A DNA stretch of 64,000 nt, taken from NCBI GenBank assembly GCA_025765615.1, contig JAIVFJ010000225.1, positions 1 through 64,000 of the forward strand, in the 5' to 3' direction. Below the pieces are notes generated by a model. It was not told the origin of the DNA. It made no database searches and was given only the letters and a program-made list of their open reading frames with translations. Shown here piece by piece: positions 1-64,000 of the stretch. Position 1 is the stretch's first letter. Every line of letters starts with the position of its first letter. A program made the position numbers and the translations under genes. The stretch comes from Zopfochytrium polystomum. Taxonomy: Eukaryota; Chytridiomycota; Chytridiomycetes; Chytridiales; Chytridiaceae.

Positions 1-558
1 ACAGGGGTGGCGGAGGCGGCGGCGCCGGCGGCGGGGTTGGTGCCGCTGCCTGATGCGATCGCGGCCGATCGGGGTGTCCGAGGTCGCGATCTTGCGGCGG
101 CGTTGGCGATCCGATGGTTGCGGGCAAGAGCCTGCGGTGGGACGCTGTTGGGGGCGGGGAGATGGCGGGGGGCTGTTGGTGTTGTTGTTGTTTTGGTGGT
201 TTTGATGCGGATGAGGTCGACGACGATGAGGTCGACGACGAAGGCGATGAGGACGGCGATGCTGGTTGGGCGGAGGGAGAGAAGTGAGTGTTGGTGATGG
301 TGGTGGTGGTGCCGTGTTGTTGGCGGGAATGGAGGCGGCAGTGTTCTTGTTAAGTTTGGAGGTGGTGCCCGTGATGGGAAGAAGAGATGGTGGTAGTGGT
401 GGGCAAGGATGTGGACAACGCGTGAATGAGAGCGACGGAGGTGCCGATGTTGTAGCGAGGCTGATTGCGACCGCTGCTGCAGCAGGACGAGGAGCGAAGT
501 GGGCCGCATCTTCTACGGAGGGCAGGGCAGGCGCCTCGGCGGATGATCGACGAGAGTA
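1..558. other. GC-rich stretch with no supported gene
   Basis: Very G/T-skewed sequence with runs of GGT, GTT and GAC triplets (for example around 170-240 and 295-320). Short open frames exist on both strands, but their translations are low-complexity and share no recognisable motif. I see no supported gene here. It may be the 3' or 5' edge of a gene lying mostly outside the window. Confidence 0.5.
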
Positions 559-3500
559 GTGCGGACTTCAATGCTCGCGCCAAAAGAAAAAACGATATTT
601 AAATATGAGGCTTTTGGTTTGACAAGAAGAAGACTTGGATGGCACCCGACGAGGTCGCGAGGTCGGTTTCCTTGTTCCTGCAGGATAGTACACTCCTATG
701 CCCGACTCTCCACGCGGCCGAATGATTTGCCAGCAACAGGCGCTCTCCTCACCCAGCAACCCAACAGCCGGGTGGCCGCACTGCTCGATAATACCCCCAA
801 CCAAACCAACCAAAGAGCTTTCGTTAAGAGTACTAATGGACACTGTTTCGTTGCGACGACTAGGTCAGCCTGCCTCGCTGCGCTGCCACCTCTCGTAATT
901 TGGGCGATCGCAAACCATTTGGTGAGCCAAAGCGCGCGGCGCCGTCATTGCCTGTTTCCAGTTGCTGACCGGAAACGCGGGGCCGCCCCAGGTCCACAGA
1001 GGCCAACCGCGGCAATTCAGAGGAAATCCTCACAGAAACGAACTCGGAACGACGGCGATTACGAAGATGTCGACGATGGCGAGGTTCGTGGCGATTGCGC
1101 GAGCGACGATAGCGACGATGACGACAATGATTCCAGTCGCCGAGATGGATCTCTTCGATTGAGATCTTTGCTGTCCCTGGCCTCGTCTTGCCGGGGTCTC
1201 TGGACGCTCCTCGCCGCCACCCCACGGATCATCACAGACGTGCCTTTCTCGATGCCATTCTTGTTAAAGGCGCAGCTGTGCTTGCTCACTGGCAGTCAGG
1301 CGCAAAGCCGTTCGCGGTCTCAATCAATAACTGATCGATTCACGCATGCCACCGCCAGCGCACTCTGCCGCGCAAGCCGGTTCCCAGCCTGTGCCGAGTC
1401 CGTTTTCAAGACACTCGCCCACAGCACATCGAGCCTGCGTCCACCTTCAAACAGAGAGGTCGCGTCACTGATGTCCCTCTCCAGCCTGCTGGATTACGCT
1501 CGCTCGATTCATTCACAGGGAATGTCCGCGCTCGAAGTCGCGGCGTCTTGCGGCAATCTTGCAGCCTGCCGCGTCCTCGTTGAAGAGTGCGCGGTTCCCA
1601 TCCGCTCTGCTCCCACCGCGCGCTGGGACGCCCTGAATCTTGCGTGCCGGGGCAACCACGCCGACGTGGCCGAGTTCCTGCTCAGCCGCGGTGCCGACCC
1701 GCGGTGGTCCTCCTCGTTGCGACCGAACGGCCACCCTGGCGATCCAGTCGGACAGCGCAGTGCGATGCTCCGCGGACTGGACGAACGTTTCTGCCGGGAC
1801 CATTCCCTTGAGAAGCCAAGCCACGTCGGCATGACGGCGCTGCACTGGGCAGCGCACCACGGGAACCTGGTACTCTGCCGCAAGCTGGTGGTCGAAGGTA
1901 GTGCGGATCCTGATGCCATCAACCGCCTCGATGGTCGAACGCCGCTCCAGATTGCCGCCTTCAGAGGCCACGTCGATGTCATCGAGTTTCTGGGGCGAGA
2001 GGCCGGCGCCAACCCGAACCTGCCTCCCGCAGTCCCGCCAGACGTTCCTTGGAACATGGGTATGCACCCTCTATGCTCGGCGGTCGCCGGGGGCAATCTC
2101 GGCGCGTGCGTCGCGTTGGTCCATCTTGGCGCAAGCGCCATCGTGGCCCGTCACGAAAATCGGTCGCTGCTCAACGTTGCTATTGGCACGAACGCGCCCC
2201 TCGAGGTCGTCACGTGGACGTTGCAAGTCCTGCCACGAGAGATCGTCACGGCGAAGCGGTTTGGCAACCTTGCGATCCACACCGCAGCAATCGCCGGGCG
2301 CGCCGATATTGTCGAAGCGCTCCTCGCAACGGGCGACCCATTCCTTCCCGACGCTGTGAACGACGAAGGGCTCACGTGCGCCCACTTGGCAGCCGAGAAC
2401 AACTGGACAGAAGTCCTGGAGGTGCTCATCCGCGCCGGCGCGGCAGTGCACGTCGGGACCGCCACCGTTTCTCCACCGCTCATTACCGCGCTCGAACACA
2501 ACCACCGCGACATTTGCAAACTGATCCTTCAGCACCGTCCCGACGCCTCTCACGGGATCAGCATCTCCAAGCAGTCGACCCTGTCGTGGGCAACGGTTCG
2601 CGGGGACGTTGAACTCGCCGCGCTGCTGCTCGACGCGGGCGCGCCGCTCGACGAAGCCAACGTGAACGGCGACACGGTGCTGGACTACGCGATCGAGCAC
2701 AACCACCTGAACGTGCTGGAGCTCATCCTCGACCGCCGCCCCGACGCCGTCCACCTGATCGACCGCGACCGATGCTCCCCGCTCGGCGTCGCGGCGTCAA
2801 AAGGACGGCTCGACGCCTGCCGCCTCCTCCTCGCCCGCGGCGCGCCGGTGGACGTCCCGCACCACACGGGCCCCGCCGTGTTCGTCTGGCCACCGCTGTT
2901 CAAGGCGGTCGTCCACGGCAAGACCGACGTGCTCGCGCTCCTCCTGACGGCTCACACAACCTACCCGTGCGTACTCCCCGCAGCCACCGAACAACCGCCC
3001 TCGTCCTCCTCCACCGACCACCAGCGTCCGCCGCCAGACCTGCGGCGCCACCCGCGTCTCGCCCCGCTGCTCGCCGCAGCCGCGCAGCAGGCGGACGCGG
3101 TGACGCTCTGCGCGCAGCTGCTGGCCGCCGGCGCGCCGCTGGACGAGCGCGACGAAACGCGCGGCGGCGCCACAGCGCTGCACTTTGCTGCGGCCGTCGC
3201 GGTCGGCGGCGGCGGCGACGGCGGCGACGACGAAGACCCGCTCGTCGCGCTGCTGGCCGACGCGCACCTCTCGCGCAGGGTGACGATCGATGGGCGCGCG
3301 TCGCGCGGGCGGACGCCGTTGCACGTGGCGGCGGTGGTGGGGGCGGCGGGCGCGGCGCGGGCGCTGGTGCGGCGGGGAGCGGACGTGGGGGCTGTGGATG
3401 CGGATGGGGAGACGCCGGTTGCGTTGGCGCGGGGGCGCGGGTGGGGCGCGGTCGTGGGGGTGCTGGAGCGCGCCGCGGCGGCGGTGGGTGCGGTGGGGGA

Positions 3501-3588
3501 GGCGGGTGAGGGGAACGGTGAGGATGGTTGGGAGACAGATGAGGGGGAGGAGGGGGAGGTGGGGGACGCGAGCGTTGGGGTTTCGTAA
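559..3588 (+). CDS. F-box/ankyrin-repeat protein
   Basis: A single open frame of 1009 codons. Residues about 320-975 hold some 14 ankyrin repeats, with readable units such as GMTALHWAAHHGN, GRTPLQIAAFRGHVDVIEFL and GRTPLHVAAVVGAAGAARAL. Upstream, residues about 104-120 (LAALPPLVIWAIANHL) and 201-216 (LRSLLSLASSCRGLW) look like the two halves of an F-box separated by an Asp-rich insertion. That would make it a substrate adaptor for an SCF ubiquitin ligase, with the ankyrins binding the target; this role is inference from family knowledge. The start is uncertain. An AT-rich TTTAAATA element sits at about 597-604, inside the first codons, so transcription may begin downstream and the true start may be a spliced exon or a later in-frame Met (1252 or 1471). 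The last 300 bp become strongly G-rich. The final codons are repeated at about 11108, at the edge of a segmental duplication. Confidence 0.75.
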   Translation: MRTSMLAPKEKTIFKYEAFGLTRRRLGWHPTRSRGRFPCSCRIVHSYARLSTRPNDLPATGALLTQQPNSRVAALLDNTPNQTNQRAFVKSTNGHCFVATTRSACLAALPPLVIWAIANHLVSQSARRRHCLFPVADRKRGAAPGPQRPTAAIQRKSSQKRTRNDGDYEDVDDGEVRGDCASDDSDDDDNDSSRRDGSLRLRSLLSLASSCRGLWTLLAATPRIITDVPFSMPFLLKAQLCLLTGSQAQSRSRSQSITDRFTHATASALCRASRFPACAESVFKTLAHSTSSLRPPSNREVASLMSLSSLLDYARSIHSQGMSALEVAASCGNLAACRVLVEECAVPIRSAPTARWDALNLACRGNHADVAEFLLSRGADPRWSSSLRPNGHPGDPVGQRSAMLRGLDERFCRDHSLEKPSHVGMTALHWAAHHGNLVLCRKLVVEGSADPDAINRLDGRTPLQIAAFRGHVDVIEFLGREAGANPNLPPAVPPDVPWNMGMHPLCSAVAGGNLGACVALVHLGASAIVARHENRSLLNVAIGTNAPLEVVTWTLQVLPREIVTAKRFGNLAIHTAAIAGRADIVEALLATGDPFLPDAVNDEGLTCAHLAAENNWTEVLEVLIRAGAAVHVGTATVSPPLITALEHNHRDICKLILQHRPDASHGISISKQSTLSWATVRGDVELAALLLDAGAPLDEANVNGDTVLDYAIEHNHLNVLELILDRRPDAVHLIDRDRCSPLGVAASKGRLDACRLLLARGAPVDVPHHTGPAVFVWPPLFKAVVHGKTDVLALLLTAHTTYPCVLPAATEQPPSSSSTDHQRPPPDLRRHPRLAPLLAAAAQQADAVTLCAQLLAAGAPLDERDETRGGATALHFAAAVAVGGGGDGGDDEDPLVALLADAHLSRRVTIDGRASRGRTPLHVAAVVGAAGAARALVRRGADVGAVDADGETPVALARGRGWGAVVGVLERAAAAVGAVGEAGEGNGEDGWETDEGEEGEVGDASVGVS

Positions 3589-4231
3589 CTGGTGTGCCCC
3601 CTGTGTGAATATATCATGTTAGATAACAGGCCACTTCCTTCTTCACCTCTTCTGTTCTTTCCACTGTGCCCTCGCTCCGGCAGCCAAGTGGTATCAAAAC
3701 AATCGCGAAAGCTCTGGTAAACGGGCGCGGGGCGATGATGTGCGGCGGGGACCATTGCGTCTGGTGTTATTCCTTTCAATCAATGAGCAAGAAAGGGACA
3801 AGCACGCTTCTCCGAGAAGTGACAGGAGAACCAATAGACCGTCGTTGATAGGGATATTGATACGGTGGTAATCTAAGAATGGATAGGCGGAGGGGGCGCA
3901 AATGATACATTGGTCACTGGCCGTTAAACCGTCAACGACGAAGATTGTTGAAAGGGTGAGGTCGAAGAAAGCCATAGAATGATGACCAGACCGATTCAGC
4001 ACGAAACGACTGAAAATAGGGATGAAAAGGGAAAACGTAAAACGCCGCAGGGTATTGATATGGGATAATAGGATGATAAGAACGAAACAATTCGAAAGCA
4101 AATGGATGCATGCACCATATTCTAGATGAGTGAGGATAAGAGAATAAGAATGGGCAATAAATGTAAGAATATGAATGTGTTTCGACAGGGGAGATCCCGA
4201 ACGGTTCCTTGAGAAATGAGAGTAAACGCAG
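3589..4231. other. Intergenic 3' region, start of duplicated segment A
   Basis: No gene seen. The stretch 3690-3850 is clearly similar to 11275-11450: both contain caagtggtatca, the block tggtgttattcctttcaat, and caagaaagggacaa. It is the 3' flank of nuclease gene A and part of the segmental duplication. The sequence is more A/G-rich than the flanking genes. Confidence 0.6.
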
Positions 4232-6013
4232 CTAGGCTGTCACAGCGTTGGAGATCGGCACGAGCCCGGAGGAGAGAACATTTGAAGCGACGCCAACAAG
4301 CGCGGCGCCAAACAACTCTTCCCCGCGCGCGCTGAAAGGCGGACTGTTCGCGTGCAGGTGCACGTGCCTGACCGCATCGTCGTAAATAGACCGGACGGTG
4401 CGCGTGCTGCCGTAGAAGCTCTGCCGCTTCAAGTCGTCGTCGCTCATTCTGCGGAAACGCCCGGCAGCTTCGTCGAGGCGGTTTCGAAACTTAGCGATCA
4501 TCATTTTCTTGTTTTCCCAATACTCGAGGTTCCTTGTCGGCACCTCGGCCAAGCCGACCATCGGCACGTAGCGGGGCGACACGACGAGCATGGCGCCGTC
4601 GCCCGTTTTCACGGCGATGTCAAACTCGCCATCGTGTCTCGGCCTAGGTACGCATTCGAAGGACTCATCGGATCGCTTGTGCATGAGGAGCGCGGCGGCA
4701 ACCATTCCTTTAAACCCGGCGTTGTTCACGCCGTTCTTCCAAAAGTTGGTGCTGCGTTGGCGGGCGAGGGATTGCTTGCAGAGACGGCGGCAAATGTAGA
4801 GTAGCTCGTCTACCCTGGTGCGGCCACGAAGCGGCACGGGGGCCTCAGGGCTGGCGACGGGTAGGGCAGAGAATCTGGCGGCATCACCTTCTCGAGAGTC
4901 CGCCGTTACGCCCGACTTGAAAAGGTTGCTGGAGACGCCAATGACCACCGTGCAGTGCACGTTCCTTCTGTCAAACTGAAAAGGGAGCGAGTGGCCGTCG
5001 CCGTTGCGGAGAACGGAGACGTATTCCAGGACCTGATGAAGTGCTTCCTTGAAAGTTTTGGCAACCTTGGTAGTCTTTCGCTCCTTGCGGGATTTCTCGG
5101 TTTTCTTAATGAGAGTCCAAAACTGGGATTGCAAAAAGGTAGGTCCCACGCTTTTGAATCGGGAGACCACCGATTCCAGCTCCCTCAAGTTTGAAATGCC
5201 TTCCCCGCCGCGCACTCCAATTGATCGATAGTCAACGCCGACGATGTAGGGAGTTTGTATGTACTTGAACTCAATGACTCGTACGTCGCCGTCTTTGCCC
5301 ACAATCGCCAGGTCGGCGTACTTGCCACCGACCGTAATTTCCGAGTAGACCTGTTCGTCGGGAGCCAAGAGCGCCACGACAGCCATGGTAAAGATAGCTC
5401 CAAACGAGGCCTCGTTCAACCCGCCCCTCCAAAAGACTTGGGCCGGCAGATTGGCCACGGTGAGCTTGGTTAAAGCGCAGGCCTGGTCGAGAACCTGCTC
5501 TTGCCTTTCGATGCCGCGGAGCGGTTTGGACTCGGCATCAAGGAGTGGAGGACTCTCAAGAGTTCGTTCTTGAACGTGATCGGCGCGGCCGCTGCTGCCG
5601 ACCGGAGTAGCCGCGAGAAAACTTGCGTTTGGAGCGCTAGCCTTGATCTCCTCCTTCGGTGCTGTGGGGCGCTGTGGGGAAGGAGGAGGGGTACGCAGAC
5701 CGTGGGCAGAGGACGCGCGGGTTGGGCTGAATGTTGGTGGAGTGAACAATGAGGGCTGCGTTAGACGTGGTTCAAATAGGAGTGAGAAACGGGGTTGGAG
5801 TGGAGGCCCTTCTACGATGCAGCCAGTCGGCTTGAGGTTGTGGGATGGGTTGAAACGGGGAAGGAAAACGGTAATAGAAAGAGGCGGGGGTAAGAGAGCG
5901 GCACCGACATGAACGCAGAGCACGTATATGGGGAGTGAACGATCATTTACAGCATGATCAAGGTTTCGGGCGTCCCTCGTATGGCAGTGAGGAAAGTGTT
6001 GCATGGCCTCCAT
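4232..6013 (-). CDS. Tandem PD-(D/E)XK nuclease-like protein, copy A
   Basis: An open frame of 593 codons. Residues about 194-370 form a PD-(D/E)XK restriction-endonuclease-like domain, with candidate catalytic residues E225 (QVYSEI), D234 (GGKYADLAIVG) and E248-x-K250 (VIEFKY). Residues about 423-587 repeat the same plan: FWKNGVNNAGF mirrors FWRGGLNEASF, FDIAVKTGDG mirrors ADLAIVGKDG, and GVASNVLSSGL mirrors GVSSNLFKSGV. In this second half E-x-K is replaced by S-P-R (residues 479-481), so it should be catalytically dead. The family resembles nuclease domains abundant in chytrid and other eukaryotic repeat-rich proteins. Function (DNA cleavage, element defence, or mobility) is not shown. The first about 95 residues are Pro/Ser-rich and not shared with copy B, so the true start is uncertain and may lie in a spliced exon. 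Paralogue: 11768-13243. Confidence 0.7.
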   Translation of the reverse strand: MEAMQHFPHCHTRDARNLDHAVNDRSLPIYVLCVHVGAALLPPPLSITVFLPRFNPSHNLKPTGCIVEGPPLQPRFSLLFEPRLTQPSLFTPPTFSPTRASSAHGLRTPPPSPQRPTAPKEEIKASAPNASFLAATPVGSSGRADHVQERTLESPPLLDAESKPLRGIERQEQVLDQACALTKLTVANLPAQVFWRGGLNEASFGAIFTMAVVALLAPDEQVYSEITVGGKYADLAIVGKDGDVRVIEFKYIQTPYIVGVDYRSIGVRGGEGISNLRELESVVSRFKSVGPTFLQSQFWTLIKKTEKSRKERKTTKVAKTFKEALHQVLEYVSVLRNGDGHSLPFQFDRRNVHCTVVIGVSSNLFKSGVTADSREGDAARFSALPVASPEAPVPLRGRTRVDELLYICRRLCKQSLARQRSTNFWKNGVNNAGFKGMVAAALLMHKRSDESFECVPRPRHDGEFDIAVKTGDGAMLVVSPRYVPMVGLAEVPTRNLEYWENKKMMIAKFRNRLDEAAGRFRRMSDDDLKRQSFYGSTRTVRSIYDDAVRHVHLHANSPPFSARGEELFGAALVGVASNVLSSGLVPISNAVTA

Positions 6014-6450
6014 GTGATGTACCCCAAAAATGAGGAGGAGGGGAGAAACAGGAGCGAAGTGGCGCCTCTGATTGGGCGTGAGAGGTCGTGAGCTTACCTG
6101 GCGGAGCGATCATGGAGCATCGCAAGGGCGGGAGTGGGGGAAGAGGGCGGGTGGGGGTTAAGGGGGGGGGGGGGGGAAGGGGGGTTGAAGAGAGCGAGAA
6201 ACGGCACCGACATCGATGCAAAGAGGTACAAGGAGATGGAGAGCGTATCATTCACAGTATGACCAAGGGGTGTGGCCCTTGCATTGTGGCGGGGGGGGGG
6301 CAGTGACCAATCACGGGGTAACATGGCCTCCAGGTTTTGTAACGGCAGAGGTGAAGAAGGAGGGGAGAAGCAGAGCGAGGGAGTCTGTGAGGTCGTGACT
6401 TCACCTGGTGGAGCGATCATTGGGCATCGCACCGTCCGTTTTGTCTGTCT
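5885..6450. repeat. Tandem duplication upstream of nuclease gene A
   Basis: Two diverged direct copies of about 250 bp lie head to tail, at roughly 5885-6135 and 6185-6435. Shared landmarks are aacggcaccgacat-type text (5908 and 6201), a gtatcattcacag-like block, catggcctcca (6002 and 6322), gaggggagaa, and the block ggagcgatcat followed by gggcatcgc or gagcatcgc (6103 and 6411). Copy B of the locus has the region essentially once. It overlaps the 5' end or upstream region of gene A and could carry regulatory sites. Confidence 0.6.
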
Positions 6451-7534
6451 CGCGGTTCCCAACGGTCGACATGGCGCGATCTTTGCAGTGAGTTATGCAG
6501 GGAGTCTAAGAATCGAAGAGATCGAAAAGGGGAGGGACTTGGGAGGGGTCTATTGGGGAAGGCTTGCAGGGAGCTTGCTGAGGGAAGTGAGTGGGGCGGG
6601 TGGTGGGGTGAGGGCGAAGCTGGCTGGCGGCGATGGAGAAGAGGAAGATGGAAGGAAGGAGGGCTGAGTGGTTGTTCGTCTTCTTCTTTTTTCTCTTTGT
6701 GCGGGGGAACGAGCAGGAGGGACGCGCTGCCATCCTTAAATATCGATTCTCGGTGTTGTCCGGGGTGTCCGTTTATCTGGTTCGGACGTGGGTGTCCAAA
6801 ACGGAGGGTTGGTTTGGAAGGACTTGACATGGTAGGCGGAATCCAATGGAATCCAATCGAATCCAACCTCCCTGAAAAGTATTGTTGTAACCCGTCCGCC
6901 GAGCAGAGAAATCGAGCCGAGTAGACGATTGCTTCGATGCCGCGAGTAGTTTGTTGTTCGACACGGGCCCATTTCTTCTTTGGCACATCGTCATTGCCCT
7001 TTTTTTTTCTTCACGAATCGAGTATTTACTTCGCGAACATAACGAACTGCGTTGGATAAAGGTACTGAGCCCGAGGCCGTTGACAAAAGGCGGCGATAGC
7101 CGGAGTGGTGGCTCGAGTGCGCAATCAGCAGTTGAGTGGGGGACTGTGCAGAGTGGGCTGTGGACCACCGCCGCCGTGCCGCAAGGGCGGCAGGGTTAGA
7201 ACCGAGCGGCGGTGTGGGCTGTCTTGTAGAGTGGAGGTCCCCGTTCAAAGCGACAAGATGTTGAAACAGTCCTCTCTTTTACGCGCGGACGCTCTACTGG
7301 CTAGCCCGTTTTGCAATTTGGAGCTCAACCGCGTCAATAGATACGTCGGGGAAGGGTGAATATCGGCCAATATTAATATTTAAAAAAAATTTTCCACTGA
7401 GCTGTCCATCCCATGGGGGCGGACGGTGCACCTTCTACTCGGCATCAATCAACCTTCTACAGCCCCGTCTAAGCCCCAAATCGATAGAATACGGCGACAT
7501 TCAGGCCCTTCTCGTGTCGTATCGGTATCGGGTG
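6436..7534. other. Intergenic region upstream of nuclease gene A
   Basis: The block 6425-6500 (caccgtccgttttgtctgt ... tttgcagtgag) and the block 6660-6850 are shared with copy B at about 13690-13770 and 13930-14050. A cttaaata element at about 6734 corresponds to ctttaaata at about 13985; on the minus strand these read TATTTAAG/TATTTAAAG and could be TATA-like elements. From about 7000 to 7534 no coding signal was seen. Confidence 0.4.
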
Positions 7535-7934
7535 GCGGGTTTAACTCCTTTTTTTTTTTTTTATATTATTCCACGCAGCCAGAAGCTGCGTGACGGGAGG
7601 AGTGAAATGCCACGCAGGTATGGCAGGGAGCCAAGAACCTTGACAGAACCAAGCGTGTCTCCACGCACAGGCCACCCTAGCCGTTAACGCTACCAGGAAA
7701 CAAACAACAAGAAGAGAGGCAACAACAACCAAGGAAAGAGAAAAGAAGAGATTAAGGTGGGCCGAGGCCTGCGGAGAGTGTCCAGTGGACAGCAGAGAGG
7801 GTGGTGAGCGGAGGCAAATGGGAAATGGCAACACCGCGGAAATTGTGAGCAGGGAGGAGATCCTCAGGGAACGTCAGGAGGATTGGGATAACGCGGAAGC
7901 GCTTGTCGCGGAGGAGGGTCGCGGGTTTAACTCC
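7535..7934 (-). mobile_element. Retroposed insertion with 14-bp target duplication and poly(A)
   Basis: The 14-bp sequence GCGGGTTTAACTCC occurs perfectly at 7535-7548 and 7921-7934. The 372 bp between the copies begins, on the plus strand, with 14 T residues (7549-7562). On the minus strand it is therefore a sequence ending in poly(A), flanked by a target-site duplication: the hallmark of LINE-mediated retroposition. Just before the tail is a perfect hairpin, CACGCAGC / GCTGCGTG with a 5-nt loop (7572-7592). The minus-strand 5' part is open for about 55 codons (ending LSAGLGPP-stop at 7752) and is followed by a T-rich stretch like a 3' UTR. It is either a 5'-truncated LINE/SINE or a truncated processed mRNA copy. 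No other copy is evident in this window. Confidence 0.75.
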
Positions 7935-8853
7935 GCCCGACACATAGTCGACAATTATTAGAAATATTGCCGTGATACCAATAAATCTCGGAAAATCAGT
8001 GCTATCACCGTCGGGACCCATCGGCTATGGCCCGTTTTCCAGATCGCTATCGTGTAAGGATTATCGCGATATGATGGATGCGATGTTATAAGCTGCGGAA
8101 TATCGATTTGCCCCGTCGACGGGCCGCCCTAAATTAGTGGTAGCACTTACAGTCTTTTCCAGCGACTGGTTTGGTTTATTGTGCAAGCCCTCTGTTGGCA
8201 GACCAATTTTGAAAACATTGACCCAAAACGTCGTTCGCGATCGTCTCGTCCGAAACCTGCAAGGGTTGATTCACGTGGTGAGATGTGAATCGCAAACATG
8301 AACGATCAAGGACTGGTGGAAGGTTGCTCACGACCATTCATCTCCTTCCAGACAAACAGTTGTTTTTCTTTTTGGAAATGGAAATTCACATTTGTAAACC
8401 AAACCGAGGCCGTGATCACTGATGATGAGCACACTGAAAGCCGCAGATGGGAGGGAGTCCCGCCAAAACGCGGCCGCGAGGGGGGTGCGATCCGCAAAGG
8501 GGCCGCGTGTATCGAACGCGTCGTCACTCACCCTCCTCCCATTTATGGAAACAGATAAAGGCGCAGCACGTGCGAAACAAAGTCGGAAGCAAATGACGGA
8601 AAAAAAGAAAGAAAAGAAAAAAAGAAAAGACTCCACCCACGTTCAACAACAATCCGCTTGAGAAAGTATATTTTGTTTGTTGATTGTTGGTGCAAACAAA
8701 CACACCCAATTTGTTTCCTCCAATTTTCTTGATATTCGCAATTTGCGGCGGCGTGACGGAGTCTCGGGACTCATTCAATCGCCGTTTTCCGCGGTCGGCA
8801 AACATAAATACATTCTGTTTCGTGTGAAATGAAGCAAGCAAGCAACCATGCAG

Positions 8854-8888
<35 letters not shown>

Positions 8889-8931
8889 GACAGATTTTTC
8901 TACAATACCGAACTTGCTTGTTGAAACCGGG
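7935..8931. other. Intergenic region upstream of the glycosyltransferase gene
   Basis: No supported gene. It contains A-rich sequence around 8596-8630 and a cagacagacagacag-type microsatellite at about 8851-8891 immediately before the next gene, probably in its promoter or 5' UTR. Confidence 0.4.
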
Positions 8932-10972
8932 ATGGCGTTTCACCCTCGTCGACTTCTTGCCGCCCTCCCGCGTCGGCAGCCGTCAAAGTCGCCGTCGCCG
9001 TCATCGACGTTCCCGTTCATGTTCCCGTTCCCGTCCTTCCTCCTCGTCCCCAACCTCCTCCTCCTCTTCCGCGGCCGCTTCAGTCTGGTGCTCGCCGTCG
9101 TTTTCTGCATCGCCGCTGGCGTCGCCATCGGCTCCATGCTGGCCGTCGTCACCGTGCGGCCACGGACGGCGGCAGCGACAGCTCTGGAGGGTAGCTTCCG
9201 CGGGAGGACGGGCGTCGCCACGTTCAGGCAGGCCAACCGCGATCGCGTACGCAGCCACCACCTCCTCGAAGTCGAGCAACCGGTAGCAGCCGCGGTTGCT
9301 GTTGAACCGTCCACGAAGCCGATGGGCCAAATTTCCATGCTTCCATCGACAAGTGAGTCGAAAGGAACTTCCTCCACCACGCTCCGCGTACCAAGAAAGA
9401 CATCCGTGACCACTTCGACTACGGTAACCAGTTGTTGGGCCGCTGTAATGCACGCCAACACTCACCCCTCGCGATTATGTTTCCCATTCCAAAACAAAAA
9501 AAAAAAAAAAAAAAAAAACTTGGCTGACGGCGATTTCCAAAGTCCCCCACGCCCACACCGCACCCAAACTACCTGTACCTCGAAGACGAAGCGCCACCCT
9601 CGACTCTGACTGCGCTCCAACGCAGCCAGCTCCGACCCAAGCCAGGAGCAGCGCGGATCGCGTACCTCAACCGCCACGGCGGGACGCAGAACAACATGAA
9701 CTGGATAATGACGCAGTTCGGGCTGAGCGTGACGCAGATCAACCCGTTTGATCTTGAGATAGAGTACGGCATGTCAAAGGCCGACGCGGACGCCCTGCGC
9801 GAAAGCGGTAAGGGGGGGTTCATTTAGACGACTAGTACTCCAACCAGACATCCCGCACACGCTGACAGAGCCGTCATGTTTAATTTCATTCTTTTAAAAA
9901 GGGTTTACAGGGTCCTTGTGCGCGCAATACGACATCATCATCGTCGGCGACACGATCCCCGACGCCCGCCCGCTCCTGCAAGACCTCCACCAGCAAACAC
10001 CCGCCTGCTCGTCGACGCACATCATTCTCGAAATCACGGTGCGGTTCGACGCGTTGGTCGAGGACGGGGACGACTACGAGGAGTACCTGTCCATGTTCCG
10101 CGAACTGTACGAGCGGGACGAGAGGCGGCTGCACGTCGTCGCAAACAACCCGTTTGAGGTGTACTACGCGTTTCGGAGCGGCGTGCGGTTTCGGAGGTGG
10201 CGAGTGCTGAGGCCGGGTGGGGTTAGCGATGTAGCGGCGCTGGTAATTGTTTTTTTTCTTTTTCTTTTCTTTTTTCCCGGTATAACCAAAAACTCAATCC
10301 TAATTTTCCAGGACACCGTCGACTCGACCGTCGCCGCGTTTCGGGGCGTCTGGCCCAACCTCGACGAGCTCTTCACGCAGTTCAACATCCCGGTCCACTC
10401 GCTGGACTACCACTACGGCGGGCCGCGCACCCTGGCAAAGTACAAGGCGTACATCGACTCGCCGTACCAGGTGTCGACGATGAAGCTGTACGAGAACCTG
10501 GCGGCGGGCGTCGTCATGATGGTTCCGTCGCCGGGTCTTTGGCGCGAACTCAATTTGGTATGCCTTGCTGGTTGTTTGCGAGCGATGTCTTTCGTCATGC
10601 CAATATCCTCGAAACTTCTCTTCCCCCCCTTTTTTTCCCTTTTCCGAACCCCTTTCTTTTCAAACGGCCCTTCTCTCATCCTCCCAGAACGGCACCCAAG
10701 AATATACCCTCTGCTGGCCCGACGTGGAACCCCTCGACCTCGCCGACTACTCTCGTCTCATCGATTTCTACCACTCCGACATTTCGCCGTACATATACTA
10801 CTTTGACTCGTTCGAGGCGCTGCGTGCCAAGCTGAGCGCCGAGTCGGGGTGGTCGGACGGCGGGAGCAAGAACGTGCGAGAGACGGGGCCCGCATGGACG
10901 CTGGCGGAGCGGGAACGGACTCTGATGGGGTGGCAGGAGGTGTTGTTTGAAGCGGGGGCTTTGGTGTTGTAA
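8932..10972 (+). CDS. Putative type II membrane glycosyltransferase
   Basis: Exons read as 8932-9352, a possible short exon about 9396-9421, about 9584-9807, 9911-10242, 10312-10557 and 10688-10972. The last four junctions close in frame; the second and third exons are uncertain. The N-terminus has a basic start and one or two hydrophobic segments (residues about 27-45 and 50-74, FSLVLAVVFCIAAGVAIGS), suiting a Golgi/ER type II anchor. The lumenal part has IIIVGDTIPDARPLLQ, an Asp/Glu-rich acceptor-like stretch, HVVANNPFEVYYA, LDYHYGG and KLYENLAAGVVMMVPSP. The last resembles the nucleotide-sugar-binding C-lobe loop of GT-B glycosyltransferases, where K/E contact the donor. The donor and acceptor cannot be named. 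It lies between the two copies of the nuclease segment. The start at 8932 was chosen because the upstream in-frame Met at 8848 is coded by the microsatellite. Confidence 0.6.
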
Positions 10973-11767
10973 TATTATGGATTGGCGTGAGGGGAGAGGG
11001 GCGAGGCGGAGTATGTAAAAAGGGAGATTGTGCTTCCTGCATCGGCGGCTTTTCGCACGCTTGCTCGGTTTCTTTTCACTTTTTTGGTTTTGCTTAAGAC
11101 ATACACGGAGGTGGGGGAGGCGGGCGTTGGGGTTTCGTAATTGGTAGGGCTACCCGCAACATGAGCTTGATAACTATATTATAAGATGACAGGCCACCAA
11201 CTGCCTTCTCCACTTGTTTTGTTCCATTTCCGCGCCCTGCTATCTGCCTAACTCACCAAGGGATGTCGGGGTCGCAAGTGGTATCATTACAATCGCGAAA
11301 GCGCTGGTAATCAAACGGGCGATGATTTGCGATAGGATCCACGGGGCGTGGTGTTATTCCTTTCAATCAATGGACAAGAAAGGGACAAACAGGCTTCTTC
11401 CAGAAGAGCCACAGAAGAGAAGAACCCAGTGGACCGTCGCAAGGGTATTGATATGGCGAGAGTCTAATTCATAGAGCGTCGAGGGGGAGCAGGTAAAGCG
11501 GGAGGAAACGCATAGAATGTGATTCTCGCACCAATAGCAGTGTGAGCGTTGAAAAGAGTAGCAGGATGGATGCGGAGGGAAAGGAGGTATTGATATGGGG
11601 AGTCTGAAATGAAAATACCGCGCGGACGAAAGCAGGTAAACCTCCGTGCGCCTCCGGCACTGAAAAGGGTAAGGGGAGGACGACGAAGCCACAAACAAGG
11701 ACCAGATATCGACGTGCGGGGTAAGGGTGAATAAAATGGATGATCAATATCAGAGAGAGCAATGCTG
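10973..11767. other. Intergenic 3' region, start of duplicated segment B
   Basis: From about 11105 the sequence matches the end of the ankyrin gene and its 3' flank (ggtgggggaggcgggcgttg here, ggtgggggacgcgagcgttg at 3558). It continues with the shared block at 11275-11450. No gene supported. Confidence 0.6.
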
Positions 11768-13243
11768 TCAATCCGACTTGACCCAAAGCTCGCGGTGAAG
11801 GATGTTCGATGCCACGCCGACGAGCAACGCACCGAACAGGCGGTCGTGTCTCACGTCGAAAGGAGGTCTAAGCAGGTGCCAATTGACCGTGCAGTCGTAC
11901 TCAACTAGCCCGGAAAGCTCGGTTTGCTCCAAATCGTCATCATCCATCTGACGAATACGTTCCGCAGCCTCGTCGAGGGCCATTCTGAAGTCGTGGACGC
12001 GGTAGGGGTCGTTCTCGAGCGACACGAGGTTCTGGTTTGGTATATCGTGCAAGCCAAAGTACCGCGACGCGACGATAAGCACGTCTCCGTCGCTGGTTCT
12101 CACGGCCATATCGAATACGGGGTCCCTTCTGGCCAACCGACGGACGGACAGTACGTGCTCGTCGTTGCGCGTGTTCATGTGAAGCGCGGTTGCGATCATC
12201 CCTTGAAAACCGGCGCGGTTCAGGCCGTTGCGCCAGAAGTTTGTGCTGCGGAGCCGGGCGAGGGTTCGTTTGCAGTGGACGTAGCAGAGGAGTCGCAGCT
12301 CCCGGAATCGATCGCGGCCGCGGAGCGGCACGGGGGGCATGGGGCGGGCGACGGGTAGGGCAGAGAATCCGGCAGCGTCAATTTTTAGAGGCTCCTTCAT
12401 TACGCCCGACTTGAAAAGGTTGCTGGAGACGCCAAAGACCACCGCGCAATTCACCTTTCTACGATCAAACTGAAAAGGGAGCGACTGGTCGTCGCCGTTG
12501 CTTAGAAGGGAGGCATATTTGCGCACCTGATAAATCGCTTCCTTGAAAGTTTCGTCAATCTTCGTAGCTATTTCCTTCTCCGTGGATTTCTCAGTTTTCT
12601 TAATGAGAGTCTCCCCCATTGTTTCCTTGGTTTTCGTAATGAGAGTCCAAGACTGAGATATCAACGAGCGTGGGTCCATGTTTCTGAATCGGCCGACCTC
12701 CGATTCCAGCTTCTCCAAGTTTAAAACGCCTACTTCCTCGCGTCCGTCAACTAATGCGCAAGCCACGTCCGCAATGTAGGGAGTTTGTATGTACTTGAAT
12801 TCAATGACTAGCACGCCGCCGTCGTTGCCCACAATCGCCAGGTCGGCGTACTTGCCACCGACCTTAATTTCCGAGTAGACCTGTTCGTCGGGAGCCAAGA
12901 GCGCCACGACAGCCATGGTAAAGATAGCTCCAAACGAGGCCTCGTTCAGCCCGCCCTTCCAAAAGACAGGACCAGGGAGAATGCCTAAAGTGAGCTTGAT
13001 GACGGCGCAAGCGCGGTCGCGCAATTGCTGTCGCCGTTCGAGGCCGCCGAGCGGTTTGACATCAACCGATGCATCGAGGCGCGGAAGAACCGGGTCGGAG
13101 CGGCCACTGCTGCCGCACGGGGCCACCTGGAGGCTTTTCTTGATGTCTTCCCTTGGCGCGATGGGGCGCTGTGGGGAAGGAGGAGGTGTACGCAGGCCGT
13201 GGACAGGGGAGGCGCGAGTTGGGAGTGTGGAGAATGAGGGCAC
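11768..13243 (-). CDS. Tandem PD-(D/E)XK nuclease-like protein, copy B
   Basis: An open frame of about 490 codons, paralogous to 4232-6013. The first domain keeps E125, D134 and E148-x-K150 (QVYSEI, GGKYADLAIVG, VIEFKY) and differs from copy A at about 5 of 63 residues. The second domain (FWRNGLNRAGF ... FDMAVRTSDG ... IVASRY ... GVASNIL) has lost the catalytic E and K and is far more diverged from copy A. A 30-40 bp tandem duplication (about 12597-12650) has lengthened the charged linker after the first domain. No ATG precedes the conserved Met in FGAIFTMAVVALL; the frame opens with GTG at 13243. The real start is therefore in an upstream exon, or the gene is decaying. The Pro-rich HGLRTPPPSPQRP segment is shared with copy A. 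Confidence 0.65.
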   Translation of the reverse strand: MPSFSTLPTRASPVHGLRTPPPSPQRPIAPREDIKKSLQVAPCGSSGRSDPVLPRLDASVDVKPLGGLERRQQLRDRACAVIKLTLGILPGPVFWKGGLNEASFGAIFTMAVVALLAPDEQVYSEIKVGGKYADLAIVGNDGGVLVIEFKYIQTPYIADVACALVDGREEVGVLNLEKLESEVGRFRNMDPRSLISQSWTLITKTKETMGETLIKKTEKSTEKEIATKIDETFKEAIYQVRKYASLLSNGDDQSLPFQFDRRKVNCAVVFGVSSNLFKSGVMKEPLKIDAAGFSALPVARPMPPVPLRGRDRFRELRLLCYVHCKRTLARLRSTNFWRNGLNRAGFQGMIATALHMNTRNDEHVLSVRRLARRDPVFDMAVRTSDGDVLIVASRYFGLHDIPNQNLVSLENDPYRVHDFRMALDEAAERIRQMDDDDLEQTELSGLVEYDCTVNWHLLRPPFDVRHDRLFGALLVGVASNILHRELWVKSD

Positions 13244-14715
13244 TTTGTTAGACGTGGATCAGTTCGGAATGAGAAAGGAGATAAGAGTAGACGCCCTTTT
13301 ACGACAAAGCCAGTCGGCAGTCTTCAGGGGGTTGGTAGCTGGGGAAAACGGCGGGGGGAGTAGAGGTTGTGGGATGATGGGTGGAACTCGAGAAATGGCA
13401 GGATAATAGAGAGAGGAGGGCTTGGGCGAAGACCGGCACCGAATTCGAAGCGAGCGGTCATTTACAGTTTGGGCATCCCTCGCGATGTATCGAGGACAGT
13501 ACGTGCCGCATTGCAGCCATGTATTGAAGGTAAAAGTGAAGGAGAGGTGACAGGCAGGAGCGAAATGGCGCCTCTGACAGCGAGTGGGCGTGAGAGATTG
13601 TAAAATTATCTGGTGGAGCGATGATTGGGCATCGCAAGGGCGGGAGGGGGGAGGGAAGGGGGGTTGGAGGTCGTGACGTTACGGCGATCACTGGGCACCG
13701 CGCCGTCCGTTTTGTCTGTCGCGCGGTATCCAGCTGTCGACATGACGTGATATTTGCAGTGAGCGATTCAAATAGTCGAAGGATCGGAGAGGATCGAGAA
13801 CAGAGGAGGGAGTAAGGCGAGGGGGAGGGAGTGAAGGGGGGGTTGGGGGGCGGGTCGGGACGAGACTTGAGCGACGAAGGATACGTGCAGGAGGGGGGGG
13901 GAAGCTGGCGAGCGAAGGGAGAGCGGGTTGGATGTTTGTTTTTTCTCTTTTTTTGGGGATGGGAGAGGGCGGAGCAGGCGGGCTCTTTAAATACGGATGG
14001 GTTTTGGTTCTTTGTCCGGTCCGTTCTCTCTGGGTCCGAGAAAACGGACTAAAGCAGCCTTGAAAATGTTTCGGGGGGAGCAAAAAAAAGTTTTCGATTG
14101 GGGGGGTGGTCGGTCTCCATTTCGGGGTGGTCTGTCTCCAATAGTGAAAAGTTTTTTTTGCCCTCCACCAAACTTTTTTTTTGCTGCCTCAAAATCTCAA
14201 GGTATATGAAATTAGTAAGACATATTCGTCATTCACTCACCAAAAAAAAAAAAAATCCATCAAGAAGCGGAGTTTCCTGTTTATCAGACAGTGTTAGGAA
14301 GACTTGGATTAACGGGGCTCCGATTCGTCTATCTGTTCCAAGGACGCCAATGAGGGCCGAAAAAGAACCAATAGTGTGCCGTCCTTTGTTTGGACCCTGG
14401 TACTGGTGACGGGGCTCAGGTCGGATCCCATCGCGGAACCGGACGGAACGCGGTTTGTGTACCGCTCTCAGTTGCACACACACACACACACACACACACA
14501 CAGGAGACCTCTCTCTCTCTCTGCCCCCTCCGTCCCCCTCGCTTCCATTCAACTTTGACGGCAGCGGATAACCGGGCACCAAGCAAGGTACAAAATCGTA
14601 ACAACGGAAAATGCGCGTCGCGTCAACCGCGGACCCCACTATTTCTTTCTTGGCGTGTCGCAACACATAGTACCCCGCGGGCCGACTGTTTTGCCTTTCC
14701 CCTCACCGAGCTCGC
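13244..14715. other. Upstream region of nuclease gene B and intergenic sequence
   Basis: 13300-14050 is the counterpart of the copy A upstream region. It holds the ggagcgatgattgggcatcgc block at 13615, ccgtccgttttgtctgtc at about 13706 and ctttaaata at about 13985. After 14070 the similarity stops. A CA repeat occupies 14475-14501 and a CT repeat 14511-14523. No gene supported. Confidence 0.45.
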
Positions 14716-14882
14716 GTGACCGGGGAGAGCGGATCAGCGATGCTCGTCGGATGGATGGGGAGGGAGGGAAAGACACGGACTAAAAGGAAAATACAAAATT
14801 ATTTTTCTTGTCTGGGGCCAATTCATCCAGATAAGCAGAAAGAGAACAGAGACAGACAGGCATGGAGAGAAAAAAAATTTAT

Positions 14883-15053
<171 letters not shown>

Positions 15054-15167
15054 TTTTTTTTTTTTTGCCTTTGTTCTCTTTTTTTTCTCCAACCGATTGC
15101 CGAAAAGGCAGTGTGCGCTTCGACTGACCACCACCAGAAACGAATCCACTATTACTCAAACAAGCGA

Positions 15168-16606
15168 ATGGCATCATCCGCCATCGCCGCGCTCCACAGC
15201 AGCAGCAGTCTTCACCATCCTCATCAGCCCCACCTCGACGACAACGACGACTACCACTACGACGACCAGAAGCACCAGCAGCACCAGCTTCAGCACGGCA
15301 CCACCCCATCGTCGGCGTCATCGTCGTCGTCCTCCTCCTCCCTCTCTTCCTCCTCCCCGTCGTTCGCCGCACATCCGCCCCCGCCTCTCAACACCACCAC
15401 CAACACAGACCCAGACGCGCCGCTGCCGTCGCCCTCGCTGTCGTCAAGCACCTCCGCGGCCGCGATGGACGGCGACCCACCCATGATCCTGGGGATGCGC
15501 GAAAAGTTTTACCAGTCGGTGCGTCGTTGTTCCTGTTTCCTTCATGTCCTAGCACCCCATTTTCTCTTACACGCGCGGAACGTCGCGTCGTCACCACCAC
15601 CCACTGCCACCAAACCCAGGCACCCTCCGGCGCGGACGTCCTGCACGAAATGTACCTCGCGGCGTTCGACGGCAAGCTGTTCCATACGCCGCAGAGCGGG
15701 CTGTTCCGGACGGGCGGAGGCGGCGGCGGTGGTGGCTCGGCGACGATCCGTGTGCTGGATGCGTTTTGCGGGACAAGGGCGTGGGCGATCGAGATGGCCG
15801 AGACGTACCCGAGCGTCGAGGTCGTGTGCATGGTGAGAAAGGGTCAGGGAGAGGGAGTGAGTGTTGGGGAAGAGAGAGTGTGTGTGTGTGTGTGTGAGAG
15901 TGTGTGTGTGTATGATTGGTCGGCTTCCGCGCTTTCTGTCTCCGTGCGATCGCGTGAGCTCCCCGGCAGAGTTTTTCTGTCTTTTACCTCGCCGCCTCCA
16001 AAGGAAGGAAATGTCCGGAGGAGTTCTTGTTCTGTCTCCCACCACCCCGTCTTTTTGTCTCCCTCCATTTTGTCTCAACCCCCCCACAAACAGGAATCCC
16101 GCCCTCTCGAGCCACCGCCCCCATCTTCGTCGTCGTCGTCGTCCTCACCGTCCTCTCCAACACCACAATCACCCGCACCCGCACCCGCACCCGCATCATC
16201 AGCAACAAGAACAACACGAACACCAGCAACCCCGCACGCCCTGCCCCCCAACCTCACCATCCTCCAAGGCACGCCCTTCGACGGCCTCCCCTGTACGTAT
16301 TCAAAAAATAATCCTCCTTCTTCTAGATTCTTCTACCTTTTGACGCATACACTTCCCCCAGTCCCCGCCCACCACTTCGACCTCATCCACTCGCGCTCGG
16401 TCCTCGTCGGCGTCGCCTCCGCCCGCGAGCCGTACGTGCTGCGCGAATACGTGCGGGTCGCCAAACGCGGCGGGTTCGTGCTGCTGTACGAGCCGTACCT
16501 GATCATGCAGCGGCCGGGGCCGGTTGCGCTCGCGCTGTCGGACGGGAGTGAGTGTTGTTCCCTCCCTTTGTGTTTGTTTGAAAAAATATGGAGGTAATGA
16601 CACGCC

Positions 16607-16650
<44 letters not shown>

Positions 16651-17134
16651 ACCCAGTCATGGCGGGGATGACGGCCGCGGGCATCGACGTGCGCGGGAGC
16701 TTGAAGCTGGACGTGAAGCTGATGGACGCCGGCGTGGAGGAGGTCGAGGAGGGGATGCGGTCGTCGCCGGTAAGGGGGTGTGCAGTTTTTTGAGTGTGTG
16801 TGTGTGTGTGTGAATGCGATGCGTGCAATGGGTGCGATGCGTGCGCGGGCGTGGCGCGCGGTGCTGCGCATTCCTCAACGCAAACAAACCCTAACCCGTT
16901 TCCCTCACAAAACAGATCAACTGGGGCGGTCCCTTCGGCGGCATCTGCCATCGGTACCTCCTCGCGGCGTACAACGCTCTCAAGCCGTTCTACGTCGGGT
17001 ACCGCTCCGCGACGTCGTCCCTCGACGCGACCGCCGCGGCGGCCGAGTACGACGCGATGGTGGTGCAGGTGGGCGACGAGTGCCGGCAGCACCGGAGCTA
17101 CTTGAATTGGTTTTACGCGTTTGGGGAGGTGTGA
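15168..17134 (+). CDS. SAM-dependent methyltransferase
   Basis: Six exons: 15168-15518, 15620-15832, 16094-16292, 16362-16547, 16657-16769 and 16916-17134; all phases close, giving about 426 residues. The first about 100 residues are Ser/His/Pro-rich and disordered. The core is a Rossmann methyltransferase: motif I reads VLDAFCGTRAWAIEMA, a variant of the usual VLDxGCGxGxW with F and R replacing two glycines. It is followed by LTILQGTPFDGLPF, FDLIHSRSVLVGV (motif IV region) and VAKRGGFVLLYEP (post-motif). The substrate is unknown; the layout resembles the broad fungal LaeA/UMTA-like group. Exon 3 encodes a low-complexity Ser/Pro/Ala/Thr insertion between motifs I and II. Introns 2, 4 and 5 carry GT or CA microsatellites next to splice sites. 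The start was taken as the ATG after the CT repeat. Confidence 0.75.
16608..16643. repeat. (CA)n microsatellite in a methyltransferase intron
   Basis: About 16 CA units ending just before the acceptor at 16655-16656. GT-rich repeats lie after the donors of neighbouring introns (15879-15912 and 16793-16812). Confidence 0.9.
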
Positions 17135-17429
17135 GACAGCCGATGGACCGAGGGGGGAAAGTCGGGGAGGGATGAGGGAAGGAAGGTGGTGTGTTTATGT
17201 CTAAAAAAAAAATCAAAGTTTTGGGCAAGTTTCCGTTGACAAGTGACAGATCGGGGAAATGCCTGGGGTTGGGGACCGGAAGGCAAGAAGGAAGGCCCGA
17301 TTTGAAATGAAAAAGGTGGCAGAGACGGCATCGTTGAGGCGCCTAGCCGTCCATGTGAAAGCGAGCGAGCGGTGCAAGTTCAGCGAGAAAGATGGATAAT
17401 GCCGCATGACCAATTGCCGTGGCACAGGG
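17135..17429. other. Intergenic region
   Basis: No coding or structural signal was recognised, apart from an A-run at about 17203-17211. Confidence 0.4.
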
Positions 17430-17905
17430 ACAGCGAGGAATGTATGGAAGAATCCAACGTCCAAATTCCCTCCTCCTCTTTGACCTCGTCCTCGTCATCT
17501 TCCCATCAGCGAGTCCAGCCGGCAGCTGCCGGCGGTCGCACTGATGGAAGAACGCCGGGCTCGAATTCATGTACGATGAGAGCGCGATGGATCTCTCCAG
17601 CTCGCACGGCCAGATACGATCCGTGCAATGGTGCAAGGACAGCGGATTCGAACTGGAGTTTACAAGCGAGGCGATTGTTACAGCAGCCCAGCTGCGTAAG
17701 CTTCGCATTTTGCAGTGGTGGAGGGACAGCTGCCTGGAGGTGAACTGCTCTGCGGTCGATTTCATAACCAGCCAGGAGGCCTTTGTCTGTTTTAAAGCGC
17801 GTTTGATGGAGAATGGTGGAGGCATCGTTTCAAGGTGCATGTGGAGCCGAGGGCGGCAGCGGAAGCATATTAAGCACTTTACAACGAGTTGTGAAATAAA
17901 CTCCA
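17430..17905 (+). pseudogene. Fragment of an LQWW-repeat (ankyrin-like) gene
   Basis: Frames here contain diverged copies of the repeat seen intact at 36556-37419: LPWHRDSE at about 17427, then (in another frame, after a stop) WKNAGLEFMYDESAMDL, VQWCKDSGFELEF and LQWWRDSCLEV. A stop lies directly before WKNAG, the first unit is in a different frame, and the remainder reads out into unrelated sequence ending near 17905. I read it as a truncated relic of the family rather than a working gene. A short product from the Met at 17569 cannot be excluded. Confidence 0.6.
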
Positions 17906-18059
17906 CAATAATGACAGCTCAGTCTTTGATTGTGTCCCCCCGACGCCAATGCCCGTGGTCGTGACGAAGCCGGTTTTTCCGCGTCTCAACGTGCGGCCAA
18001 AGCAGCCGGTGGTGGGCACGGGCCCCAACCACGCCCGGCGATTCGTTGCAAATCCCACA

Positions 18060-18358
18060 GATAACACCGCCACGTCTGTGTCCGTCTGATTACGGACGAT
18101 GGGGAGGAAATCGTCCTCGACTGGACGGCTGCGCGCTACGGCCACATCCACAATTCCTTCAGGGGCGGATTCCTGCCCAGTGATCCTGGGGAGCCAAGAC
18201 GACCCAGCAGACAACCCAGCAGACGAAAACTTGCGCGCCGTCCAGCGCAAGAGGTTCCCCAGCAGCGCCCGGCGGAGCCGAATGCCGAGCTATTGCACCG
18301 CCCCCGGACTGGATCACCTTGAAAATGTCGGTGGCGCTGGCCAAGCCTTCCAATCTTA
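18060..18358 (+). pseudogene. Possible gene fragment (DWTA-motif protein)
   Basis: One frame reads HVCVRLITDDGEEIVLDWTA, which resembles a beta-strand pair found in several fungal families ending in VDWTA. After that the frame becomes Arg/Pro-rich and stops. No start codon or splice context was found. It is kept only as a possible remnant. Confidence 0.2.
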
Positions 18359-18360
18359 GC

Positions 18361-19672
18361 CCCCCGGGTGCCTAATTTTGTTGCGAGCCTTGTCCCAGTG
18401 CTGCTGACGGCGACGTTGACACCGAGTAGTTTGAATCCGGCCTTTGCTTCGATATGAAATCGGGTATGCGCTGCGTATCATGGACTTTTTGCTGCTCTAC
18501 TTGACCCGAGCCAAGTGGCCAAGTGGCATGCCAACACGTACAGCTTTCCTTCTTCCTTTATTTTCAATTGTGCGCTCGCTGCCTCTCCAACCTCGCCAGA
18601 CTGGCCTCTTCTGTTGATACACGTCTACCTCCAACGCGGATGCATCCAGTTCACGGGCAGAGGTTGCGATCACTGAGATCCGATCGGGTCGAATGTTCAA
18701 TGCTCATTTTCGTCGAATACTCCATTGGTTCTTCACGCAAACCTTCCGGTATGACTCGTTCTTGGGGCTCACACGATGGCGTTGTCCTCTCGTATTGCCC
18801 ATTTCGTCACAACGGTCTCCGCGCGGCTGAAAAATCAATACTTCTTCTCTTCACATTCTTTCCCTCGCTTGAAAGTCTGCATGTATCCCCTTTTGTGGAT
18901 CCGGCGGCCGACTTCATCCGGGCCAGGGATTTTTTCAGGCAAAGTCAGATATTCGAATATCTGACATTTGTCTGAAAAAAATGACAAAATGTCATTTGAC
19001 AAAAAGAAGTCGAGGGTCTTTTGGGCCAATCACAGTCGCACGTCTCAAGGGCTGAACAACGGGCGGAAGGTCGAAGATCGCCGCCCGGATGCGGGCTGAG
19101 GTGCTCGCCATTTTTTTCCCAGCTTTGTCAGGGGTTTTGGCCCAGCGTGCCCGCACTTCAATGCCGGCGTCTCATCCGCTTCCGCTTTTTTTCTCTCGTT
19201 TTGTTCTCCACCGTGCTTCCATTCCCGATTGTCAATGCCCGCACGTCGCTGCCCTCGCCGCCGCGCTCGCAGTCGAACCTGCCTTCGCCCTGCTTCAAGC
19301 GACAGCATCATCATCACACTAGCCGCTGTCGCCGTCGCAGTCGGGCAGTTTCGCGGGCTGAGCCAGTGCGCCACGCGAAGAACAAGCTTGTTCGCAGGAT
19401 TTGCATGCCTTCTCCAGGTCTGCCCGGAACAGACGCAGTCACAAAAAGAGAGACAGAGAGACCGAGAGGGCGGTGACACTCTTCGTTGGGTTCCGCATGC
19501 AGCGGACCGAGAATCCGAGGCTAGCCGGAAAAGACACACTCCCAGAACTATGACAGGGCGGGTCCGACGTTCATAAGGAAATAGCTTCCCGCCTCGATCA
19601 CACACTCACACGCAGGCAGACCGCACGCAGCCCCCACCCAACTGCCACCCGCGTAGCCCGCCCCACTCCCTC
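18361..19672. other. Intergenic region with hairpin sequences
   Basis: No supported gene. Open frames here lack domain signals. The region contains the inverted repeat at 18930-18980, described separately. Confidence 0.4.
18930..18997. repeat. Near-perfect inverted repeat plus a second hairpin
   Basis: The arms 18930-18954 and 18955-18980 are reverse complements, with one mismatch and one indel. The inner 22 bp (18944-18965, centred on ATTCGAAT) is a perfect palindrome. Immediately after it, AAATGACA / TGTCATTT (about 18979-18997) forms a second small hairpin. The outer arms end in TTTTTTCAG and CTGAAAAAA. It could be a cruciform-forming site, a tiny MITE remnant or a dyad protein-binding site. 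Confidence 0.8.
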
Positions 19673-20600
19673 ATGGCGACGATGAGCACGAGGAGGAGCA
19701 GCAGCAGCAGCATCAGCAGCGTCAGCAGCAGCAAAAGCAGACGGACGCTCGCCATAACCACCGCGGCTCCGCCCACCGCCGGCGCTGCCGTCTCCCTCCG
19801 TGTTGCCGTCGCCCTCACGCTCAGCCTCGCCCTCGCACTCGCCCTCGCGCTTTGCCCGACCCCGTCCGCTGCCGCCGACGAGGTCCGCACGATCGGCGGC
19901 GAGACCGTAACGGTGCGATTTTTGATTCTTGCGGTTCCTGTTTCGTGTTCCCCCCTCCCTCTTTCGAGCCTCTCGGTTTTACACTTGGTGCAGGTTTTGG
20001 GCGCGCGCTTCACTAAAACGTCCGGTCTCGTGCACACACACAAATATTCATTCACGCACACGCACCCCCCTCTCACACACACACACACACACACACACAC
20101 ATCCCCAAGGTCCATAATCGCATCGGCGTCGGTGCCGCCGGCAGGGTGTTCGACGCAACGGACAGCCAGGGCAAGCCCGTGGTCGTTAAGAACTTGTTCG
20201 ACTACCGCAGCTTTTCGAAGGACGAGATCGACGCGACCAAAGCAGGTGAAACCCCGCCTTCCGCGCGCCATTCGCTCCTATTGTCAATTCACACCACCAC
20301 GCACACCCCCCCCTCTCTCTCTCCCCGCACGACAGCCGGCCAATACATCTCGCACGAAGGCAAGTCGATGGTGCAGCGCAAAGTCGGGACGCAGAGCCTG
20401 GACAGCTACCTCCAGGACAAGAAAAAGAGCCCGGGCGGGTGGGTGCCCAAGAGCGGCGAGATCAGCCGGCAGCTGGAGGCGCAGCAGGAGAAGATCGGGT
20501 GGTTGCACCAGGACGGGCACAGGGACAATGTGCGCGTGGACACGAGCAAGAAGTCGCCGGAGGTGAGTTGAAAGAAACGTCTTGTCGCTGAAGAACTGAA

Positions 20601-20631
<31 letters not shown>

Positions 20632-21096
20632 CACGCACGAATATTTAGGGCATACCAGAGTTCAGGCTCATCGACTGGGGAACAGGTTCAAAAACTCTCT
20701 ACCTTTTCCTCCGCCTCTACTTCTCAACAACCATTCCCCCCAATTCCACCCTTTCCACCAGCAAAACGAAACAGCGAGCTGTCCGCCGAGTACATTGCGG
20801 AGGACCGCGACAAGGAGGCGAAGCGGGTGGAGAGGCACTGCAAGTCGCACGGCTTCGAGTTCCGGTCGGGCGCGGAGCGGGGGGTGTACCGGCGGGCGGC
20901 CGGCGCCGGCGCGTGTGCGGTTCGTCCGGGAGCGGCGACGGCGGCGGCGGGAAACAAGAAGACGGCAGCGACGTCGGCGAGAAAGGGCGGGACGGTGGTG
21001 AAGGCTGGGGGGGACAAGGGCAAGGCGGGCAAGGGGAAGGCGGACGCGCAAAAGGGGCGAGCGGCCCAGAAGGCGCAGAGGCAGCGGCAGCGTTAG
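19673..21096 (+). CDS. Secreted/ER kinase-fold protein (APH-like catalytic loop)
   Basis: Five exons: 19673-19912, 20110-20245, 20336-20562, 20649-20685 and 20762-21096; phases close, giving about 324 residues. The N-terminus has a Ser/Arg-rich stretch and then a strongly hydrophobic signal or anchor segment (VALTLSLALALALAL, ending near PSAAA). The rest follows the protein-kinase-like order: glycine-rich loop IGVGAAGRVFDATD, lysine strand PVVVKNLF, catalytic loop WLHQDGHRDNVRVD and metal-binding LIDWGT. The catalytic loop aligns with the HGDxHxxN form of aminoglycoside/choline kinase-like enzymes rather than HRDxKxxN. The tail is Lys/Ala/Gly-rich and basic. The substrate is unknown. It is short for a kinase fold, because little lies after the DWG motif, so it may be a minimal or inactive kinase. 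Introns 1 and 3 contain CA repeats. Confidence 0.65.
20601..20637. repeat. (CA)n microsatellite in an intron of the kinase-fold gene
   Basis: CA repeats ending 11 bp before the acceptor of exon 4. A second CA tract (20076-20101) precedes the acceptor of exon 2. Confidence 0.9.
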
Positions 21097-21508
21097 AGCC
21101 GCCGGCGCCCTAACCCTTGATGTGCGAGGATGGGGATGATTCCTATTTTTTTTTCAAGCGCAACGATATGCATATCTTATTTTTTCATTGGAGACGAGGA
21201 GCGCAGCTCTGTGTCGGCTGTGCCAGTCGAATCATCCGCTCATTTTATTCTTCAGTTTGGGCAAAGACATTTGGTGTGCTGTGGGTCAAGAACTCTCAGC
21301 GCATTGATGAGGACACTGATGTATAAGACCGTTGGATAGAAAGAAAGGGTAACGGGGGGAAACAAAAAACTAAAAGACGAAGAGGGTGATGTGAACAAGT
21401 GTGAATATTTGCTGCCGTTCTGAGGGTGTGAATGAGAAGAAGCAGGCATAACACGAAACGGAAGGCGAAAATAAAACGACCGGCACAGCATCAACGCCAA
21501 TCTCCGGC
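21097..21508. other. Convergent 3' intergenic region
   Basis: Lies between the 3' ends of the plus-strand kinase-fold gene and the minus-strand dioxygenase gene. AT-richer than its neighbours, with no coding signal. Confidence 0.5.
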
Positions 21509-22781
21509 TCAAACCACCCCTCCTTCCGACAGCTCAAATCCCAAAAGCCTCCTTCCCAACACGGACAGCCGCACCGGCGGCGCATCATGGCGCCCAATTC
21601 CCTCCACCGTCTTTTCCAGCTCCCCGTCCTTCACCTTCTTGCTCTCCCTAAACGAAGGAAACAGCTTGACCTGCCCGCCGGCGGGCCAGTGCGAGGTCAT
21701 GCGGTTCTCTGCAAACGCCGTCGCGCGTTTGGTCGCGTCCTCGGCGGTGAGGAAGCTGCGGGGACACATGCAAACGTAGATGGCTGCGCGGTCGCGGGCG
21801 GCGGGGGCGGCGGGGTTTCGGGAAGCCGGGGGGTCGTTTTGGTGGGGTGTTTTGCTGTACCAGAAGACCTATTTTTTGGTGGGGAGAACAGATAAGACGT
21901 AAAATGTTGCTCTCGCTTCAGTCTCGTGCCCCTCTTACCATATCTCCGGCTTTCGCCCTTACGCGAACACGCGGCATCGGGAACGGCCGATCCGCCGTCT
22001 TTGCCGGGTCCGCGTCGTCCAGGTACTGTCTCCCGTCGATCTGGATCTCATGGATATACTCCCTGGGGTACCTATAAAAGTTCCCTCTCCCCGTCTCCCT
22101 GTCATGCGCGCGGTAGTATCCCTCCCACGCCCTGTGTCCGCCGCTCCAGACGACGAGTCCGCCGTCGTTGTCCCCATCGCAGTCCTCAAGGTTCAGGAAC
22201 CCCTGCAGGCACCTTCCGTCGAGTGGTTCCTTGCCACGGTCAGGCCTCCCTTGGTCCGTGTGCGCCCAGAAGATCGACTCTGCGCCCTCGTACTCTTCAG
22301 CGCGGAAGGTGTTGGATCCATCAAAGGAGACGACGAGGTCGGCGGGATCGCAGCGCCAGTACTCGGCGAAGCAGGCGGCGACGTCGGGGTGCTGGCGGGC
22401 GTCCCAGAGGGCCTGGGTGTGGGGCCAGAGGCGGTCGATGCCGTGGGAGGGGGTGGTTGGGGCGGTGGGTTTCAGGGTGGGATCTGGGTGCGAGGATTGG
22501 GCGAAGAGGGCGTCGCGGAGGGATCGGCAGAAGGCGGGGTCGGCGACGACGCCCGGGACGACGACGTAGCCGCGCTCGTGGAGATGGGCTGTGTTCTCCG
22601 GAGTGAAGAAGCGGACGGTGGTGGTGGTGGTGGTGGTGGCAGTGGCGGATGCAGTGATGGCAGTGGCAGTGAGTGACTGTGCCGGCAGCTGCGCCGGCCG
22701 CTGTGCCGCCGACTCCGATTCGAAGGTGTTGTTGGTGCTGCGGCTGCTGCTGCTGCTGCTTACCGCCATCATCGTGTCCAT
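21509..22781 (-). CDS. Phytanoyl-CoA dioxygenase-like Fe(II)/2-oxoglutarate enzyme
   Basis: Two exons, 22781-21939 and 21868-21509, joined in phase across GATATG/gtaaga and aaaatag/GTCTTC; about 400 residues. The PhyH-family features are readable: RGYVVVPGVV near the fold start, the iron-binding H-x-D in FWAHTDQGRPD, LQGFLNLEDCD ... DGGLVVWSGGH, and across the splice GDM-VFWYSKTPHQN with the distal iron His. An Arg that could bind 2-oxoglutarate follows (AARDRAAIYVCMCP). Family members hydroxylate small molecules or lipids; the substrate here is unknown. The N-terminal about 50 residues are low-complexity Ser/Thr/Ala. The start at 22781 was chosen because the longer frame upstream encodes an implausible Gly/Trp-rich sequence. 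The intact HxD...H set suggests an active enzyme. Confidence 0.8.
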
Positions 22782-23734
22782 TTTTCTACCTCTTCCCTTC
22801 CTTTGTGTCCGCTCTTTGTTTCGTGCTGTATTTATCCATTTTTGCGCGAAACTTGTTCGGATACACTTCACTGTCGTTCGTTGGTTGGGGTGGGGCCAAG
22901 AAATGAAATAAGTGGTGCCTCCCCACTGGCAGCCCTTGCACACACCCATCCACCCACCCTCCAATCCAAACTCCACCAAACTTCCACGCTGAATCCACCC
23001 TTGTGCCGTCCTCTCTGCCCGCTTGGTTCGCCGCCTTCTAACGCGGATACAGACGTTGTCGGTGGTTCTGGGGTGCTCGATCTATTTTTGTCTCAGCCAT
23101 TTTTTCTTGACCGCCGAACAGCCAGTTTGTAACGGCGTCGAACAGGCCCGTCGGGCCGAGTGCTGGCCAGACTTGGATCACGAACGAGCAAATTTTGACA
23201 CTTGATGGATACAAGAGTATGCCCGCGGCACAAGCAAAGAGTCCGTAACTCCCGCATTTCCCATTCTACCGCGTTGAGTGGAGTGTTATGGAATCGATCG
23301 CAAAAAAAAAAAAAAAAAAAAAAAAAGGGAAAACGGAACGAAGCGTGGTTTTGCGATATTCAGGATGCCCGATCCCGTCGCAGCAGATTGGCCGCCCTAA
23401 CACATCTGTGCGATTCTGGCTGCAGAGTCTACGAAAGGGACAGACGACTGGGGCCGACGATCACGGTGAATACTGTCACACTCTCAGTCTTCACCTTTTG
23501 CGGTGGCAGTGCCGGATCTTCGTGGAGTTTGAGAATTCATGTGGGGTGGGCGCTTGGTCGCGGCCCAGCCTACCAACCGCGCAAACCGCGAAAGCACTGG
23601 GCAGCTCTTCCTGATAACGCCTCCATAACGACGCGGGTGAGGATCGCGATTCTCGGCGCGATGAGGGGCTGTGTTTGAGGTATTTGGTCGGTTTGCTGTC
23701 CGGATAAGTTTGGCCCGAATAAAAAAAATCGCGT

Positions 23735-24000
23735 TACACAGACGCCCCCGGTGTCCACGTCGCTTCACCCCTTAGCGAACACATACCCTGCCTCCAGGGC
23801 TACAGTACTAGACTGACCAGGCTGATAGCTGCTGCTGACTTTTGAGCATAATATAAATCAATCAAAGCAGTAAGAGGCAGACTCATCCTAACGACAGCCG
23901 AAAGCACACTTCTGTGCCCGAGGTGTCCACCTCCAGTGCGCGATCTGCTCGAAGTCCTCAAAGTGACTGACTGACGCTCGACAGGTTTGGGCCCGATCGT
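23735..24000 (+). repeat. Dispersed repeat, copy 1
   Basis: Shares with 28335-28620 the blocks acgtcgcttcacccctt, gcgaacacata, ccagggcta, gaaagcacacttctgtgc and gactgacgctcgacaggttt. The core agcaca-cttc-tgtgc(t/c) can form a 5-6 bp hairpin. No open frame is conserved among the copies. Confidence 0.65.
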
Positions 24001-24428
24001 GGTTTGCCTTCGTCAAGATTCCAATCCCAGCGCGGTGGTGGGGCCAAAGTCTTACTGGACTCAACACAGCTGTGGATGTTGGGAGCTGGGTGTCACGAAA
24101 GCGACCGGCATCTGAGGGCACACCTTGTGCATTCCAGTCTCGTGAATCACTCGTTCCTTTGGCCTGAAGGGGTTGGGGTTAGTGACTATCAAGCGGGGGA
24201 GGGATCGTCTTGAATTTGTGCTTGAGGCGAGGACGGCAATAGCAGCGCGTGTTCGGCCCTTCCCAGCAAGCATTTTGTTCCTCGTTTTATCTCCTATTTT
24301 TCTTTTTTTTTCTTTTTATTGGCCCGGGGATGATTCAGTGGTAGACGGACGTGCGAATTGAGCCGTTTTTGCGAGTCCGTCTGTGTCCGACTCTGTGTGT
24401 GTGAGAGAGTGAGAGTGAGAGTGAGAGC

Positions 24429-24430
<2 letters not shown>

Positions 24431-24477
<47 letters not shown>
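24431..24477. repeat. (GT)n microsatellite
   Basis: About 22 uninterrupted GT units, preceded by GA/GT-rich sequence. Confidence 0.9.
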
Positions 24478-24478
<1 letters not shown>

Positions 24479-24772
24479 AAGGGGGGCGAGCATCGACGGA
24501 TGTTTACGTTTTCCTTGGGCCCAACAGGTAGATATCGCGGGGTGTGTTATGATTTTACAATCGCGGATGATCGAGACTAATATAGAAAAAGAAAAAGAGA
24601 AAAAAACAAAACAGTTTTGCAATGTAAAATTGCACTGGTGTTACGCGATGCGGGCCGCACTCGACCTTATCCGTCCCGCATTTTTTCTCAATTTTTATAT
24701 GAATGGTTTGCGTTTTGTCGTTTTGTCCTTCACATCCGCCGCCGCTGCAAAACGCGCGGCAAGGGAGACAGG

Positions 24773-24777
<5 letters not shown>

Positions 24778-24840
<63 letters not shown>
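24778..24840. repeat. (GA)n microsatellite upstream of the MFS gene
   Basis: About 30 GA units, 280 bp before the MFS transporter start codon. It probably lies in the promoter or 5' UTR, in a position analogous to the CT tract before the methyltransferase gene. Confidence 0.9.
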
Positions 24841-24843
<3 letters not shown>

Positions 24844-25121
24844 TGAGAGCGACAGAGAGAGGGAGACACCCCACTGTTTGTTTACCTCAGCCGCTTGCAG
24901 TTTGCAGCATGATGATGCCAAATATAAAACGAAACGGCCCCCTCTCGCACTCGCTTCTTCTCCGCCAGCAACAAAAGACACTGCTGCTTTCTCTCTCCTA
25001 CTGTACCAATACTTCCTTCCGCAAAGACACAACCAGCGCCGCCTCTTCTTCGTACTGCTACTCCCAGTCTTACCCCGCCCCCACTCAATCCAAATACCAT
25101 TGCCCCATCCGACACCCAATA

Positions 25122-27169
25122 ATGCAAGACGACCCCCCAAAACCCCCGTCCGTCCGCCTCAGCGTGACAACCGAAACTCTCCGCGACCACGACGACGCCT
25201 TCCTTCCAGCCGCCGCCACCACCACCACACAGGCGGCGGCACCAGCAGATGGAGACGAAAAGGAGCCCACCGGTGCCGCCGCCATCCCGGGCCGCATCGT
25301 GCCCTCCATGACAAACTGGCAATTCGGCCTCCTCTTCCTCGGTCTCAACGTCGCAATCTTCCTCGCTGCACTAGACCAGGTGCGTTGTGTATTGCCAGGC
25401 TCTGTTCAGACCTACGAACCCAAACTCATTTTCCCACTTCTTCGGTTTCCTCTAACCACCTTCCATTATGACCAACCAACCAACCAACCAACCAAAAGAC
25501 GATCGTCTCAGTCGCCCTCCAAGCCATCTCGACCGAGTACTCGGCCCAAGACCAGGTCGCGTGGGTCGCGACCGCCTACCTGCTCACCGCGACTGCCTTC
25601 ATCCCCTCCTACGGCCAGGTCTCGGACATTTTCGGGCGCAAGCCGACATTTTTATTCGCCATCGTAGTCTTTGAGCTCGGCAGCGCACTGTGCGGGGCAG
25701 CAAACAGCATGATCATGCTCATCGTCGCCCGCGCCGTCGCGGGCATCGGCGGCGGCGGCATTTTTTCGCTGGTCATGATCATCATCTCGGACGTCGTGCC
25801 CATCCAGGACAGGGCGAAATGGTCAGGCCTCATTGGTGCTGCGTTCGGCCTCGCGTCCGTCGCTGGTATGTAAGCTTGCGATAATTTCAAAGAGAGAGAC
25901 TCTCCTGCCCCACAACCTTGACTTAAGCAACAACAACAACAAAACCAAACAGGCCCCCTCCTCGGCGGCGTCTTTGTCGACCACCTATCCTGGCGCTGGG
26001 TCTTTTACATCAACCTCCCCGTCGGCGCCATCGCAATCATCACCGTCATCCTCTTCCTGCATGTCGACAACCGCCCCGGCGCCCCAAGGACAACGACTAC
26101 TACCCGGCTGTCCGCCCTCGCCCGCATCGACTGGCTCGGCACCGGCCTCCTCGTCGCCGCCGTCCTCTGCATCCTCATCCCGCTGGAAGGCGGCGGCACC
26201 CAGTACCCCTGGGACTCCCCCATCGTCAAGGCGCTGTTTCCAATCGGTGGCATCCTGCTCGCCGCCTTTGTCTACGTCGAGGGCTGGGTCGCGGTCAACC
26301 CGATCATCCCGCCGAAGCTGGTGGGTCAGAGGCACGTCGCGGCCGCGCTGGTCACGGCGTTTTTCTTTGGTGCTACGTTCTTTGGGATGGTGTTTTACGC
26401 GCCGCAGTGGTTCCAGGTCGTGCTCGACGGTGAGTAGAGAACAGTAACAGCCTTTTTTTTTTGTTTTCTCTGCAAAGCCACTTAACTGGCACTATTTTTT
26501 TTTTTGTCACCAGCCTCGGCAACCTCCGCCGGCATCCGCAGCCTCCCGATCATCCTCGGCCTCGTAATCTTCGGCGTCGCCGTCGGCATCATCTCCAGCA
26601 ACACGGGCCACGCCTGGCCCTTCCTGCCCCTCGGCGGCGCTCTCCTCGCCCTCTCCGCGGGCCTAACCACTCTCCTCAACGAAACCTCCCCTCTCTCCCA
26701 CCAAGTCGTCTTCTTCCTCCTCGCCGGGATCGGCTCCGGCCTCGCCTTCCAAATGCTGCTCCTCATCGCCCAGTTCTCCGTCGACCCGGCCTTCCTCTCT
26801 GCGGTGACCGCCATCACAAACTTTTCGCAAACAATCGGCGGGGTGCTCGGCCTCGCGGCCTTCTCGGTCGCGTTCAACGCCAAGCTGCCGGTGTTTGTGC
26901 AGGAGAGCTTGAAAGAGGCCGGGGTGGAGACGCTGCATTTTACGGTGGACGGGGTGACGGTGGAGAGCTTGTACAAGTCCGGGGTGATTGTGAGGAGGGT
27001 GCTGCCGGACGACGAGTGGCCGCCGGTGATCCACGGGTACGTGAGGGCGCTGCAGCTGGTGTTTTGGATGACGGTGCCGTTCGCGGGGGCGGTGGTTGTT
27101 GCGGCCATGTTTATGAAGAAGAGCAGGCTGCCGTCGAGCAGGTCGGCGGAGACGACGATTGCATTTTGA
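25122..27169 (+). CDS. MFS drug:H+ antiporter, DHA2 (14-TM) family
   Basis: Four exons: 25122-25379, 25499-25865, 25953-26429 and 26514-27169; phases close, giving about 585 residues. A hydrophilic N-terminus of about 65 residues precedes the first membrane segment (FGLLFLGLNVAIFLAALDQ, the family's LDxTIV motif split by intron 1 before TIVSVALQAI). Then come YGQVSDIFGRKP (MFS loop 2-3 motif A), ARAVAGIGGGGIFSLVMIIISD (motif B region), [29 protein letters not shown] (motif C plus the WRWxFxINLP signature of DHA2 members; quoted here in part) and further membrane segments to about residue 565. It should sit in the plasma or vacuolar membrane and export toxic compounds or metabolites. No biosynthetic cluster is evident around it. 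Confidence 0.88.
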
Positions 27170-27719
27170 AGGAGGAGTTTGTTGTTGTTGTCTGTTTGTG
27201 TGCTGTAGGTTTTTTGGTTCCTTTGTCGTTGGTGACCCTCTATTCCTTGTTTTTTTTTTTTTTTTTGTAACTGACTTCACTACTTTCGCTGTTGTGGGAT
27301 TTCTTTCTTCGGCCGCCCTCCCGGTTGTGCTTCTTCTATTTTCTTCTTCCATCGTTTACACGTCCGCCAAGTTGTTCTTTGGATCTTGTGCTACCACTTC
27401 ATAAATCCTCACTGACCCGGTCCACCCGTGTTACTCGTCAACGGAAGTAACTCGAAGGTCCAATTTTTCAACATAATCCAACCGCCCCTCCCCTTAGTGA
27501 GCGCTCATTTGGCAGAAATCAAATTTTTGTTGAAGCAACACGGAGGAAGAAAAAGGGGAAATAACCAAGGAAGATGTTTAAGGAGGATCGGTCACTGTAT
27601 CTTGCAAGTCTGGTGGTGCGCTCAATCATTGTTTGGTGTTAACTTTGCCAATTGCACCAAAATTTTGTGGGTCGCGCGCAATTGGGACACGCTTGTAAAA
27701 GGTAAAAAAAAAGCGTGAA

Positions 27720-28130
27720 CTCGCCAGACTCTAACTGGCAGTGTCCACATTGCTTGACCTACACAACTGGACTACCCAGGCTGTCAGACACAGTGAACTT
27801 TGCTGTATCATATAACTGAAGTAGCAAGAGGAGCCAGACTCGTTCCGCTGAACGCCGAAAGCACATCTCTGCTCGGGTGTGGCCTATCAGCGATGTGCCA
27901 TCTCCTTCAAGACCAAAACAATTAGCCTCCGAACCCCAGCTGGCATGGCAATCTCGATGAAATGTGCCCAATCGCAAAATCATTTGCCATCTCCATCCTG
28001 TGAAGGTGCGTCGGCGGCTGCAATAACGATGCAATGAATCAAAATCTACTAAATCAGGATCGCCGTATTTTTGTCTGTGGATATCACCAGCCTCCAACCC
28101 AAAACCGTCTGACCGTTCGGGGTGACCATT
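27720..28130 (+). repeat. Dispersed repeat, copy 2
   Basis: The most diverged copy. It shares agactcgtt, gccgaaagcaca, ctgctcgggtgtggcc, gatgtgccat, cttcaagacc and gtgcgtcgg with copy 3, and a downstream tgtggatatca(c) block. Upstream the pair also share accaag(g)aaggatg and ccaaaattttgtg, so the unit may be up to about 700 bp. Confidence 0.55.
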
Positions 28131-28329
28131 TATTGGTGATCGCGCGTTTTGCAAAAAATTTAAAAAAACATTACCAAGAAGGATGATAAAGAGGATCAGT
28201 TATTGTATTTGTAAGTCAGATTGTGCGTGTTCCCTCAAGTGTCACTATTTGGTGTCGCGGAGGCAGCCGCCAAAATTTTGTGTCTCCGCGTCGTTTCTCC
28301 CTGACTTGTAGAAGGGAAAGGAGCGAGCA

Positions 28330-28770
28330 CAACCAGACATGAACTGGCGGTGCCTACGTCGCTTCACCCCTTTGCGAACACATATCTTGCTTCCAGGGCT
28401 ATTCGGCTGGACTACTCAAGCTGACACACAAATCTGATTTGAAGTTATATATATATATATACATGTTAAAAAAATAAGAGTCAGACTCGTTTTACGGAGG
28501 GAAGCCAAAAGCACACTTCTGTGCTCGGGGCGTGGCCCATCACCATGTGCCATTTGCTTGAAGACCTTAAAACGACTGACGCTCGACAGGTTTTGCCCCA
28601 AACGCCGGCTGACATTGGCCCATCCCGTAAACGTGCGTCGGGTGGTCTGGGCGATCTTGGGGGAACGAGAACGATCGCAGCGCGCAGTCCGCCAGCAAAG
28701 ATCGGATCGCTTTTTTTTCTCCTTTCCACATGATTTGTGGATATCGCCTGCCTTCCACTGGTATGATCAG
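28330..28770 (+). repeat. Dispersed repeat, copy 3
   Basis: See copy 1 for shared blocks. The copia element inserted about 85 bp downstream of the recognisable end. Confidence 0.6.
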
Positions 28771-28855
28771 TCAGGGTGCAAGAAAGGTGATGTTGGAGTG
28801 AGATCGAGGACAAAGTGAAGCCCTGTTTCTGTATTTGAGTCGGCCGCCAAAGAGT

Positions 28856-29010
28856 TGTTGAGAATTGGAGGGAACTGCACACGAGAATGAGATGAAGATT
28901 CTCCCACACCGTGTGTGACTTGGAAATCAGCATAAAAGAGAAAGAAGAGAATGGACAAACACGTGAGAGTAAAGGAGCAGAGAAAAAGGTCTAAAGTCTA
29001 AAAGTCAACA
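28856..29010 (-). repeat. copia 3' LTR
   Basis: 155 bp, base-for-base identical to 33994-34148; ends TGTTG/CAACA. Confidence 0.95.
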
Positions 29011-29029
29011 CTCCCACCCATCAAGACGT

Positions 29030-32000
29030 TTAGGGAAGAAGGAGATGGGAACGAAGCAAGGTGAAGGAGTCAGCTGGAAGGGGCTTTGTGAGGATGTCAG
29101 CGACCATCTCCCGAGAGCGGAGATGCTGGACGTCGATGATGTGCTGCTGTACCTTTTCACGGATGAAGTGATGGCGAATGTCAATGTGCTTAACCTGATT
29201 GGAAAGCTTCTGGTTCTTGGCAACGGCAATGGCACTGCGATTATCTTCGTAGATTATGGTTGGACCACCAGATTGAGGCACACCAAGGTCAGACAGAAGT
29301 TGACGGAGCCAGAGGACTTCCTGTGTGGTGGAGGAGAGGGCCATGTATTCTGCTTCGAGTGTGGAAAGCGCAACAGTGGCCTGGACGTGACTGCGCCAGG
29401 AAATGGGGCGTAGAATTGAACAAAGCCTGTTGTGGAGCGGCGATCAGAGGCAGTGCCCCCAAAATCGGCATCGGAGAAGCTGTGGAGCGGTGGGCGTTGA
29501 AGGTTACTAGCGGTGGCAGTGGGTCCAGCATAGGCAAAGTGGCTGAAAGAGACAAGGGACTGGGACAAGGCAGAGTAGGTGATGCCGTATGGTAAGGTAC
29601 CACGGAGATAGCGGAGTATGCGTTTGGCAGCAACCCAGTCAATTTCAGTTGGGCAACTGAGGCGGCGACTGAGGCGGGCAACAGCCATGGAGATGTCAGG
29701 GCGAGTACCCAAGGAGAGATAGAGTAGACAGCCAATGAGTTCTGCAAAAGGCTCAGACGTAGGAGCGGAGGAGGGGTCTGGCGTATACGAGGTGTGCATG
29801 GGGGTGGAAACAGAGGCGCAGTCCGACATGCCAAAACGTTGGAGGATGGACTTAGCATAGCCAGTCTGATGAACACGCACGCGAGTGAGGTCAGGGGACT
29901 GCTCAATCTCGAGACCAATGAAGTAGCGGAGGAGGCTGAGATCTTTCATGCGAAATCGGGCGCGGAGGGCGTCCTTAATTGCGGAGATTTCAATGGAGGT
30001 TGATCCAGCAATAAGGAGATCATCAACATAGGCTACAATGAAACTCTTGAGACCGTCGCGAACACGAACATACACACACGCGTCTGCCGGGGAACGAGTG
30101 AACCCAATAGACTGGAGATAATCATCCAGAGTCTTGTTCCAGATGTGAGGTGCCTGCTTCAGCCCATACAGGGAACGTTTAAGCTTCCAGACATGATCGA
30201 TTTTTCCAGGGGCAACGTGACCAACAGGTTGCTCAATGTAAACGTCGCGGTCAATGGGTGCATAGAGGAAGGCAGTAGTGACGTCCATGTGGTGGATGGC
30301 GAGGCGCTCGCGAGCACAGACAGCAAGCACACTGCGAATGCTGGAGAGTTTTGCAGTTGGGGCAAAAATGTCGCCGAAGTGGACGCCAGCGACTTGCCAG
30401 TAACCTTTGGCAACAAAACGCGCTTTATACCGTGTGGGGCAACCATTTGCGTCTCTCTTGATCTGAAATACCCAGCGTGAAGGGAGGACAAGAGTGTCAA
30501 ATGGGCGCGGGACGAGGTCCGCGACGTCGTTTTCCCAACAGGAGGCAAGTTCCTCCTCACAGGCAAGCCGCCACTGCTCCGCATCGGGTCGACTATTGCA
30601 GTCCCGTACTGTTTGGGGATCGTCAGTAGGAGCTGTCTCAGTGAGCGCTCCGACAAGGTCAGACTCGACACATTCAAGGAGCGTCGAGGGGGGAGCCAAG
30701 GATGGTGACTCCTCCCAAATAAGTCGACTGAAAGTGGTGAGGAGCCCAACAAACAGGGAAGAACCAGAATCGTCAGGGACATACGGTTGACCATCAGGGC
30801 GGAGATAGTCCTTTAGGCGCGAGTTGGGTTGGCGAATACGGGTGGAGCGACGGAGTCCTGCAGCCATGGGAGGAGACTGCTGTTGACGTGTTTTTGGAGG
30901 CGGCAAACTGAGGGGAGGAAAATCAACATTGTAGTGGGATGGCAGAGGAGTCGGAGACAAGGGAACCACCGAGATGGCATCAGGTAAAGGCCGCTCAGGG
31001 GAAGGCGGGAGCGGAAAAAACGAAGGAGGAGTGGGCACTGCAGTAGAGAGGGAACGGAGGAGTGACATGGGAGAGGTAGCAGTCGAGGATGCGGTGGGGT
31101 CAGGTACATCTGTAGCGGTAGTGTGGGGGACAACACCACAGTCTGAGAGAGGCATCGACGAGTGAGTGGATGTGGGTGACAGTGTGAGTTCGTCAGGCAC
31201 CGCCGCTGGAGGTTCCGCTACTGGGATAGCAGGGGTGGAAGGAGATGCCAGGGGGGGGAGTGGAATGTGAAAAGGATAAATAGATGCGACAAGATCTGCA
31301 GGCAGCAGAGCGGGAGAATCAGATCCTGGTGGGCGAGAGGAGAAGAATAGTGAGGACGGATTAGAGGGCAGTTGAGGGTCGGAAGGGTCGAAGGTGTCCT
31401 CCCAGAAAATGACGTTTTGACTTAAAACTACACGGCCAGAGGAGAGACGAACACGATATGCCTTTGACTCAAGGTCGTAACCGACAAAGCGACCCTTTTC
31501 AGCCTTTGGGTGAAGTTTTGAGGCACGGTCGTCCTGAACCCGAATGGCAAAGCGACACAGCCCCAGGTGCGGAGGTGTGAGAGGTCAGGCTTGTGGCCGT
31601 GGATTTTCTCGTAAGGAGACTTTCCGTTGGCGCCAGGTAAGCGGTTGTGCAAGTAGACCGCTGTCATAATGCCTCTCCCCAAAGACTGAGTGGGGCGTGA
31701 GCAGCGTGTAGCATGGAGAGTGCACGTTCTGCAAGTGTACAGTTCATACGTTCGGCGACCCCAATTTGTCCGTGATGAGCAGCGCCAGGTGTTGCAAGTT
31801 GGTGTTCAATCCCAGCTTGACGTAAAGGAAGTCAGAAGTCGGACCCCATGTATTCGGAGCCCTGGTCTGAGCGAAAAACCTTGAGGGAATGGCCAGTCTT
31901 CTTTTTCATGATAGTGCGAAAATCCGCAAAGTGTGCATATGTGGAGGCAGATGTGAGCGACTTTTGAAAACACGCTCGGACATAGTGCGTTGCATCATCG

Positions 32001-33951
32001 ATAAAGAGGGTGACATTCTTGTGACCTGCGATAGTTGGCTGCTTGCAGACAAAACTGTCAGAGTGAACTACTTCAAGTGGGAGCAATGCGCGACGGCCAA
32101 CAGCAGGTAGGCGAACATGATGCCCTTTTCCGTACAGGCAACCTTCACAGCGGAGAGGAATCGGATCTGGGGGAAGGCGAAGCTGATCAGCGACTTGGTT
32201 GAGAATGGGGAGACCTGGATGGCCAAGATGGTTGTGGAGCGTGGCACGTGTGAGGGGAGCAGCAGGACGGTGTAAGGCGAGGACAACTTGTTCTGCCTGA
32301 TTTGTGACGTAAAGGCGTGCACCCAGGGACCAGAGATTCTTGAGACGACGACCGCAACCAATGAGTTTTCCACCTGCCACTAGTTGAACGAAATTTTGGG
32401 CGAACGAGACTGATGCGCCACCCGCAGTTAGCTGGTCCACAGAGACAAGGTTGGCTTTCAGCTTTGGGGCAAAGTAAACTGTCTGAAGATGGAGAGTCAC
32501 GAGAGAGGGGTCATCCGGTGCGCGTGGGAGCAGAAGGGAAAGGGAGCCCACGTGCATGCAGTGCAAGGCAGAACCATCTGGTTGGCTAAGTTTGAGGCGG
32601 GAGGGGCGAACACTGTGAAGGTGTGAGAGGTTGGAGGTGAGGTGCTGTGTGCAGCCGGAATCAAGAAGGAAATCAGGATGTCCAGTTGTGGTAACAGCAT
32701 ATACAGCCTCCTGGGAGAATAGATCCACGCGTAGAAAAAGTGTACCCAGGGCCAGGATATACAAGAGAAACTGCAGAAGTAAGTTTGTCCAGAAGCGAAC
32801 CCAACCCCAGCTCAATGCAAAACATGAGACTGGTGGGCGTGGAAAGATGAGGCGACCCACACAGCGTGTGAACGAGTGTGGAGGTGGACGACAGAAACCG
32901 GAGCGACGATCGGCTGAGATGACGAGAGTCGAACCCAGCAGGCAAGGGACAGACGGAGAAAAAAGGGGGACAAGTGGAAGGCGCGAGGCGTAGTAGGCAG
33001 AAGAGTACATGTATTCTTCAACAAATGACTCTTCCAATTCAATGGCACGGGCCCCAACGAGCATCGCTGAGTCCTTCATCGCTTTCTCTTGCTTCACTTG
33101 ATTTTCAGCACCTTGCACGCGACAGGCACGACGAGGATTGTGATACCGCTTGCAAGTGTCACACGTACCCCAGCACTGCTCTGTTGTGTGTGTGGGGGCA
33201 CGTCAGGATCGTCCAGCAGCGGAGCACTTCATGCAGGAGAGTGGATCAACGAGAGATGGGACACCTGGAGAGAGGGAGACAGTCATCTTCATGACAGTTT
33301 GGAGCGCATCATGATCACAGCGAATCTTGGCACGGATGTCAGAAAGAAGGTCGTCGCTGGTGAGTTCGCTGTTGTGCTTGATGTCGGCGTAGCTGGTCCG
33401 CATGGAAGTCGACAGAAGTGCAAGCATGACGAGATCAACAAGTATATCGTCGTCAAGGGGCTTGTTGGCCTTGCGAAGAATGGCTTGATTTTTCTCAAGG
33501 GAGTCGAGGCACTCAAGGAGAGTAGCGTTGTCAGCTGCCTTCGTTTGAAACATCTGATGTCGAACCGTGCTGAGAACGTGACGATCGGACTGGCCGAACT
33601 GTTTCTTGAGGCGTTGCCAGATGGCGGCAGCAGTGTTGAGGCTGCCGACTTGCTCCTGAAGTTTGGGACTGAGAGCGAGGAGCAGAGTTCAATCGCCTCG
33701 GCGTTGCCTTTTCGGAACTTGATCTTTTCGTTGGGGGAGAGAGGGACTGCAGCTACATCTTTGTTTGACGTATCCTTGCCGGGAGCCGGGTAGGCACCGT
33801 GGAATTTGTCTGCATTTGTGAGTATGTCAGGATCATCAAGCTTGTTGGCAGTGTTGGCGATGAAGCGACTCCAGACGGCATAAGAAGGAGAGTTGACATC
33901 TTCCGGATCGCCTGTGAAGATTGGAAGGATGATGCGCTTCAAGTTGGTCAT
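29030..33951 (-). pseudogene. copia Gag-Pol polyprotein, disrupted
   Basis: In element order: a Gag-like start (MTNLKRIILPIFTGDPEDV) at 33951; a frame change near 33690; Gag continuing through LLALSPKLQEQVG and LECLDSLEKNQAILRK; a TGA in GRS-stop-RAPT near 33205; a zinc-knuckle-like CDTCKRYHNPRRAC with shortened C-H spacing; protease LLDSGCTQHLTS; integrase zinc domain HNHLGHPG...CEGC; catalytic FIDDATHY and FRSDQGSEYMG; a TGA after GSDF at 31832. Frame changes follow near 31675 and 31535. Then come reverse transcriptase (WVFQIKRDANG, DVTTAFLYA, LYGLKQAP, YVDDLLIAG) and RNase H after another frame change near 29395 (STLEAEYMALSS, IYEDNRSAI, HIDIRHHFIREKV). Two of the breaks are TGA codons that could come from CGA. 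Confidence 0.88.
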
Positions 33952-33980
33952 CGTTTGCGTGTGCGATTCAGTAGCACTTT

Positions 33981-33993
33981 GGGCTCATAACCC
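33981..33993 (-). promoter_or_regulatory. copia primer-binding site matching the initiator tRNA anticodon arm
   Basis: Directly inside the 5' LTR the minus strand reads GGGTTATGAGCCC. This is the reverse complement of GGGCTCATAACCC, the anticodon stem-loop (anticodon CAU) of eukaryotic initiator tRNA-Met. Priming by a tRNA half-molecule cut in the anticodon loop is the known mechanism for Drosophila copia; its use here is inferred. Confidence 0.75.
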
Positions 33994-34148
33994 TGTTGAG
34001 AATTGGAGGGAACTGCACACGAGAATGAGATGAAGATTCTCCCACACCGTGTGTGACTTGGAAATCAGCATAAAAGAGAAAGAAGAGAATGGACAAACAC
34101 GTGAGAGTAAAGGAGCAGAGAAAAAGGTCTAAAGTCTAAAAGTCAACA
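33994..34148 (-). repeat. copia 5' LTR
   Basis: 155 bp, identical to the other LTR. On the minus strand it should carry the element promoter; a tataaa-like text is not obvious, although TTTTATG is present. Confidence 0.95.
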
Positions 34149-34461
34149 AGAGTGGACAAAACAACAGAAAGTAGAAAAAAAAAATCTTTGGCATTATTGA
34201 AGTTGACTGCGTGTGGTCATCACACCTTTCCGCGACCGCGTTGCTTGATGAATTCGGCGCTTTGCAAACAAGAAAGTCGAGAATGACACAGCGTTGGACG
34301 AGCGAGCCAAGAAAGGAAAAGCAACAGCAAACCGCTTCCGCCTGTGGATCTACATGAGGATGATTCAGCTGAACGGTGGAGCCAAAGCGGATTTGTCGAA
34401 TTTCCCCAATATTGCACTTTTCGGCATCCCCCGGCGCACACCACCCCACTCTGCCCCGCAT
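34149..34461. other. Short intergenic region between copia and the DUF1308 gene
   Basis: Contains an A tract (34174-34185). An in-frame Met at 34294 would extend the next gene by 56 codons, but that extension has no family-like sequence. Confidence 0.45.
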
Positions 34462-36418
34462 ATGACCCTTGCGGCCAACGGCGCCAGCAACGGCGCCCAG
34501 GCCGTCGACCTGGACGGCTCATCTCAAGGCTCTCGGTCGTCGCCCGATGCAGGCTTGGAGCACGACCTCGCGGCGGAGGCAACCCTTCTGCGAGCCCGCT
34601 GCGATCGCCTTCTGAAGCGAATCGACGCCACGGTGGCTGCGGTCTCGCGCAAAGTCTCCCCAGCAGCGGCCCACCAGGACGGCAAGCCGTCGACGCCGGC
34701 GCCGCCCACCAATGTCCGGACGCGGAAGGAGCGTGCTGAGCTGCTGGAAGGTGTCGTCAAGCTGCAGTCGATGGTTCGCGCTGAGAAGCGCTTCCTCGAA
34801 AAGGTATGACAACAACAGCCTCCCGGTGGATTTGTTGCTGGCATTTGACCCATCCCTCACCTCTGCTTGGCGCAGTTACTGTCCGATTCATCCCGCATCC
34901 AACCGAGCCACGTCCAGTGCTCCAATCTGGCATTCTTGGAAGCCGTGCATCACCTCGCGTCGCTGCCGTCTCAGTCAGTGTCCCGCGTGTTTCAGTCCAT
35001 CGCCTACGTCCCTGCCACCGCGGATCGCGGACACCCGTCGTCGTCATCGACATCGTCCATCCGGGTCGATCTCGTCGGGAGAAACGGCACGCGGTGGATC
35101 AAAGTAAAGGCGAGCTCTCTCAAGGGACTAGCGGCAGAGCTCGAGGAGGAGGAGGACGACGAGGATGAATCGTCGGACGAGGACGACTCATCGGACAATG
35201 GATCAGACGACGGAGCAACGCACCGCCCTGCTGAAACAAAGCCCGCCACCCCCACGGCATCCGGCATGCCGGACCCGCACAGCTCGTCTCTTCCCATCTT
35301 CCGCCAGGCCCGGAATTGGCTACTTGCCGCGTCGCAGCACCCGGTGTCGTACGTGCCGCCGACGATCGTCTTTGCGTTTGTTTTGGAGCCCGACGAAGCC
35401 GTGGACCCCAAGATCGTGCAAGGGCTCCAGACGATCGGCGTCGAGGTCGAGTTCCACTCGCCGCCGGCGGACGCTGCCGCAGCAGCAGCGCCTTCTGAAA
35501 GCCCCATCGATACGACTACCGCTGCTTCTGCCGACGAGACGGAGCTTGCCGCGCAGAGCGGCGGACTGGTTGGGCTGGCCAACATCGACGGCGCGATCGA
35601 CATGCCGTTGACGCAGACGCTGAACCTGGACACGACCTGTCTTATTGCGCTGGTCTCGGACATGTCGAATCGCTTCCACACGCTGACGCCAGACGCGTTC
35701 GACATTCCCGCCTTGCAGGTCCAGCGAGACCTGGAGACCGCCGACCCATTGTTCCGGGTAAACTCCCCGCACTCTCCGTGGAAAAACGCTCACACTGACC
35801 AAACCCTCCCAGACGCTCCTACCTATCTTCACTCCCGACAAGACCCTGATCACAACACGGACGGCCTTTTCTCGCTTCATCGAGATCGTCACGGTGGTCG
35901 GCGGACCGTACGAGCGGGCGCGCGCACACATGCTCTTCACGGCCGCCACCGCGGCCTCGGAGCCGTCGCTGCAACGGCTCCTCGCATCGTCGCCGTCGTC
36001 ACCGCAGCCTCTTCCGCCCGACGAAGCAGTGCGGGCGGCCAGCAACGGCGGAGTGCCGTTCGGGCGCGTCGAAGTGGTGGCGGACGGGCCGTCTGCGCGG
36101 TTCCTGGCGCTCGCGGTGTCGGCGGCGGCGTCCAAAGGCGGAGCTCGGCGGTCGCAGCAGCATCAGCCGCCGCCGGCGAGACCCGTGTCCGCGATCAACG
36201 TGGCGGTGTTTGGCACGGCGGACGCGCTGTGCGCGACGACGGTGACGGCGAACGCGGGGCTGGTGCGAGCGCTGGAGCAAAACGGGGTGGGGGGCGTGAG
36301 CGCGTTTGTGCACGGCGCGAGGAGCCTGGTGGAGAGCAGGCCGTCTTATTCGCTGACGCGGGCCGCTGAGGCGAGTAAGACGGCCGCTGTGGCGGCGGTA
36401 AAGGCTGGAGTGGCGTGA
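34462..36418 (+). CDS. DUF1308 / UPF0415 (C7orf25-like) protein
   Basis: Three exons: 34462-34803, 34876-35757 and 35813-36418; phases close, giving about 609 residues. The family signature is LNLDTTCLIALVSDMSN near residue 363, followed by TLLPIFTPDKTLITT, a VGGPYERARAHML block and INVAVFGTADALCATTVTAN then FVHGARSLVESRP. These match the conserved C-terminal region of DUF1308, thought to have a PIN-like fold; a nuclease role is not demonstrated. The N-terminal region holds a helix-rich segment (EATLLRARCDRLLKRID, MVRAEKRFLEKL) typical of the family. A family-atypical acidic Glu/Asp/Ser insertion lies at about residues 200-235, and an Ala/Thr/Ser-rich insertion at about 315-345. The start at 34462 was preferred over 34294 on composition. 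Confidence 0.8.
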
Positions 36419-36555
36419 AGGAGCTGGATGAGGAGGACGAATGAGAAATTCTGCTTCTTTTTTTTTTTTTTTTTTTCTTTCTTGTCCATCGTTCATCTGG
36501 CTCTTTTCGATAACTGCCGTCAACTCCTGGCTGCGTTGGCTGCGTTCATATTCGG
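36419..36555. other. Short intergenic gap
   Basis: 137 bp with a T tract at 36459-36476. It must contain the promoter of the LQWW protein gene if that gene starts at 36556. Confidence 0.4.
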
Positions 36556-37419
36556 ATGTCGTTCTCCATTGCCACCACAGTATGCGCCTACATGCCATCA
36601 CCGCGCGATCGCTTCCAGCTCGCATCGCTCGTCCGACTGCCTAACCTCCAGGCGCCGTCGCTTTTGCAGCACCTCTGCCCAAATCTCCACCTCGACGCCG
36701 TAAGGTCTGCCCCGATCCTCCGCTTCCTGCTGCAGCACCTGTCCCGATCGCGTATCAGCGAGCAGTTCACAGCAAAAGCCGTCGACCAGGCGCCCTCGGT
36801 CGAGGTCCTGCAGGTGTGGAAGGCGAGCGGCCTCGAGATGCGGTACACGCATCGCGCCATCCTACGGGCTTGCATTCGCGGGAGGATCGATGCTCTCCAG
36901 TGGTGGAAGGACAGCGGGCTGGACCTCCGCTACGACGAGGAGGCGGCCGACGCGGCGTCCAAGGCGGGTCTGACGGACGTGTTGCAGTGGTGGAAGGACA
37001 GCGGGCTCGCGTTCAAATACAGCCTGCGCTCGGTGAACGAAGCGAGCAGCTGTGGGCACGCGCACGTGTTGCAGTGGTGGAAGGACAGCGGGCTCGAGGT
37101 CAAGTACTCGCAGTGGTCTGTCGTCGCCGCGGCCTATGCCGGAAGGGTCGCGTGCTTGCAGTGGTGGCTGGACAGCGGATTTGAGATGCGTTGGGATGGG
37201 CTTTGCTTTCAGTATACGGAACATCGTCCGGTGCTCGAGTGGTGGGAGGAGCGTGGGCTTTATCGTCTATGGCGAGAGCGAGAACTGCCAAACGCGCGGT
37301 CTTTGCTCAAGGCGATGGTTGCAGAGAAGCAGTTTCAGCTGCGAAACGCAGCTGTTCAAGAATGGTGGTTGGAGCGCTGCAGGCGAGAGGAAGTGGATGA
37401 ACCAACCAAAAAAACTTGA
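36556..37419 (+). CDS. LQWWKDSG-repeat (ankyrin-like) protein
   Basis: An intronless 287-codon frame. From residue about 70 to 225 it consists of five or six units of about 30-33 residues of the form (V/A)LQWWKDSGLxxxYxxxAVxxASxxGxxx: LQVWKASGLEMRY, LQWWKDSGLDLRY, LQWWKDSGLAFKY, LQWWKDSGLEVKY, LQWWLDSGFEMRW and LEWWEERGLYRLW. The pattern is that of divergent ankyrin repeats seen in large lineage-specific families of zoosporic fungi and in some giant viruses; each unit should give two helices and a turn. The N-terminal 60 residues (LVRLPNLQAPSLLQHLCPNL) could be a degenerate F-box-like helix region. The role is probably protein binding; the partner is unknown. A broken relative lies at 17430-17905. 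The DNA repeats caagtggtggaaggacagcg-like text almost exactly, indicating recent unit duplication. Confidence 0.75.
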   Translation: MSFSIATTVCAYMPSPRDRFQLASLVRLPNLQAPSLLQHLCPNLHLDAVRSAPILRFLLQHLSRSRISEQFTAKAVDQAPSVEVLQVWKASGLEMRYTHRAILRACIRGRIDALQWWKDSGLDLRYDEEAADAASKAGLTDVLQWWKDSGLAFKYSLRSVNEASSCGHAHVLQWWKDSGLEVKYSQWSVVAAAYAGRVACLQWWLDSGFEMRWDGLCFQYTEHRPVLEWWEERGLYRLWRERELPNARSLLKAMVAEKQFQLRNAAVQEWWLERCRREEVDEPTKKT

Positions 37420-37733
37420 CTACTATCTCTCAGTCTGCAGCATTTTTGCTACTAATACTTCAGTTGAGCCGCTTGATTCGGTCTTCTGGTTCCTGCGCGC
37501 TGTCGACGTCGACAACCGTCCGAAACTACTGCAAGTGCCACGTCCTCGCAGCCGCCGTTGCCGCTTTGGATCGAGCATTTCAGTTAACTGCTAATGTATT
37601 GCGAGAGCCGGAGCGAGAACCTGCCCCCAAAAACTGGCCAACACTTTTCACCGTTTCGTAAAAATAAGGAGGGATTTAAATCCAACAACTGGGCATCCAC
37701 ACTTTTTCGTCCACTCAATCTGTACACCTTGGG
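37420..37733. other. Intergenic flank left of the gypsy element
   Basis: No gene seen. The base composition is less GC-rich than the preceding gene. Confidence 0.4.
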
Positions 37734-38087
37734 TGTCAGGAACAGGGCAGGACAGGACAAGGCAGACAAGGAACTGAGAGGAGTGATGATTGTATTGGAA
37801 ACAATAATTCACTTGAGGGATGGGACAGGTCCCCCATCCCCCCTTTTATACCTTTTGAGAGGCTTCCTTGTCAAGACTCAAAGAAAGTTCCAGAAAGAGC
37901 AATTAGTAATACAATGATACCAATGATACCAATGACAACAAGACAAGTCAGGAAAGCAAAGAAGGTTCCAGAAGGTTCCACAAGGTTCCATGAAGGAATG
38001 TTCTAGAAGGTTCCAGAAGGTTCCAGAAGGTTCCATGAAGGAATGTTCTAGAAGGTTCCAGAGGTTTCCAGAGGGTGATTCATAACA
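37734..38087 (-). repeat. gypsy 3' LTR
   Basis: 354 bp. It contains tandem ggttccagaa/ggttccatgaaggaatgttcta motifs (37960-38075) and the TATA-containing promoter segment. About 98.5% like the other LTR by eye. Confidence 0.93.
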
Positions 38088-41000
38088 TCATCTCCCCCTT
38101 TTAGGCCTCTTCTGCAACTTGGTGGGGTACCTGGTCTTGAACTCGAGCAGAAGGTCTTGGCAGTGAGTGAGGTTTGACTCAGGCTCCCAGGTGTTGTCAG
38201 CATCTGAGTAACCTTTCCACTTAACAAGGAACTTGAGTGTTCTTCCAAACCACTTGGCATCCAAGATTTGTTCAACCTCAAATTCCTCTTCACCTTCTAC
38301 CTCAACTGGAGGAGGAGGAGGAACAACTCTGCCTGGAATGGAATTGGCCACAAACTTCTCTAAAAGGCTGACATGGAAAACTGGGTGGATCTTCATGGAT
38401 GCAGGGAGATCCAGCTTGAAGGTGACTGGATTGATTTGCTCCAAGATCTTGAAAGGACCCAACTTGAGGTTGTCTAGCTTGGGACTTGGTCTTTTGGTCT
38501 GCAAGTTCTTCCTCAGAAGCCAAACTTGCTGACCCACAGCAAGGTCATGGTCCATTCTGTGAGTGTTGGCAAATCTTGAGGCATCTTCTTGGGCTTGCTT
38601 CAGGGTGGAGTCCAGGAAGGAGTTGATGATCTTGAGCTTATGTAAGTGTGAAGCCGCAGCAGGAGCTTGGACATTGGATAGGGTCTCTTGTCCCAGAAGA
38701 TCTCCTCTTGGATTGAAGCCATAGGTTGCAAAGAAAGGAGATAGCTGGGTGCTTGAGTGGAGAGAATTGTTGAGAGCAAATTCTGCCAGTGGAAGGAGGG
38801 TGGGCCAATCATCCTGTTGATAGCTGACATAGCACCTCAAATACTGCTCCAGAGTCTGGTTTGTTCTTTCTGTTTGTCCATCAGTCTGAGGGTGATAAGC
38901 AGTTGACAGTTGAGACTTGATTCCAAGGGCTGCTGTGAGTGCTTTCCAAAATTGAGATCTGAACTGTGGTCCTCTGTCACTGACAATTGACTGAGGCAGC
39001 CCATGGAGCCTGAATATGTGCTGCAAAAACAGGTCTGCTGTTCCTTGTGCATCTATATTCTCAGTGCAGGGGATGAAATGGGCCAACTTTGTCCTTCTGC
39101 AGATGACAACAAGGATAGAGTCAAATCCATGGGATGGGGGCAGTTTCACAATGAAGTCCATGGATATTGATGACCAAGGGCTGATGGCAATTGGGAGGGG
39201 CTCCAGAAGTCCATAGGGCTTGTGTCTGCTGGACTTGTTTCTTTGACAGGTTTCACAGCTGCTGACATAGTTCTTGATGTACTTCCTCATGCCTGGCCAG
39301 TAGAAGTCTCTGGAAACAAGCTCATAGGTCTTGTGCTCTCCTGGGTGTCCAGCTGTTGCTGCATCATGCCTTGTCTTGAGTATCTCAAGTTTTTCCTCTT
39401 CTTGGCTGATTTGAATCTTGTGAGGCTTGGGGTCCTTGGAAATAGCATGGGCCCACACACTGTCAGGAAGCAATGAAAGGTGTGTCTTGGATGGTGGGGT
39501 GAAACCATCTCCCCCTTCAGGTGCAAGGTCTGTTCTTCTTGACAGGGCATCAGCCACAGTGTTAAGGTGGCCAGGAGAATAGCACAGCTTAAAGTCATAC
39601 TCAGAGAGCAGTTCAGCCCACCTGGCATGCCTCTGCTTGAGCAACCTCCTTGCCCTGAAGAAGGTGAGGTTCTTGTGATCAGAATAGACAGAGATGCCTT
39701 TAGAACCAGCCAAGTAGTGTCTCCAGAATTTGAATGCTTCCACAATTGCAAGCAACTCCTTGTCATGGACTGTGTAGTTACACTCAGCACTGTTCAGCTT
39801 CCTGGAGTAATATGCCACTGGATGCAGAGGAGCAGAGGGGTCCTGAGAGCTTGGCTGGGACAGAACAGCGCCAAGGGCATAGTCTGAGGCATCAGTTTCC
39901 AAGGTGAAGGGAAGCAAGGGATCCACATGCTTAAGGAGTGGTGCACTTGTGGTTGCTGTCTTAAGAGCTAGCCAGGCTTGCTCTGCTGCTGGGGTCCATT
40001 CAAACTTGGTGGTCTTCTTGGTGAGATCAGTGAGAGGCTTGGCTATGGCAGAATAGTTGGCAATGAAGGTTCTGTAGAAGTTGCAAAATCCAAGGAAGCT
40101 TTGAACATCCTTGATGGAATTTGGAGCCTTCCATTCAAGAATAGTTTGGATCTTGTCTGGTGCCATGGAGATCCCTTTGTCAGACACAATGAACCCCAAA
40201 AACTCAATGGAGGTCTTGTGGAATTCACACTTCTCCAGCTTTGCATAGAGGTGATGCTGTCTGAGTCTCTCCAAGACAGTCTTGACATGTCCCATATGGC
40301 TTGCAGTGTCAGATGAAAATACCAGGATATCATCCAGGTAGACAATGACAAAAAGGTCCAGAATATCCCTGAAGATGTCATTCATCATGCCTTGGAAAAT
40401 AGCTGGAGCATTGGTAAGTCCAAAGGGCATAACCAAGTACTCAAAGTGACCGTATTTGCATCTGAAGGCAGTCTTCCATTGATCCTGGGGCTTAATTCTG
40501 ACCAAATTGTAGGCACCTCTGAGGTCAATCTTGGAAAATATCCTTGCATGGCTCAGTTTGTCCAGTAATTCAGAGATGAGAGGCAGTGGATAGCAGTTCT
40601 TGACTGTCATCTCATTGAGATCTCTGTAGTCCACACAGGGTCTCAGTCCCCCATCCTTCTTCTTGACAAAAAAGATGGGAGCTCCAGCTGGTGACTTGGA
40701 AGGTTGGATGAATCCCTTGTTCAGCATTTCTTCAATGTATTCTTGGAGGGCCTTGGCTTCTGGTGGAGAGAGGTGGTACAGTGGCTTGAAAGGTGGGCTG
40801 CAAGTTTCATCCTTGAGTGGGATTTCACAGTCATAAGGCCTCTGAGCTGGTAGCAGGTCTGCCTTGGTCTTGGAAAACACATCAGCATAAGGGAGATATT
40901 CTTTTGGTAGCTTGGATGCCAGCAAAAGGTCTGATGGGTCCAGGTTGTCGTGCTCCTCAGCAGTGGGGCTTGAATTCTTGACTGGGAACTGTGATTCTTG

Positions 41001-41750
41001 AATCTTTGACTGAGAGTTCTGTTCTTGGCAAAGACTGTGAGCTGTGGAACTTGAATCTTGAATGTGGACTGTGAACTGTGGTACTTGAATCTTTGACTGT
41101 GGGTTCTGTGAACAAGAGTCATGGCCATGACTGTGAGCTCTATGAGCTCTACTTGAATCTTGACTGTGAACTGTGAACTGTGGAACTGGAGTCTTGGCTG
41201 GCTGTGAATCTTGAATCAAGGGCTTGAGAGCATGAGACTTGGGGGCTTGACTTGAGTTTTGGGTGACTGTTCCAATTGGTGGAGGTTGGACTTGACCAGT
41301 GACCCAATCAATGGCAGGGTTCTGGGCTTGCAGCCATGGTAATCCCAGGATGACAGAGAATGTGGGTGAGCCAAGATCCAATACTTCCAGATTGACCATG
41401 GATGGTGGAAAGTCTTGGATGTGGAGGTTTAGCTTGGTTTCATGGCTGATTTCCTTGAACAGAGCATGATTGGCAAAGTGGACCTTGAGGGGTGTGGATT
41501 TCTTGATCGTAGGAATGGCACAAGACTTGGCAAGGGTGGCATCAATGATGTTGCAGGATGATCCAGAGTCTATAAGGGCCTTGGTTGTGATGGTTGACTT
41601 GGGTGAGAGTTGAATCTTGACATCCATGGTGAGTTGGTGGGGCTTGGAATCTGAGGTGTTTGTGGTGCTGGTAGTGGTGATGAAACAGGGGCAGCTTGGA
41701 GGAGGGTCCAGGGAATTGCCCCTCAGTGAGCCTGGACCTGGGAGTTTGGG
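38088..41750 (-). CDS. pol: gypsy Pol (PR-RT-RNaseH-INT-chromodomain)
   Basis: Open from the gag overlap to the stop at 38088-38090, about 1220 residues without interruption. In order: aspartic protease ALIDSGSSCNIID; reverse transcriptase with LRPCVDYRDLN, FSKIDLRGAYNLVRI, MPFGLTNAPAIFQ and the catalytic VIVYLDDILVFSS; RNase H PFTLETDASDYALGAVLSQ; integrase zinc-binding AGHPGEHKTYELVSRDFYW...CETCQRNK; integrase core SMDFIVKLP, SDRGPQF and YHPQTDGQTERTNQ; and a C-terminal chromodomain (ILDAKWFGRTLKFLVKWKGY, then WEPESNL). The chromodomain places it with chromoviruses, which tend to target chromatin marks. It is made as a Gag-Pol fusion by -1 frameshifting at 41744-41750. The stop codon directly abuts the 3' LTR. 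All catalytic motifs are intact. Confidence 0.92.
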   Translation of the reverse strand, partial: PKLPGPGSLRGNSLDPPPSCPCFITTTSTTNTSDSKPHQLTMDVKIQLSPKSTITTKALIDSGSSCNIIDATLAKSCAIPTIKKSTPLKVHFANHALFKEISHETKLNLHIQDFPPSMVNLEVLDLGSPTFSVILGLPWLQAQNPAIDWVTGQVQPPPIGTVTQNSSQAPKSHALKPLIQDSQPAKTPVPQFTVHSQDSSRAHRAHSHGHDSCSQNPQSKIQVPQFTVHIQDSSSTAHSLCQEQNSQSKIQESQFPVKNSSPTAEEHDNLDPSDLLLASKLPKEYLPYADVFSKTKADLLPAQRPYDCEIPLKDETCSPPFKPLYHLSPPEAKALQEYIEEMLNKGFIQPSKSPAGAPIFFVKKKDGGLRPCVDYRDLNEMTVKNCYPLPLISELLDKLSHARIFSKIDLRGAYNLVRIKPQDQWKTAFRCKYGHFEYLVMPFGLTNAPAIFQGMMNDIFRDILDLFVIVYLDDILVFSSDTASHMGHVKTVLERLRQHHLYAKLEKCEFHKTSIEFLGFIVSDKGISMAPDKIQTILEWKAPNSIKDVQSFLGFCNFYRTFIANYSAIAKPLTDLTKKTTKFEWTPAAEQAWLALKTATTSAPLLKHVDPLLPFTLETDASDYALGAVLSQPSSQDPSAPLHPVAYYSRKLNSAECNYTVHDKELLAIVEAFKFWRHYLAGSKGISVYSDHKNLTFFRARRLLKQRHARWAELLSEYDFKLCYSPGHLNTVADALSRRTDLAPEGGDGFTPPSKTHLSLLPDSVWAHAISKDPKPHKIQISQEEEKLEILKTRHDAATAGHPGEHKTYELVSRDFYWPGMRKYIKNYVSSCETCQRNKSSRHKPYGLLEPLPIAISPWSSISMDFIVKLPPSHGFDSILVVICRRTKLAHFIPCTENIDAQGTADLFLQHIFRLHGLPQSIVSDRGPQFRSQFWKALTAALGIKSQLSTAYHPQTDGQTERTNQTLEQYLRCYVSYQQDDWPTLLPLAEFALNNSLHSSTQLSPFFATYGFNPRGDLLGQETLSNVQAPAAASHLHKLKIINSFLDSTLKQAQEDASRFANTHRMDHDLAVGQQVWLLRKNLQTKRPSPKLDNLKLGPFKILEQINPVTFKLDLPASMKIHPVFHVSLLEKFVANSIPGRVVPPPPPVEVEGEEEFEVEQILDAKWFGRTLKFLVKWKGYSDADNTWEPESNLTHCQDLLLEFKTRYPTKLQKRPKRGR
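41705..41750 (-). promoter_or_regulatory. -1 programmed frameshift signal in the gag-pol overlap
   Basis: On the minus strand, the gag codons CAC CCA AAC contain the canonical slippery heptamer C-CCA-AAC (41744-41750). After a 5-nt spacer (TCCCA, 41739-41743) comes a perfect 8-bp stem, GGTCCAGG (41731-41738) with CCTGGACC (41705-41712), and an 18-nt loop that contains the gag stop TGA. Heptamer type, reading phase, spacer length and frame direction all fit a -1 shift. Confidence 0.8.
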
Positions 41751-42646
41751 TGCTTCTTCCTTGGGCAGTCCTTGACAGCATGCTCCTTGGAGCCACAGTA
41801 AAAACACAGTCCCTGCTGGGCCCTCCTTGTTTTCTCCTCTTGGCTCAGAGGACCCTTAGGAAGTGTCTCAACTGCATCCACTTGCATGGGTTCAGGAACT
41901 GTAAGAGCTTGAGGAACTGGGGTAGGTCTTGATGTAGTTCCTACTTGTCTTTGCTTCAGCCTCTTGGAGTAGAGTCTGTTGTCAATCTTGATGGCAAGGA
42001 GAATGTACTCTTCCAAGGTCTCAGGGATGTGCAGAGACTGGGAGAGCATGTCTTGGATAGACTCATGGAGACCATCATGGTACAGCTCCATCAGAGCTGC
42101 ATCATTGTATCCAGAGTCTCTGGCTAGTTGCTTGAATTGGTTGGTGTAGGCCACACAAGATTGCTTTCCTTGCTTGATATGCTTGAGCTTGGATCTTGCT
42201 GTCCAAGATGCGTAGGGGTCACCAAAGGTAGCTTCCAGCCCCTCCCAGAGCTCTTGCAGGGTGGTGGGTGTGCTTGGGAGAGATCTGTACCATGATTGAG
42301 CTTGACCAGACAGGAGGGTGCTTGTGAAAAGAACCTTGACTTGCTCACTGGGAAATCTTGAAGGTTGGAGAAGGATGACATTCTCCACAGTGGCCATGAA
42401 GTTCCTAAGGTCTTTGGCCAGCCCAGTGAACTTGTCAGGGCTGGGAACCTTGGGCTCTCTTGCTTGGTTGGCTTGAGGCAGGGGAAGAGCTTGATGTTCT
42501 TGTTGGTGAAGTTGTTGTTGAAGCTGGTGCTGCTGGTGAAGGACTTGTTCTTGAAGTTGGTGTGTCTGTCTTGAAAGGGCTTGTAATTGGTCCATCAAGG
42601 CTTGGAAGGCAGTTGCATCAGGGAAGGTGTTGTTTGGGTCAGACAT
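41723..42646 (-). CDS. gag: gypsy Gag
   Basis: 307 residues. A Gln-rich N-terminal coiled region (LQALSRQTHQLQEQVLHQQHQ) is followed by a capsid-like retrotransposon Gag domain (KFTGLAKDLRNFMATVENV, WYRSLP, LWEGLEATFGDP) and a single CCHC zinc knuckle, CFYCGSKEHAVKDC, near the C-terminus. It packages the element RNA. The ATG lies 40 nt after the 5' LTR. Pol is in the -1 frame and is reached at CCCAAAC just downstream of the knuckle. Confidence 0.92.
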   Translation of the reverse strand: MSDPNNTFPDATAFQALMDQLQALSRQTHQLQEQVLHQQHQLQQQLHQQEHQALPLPQANQAREPKVPSPDKFTGLAKDLRNFMATVENVILLQPSRFPSEQVKVLFTSTLLSGQAQSWYRSLPSTPTTLQELWEGLEATFGDPYASWTARSKLKHIKQGKQSCVAYTNQFKQLARDSGYNDAALMELYHDGLHESIQDMLSQSLHIPETLEEYILLAIKIDNRLYSKRLKQRQVGTTSRPTPVPQALTVPEPMQVDAVETLPKGPLSQEEKTRRAQQGLCFYCGSKEHAVKDCPRKKHPNSQVQAH

Positions 42647-42673
42647 GATGGCAGAGAGTAGTGGGAGAGGGTG

Positions 42674-42767
42674 AAGTGAATTATGATGTCAGGAACAGGG
42701 CAGGACAGGGCAAGGCAGACAAGGAACTGAGAGGAGTGATGATTGTATTGGAAACAATAATTCACTT
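42674..42767 (-). promoter_or_regulatory. gypsy self-priming primer-binding site and predicted mRNA 5' end
   Basis: Two nt inside the 5' LTR the minus strand reads ATAATTCACTT (42684-42674). Its perfect 11-nt complement AAGTGAATTAT lies in the LTR at 42767-42757, 35 nt downstream of the TATA box. The predicted 5' end of the RNA can therefore fold onto the primer site, as in Tf1 of fission yeast. Confidence 0.75.
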
Positions 42768-43039
42768 GAGGGATGGGACAGGTCCCCCATCCCCCTTTTA
42801 TACCTTTTGAGAGTGTTCCTTGTCAAGACTCCAAGAAAGTTCCAGAAAGAGCAATTAGTAATACAATGATACCAATGATACCAATGACAACAAGACAAGT
42901 CAGGAAAGCAAAGAAGGTTCCAGAAGGTTCCACAAGGTTCCATGAAGGAATGTTCTAGAAGGTTCCAGAAGGTTCCAGAAGGTTCCATGAAGGAATGTTC
43001 TAGAAGGTTCCAGAGGTTTCCAGAGGGTGATTCATAACA
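42687..43039 (-). repeat. gypsy 5' LTR
   Basis: 353 bp. It carries the TATA box and the predicted RNA start, and the same tandem ggttccagaa motifs as the other LTR. Confidence 0.93.
42796..42802 (-). promoter_or_regulatory. TATA box in the gypsy 5' LTR
   Basis: GGTATAAAAGG on the minus strand. Placed about 35 nt before the predicted RNA start at 42767. The same element is present in the 3' LTR at about 37850. Confidence 0.75.
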
Positions 43040-44760
43040 CTTTGGAAAGTTTGCACGGTGGATTTGACGCTGCTGACACTCCACCTAGACAAACCTGATC
43101 CTCAGTGTTGTCAGGAAGTCGAGAAGCGCATCCTGAAGGTAGCATTTCCTTCTGTTTTGATGGCAAATATGCCCAAACAGTGCAGCCTAGTCCTTGCCAC
43201 AGGAACAAAACAGCTGTGAGCAAACTCTGGCTTGGTTACAACTCGAGGGCCTACAGATCTAATTTGTTTCTGATCCCATCTGCGGTGTCAGATTCAGCCA
43301 CCAATCTCCAGCGAGTTCAAGAGGCTGTCTTTGTAACCACAGGGCAATTCTCCTGCCTCCCGACAGGCCTCAAACCAGCCAACCAGTCCACCTGCAGCAG
43401 CAACTACCCCTCGCAGTCCCCACTAGCTGTTTAGCCCATCCATGCTTCTTGGACCAGCAGATAATATTCTAGTTGACCTTGCTGTTACCCACCTGAGGCG
43501 GTTGAGTTCTGGCGCTACTGGGCGGTAGAATCTGCTGACAGAGCAGCAGTGCAACTACCCTGGCGTGACCTTTCATTTGCCTTCGAGTCAATAATCTTGC
43601 AAAGGAACCCATCCAGTTCCGTGAGCGAAACTGTTCTGAAGGAAAGATGTGGCAGAGCATTGAAGAATGCCTGTTCTTTACCTACTTTCACTCAGTTTGT
43701 GAAAAGGCCAAAGCGTTGCAGACATTTTTGGCAGTTGCAGCACGTTGGCAAGAAAGCTGTTCAAGCAAACGCGATAGTTGCAGCCGTTACATCAGCCGAG
43801 GAAACCGTGGAGTCACCCACACCAAACCACTCACAGCGACGTAACATTCAAAGCTCATGTCACTTTTGGGCAAGCAAGCTTGGCTGATCTCACAGGGAAC
43901 AGTTCCACTGCTTCAACAAAGCCCTACACACTTTTAATTGTTCCATGCTCACAGTCCAACCAATGTATCAGTGTTTTTGCAGGCTTTCTGGTATATTTGT
44001 CATGAGATATTGCGCTGGTTCAACTCCATACGAAGTTGGTACTGCACATGCAGGCTATTTTCTCGTGCACTTGAGTAATCAATACCTCTCCAATTGACGG
44101 GGAGTGTTGAAGTTTACCCACACCTTTTAAGATCCTCTGACTTGTCTTCAATAGTAAAGATAAATTAAGATGGCATTCATCTAAAAGGGTGTGCTTGCTG
44201 ACTACTCACAATGACTGCCCACTTCCTTCTTTTTTTTTCTTAATTTTTTTTCCGGCGCCGTTGTTCACCGTGGAAATACTCTCCACACCGCTGGATCATT
44301 GTCTCACAGACATTTGTCCGTTGAACGGAGGGACATGGTCTTTCCCACTTCTTCTCTCTTACAGCTCCTTGTGATTCCGTGTACTGGGTGTTCGGGACGC
44401 TGTCCGATCTTTCCTTTTCACTCTTGCTCCCATCAGTTTAGTCAGCTGCTCCTTTTCGCCAAGTTCTCTTTTTTTTTTTTTTTTTTTTTTCAAATTTTGC
44501 CCTGCAATGAAAACCGGCAATTTGGTTCGAAAAAACTACCCCAGAGGTGCGGATGCTCGCAAAAAGCAGCGGTAACGTAAGGTGTAGGACAATCATTCGA
44601 TCCTCTTGAGAGCGACCCAAAAGAAGAAAAAAAATATAATGGAAGAAAGAATAAAAAGAAAACTAAAGCAGATGGCACCCAGCTCAGAGGGAAACATCGC
44701 ACATGCTTAAAGGTGGGTTCGACTTCGCTCGCCCGTAAAGCCCAACTCTACGTCGCTGAA
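43040..44760. other. Low-GC region with degenerate coding-like text
   Basis: Markedly lower GC than surrounding genes. A plus-strand frame from about 43060 reads LTLHLDKPDPQCCQEVEKRI and continues, with stops and frame changes, through DILVDLAVTHLRRLSSGATG to HVTFGQASLADLTGNSS near 43900. This looks like a decayed protein, but I cannot name the family. No intact gene. A T tract lies at 44468-44489. Confidence 0.4.
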
Positions 44761-47700
44761 TCAGCTCCTGAGCAGCTGCGCAACCATGTGGATGCGCTCC
44801 ACAACTTGCGGGAGGAGCGCGCCCACGCTTTCGTTGATGAGCGCTTGAAAGAACTGGATCGACTCCTCGTCCGTCAGGTCGAGGCGGAACTTTTCTTGAA
44901 CCTTGGGGCCGTCGCGACGGTGGGAGAACGACGACGAAACATCAGCAAAAATGCTACGTGGAGGAGATGCAAGCCCAACGCCGTCTCACCTTTTGCACTG
45001 CCTTATCCGGCTCCAGGGCAATATCCGGCACGTTCGCGCTGACCATCAATGCGAACAAGTTCAAAATCAGGTTCGCGGACTTGCGCAGGTTGTTGAACGC
45101 GATGAAGCAGTAGGACTTGAACTTTTGGTAGTGGGGCGAGGCGGTGCCGCCCATGACGTCGATGATCTCTTTGGAGAGCTTCATCGGCGGCGGGAACGGC
45201 TTGGGGTCGCGTCCAAGCATGTAGCCAAAGTCAATGTGAAAGAGGTTCCCTGCCGGGGCGACAGAGAGAGAGATAGGTGGGGTGAGCATCCGAGGTCTGG
45301 GAAAACAACTGGTGCCGGGAGGGGAGGCTTCGATTTCCGCTCTCTCACCGTTTGTCGTCAGCAGGATGTTATCTAGGTGGCGGTCGCCGATGCCGAGGAG
45401 GTAAGTGATCACACTGTAGCCAGCTTCTCGGCACCGAGGATCGAGGAAATTAGAATTTGAGAAAACGCCTGCCTGACAAAGTACCCACCACAGCTGCGCA
45501 CGTACGTCTCCATTGCTTGCGCGGGGATATCTTCGTTCGCCCGCCCTTTCAAGAAGGGAGCCAAGCTGTACCCATTCTCCGCCAAAATCGCCGCGACGGC
45601 GCTCGAAGGGATAAATTGGACCATCCCTAACAATGAGAAAGCGCGTGCGTGTCAATGGCGGCAAGCCTGCACTGGAGAGACGGAGGAAAGGGGGGAAGGC
45701 TTCCCACCTTGGTCGGAGCCCGTCGCAAGAACCTTGTACGGTGTGAGTTTCAGGTCGAGGTTTTCTTTGCGGAGGAGCTTGTCCATCAGCATGATGATTT
45801 GCACGACAAGTTGGTCCTGACGGAGGTCATCGCCGGTTTTGAACATAACCTGCGAGAAAAGCGAACGCGAAGAGGGGTTTTTTGTGAAGTTAGCCCGATT
45901 AACCATCGGAAAGGGACGAAGAGAAAGAAGAAGAAAAAAAAGCACCGTACCGGGTACTCTGATCCGTCAAGACACAAAAATGTCAATTTGAGGGGGAACA
46001 AATTGCTTTTGAACACCATCGCTTTCTCTGAAAACATATAAAGTCGCTTTCAATAGCTGTTCTTCCTTTCGTGATAAATGGCGTACCAGGAATGATTCCA
46101 GTAATTTGGACATGCGCATCCAGAGGCAAAGGAATCGGAGGGAAAGACAGAAGGCCGTTTTTCGGATCTGCTATGTACGCTTGCAGCTTCTCAATCTGTC
46201 ATTGCGAGTTGTGAGATTCAAAAGAAAAAAGAAGACTATCAAAAAGGCACAGCGGAGCACGAGAAGTAGACCATACTCGTCTTGGCCGCGACTCCTTCAT
46301 CAATCGGACTTCTCTGGAGAGTTTTGCAAGCGTTCCGACAAGTTCCGACTGGCGCTTGAAAACATCGCGCCGGTGCAATCCATCAGGCACCTATGGGTTT
46401 GCGTCAGACACAAAGCATAGCGAGAAATGAAAAATGCGGCAAGAAATTCAATCTATCCATTTACCTCCGCCATGGCCGCCATGAATTGCGATGCAACCTT
46501 GCCGTACATCCGACCAGACTGCTTGTCCTCACATTCCACCATCAGATACCTGCGCAATCGAGCGGTTCACGCAAAAAAAAATTTGTCAACGATTGGGGAA
46601 CACAGAGCGAAATGGGCCAACCAATAAAAGTAGTTTCCAAGAATCGGATTCTTGATAGACCGATCAATCAAGAAGTCCGCCAGGGGTGACTCATAGATCC
46701 CGCTTTTTTCGGTGATATTTTCAAACTTGAGCGCCTGAACAAGCTGGAGAAGGAAGAGTCGGAGATCCTGCAGGTTGTTGGTTGGAGGGTGTTGAGGTCA
46801 GGTCACTGCTTCAGCGAACAAAATCTAGAGATAAACCCAAAAAACGTGACGGAATGTACCTCGTCGTTTGCTTTCTTCAGCTGCAAAACTGCGTAACCGC
46901 GGACCTGCGGGTGTCTAAAAGACTGCCCCAGCAGTTCCAGCGCGTCTTCGACGTCGATTTCGGCCCATCCCAGTATGAGGTCCACGGCTTGTTTCACCTC
47001 GACAGAGTCTTGCCATTCGATACATTTCAAAAATTTCGTTAAAGCCTGTTGGGTTGTTCAGCTCACGACATGACGTAAAACAGCATGACGGTGTTCACGA
47101 GGCTTCTGCATGGAGAATCACCTTCTTGTTTTGCGTCAAGTAGAACCGGAACTTCCACAACAGATCTTTCTCCTCTGTCGTCAGATTTTGAGTTGGTGGG
47201 TATTTCACAATTTTCTGCACAGCAGCGGTCAATCATATGGTCCATCCGCCTTCCCCGGGAATGTTTGATTTGCCCTCACATTCAGATCGTCTCGCAGCTT
47301 CGAATTCGGTTTCAAGTCCCTATCCAGCGGTCCGTTGCGGTGGCTGCGCGCAAGCTTCCTGTGCTTGCTTTCAACTGGGTTGTCCCGGACGCTTTCGGGA
47401 TCGTCGACCGTCAGGTACTCGGCGTCGAGCATTCGAGGAAGAACGAACGGCGGAAGGCTGTATTCCTTTCATGGGGTGGAAAAGGTGCGGGGCGAAGTGT
47501 GGTCAGATGATTGCCTGCGGTCGATTTCAAAGCGTGCACACCTTTTCGCTGTACACCACAGGGTGATCGAATTGTGGCAGCTCAATGTACAAAAAAAGCT
47601 TCTTCCGAGTCGCGTGCTCTTTCTGAATTGCGAGAAGCAGGCGGAAATGCTCGGTTAGGCGAAAAATGTAGCGAGAAACCCTCTTATCCCGACCTTGTTT

Positions 47701-48768
47701 ATAGACTCGATCTCTCTGAACACCAAATAGTCCATCCAGTCGACGCGCGGCAAGTCTCCCCTCTCGTACTGCCGCATGATCTGCCGATGCGGGTTTACAC
47801 TTTGAGTAAAAGCGTACCCTCAAACCTTTCCCTCCTTACCCGTTCCAACCGATCCATCTCACTCGAATCCTCAACCTTCCCCGGCGTCGTCGTCAGCGTG
47901 TGTCCATCCGCCTCGCTCCAGTACCACATCTGCAGCTTGTGCTTGCCCTTTCGCAGCGTGCTTTAGGGGTGAAGAGGGTAAGCGCGGGAAAAGAAAAAAA
48001 GGAAACACAGTAAACCATCCGGCCGGCCGGTCTCTCCCCCAACCCCGGCAGCTCACTTATTCCTGTTAAACAGCGGAACCGCCGCGCCGCCGATAGGCTC
48101 CGCGCGGCGCGGGCCGTACGAGTCCCATACGGTGAACGCGACGAGGGTGGAGAGCGGCAGGTCCTTGTAGCTGACTGGGAAGGTGATCCATTCGTTCCAT
48201 CTGTGTGTGCGCGCGGGGGGAAGGTGGGGAGCGCGCCTTCCCTTGGTAAGTGGTGGGGTGGCGGTGCTTGCGCTCCCGACACAGTACCACAGAAGGAGGA
48301 ATAAAAACAAAACGAGAAGAAAGGGTGATACTCAACGCAAGGTGATTCTGAAAGCACCGGTACTGCGTTCGGATCGGCAGCGACAGCGGGGAGTTGTCGG
48401 CGAAGAGCTGGCACGAGATGTAGCACTCGGAAGTGTCCCTTTTTTATTTTTATGGAGTATGTTTTTTGGGCCAGTGTAAGCACAAAAACGAATGGACTCG
48501 CCGAACGGCTGCGCAAAGTAAGCTCACCTCGCACCGACGACGGCGTGATGCCGCAAGAGCGGATCGTCCAGCAGGCTGAGAAAGTCCTTTTGCGGCCGGT
48601 GGCCTTCGAGGCTTGCGCTGGGCGTTTAGCGGTATCCCGAAAGTCGTGGTGGTTATTAGGCTATCGTTTGCGTCTAGGGATGAAAGGGAGAGTCGTGGGG
48701 TACATTCTGCATCGAACGGGCGCCTCGACTTCGGAGGCGACGCAGAAGGAAAAGTCCCGAAACTCCAT
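44761..48768 (-). CDS. VPS34: Class III phosphatidylinositol 3-kinase VPS34
   Basis: Twenty exons (minus): 48768-48704, 48617-48528, 48438-48337, 48200-48057, 47960-47840, 47780-47694, 47622-47542, 47465-47280, 47214-47122, 47045-46860, 46767-46622, 46549-46465, 46390-46277, 46195-46087, 46027-45951, 45849-45708, 45626-45489, 45423-45349, 45249-44990, 44901-44761. All phases close, giving about 813 residues. It phosphorylates phosphatidylinositol to PI3P on endosomes and autophagic membranes, in complex with Vps15 and Atg6/Vps30. N-terminal C2 domain ([45 protein letters not shown]); helical PIK domain ([31 protein letters not shown]); kinase domain with [12 protein letters not shown], catalytic loop [12 protein letters not shown] near residue 668, activation [20 protein letters not shown], and the family C-terminus with VQEKFRLDL and [10 protein letters not shown]. 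Slightly shorter than human VPS34. No other gene here is so intron-dense. Confidence 0.93.
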
Positions 48769-49102
48769 TTAGGTTCGTTCAACCCTGATCAAACGTGAAT
48801 GGACCGATCGTGCGGAGGCACTGCAAATCTGGGATGCCCCCGTTCTGACCAGTCTGACAAGGAGCCACTTTTCCACCTGCAAACTTGTTCAACCCCACAC
48901 GGTTTTTCCTCTCGACAAAAATGCTACAAAACAGATGCGACGAAAAGGTTCAGCGTAGGCAGTTGGAGAGGCACTTCAGGGACGATGAAAGCAACGCTGA
49001 AGACCGAGGAGCACGAAATTGAAGCCACGAGGAAAAGAGAAGCAAAAAACAGAACATCAACAAAGTTCAAACAAAACTATATCAGACTGGCCCAATTTCC
49101 CA
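48769..49102. other. Intergenic region between VPS34 and the acyltransferase
   Basis: About 330 bp. It carries the VPS34 promoter (both genes are on the minus strand) and the acyltransferase 3' region. No motif recognised. Confidence 0.45.
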
Positions 49103-50629
49103 TCAAAACCCAAAGATCAGCAGCCTCGGAACAAACATCAAGATCCGCCAGTACAGCGGAACCAGCACCCAAACAGCGTACCACGCGCCACCGACGCGCA
49201 GCCAGTCGTATAGCTCCGCTTCTAACCTGACGATCCGCTTGGTCATACCGCCGTGGGCCGCGGCGAGCCGAGCCTCTTCCTCCTTGTCCAAGACCATCGA
49301 GCCCTTGTCAAAGAACGTCGCCAACCGCGCGTCCTTCAGGGTGTACCGGTGGCGCAGCCAGTGGGTGAAGGCCTTCTTCTCCGCTTCGTTGGCGGCGTCG
49401 ATGCCGACGCGGCCGGATGCGAATCCCGCGCTGGCAGATTCGAGGCCGGGGACGGTGGGGATGGGGATCTTTTCAATGTGGATGTGGATGCGGCGCGGGT
49501 ACTTCTTGCGGAAGTAGACGTCCTCCACCAAGTACGAATAGTAGGGAATGTCTGTGGCGTTAAGGCCAGAGTAGCCGACCGTCAGGTCAAACACAGAGTC
49601 AAGCGCGTTGTGCCCCTTCAAGATGAGAAGACAGTGATGGAGGCCGGTAGCGCGGGGAAGAATAACATGCTTTGGATGGTCCGCGATTCCCTCCTGTATA
49701 ATAACATGATACGAGGGGGTGGGTTAGATCCATCCGATGCAATGCAGACGTCCGAAACTCCAAACCATCTATTTCCCCCACCTTTGCAGCGTGTGCTTTG
49801 GACTTTGCGACGTTCCCCGGCGTGTTCAGCGTTCCCTCAGGGAAGATGTAGAGCCACAGCGGGTTACGCGGGTGGCAGGCGCGCGTGAGGTATTTTGTGA
49901 TGCGGAGCTTGTCAACGTCGGCTTTTTGTTTCATGAAGATCAGCTCGAAGAACCACATTCCCTGGCCAAGAACTGGCAGGAGGCGAAGGTACTCCATCAG
50001 AAGGATCTTGACTTCGCCGTGCGCGCCCCTGGGGGGGAAAGCGGGGAGTTTCAGGAAAGGAGATCGGTTGATGGCGATTTGGAGAACGCGCCACACTCGT
50101 CGGCGATCCACACACCACAGCAAACTACTTACGAAAACCAAGCCAAAGCCCACAAGTACAGCCAGTCCGGGTAAATCTGGTGGTTCGCAAACAGCACAGC
50201 CTTCTCCTTCCCGCTCAGCTTATCATAGTCGCCGGTCAGCACCAGGGCGGTACCGGGGCAAAACAGCTCGGTGACGGTGACGGCGACCGATCCAAAGATC
50301 TGCTCCGTGAGACGGATGTAGGATCGGTAGACGTGGTGGGAGTGGAAGTAGAAGAGGAGCAGCGACGGGATCTGCAGGACGACGATGCCGAGGGAAGAGA
50401 TGTAGATGAAGAGGGTGAAGAGGACGGCGCGGATGTAGAACTCGGGGGTGTCCTTTTTGGAGGGGGTGGTTGACTTTGAGGAGGAGGGATCGCCGCCGCT
50501 CGGTGGCGAGGACGAGGAGGGCGACGCGACAGATGAGGCCGAGGCGGCGCTTGGAACAGGCGGGTGGGAGCCGGCGGCGGCGGCGGCGTCCATGGCGGAA
50601 CTTTGTTTCCAGAAGGAAAGGGGATCCAA
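49103..50629 (-). CDS. LPLAT/AGPAT-family lysophospholipid acyltransferase
   Basis: Three exons: 50629-50133, 50028-49782 and 49693-49103; phases close, giving about 444 residues. A Ser/Pro-rich N-terminus of about 60 residues precedes a membrane segment (AVLFTLFIYISSLGIVVLQIPSLLLF, about residues 64-90). The PlsC motifs follow: block I NHQIYPDW (residues 149-156, the NHxxxxD acyl-transfer site in NHQ form) and block III FPEGT (228-232). LPRATGLHHCLLIL and a lumenal/cytosolic C-terminal domain with EKIPIPTVPG come next, and a final hydrophobic stretch (VWVLVPLYWRILMFVPRLLIF). NHQ-type motif and C-terminal membrane segment match the AGPAT3-5/LCLAT1 and yeast Cst26 branch, acting on lysophosphatidic acid, lysocardiolipin or lysophosphatidylinositol in the ER. 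The exact substrate is not decided. An internal Met at 50593 is an alternative start. Confidence 0.88.
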
Positions 50630-51023
50630 CTGTGCGAAGCTGCTGTTGGGTGGTGGGTGGGTGGTGCTGGGGTATCGGCCGTTCAGGGGCCCTCGTCGTT
50701 TGGGTGGTCGTGGGGGCGAAGCTGCGAAGGCGCCGACCGATTACGTGTGTGTCAGAAGAAAACAAAGAAAAGAAACGTGGGATAAAAACTCCTGAAGCCT
50801 TTCCCGGTCTTCCGGCGCAAATCGATAACTTCTTGTCCGTGCATTCACTGTATTCACTGTATTCACTGTAGTCACTGTTTTCCACAAACGCGAATAACGC
50901 ATTGCAACGCAGAGCAACAAACACGTCCCTCTGGTTAAATAATACAAGAAATGCCTCACACAAAGAGTAAGAGCGAGTGAGAGTGTAAGGGAGAGAGAGA
51001 AAGGGAGATAAGGGGAGCAGCAA
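50630..51023. other. Intergenic region with short tandem repeat
   Basis: Contains a tandem of about four (g)tattcactgta-like units at 50838-50875, and is otherwise featureless. It lies between the promoter of the acyltransferase gene and the 3' end of the Sds3-like gene. Confidence 0.5.
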
Positions 51024-53346
51024 TCATGCCCCTGAAAAGCCCATCCACAGTGCCGCAAAGTCAGCATGCGCTTCCGCCTCGCTTGCCCCGCTGCAAATAC
51101 CCGGGACAAACGAAGTCCGACGTTGTAGGCCTGATGGCGGCGGCGGCGCCTCTCCGCCCTGTGGTCCAAGGTCCGCGTTTTGCATCGGCCCGTTTGGGTT
51201 CAGTTCCTGGAGGGCATTCGGAGCTGCGACTGTTGCTGCCAGTGCGGCGGCCGCCGCAACAACCGCAGCGGCGGAAGGCCGGCCGCGCTTGGCGGGTGGT
51301 TGTGGTGGTGGGTAGTGTGCGGGACGTTTGAAGCAGTTTGTGTCTGTTTTCGGTTCCATTGACGAGTAAACAATAAATCACGTGCCTTGGGGCAATGGCG
51401 GCACAAGTTGCTCACCAAGGGAATCCAAGTCTATTGCTCGATGCTCGTATTTCAAACGGAGCTCATCCTTTGCAACCGCCGCAATCATTTCCTGTCGTAT
51501 GCGGCCTCTCCGCGTCTAGAAGAAATAATTAAAATATAAATCTAGTCCTGTTGCCGGCGAAGAAGCTTACAAAAAATGCATTCCGAGCTAGTTCTGCGTC
51601 GGCCTCGAAGAGGCTGTCGGCCCGTTTCATCAGGTGGTTTCGTCGGGACAACGCAAGCCCCATTTTCGCTTGGTATCGCTCTTCGATCAGCTTCAGCTCT
51701 GCCAGCATATCGGGGTGGGAAACTAAAGAGCCGCAATTCACGGTTAGCTCTGGTTGAAATGCTTTGGACAACTCTGCGTCTTACATTCTCTCGCAAGTGT
51801 CTCCTCTTCCCTCAGTTCTTGCATCTTAGCCTCGAACTCCCTTGAAACCAAGCGGGACTGTAAGAACACAAAGAAAGTGGACCAACCAAAGGACTCACCC
51901 ATCGTTCAGCTTTAGCCGTTTCGACCCATCGCCTGAATCTCCTTCTTGATCGCCATTTTTCGTGCTGCGACGATCCTCTGACGTGCCCATATCCTCCCCT
52001 CCACCTCCTGCGCGGTTGCTGTTGGCACTAACCTTCCCCGCTGCTCTTTTCGGACGGCCCGGCGGTCGTCCTCGACGATTGTTCGCGGCAGTAGCCGTTG
52101 GGGCCGGCGATGCCGCAGATGTAGGTGTCGAAGCGGCGGACGATGAAGACGAAGAGGATGGATTTACGGCTACTGTGGGTTGGGGGAATGAGGGCGCGGT
52201 CGGTGACGGCGCGGCCGCGAGAACCACGGCTTCCGCAAGGGCCGAGGCATCGGCTTCCGAGACGTTCAGAAGCGCATCGAGGGCGTCAACAGGTACACCA
52301 CCGCGACGGCGCATCATACGAAGGGTGCGAGCATTTGCCGCAGCGGTTGCGGTCGCAGTGCTCGACGAGGACGATGGCGAAAACGCACTTGACGAGTTTA
52401 CAGACTTGCTGAATGCGCTCGACTGCCGGTGGCTGTCCGCAGCTGGCGCTGTCGATTCGGAGTGCGGTGAATTCGGCGCTTGAGAGTCTGGCCGTTCCAC
52501 GGAGAATCCAGTTGTCTGAGCAGATGCGAGAAACTCCAAGTCTCTCGGGGCCAGCAGACTTGATGCCGAATCTGAATTTGTTAACGAAGAGGCAGTCGGG
52601 CCAGAAGGTGGGAGAGTAGCCTTAATGGCCTTGATAGCAAGATCCCAGCTACCGGAAGGCGGGACAGGGGTGCGCATATTTAAGGGGATATCATCATCAA
52701 CGGCGAAATCTGTAAATATTCGGCCGATTTTGCTCAACACTGAATCTGTTGATGTTCGAACCGCAGGGGCAGCGGGCGACTTCCCAACCGCTGCTTCGCC
52801 TTCAAGCTTTTCAGCATTCCGTTTTCGGAGCGACTCCTTCGACGGGCGGCCGCGCTTTCGCTTTTCGATCACTGTGGGAGACTTGACGTCCGACGGAGGA
52901 TCCTCTTTGGGCAGTGGGGCTGGGGGAACCAAGACCGGCTGCACAACCTGTGGCGGTGGCTCAGTGGCCCAGACTATGGAGCGAGTCGCTTCACGCAATA
53001 TATCCGAGGATGGGGCCCGCACGTCCAACTTGAGGGACAACGCCAAAGAGGCTTGCGGGAGTTGCGGCAGGTCAGGCGCGCCCGCGTCGTAGGAGCGTAC
53101 AGAGGCTGTGGTCGCGGAGGGAGTGTCCATTTGGGCGAGTGGGGGAATGCGGAGGGTGACAGCGCACGCCGGGTGCAAGTGGGACTCATGTGCATAGGGG
53201 TCGGACGAAGACTGCTGGCGAGGGGCCAGGAGGCCGCTTGAAAACACCGACATGGGGGGATTGAGTGACAGCTCGCCCGACATTTGGCCTTTAGGGGTGG
53301 GGAGGCTGTGAGACAAGCCGATGGGAATCAAAAGAATTTTTTTCAT
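51024..53346 (-). CDS. Sds3/Dep1-like Sin3-HDAC complex subunit with AT-hooks
   Basis: Five exons (minus): 53346-51899, 51840-51785, 51722-51571, 51515-51416 and 51343-51024; phases close, giving about 691 residues. The conserved part, residues about 483-585, spans exons 2-4 and reads EFEAKMQELREEETLARE, then HPDMLAELKLIEERYQAKM, ADSLFEADAELARNAFF and RRGRIRQEMIAAVAKDELRL. This is the coiled, charged layout of the Sds3/BRMS1 family, which scaffolds Sin3 histone deacetylase. Unusually, three AT-hook motifs flank it: KRKRGRPSK (162-170), RRGRPPGRPKR (about 437-447) and AKRGRPSA (about 602-609), suggesting direct minor-groove DNA contact. The N-terminal two-thirds is disordered Ser/Pro/Ala-rich. 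Exon 2 begins at a tcaag acceptor required to keep the reading frame. Assignment rests on pattern, not alignment. Confidence 0.72.
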
Positions 53347-54990
53347 TAGCCGTTTCCCTTATGCGCACGCTGCTAGATCGAGCGAGAGCGGGGTGGGAGG
53401 GGGAAGAGACAGACGACGGAGAACGGAGGGAGGGAGACTGAGGCAGGAGGAGAGGGACCCCCACTCACAACACACTTTTTTGAAAAAAAGGGTGGGTGAA
53501 AAGCCAAAAAACAGTAGTAAAGTGCAAAAACGAAAAGGAGAAAAAAAAAAGTTTTCCCAACAAAACACAGCAGTGTGTGTGTGTGGTCTCACCTTTGCTT
53601 TCCGTTCCTTTGCCAGTTTTTTCTTTTCTTTTGGTCAAACTGTGGGTTTTTGGGTGGGCGTTCGATGAGCTGTTGCTGTTGCGTCAGAAGTACCGCCGCC
53701 CCACCCACCACGAGTCTTTACACTCAGTACCTTGGCGCTGGCACGGCTCGTCGATGTGCAACTAGAGAGAGCAGTGCGCGCGCCCGTTTCAAAAGCAGGC
53801 GATGACCAGTTGCCAGCCCCTTCTCCCCAAATAGAGCCCCGTTCGGTGGTCTGCTGTCGGTTCGCTGGGGTATGTGCTTTGGTGATCGCCCCTCTGTTAG
53901 GCTTGTGCGAGATGGAGAGGAAATTGTTGCCAACCGAGAGCGAGAGGGAGAGGACAAAGAGAGGGAGAAGAAGCAGTTCACTTTCAGCAGGGAATAGGAA
54001 AAATGATGAGCAAAACAAAAAAAAGGGCGATTTGCGGAGGGCCTGGCGTTCGCAGTTTGATCGAGCGCAAGCTTTTAACATTCCTGAGGGGGGGTGAAGC
54101 AGGTCGCCAGTTGCTGAGGTAAAAAAAAAAAAAAAAAAAAGAAACCCGCTTGAGGTTGTGGGGGAAAGAGGTACTCACATCCCGATCGACGAGCAAAAGT
54201 TGCGTCGAGGCGACTGCTGGGGCCGGCTCGTCCAGAGATGCTCGGCGTTCCCGTCACTGGGCGTCGTCCTAATACAGTCGAGGGTGGGAGGGGCAAATGA
54301 GGTGAGAGGGATGGTAAGCTGTGATGGGCTGGTTGGATTGGCCGCTGCCAGGCTTCCCGAAGTCTCGCGCGCGGCACCATCCATCGGGGGGGGTTATTTT
54401 TCTTGTTTGTTGGGGGTGCGGGCGGGGACGGGAGGGAGGCTGGAGTTTCCAGCAAAAGCTTACTTGCGGAAGAGAGATTTCGAGGGGTTACTTCTCTGGG
54501 GCCTGATAGAAGCTGGCAGCGGCGGCGGAGGGTCAAGAGGCGGTTGGGCTGGGGCGGAGAGGTGCCGGGGGGGTGGTTGGATGGGTCGGTGGAGAGCAGC
54601 AGGAGAAGGATGGAAGGGAGCGAGAGAGAGAGAGAGAGAGAGAGAGACGCTCCTCTCTGCCTTTGAAACCTTTTTTCTTTTTGTTTCTTTGGTTTTGCTT
54701 TTTTGTTTTGTTGGTTTTGTTTCTTCTTTGTCTGAATTTGCTTGTTTTGGCCTCTTTCTCATCAATCACCAGTGCTCACCCTTTCCGTTTTTTGTTTTTC
54801 TTTTTCTTTTCTTTTTGTTTTCATTTTGCGTTTGATTTTTTGTTTTCAGCTTGCCTTTGTCGAATTTTGTATGTGTTCCGTGCGGTTTTTCTGTTTTGTC
54901 ATTTGTTTTTTCACCACAATCTTCTTCGTCTCCTCGATTTGATGGGTGCATCGCTGCCCTTCGCAGTTCTCTGGTGAGTCTTTCGACCGC
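53347..54990. other. Intergenic region
   Basis: Upstream of the Sds3-like gene. Contains A tracts (54121-54140), a GA repeat (54625-54648) and T-rich sequence (54660-54920). No supported gene. Confidence 0.45.
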
Positions 54991-55707
54991 TCATCCATCA
55001 ACCACAAAGGTTGATCTGCTGCAAGAGAAAGAGAATTGTGGGTAGAACGTACTATTGCGACGCTTCAGAGATCCTCCCTCTCTCAGTTCTTTCATAACGT
55101 TGGCAGCAGTTTCGACTGCCAAAAAAAACTGACTTGATTGCAGATCTTTGGCTGCTTCCAGAGTCGCACCGCTCCCAGCAGCGGCTGTGGAATAACGACG
55201 CGCTCTGAACTCAGCCAATAGTTCCGCCGTGAAAGGTCGGCGTGTACAACGGCTCTGGGGATTGGGCCCGTAGTTGCTTGTTCTGGGGAAACCTTCGTGT
55301 GTGGGGGTCGTTGGGCCTTGTGTGCACACGAATGTCTTCTCACAACCATGCGCTTTGCACAACGGCAAATGGTGCAGTTTGTCTCCCGGTGCTTCTCCGA
55401 TTGGAGATGATGTTTGTCTTCCCCGGACTCCGCGGGTCGGCTTTCCTTTCCTCTGTTCGCACTTCTGTCTGAGCTGCAGCTGCGATTTTGGCCAATGACG
55501 ATTTTCGGTTATTAATTGGGTTTGGGTGGCACCCCACATACAGCCAAAGGCCTCGTCGCTTTCTCGCGGCCACCTCGTTGGGAACCTTCGCTGTTTTGCG
55601 GCGACCATCTTAACAATGAAAGGAGCTTCTCGGAGAAGCCTTTTACAATATCCCCTCTCTCGATTGCAGGCGTCCGTGGCAGCCGAACCTCTGATAGCTG
55701 CGTTCAA
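54991..55707 (-). CDS. Hypothetical protein, unverified open frame
   Basis: A 238-codon minus-strand frame. It contains a cysteine/histidine cluster (LHHLPLCKAHGCEKTFVC, with His further on) that could bind zinc, and an Arg/Lys-rich N-terminal half. There is no recognised domain, and the plus strand of the same stretch is also partly open, so this may be chance. No splice or promoter evidence either way. Confidence 0.25.
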   Translation of the reverse strand: MNAAIRGSAATDACNRERGYCKRLLREAPFIVKMVAAKQRRFPTRWPRESDEAFGCMWGATQTQLITENRHWPKSQLQLRQKCEQRKGKPTRGVRGRQTSSPIGEAPGDKLHHLPLCKAHGCEKTFVCTQGPTTPTHEGFPRTSNYGPNPQSRCTRRPFTAELLAEFRARRYSTAAAGSGATLEAAKDLQSSQFFLAVETAANVMKELREGGSLKRRNSTFYPQFSFSCSRSTFVVDG

Positions 55708-56035
55708 TATTTAACCCTTTTGGCGAGGGAAAACCGACCTTGTCAACACCGAAAGAAAGAACCAAAAAACTTGATCCGTCAGTGCCGACTCCAGGCCAGA
55801 CTGGGTTGGACGCACAATCAAACGACCCGCTGGTCGAACAGTACTAGAGCCATCTGAAACACGGGATCCCTGCGAGGGGATCCTTGCAACGGCGAGCTCT
55901 GAGCCGCTTGCTGAATTTGGTGCTTTTGGGCGGATCTTTCGGCTCACGATCTCGTGGGCAACTCTTGTCTAGCAACAGTTCACGATCGATCTCACCGACG
56001 CAAAACCCAAGACAGCCACAGGACGCAAGCCCATC

Positions 56036-59000
56036 ATGATCTACGTATTTATTGTCGACACAAGCGCGTCTATGAATCAGATCTTTTCAAACAGTATTTC
56101 ATTTCTGGACTGCGCAAAGAATGGGGTGGAGCACTTTTTCAAGGTTCGAAGCGCCGGGGCCACTTCCTGGAGTGGGGGGGACGGACGAGGTTGGCAATGA
56201 GGTTTGATGGGCGCCACATCTCCCGACCGCGGTGCGCGCCACTGTGCGGAGCACTCATTGGCGCGGAAAGCACGGTGAAATGGGACGCTGAGGGGCACAA
56301 TTCAGTCGCCGTCTACGCCCGCCGCCTGTTCCTACCCCGGCCACCCCCAATGTAGCGTTACTGATCAAAGAGCTGACGCTGTGACCATCCTGCCTCTTCT
56401 CGTACTCCCCAATTGAAAAAACAAACCCAATGGTTCAATGACTTGTCACGGGCGGAAAAAAACTTTTCCCGGACGAAACGAAAAATCGAACAACACCAAC
56501 CAACACACAACGAACCAAAAAAATTTTGAAAAATTTTTGGTGGCACGGGTTATGTGCCACGTTGCCACGGCCCAGTGGGAAATGCGACGGTCTGACAAGG
56601 TCCACAACAAGTACATGCTGGTGACGTACGAGGAACCGCCGAAGTGCTACAAGGTTTGCACTCACAGCTTGGGGGGGATTGTCTCCCGCCAGTAGTTTAT
56701 CAGCAAGCAAGCGAAACCCTGACACGACACAATTTTCACGGCGTATTCCTTCATCATTCTGGTCTTTCGCCGCCAACAACCAAAAAAACAGTCGGGGCTG
56801 ATGGACTCGTCGAGCGCGCTGCTGGACATGCTCAAGCCGCTCACAGCGCACGACCAGTCCAGCGGTGGGCAGAGCCTGCACGCGGTGTTCGAGTACCTGA
56901 ACCTGTACCGGTTCCAGGCGGGGCTGGAGACTGTCGGGCAGGGACGGTACCCCGGCCGCGCAGGAGGCCGTGGTGATTGTGTGGCTCACCGACGGCAGGG
57001 CGTTTTCGTCGGTCGACCGCAACGGCTTGCACTCAGTGACAGACAAGGTTTTGTGTTTTTGCTTTTTTTGTTGTTTCCGTGATTTGTCTCTCTTTTCGTC
57101 GCTTCTAAATTTTTTTTACGTTTTGTCTCCTCTCTGTTCGTGTTCTCATGGTCACTCCCACCAAACACACCAGCTGCTGATCAACGGACTCAAGTCACCC
57201 GGGTCGCCGCTATACCTGGAGCCGTTCAGATGGGACCAGAAGCTCCTATCCTTTGTCCTTTCCAGCCGCTCCGAGCCGGTCAATCCGGAACTCATCAAAA
57301 TGACGCACGCCATGAACGGTAACTTTTGTCGCGAGAGAGGCAGAAGGGGAGGCGGAGAGAGATCCCATTCGCTACCTTTTCCCCCCTCCGGACCTCAGAC
57401 CTGAATTTTGACTCTCTCGCTTCTCCTGAAACACAAACTGCCTCCTTCCACGACCTCACACAAGGCGACCTGTACTGCATTGATTCGGTGTGGATGTTGC
57501 AGCGATGCATAGAAAACTGCATGGGCGCGCAGAAACCGCCACACCCCAACATCCCGCCCTCTGTGCCGTCCGCAGTCAGCTCAAAAGTTTTTGTGCTGGC
57601 GGAAGAGCTTCCAAGTAACCGTGACTCAACCTTTGGTTTGTTTGCCACAGTCATCACTCATTATCCCCCCTTCTTCACCACCGCGGAATAATCGACCTTA
57701 CTCAGCGGCTGCGGGTACGCCGTCCGTCTTCTACAAGACTGGAATAATGCCGTTTGGAGCGGACGCGCGCACGTTTCCCATCCCTGAGGGGTACTGGGTC
57801 GATGGGCAGCTGATACAGCCGGTTCGTGTTGTAATTTCCATAAGCAAAAACAACGGAAACTTTCAAAAAATGCTTGCTCACAATAACTTTGCTCGCTGTT
57901 TTTTTTACCTCAACCTACGTTCTCGAATTGTTAAAGCCACCGAGGAGCTCCATCCCACAGATTGCATTCTCAACGCAGGACGCGACCGTCACCATCCCGC
58001 ACGGGTTTCCATTCGATCGATTCCACATCGATCAAGAAAAATGGCTGGAGCGACTCTCGGAACGGTCCGAGAAAAAGTCCGGGCTTTGTTGGATGGTAAC
58101 GTGCCCATTGTTCTTTCGTTTTTCTTTTTTTCCTTTTTGGCACCGTCGAGATGACGGAGTTTTTGACGCTAAGTGCGCTGACCCTAACAAAACTTCCGCC
58201 CCTTGATTAAACTTTTTCAATTTATGAAATACAAGCTCTACGTTCGGAACAGCAGCAAAGAGGAAGGGCTCGGACAGCCGTTTGGGTTCTTCAAGGTCAG
58301 CACCGCCATGCGGGGCGGTGTGAGTATGTATGTGCTGCCCTACAATTTTCCGAGGTTATTTAAGATGTATGGTACGTCAACAACGAGCTCCCATCTTGAT
58401 TGCTTTGGCGGAAACAATTTTAATGACCCTTCCATGGATGACTCTTTTTCTTGCTCCGTGCTTGTGCAAACAAATAAGACTCCCTTATGAAGCATGCTGC
58501 ACACAAGACTGCGCTACCCCCCCAACTTGAAAAAGTCTTTAGATTCTTACATCAGCACGCTGCCAATATACTACTTCCAGGTACAGTTTCCTGCGATAAC
58601 TCATTTGTCTGGGATCCCCTGTGCAATCAGCTAAATACCCACTACTGTTCTTCGTCAATGTTTTTCCCGCGGAAGCCGCTGAGAAATGTTTTCGTGAAAC
58701 TCAAGATGGATCACTTTTTGCCTCCGGGCATAGGGCATCCCAACTTTACTTATCCACTTCTCAATTTTGCAAAGGGCATTCGCGAGCAGGTGGGCTGATT
58801 CACAAATATTATGAGAAATGAACCACCGGATCATTGACGGGCATCCTTTTTGACTTTCGTGCAGGCGAAGATTGAGTTTGATCGGTGTATCACAGAAGCC
58901 TCAAAAAAAGCAAAGGTTTGGTTCATTCTCGTTTGCGATCGCCTTCCGGCTTCTTCTTCCTAACGTCTTAATTCCACGAAAACTTTTCGATTCATTAGGA

Positions 59001-61690
59001 GGAAGCCGAAAAGCAACGAGCAGACGCTTTGGCGCGAACGGACATATCCATGCTACTTAACCAGTCCGCTGCGCTGTTGTGCCAGAATTCCTTTGACGTT
59101 CCCCGAACTAAGATGATGGCCGAGCTCAGTCTTCTTCGCCAATCGTTCTTGCACGTGAGCAACGCCTCAAACAGATCAAATAGGCTCGCGTCCAAATATG
59201 ACGACGGTAAGATAGACATATGAAAAACCCGACACTCTAACCCTTGCACCGCAACCACCAATTTCGGCCACCCTAGAAAAATCGCATTCAGTTCCAATCG
59301 CCGAAATGGGCAAGTATCAAAACACAGCCGCCTCCGCTCGCTTCACCCCTCTTCGCGACCCGCTTCAGACAGACGACGAAATTAAAGCTCGCTCCAACCG
59401 CGACCCGTTCGGAAACCCCTATGCAGACACTAGCAAGCCCGCAACCGCTGGCGGCAACGCTGGTGGTGACAAGGATGAGGTGGCCAACGAAGCATCCATG
59501 CTGGCAAAAGGATCAGTAGCGGGCGGTCCCGCCGCGCGCCGTGCCCCAGCAAGCTTCAGCCCATCGGGCGTTCCGCGAAGGAAACTCCGCCGCAGGGTGG
59601 CGCTGTCTCCGTCACCCTCGCCCTCGCCGGTGTCCTCGCCGGCGCCTCCGGACTCCCCGCGGCTCTCACCTGCCGTTGCCGGCGACGACGACATGTCCGA
59701 CGCAGGCAGCGACGTGTCGTCGTTCTCGAACGCGTCTAGCGGCGGGGAATCTGTTGCCTCCTCCGCGTCGTCGAATGAGAGCTGGGGCCGATTTCACCAC
59801 GCACTCGTGCGTGGCCGGGGGAAGCGGCGGCGGGCACGGGCACTGGTGCGGCCACCGGTCGTGACTGTCGACGCGCTGTCGAGGGAGGACATGAGCTACG
59901 ACGGTTTGATCGGACGGTTGAAGGAGATGGTGATTTCTGCAGTGGAGGCAGAGCTGGTGGAACAAGAGGAATTGGCCCGAATCAAAGCTGCAGAACGAGA
60001 TACGCCCAAAGTGTCGGTTGGCAGCCCTGGCGGCTCGGATTCGTCCACTTTGGCGGCGGCTTCGCCCACCGAATCGGCCGGCAAGAAGAGGATCCTGGAC
60101 GATGGACCGAACGACGGTCAGAAGAAGCGGATCAAAGTAGAAAAGGTGCCGATTTCGAGGAAGAGCGACTTGAATGGGAAGCTAGATTCAAAGTCATCAC
60201 CCACGCAGGCAGCAGACAACCCGACCGAACCCGCAATGCAGTCGTTTGTGAAACGATCGAGGCCAGACCCCCGACTCCGGTTCTTCTCCGAACGGCAAGA
60301 TTCCACTCACGTTGCGACCTTGCCATCTGCGTCAGCGCCGCCTCCCGCGCCCTCAACGACAGCCATTCCCATCCCTGCAGCAACACTAGCATCCTCTCTA
60401 GATCTCAAAAATCTCCAAGGCTTCGCCTCCTCCCACATAGCAGAAACGCTCGCAAAGCTGCTCGGCCAAAAAGCCAAAGCCGAACCGTCCCCGACAAGTC
60501 CTGCGCAGGAGCAATCGCCGACTGACAACCAGTCACCGCCTCCCGACGCGCCTAAGGAGTACGACACGCGTCCGCTGCCGAAAGCTCCCGCCGCCGCGGA
60601 AATCGGAAAGGACGCGCCGGCGATAACCGCGCCCAATCGCAAAATCGACCCCCGCGCGGCCGTCATCCGCAACGCCGCCGCCGCCCCAACTGCGGCGGCC
60701 GACGCGCGAGCGTCATCATCCGCAGCGACCACACCCGCGCGCTTCTCGATGGCCACGCCCACATCCTCGCCGAAAAAGCCCTCCGCCCCTGCCGCTTCGA
60801 ACCGCGTTCTCATCACCGAGCGCATCAGCGGCGGCGGACGGCGGAGCAGCAGTCCGCAGCGCCTGCCGCCGAAACGGACGCAGCTAACAGCACCTGCAGC
60901 AGCACCCGCTGCGGCCAATGCCGCCGCCCCCGTCGTCGTCAAAGTCTTTGAAGTGCCGTCGCCACCGCGGAAGGTCTCGCCACGCCCCGCCGCCACCGCA
61001 GCGCCCGTGACCGCAACCGGCGCCGCCGCCGGCGGCGTGATGGACATCGATGCCGGCGAGTATGACGATGATGGCGAAGACGACGGGGTCTGGAGCGGAC
61101 GGGACGACGACGACGATCCGTACAGCGAGTACCCGCCGGACGAAGGCGACGACGATGACGCGTGGGCGGGATGGGACGCCGCCGAGAGCGACACTGCCGC
61201 GTGGCGGGCGGGCAGTCGCGGCGGTGGTAGCGGCGGGGCCGCGCGAGGGGTTTCGCCGTCGCGGGGGAGAGGGGGGCGTGGGGGCTACGCGCCGCACTGG
61301 CAGAACCGCCCGCAACACCAGCAGCAGCAACAGCATGGCGGGCGCGGGGCTGGTGGCGGTGGCAACCGAGGGTGGGCGGCGGCGCGCGGGCGGGGCCGCG
61401 GTGGTGGGTTCGGCCGCGGCAGTGGCGGGGGACAAGAGTTCCGTGGCGGCCGGGGGCGCGGGGGTCATACCGCGAACGGCCGCGGGGGGTTCGGACAGCA
61501 GTCGTCCGCCGACCGGCGGGGGCCGGGTGCCGTGTTTGTGCGGGAGCGCGGGGACCACGCCGGGCCGGGTGGTTACGACAGTGGCGGTGACTTCGCGGAG
61601 CGCGGCGGGAAGGACTGGAACGGTGGGCGTGGTCGAGGGCGTGGACGAGGCGGCTATACTCGGAGACCGTGGAATAACCGGGGCCACTGA
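56036..61690 (+). CDS. INTS6: Integrator complex subunit 6 with RGG-rich tail
   Basis: Thirteen exons: 56036-56143, 56576-56653, 56792-57047, 57174-57318, 57465-57614, 57706-57821, 57937-58095, 58236-58366, 58493-58580, 58676-58789, 58865-58915, 58999-59206, 59277-61690. INTS6 belongs to the nuclear Integrator complex, which cleaves snRNA and paused Pol II transcripts. The N-terminus is a von Willebrand A domain with MIDAS FIVDTSASMNQ (residues 8-12 DTSAS). Family blocks follow: NKYMLVTYEEPPKCYK, ETVGQGRYP, VIVWLTDG, EPFRWDQKLLSFVL, FPIPEGYWVDGQL, LGQPFGFFKVST, YVLPYNFP, PNLKKSLDSYISTLPIYY and PIAEMGKYQNT. Exon 3 is one base too long: the frame breaks in the CCCC run near 56950. Corrected length is about 1338 residues. 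The last exon adds about 800 residues of disordered sequence ending in an acidic patch and dense RGG/RG repeats. An AATAAA polyadenylation signal lies at about 61848. Confidence 0.88.
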
Positions 61691-62010
61691 GAGCGGTTTT
61701 TCAAGGGCGATGACGGGAACCGTATCGTTGAGGTTGTTGTATTGCTGTTTGGGTTTTGCTCTTTGCGGCGATGAAATGCAGGGCTCGACAAATATTTCAT
61801 AATCGGTCAAGATTACTTCTTCTTAAGCTGCGATCTTAAAAAATATCAATAAACTTTGTGTGTTTCAAACATCTGGATGCGCCAAGAAAGATATGGCAGA
61901 CTCCGCCTTGCCAGGTCAGAAAAGTTTCTCGGTTTTATTACCTCCATTGGCCTCAGCGTAAGCGAATTCAAGGGTTGATTACATGTAAACAAGTCTGTGT
62001 CAGCGACCCG
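61691..62010. other. 3' intergenic region
   Basis: Contains the INTS6 AATAAA signal (about 61848). No coding signal recognised. Confidence 0.45.
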
Positions 62011-62611
62011 CTAAGAATCAAAGCCGACCGCGTCGACCCCTGGATGTAGTAGCCGGTTGCATGGAACTCGCCGTCTACACCCGCGAGCACCGGCCGCGTC
62101 GCCAGGCTCGGCGAGTTGTCGGTGTTGGCCTACGCAGGGTTGCTCTTGGACAGCATTTAGATTGTCCAGACGTGCTCGGCGTGGTGGAACTGCGTCGAAC
62201 CGTCTATCTTTTTTGTAATGCAGGGCTAGCACAGGTCGACATAACCGCAGGTAACGCAACGCGACACTCACCCGCGCGTGATTTGATTGTTGCAGTCCTC
62301 GCAGACGCCGCGGCAGACCTCTCGTGGGCGTTCGAGTCGAGATCATTCTGGAGCTTGCTCACGGCCTCTCCCGCACTGGCGTCGATGACACCGCCCACGA
62401 GATCGCTCGAGCCGGGAACGATCGCATCGCGATGATTTTCCGCCGCAAGCTTTATGAGGAGTTTGAAGGCGCGCACGACGCTAGTCGGTACAAGGGGCGT
62501 GCTTGGGGACGATGCAAGGGGCCAAATTGTGGGGGGTAGTGTAGTGAGAGACGGGTCGCGCCCAGCTGCTTCAAGAAAGAGGCAGAGACAGACTGCAAAC
62601 GATAGTCGCAA
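62011..62611 (-). CDS. Possible small secreted protein, unresolved model
   Basis: The minus strand opens with MRLSFAVCLCLFLEAAG, which reads as a signal peptide, and continues for 113 codons (FKLLIKLAAENHRDAIVPG, VGGVIDASAGEAVSKLQND) to a GTGAGT donor at 62271. A tag acceptor at 62130 joins in phase to a short Arg/Gly-rich end stopping at 62011. A different frame of exon 2 (TGYYIQGSTRSALILSGSLT) looks more protein-like but is out of phase by one base. Either the model, the sequence or the gene is off. No homology recognised. Confidence 0.3.
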
Positions 62612-62936
62612 AAATTAGGGCGACGTGCGCGCCAATAATGATGGGCGGACCAAGAATGCGTTTGGTGGACCAAAGCTGGCCGCGTCAAAGTCTTCTCCAT
62701 TCGGGACATCACTTTGGATGATGCTATCGGTCGGCGATGAGTAAGACGATAGCATAGCATACAGGTGGGATACAAACGAAGGGGGGGCAACATCGAGTTA
62801 TGGGGTCCAAAGAAAGCAAAAAAAAAAAAAAAAAAAAAAAAACAATTTTTTGCGCCTGCATTTTTCCTCCTGTCCTTGGGACAATCCACGCGCCCACGCC
62901 CCCCAAAAAACTACAAGTGCACCGACGGACACCACC
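62612..62936. other. Intergenic region upstream of the EMI/EGF gene
   Basis: Contains an A tract at 62819-62842. It lies between two divergently oriented signal-peptide frames and could be a shared promoter region. Confidence 0.4.
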
Positions 62937-63089
62937 ATGGTAGCCACTAAGAGATCGCTTTTGCTGCCGGCGCTGCTGCTGCTACTGCTCCTTCATTTCG
63001 CGCCCGGCTCACGCGGTATGTTGGCTTCCTCGACAGCGTCAACGCGTCGTCAACGCCCTGCTCCGCCTAGTCATCTAACTCTCCTTCTC

Positions 63090-63160
<71 letters not shown>

Positions 63161-63824
63161 CCTCATCTTCTGCTCTCCGAAAACACTCCACCCCACCGCC
63201 TCCTCGTCCTTTCTCTTGCGGCCAGCGTCCGTGTGCAGCTCGTATGCTGATCGCAACGCTGGATGCGGCACAACTTCCTGCAACGCGGGCGAGGTCGTCC
63301 AAAGCATCAACGAGTGCTGCGCTGGTTCTGTGGTAATTTGGGAGAGGGGGAGGGCCGGGCCTTTGTTTGGTGTTCATCCTCTGCTTGCTAAAGCCTTCAC
63401 ACTTTTTTTACTGTCTTTCCAGTTTGGATGGTGCTTTTGGACAAAGAGCTATGCCGTCTGTCGAACGACCTCATATGTACGTTAACCTCCCGCGATGCGA
63501 AGTGTTTTTACTTCCGCCCTGTTTTTCCTCCCTTTCAATACTTCTTTTCTTCTTCCTTGTGCGGACCGCATTGGTGATCCTTATTTTTGTTTTCTTTTTC
63601 AACTTCCAGTTCTGCTGCTCCGGATGGACCGGCAGTAACTGCGCCGCGTGCATCACTCGTTCCGGTTGCGTCAACGGGTCCTGCAGCCAGCCGGGAGAGT
63701 GCAATTGCAACCCTGGTTGGACTGGTACAAATTGCGACGGTGAGTCCAACAAATTTTGGGGGGTGTCGTCTCGTCTGCATGTGCCGACCCCAACTCGCAT
63801 TTTCTTCATTTAGTTAAGCAGTGA
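62937..63824 (+). CDS. Small secreted EMI/EGF-like protein
   Basis: Five exons: 62937-63015, 63226-63332, 63423-63476, 63610-63739 and 63814-63824; phases close, giving 126 residues. A clear signal peptide (KRSLLLPALLLLLLLHFAPG) is followed by a cysteine-rich mature part. Residues about 28-85 have the spacing and ending of an EMI domain (VCSSYADRNAGCG ... ECCAGS ... WTKSYAVCRTTSY-FCCSGWTGSNC). An EGF-like module follows (CVNGSCSQPGECNCNPGWTG, closing TNCD), then a three-residue tail VKQ. Such modules mediate extracellular protein binding; the protein is far smaller than animal EMI/EGF proteins. Intron 1 carries a CT microsatellite. The last exon is only 11 nt, so the 3' end is the least certain part. 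Confidence 0.7.
63093..63158. repeat. (CT)n microsatellite in an intron
   Basis: About 32 CT units within intron 1 of the EMI/EGF gene, between the donor at 63016 and the acceptor at 63225. Confidence 0.9.
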
Positions 63825-64000
63825 GGAACGAAACGGCGGCGCAACTGCCAAGAGAAAAAAAAGAAAGAATTATGAAGTTCAGGGGATTGTTGGATTTAAT
63901 GTTTCATTCCGTGCGCAAGGGCAGTCCAGAAAGTGTACCACAGAATACCTATTTGCGCGACACCCAAATTCGATGATGACGACACACGATCTGGAACAAA
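63825..64000. other. Right edge of the window
   Basis: 3' flank of the EMI/EGF gene. Nothing further recognised. Confidence 0.4.

Follow-up and report, generated by a model that had tools for sequence, protein, structure and literature searches.

The window analysed here comprises 64,000 nucleotides of contig C225 within the 80.2-Mb assembly of Zopfochytrium polystomum and contains two tandem genes, named here gene A and gene B, whose products appear to consist of two PD-(D/E)XK nuclease-like halves each. The open reading frame of gene A, pointed out without its strand in an earlier note on this DNA, is real; we found it on the minus strand, where it encodes 593 aa with which the residue numbers of the note agree, and the plus strand of the same stretch displays many stops. 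The features are as follows (codon positions E225 to K250 were obtained by arithmetic on the 593-aa ORF).

4232..6013, minus strand, gene A, 593-aa ORF, sharing residues 118-593 with NCBI DFJ73DRAFT_793778 (481 aa)
6407..6472, minus strand, possible exon 1 of gene A, MSTVGNRETDKTDGAMP..., with a putative counterpart MSTAGYRATDKTDGAVP... at gene B from 13743 downwards
4898..5515, minus strand, gene A half 1, residues 167-372, E...D...E-x-K...QxxxY intact
5249..5428, minus strand, apparently homogenised tract (residues 196-255) also present in gene B, the longest stretch without a mismatch being 84 nt (5335-5418)
5339..5341, minus strand, E225 codon
5312..5314, minus strand, D234 codon
5264..5272, minus strand, E248-F-K250 codons
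5021..5035, minus strand, Q327-xxx-Y331 codons, QxxxY as described for CinB (PMC12687446)
4235..4837, minus strand, gene A half 2, residues 393-593, predicted to have the same fold, D465 alone left of the catalytic residues
4571..4579, minus strand, S479-P-R481 codons replacing E-x-K in the motif column alignment
11768..13243, minus strand, gene B, paralogue in tandem with gene A, NCBI DFJ73DRAFT_793779 (348 aa, a doubtful model from the C17 haplotype)
12398..13048, minus strand, gene B half 1, open frame with intact motif
11771..12331, minus strand, gene B half 2, dead (V, D, A-S-R), lacking QxxxY

The NCBI model of gene A (P0003, 481 aa) places the coding start elsewhere, which makes ORF residues 1-117 noncoding. 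The true start may be at the upstream ATG (6407-6472). An ATG of this kind lies upstream in both genes, with a short peptide (MST-G-R-TDKTDGA-P) that is conserved; the NCBI annotation takes it as exon 1 for gene B and leaves it unused for gene A. The two proteins are 61% identical. The tandem duplication seems to take in flanking DNA on either side of the gene; the duplicated blocks extend over approximately 3685-6525 and 11275-13825, with about 77-80% identity.

Contig C17 carries what looks like the second haplotype of this region, 97.9% identical over 10,042 columns (93 mismatches and 72 gap openings). The gene A ORF differs between the two contigs at one of its 1782 bases, which falls in residue 10 and so in neither half. 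On C17, gene B has a 10-bp deletion within half 2, a place which the NCBI model of this gene bypasses. The model also omits the part of half 1 carrying QxxxY, and the same part is open in C225; a wrong intron in the NCBI model is an unproven explanation.

The two halves of each protein resemble each other. In Smith-Waterman alignments of half 1 against half 2, using limits slightly wider than residues 167-372 and 393-593, the scores were 80 (A1/A2), 96 (B1/B2), 104 (A1/B2) and 113 (B1/A2) compared with shuffled means of 28.2-29.7 (sd 4.2-4.6). None of 1000 shuffles reached the real score in any of the four pairs, the highest single shuffle for A1/A2 being 70. An hhalign comparison of the two half-1 with the two half-2 sequences resulted in a probability of 96.7 and an E-value of 3.5e-10 (for a single comparison) over 182 columns. 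Shuffles and hhalign rule out a chance repeat as the source of the likeness and, judged by these alignments, halves 1 and 2 are of common ancestry. A whole-genome search with gene A half 2 recovered half 1 of gene B (E 4.3e-6) and of gene A (E 0.009); the search with gene A half 1 was weaker and recovered half 2 with E 0.0025 (gene B) and 1.2 (gene A).

We identified an intact single-domain relative, P0005, elsewhere in the genome (C506:18520-19197, minus strand; locus L006:1486-2163). It matches both halves of gene A about equally (half 1 E 5.7e-9, 28% identity; half 2 E 1.4e-7, 32% identity), and it matches gene B with E 3.6e-9 for half 1 and 0.0072 for half 2. There was no second half near P0005 among the matches listed by the whole-genome searches, and no NCBI protein counterpart of it in the protein searches made. 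A second copy of P0005, split over two frames, is located on C174, and a decayed copy of the family (E 0.005) on C9. In protein searches at E <= 10, each scoring the 7992 to 7998 candidates with the most words in common, the sole hits were two NCBI proteins, both from Z. polystomum; scans of GTDB genomes and of viral contigs gave 54 and 92 pattern matches, respectively, none of them confirmed. So far, the family is small and restricted to Z. polystomum, and the open-licence papers searched gave no description of a family containing the gene A protein.

The motif order proposed earlier does recur in the two halves, but its FW start is not a mark of the whole family, as P0005 has LG there. The residues associated with PD-(D/E)XK activity (an acidic residue, D and E-x-K) are present in half 1 and not in half 2. 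In half 1 of gene A the motif columns hold E225, D234, E248, K250, Q327 and Y331, and all six residues are also found in half 1 of gene B and in P0005. The QxxxY element, lost from half 2, is an addition to the motifs originally listed. The same columns read V455, D465, S479, R481, H550 and H554 in half 2 of gene A and V, D, A, R, gap and H in half 2 of gene B, so that D is the sole motif residue left in both tandem genes. The pattern expected for E225 and K250, kept in gene A, gene B and P0005 while positions 479-481 are not, was recovered, and the loss noted for the paralogue is borne out by the A-S-R of gene B half 2 in place of E-x-K. The C17 copies of both genes read the same at this place. 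By column alignment, the E-x-K motif is absent from half 2 of both genes.

The structure predicted for half 2 has the alpha-beta-beta-beta-alpha-beta core of the PD-(D/E)XK fold, with CinB and CidB as the nearest folds. Structure prediction, put forward in the earlier note as the check on the second half, agrees with its assignment. Half 1 probably shares the fold, by its homology to half 2 in hhalign. Joint prediction of both halves, using an alignment that included a P0005 fragment, reached a pLDDT of 41.3 and gave no usable arrangement. The original proposal of two tandem PD-(D/E)XK halves, the second catalytically dead, is backed by the sequences, the half-2 model and the single-domain relative that keeps the motif.

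In profile searches, PDDEXK_9 (PF08011) ranked first among the Pfam matches of P0005 (E 4.2e-4, 20.7 bits; 21.8 bits at the same place in a six-frame search) and matched gene A half 1 with E 0.02 and 15.3 bits, but both remain under the curated cut-off of 25.5 bits, and the family is absent from the Pfam matches at E <= 10 for half 1 of gene B and for half 2 of either gene. The Shedu family SduA matched gene A half 1 with 15.8 bits (E 0.016), below its curated cut-off of 27 bits. No MutH family was among the Pfam matches at E <= 10, a search in which the HMMER filters drop most weak matches. We found nothing convincing with PADLOC (best E 0.03 among four proteins), and no matches in NCBIfam or PHROGs (best E 0.069 in the latter). 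Searches of the PDB by sequence gave a best E of 0.047 with the profile, over a short stretch of an unrelated enzyme, and of 1.5 with P0005. Weak matches in BFVD included several herpesvirus UL24 proteins and one phage PD-(D/E)XK nuclease (best E 0.0048, none <= 0.001).

Half 2 is under purifying selection between genes A and B. Its dN/dS is 0.316 (bootstrap 0.17-0.53) at a dS of 1.4, and the contrast between nonsynonymous and synonymous changes holds after dropping codons near gaps (p 1.1e-9 and 3.1e-8). As the catalytic losses are common to both half-2 copies, they are most simply older than the tandem duplication, and selection would then have acted on a half that was already dead. It is unlikely that half 2 is a dying remnant without a role in a family undergoing birth-and-death turnover as a whole. 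Such decay could account for the 10-bp deletion in the C17 copy of gene B, the split P0005 copy on C174, the decayed copy on C9 and the stronger divergence of half 2 (51% identity between genes A and B, compared with 67% for half 1). However, a dN/dS of 0.32 is clearly below 1, the fold of half 2 is retained, and the single difference in 1782 bases of the gene A ORF contrasts with the 93 mismatches and 72 gap openings over the surrounding 10,042 columns.

The catalytic core of half 1 is near-identical between genes A and B. In the tract of residues 196-255 there are 3 synonymous differences in 45.9 sites, compared with 34.5 in 105.1 sites across the remainder of half 1 (p 0.0004) and with 86.2 in 135.2 sites across half 2 (p 2e-12), p-values which are flattered because the tract limits were picked after inspection of the data. 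Synonymous differences are also scarcer in half 1 beyond the tract than in half 2 (p 2e-6), and exchange may therefore extend past the tract. The simplest reading is that the core has been homogenised by gene conversion. The remainder of half 1 is weakly constrained (0.65, p 0.07), which counts against our own reading and would suit a nucleic-acid binder that is not a nuclease, with both halves inactive or half 2 using other residues, the nuclease activity of half 1 being a prediction. We regard such a binder as very improbable, given that P0005 and half 1 of both open frames retain all six motif residues and that the catalytic tract is near-identical between the genes.

The earlier note knew of no described family with this layout, which turned out to be wrong, as Sau3AI (PMC548270) and CifB (PMC11342252) came first. 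According to PMC548270, Sau3AI contains two PD-(D/E)XK copies that arose by duplication in one chain, and the C-terminal copy, without catalytic residues, binds the effector. The chytrid protein has the same combination of a predicted active and a C-terminal dead copy in one chain; Sau3AI, though, is a bacterial restriction enzyme of the MutH lineage, and the likeness is one of layout with kinship undemonstrated. The Wolbachia CifB proteins (CinB, CidB and CndB) also combine active and dead PD-(D/E)XK domains in tandem in one chain, those of CifB type I being all dead. They are described with the active-site pattern E...D...E-x-K...Q (PMC11342252), which chytrid half 1 shares, as it shares the QxxxY noted for CinB (PMC12687446) and present in CndB, and CinB and CidB are the nearest folds to half 2. 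On the other hand, they have four domains, the first and third dead and the second and fourth active, whereas the chytrid genes have two each, active then dead, and they are proteins of bacterial symbionts paired with CifA. The account in PMC11342252 further gives CR-REase7/CifB a histidine at the third position past the active-site E (understood here to be that of E-x-K); this position is Y251 in P0005 and in half 1 of gene A and gene B. With regard to a neighbouring cifA gene, no HEAT-repeat match at E <= 0.01 was found among the seven window ORFs scanned in Pfam. CR/Crinkler effectors are eukaryotic, often have a domain of the REase superfamily and include Crinklers reported from Batrachochytrium dendrobatidis (PMC5289972), but in this description the REase usually follows a header domain and is fused to an NTPase or kinase, while Pfam scans of the chytrid proteins gave no such domain. 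On the features tested, the family is not a member of CifB, PDDEXK_9 or Shedu, and the likeness is at most in working. The chytrid protein seems to be an independent instance of the active/dead layout.

It is doubtful that the protein is a CifB-like or Crinkler-like toxin or selfish element, in which an effector that cuts DNA would bind it through the dead domain and might be paired with an antidote. The CinB/CidB folds and the shared active-site motifs would speak for it, as would the small size of the family, its confinement to one species, its broken copies and a tract suggestive of conversion, which recall the recombination of CIF loci as presented in PMC11342252. The domain number and order, the replaced histidine and the missing NTPase speak against it; in addition, neither a signal peptide nor a Crinkler header was noticed by eye, and no antidote gene was seen among the seven window ORFs scanned.

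With somewhat better than even confidence, we favour as the explanation of the whole a species-restricted PD-(D/E)XK family in which the domain was duplicated and the C-terminal copy disarmed and kept as a partner. The family would stand near the PDDEXK_9/CifB-type branch of these nucleases. An ancestral single active domain resembling P0005 may have been duplicated within one gene, after which the C-terminal copy would have lost its catalytic residues with the fold retained; the entire gene would later have been duplicated in tandem, probably after the catalytic loss. Half 1 would act as a DNase dependent on Mg2+/Mn2+, each chain having a single active site, and half 2 would be its partner, unable to cut, which through its binding of nucleic acid or an effector positions or licenses half 1, by analogy with the dead half of Sau3AI. 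Most likely, we infer, the protein is a single-site nuclease controlled by its dead half through this binding; it may serve in genome defence or repair, or have a selfish or effector function. An intramolecular dimer of an active and a pseudo-nuclease with a recognition half is plausible, given purifying selection on half 2 and the precedents. A bolder reading, which we put forward as rather speculative, sees an independent, chromosomal fungal counterpart of the CifB live/dead pair, a DNA-cutting killer or genome-defence protein targeted by its dead half; gene conversion would keep the cores alike in neighbouring copies, and the divergence of the targeting halves (dS 1.4) would diversify specificity. 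The family would add a eukaryotic case to Sau3AI and CifB of a doubled nuclease domain with one copy disarmed yet kept, and P0005 offers an internal comparison with the undoubled state in the same genome. If the dead half sets specificity, the homogenised core and the diverged second halves would amount to a natural retargeting experiment.

Regarding the neighbourhood, we considered terminal inverted repeats of a mobile element, but the 21-nt and 14-nt pairs around gene A and the one 19-nt pair near gene B were not convincing. Ankyrin-repeat proteins are encoded at 559-3588 and 36556-37419 (both plus strand), the second with a WWKDSGL-type repeat. On the minus strand, 29254-31200 and 38088-42646 contain an RVT_2 reverse transcriptase, presumably Copia-type, and long ORFs that by eye resemble a Ty3-type retroelement with a chromodomain-like end.
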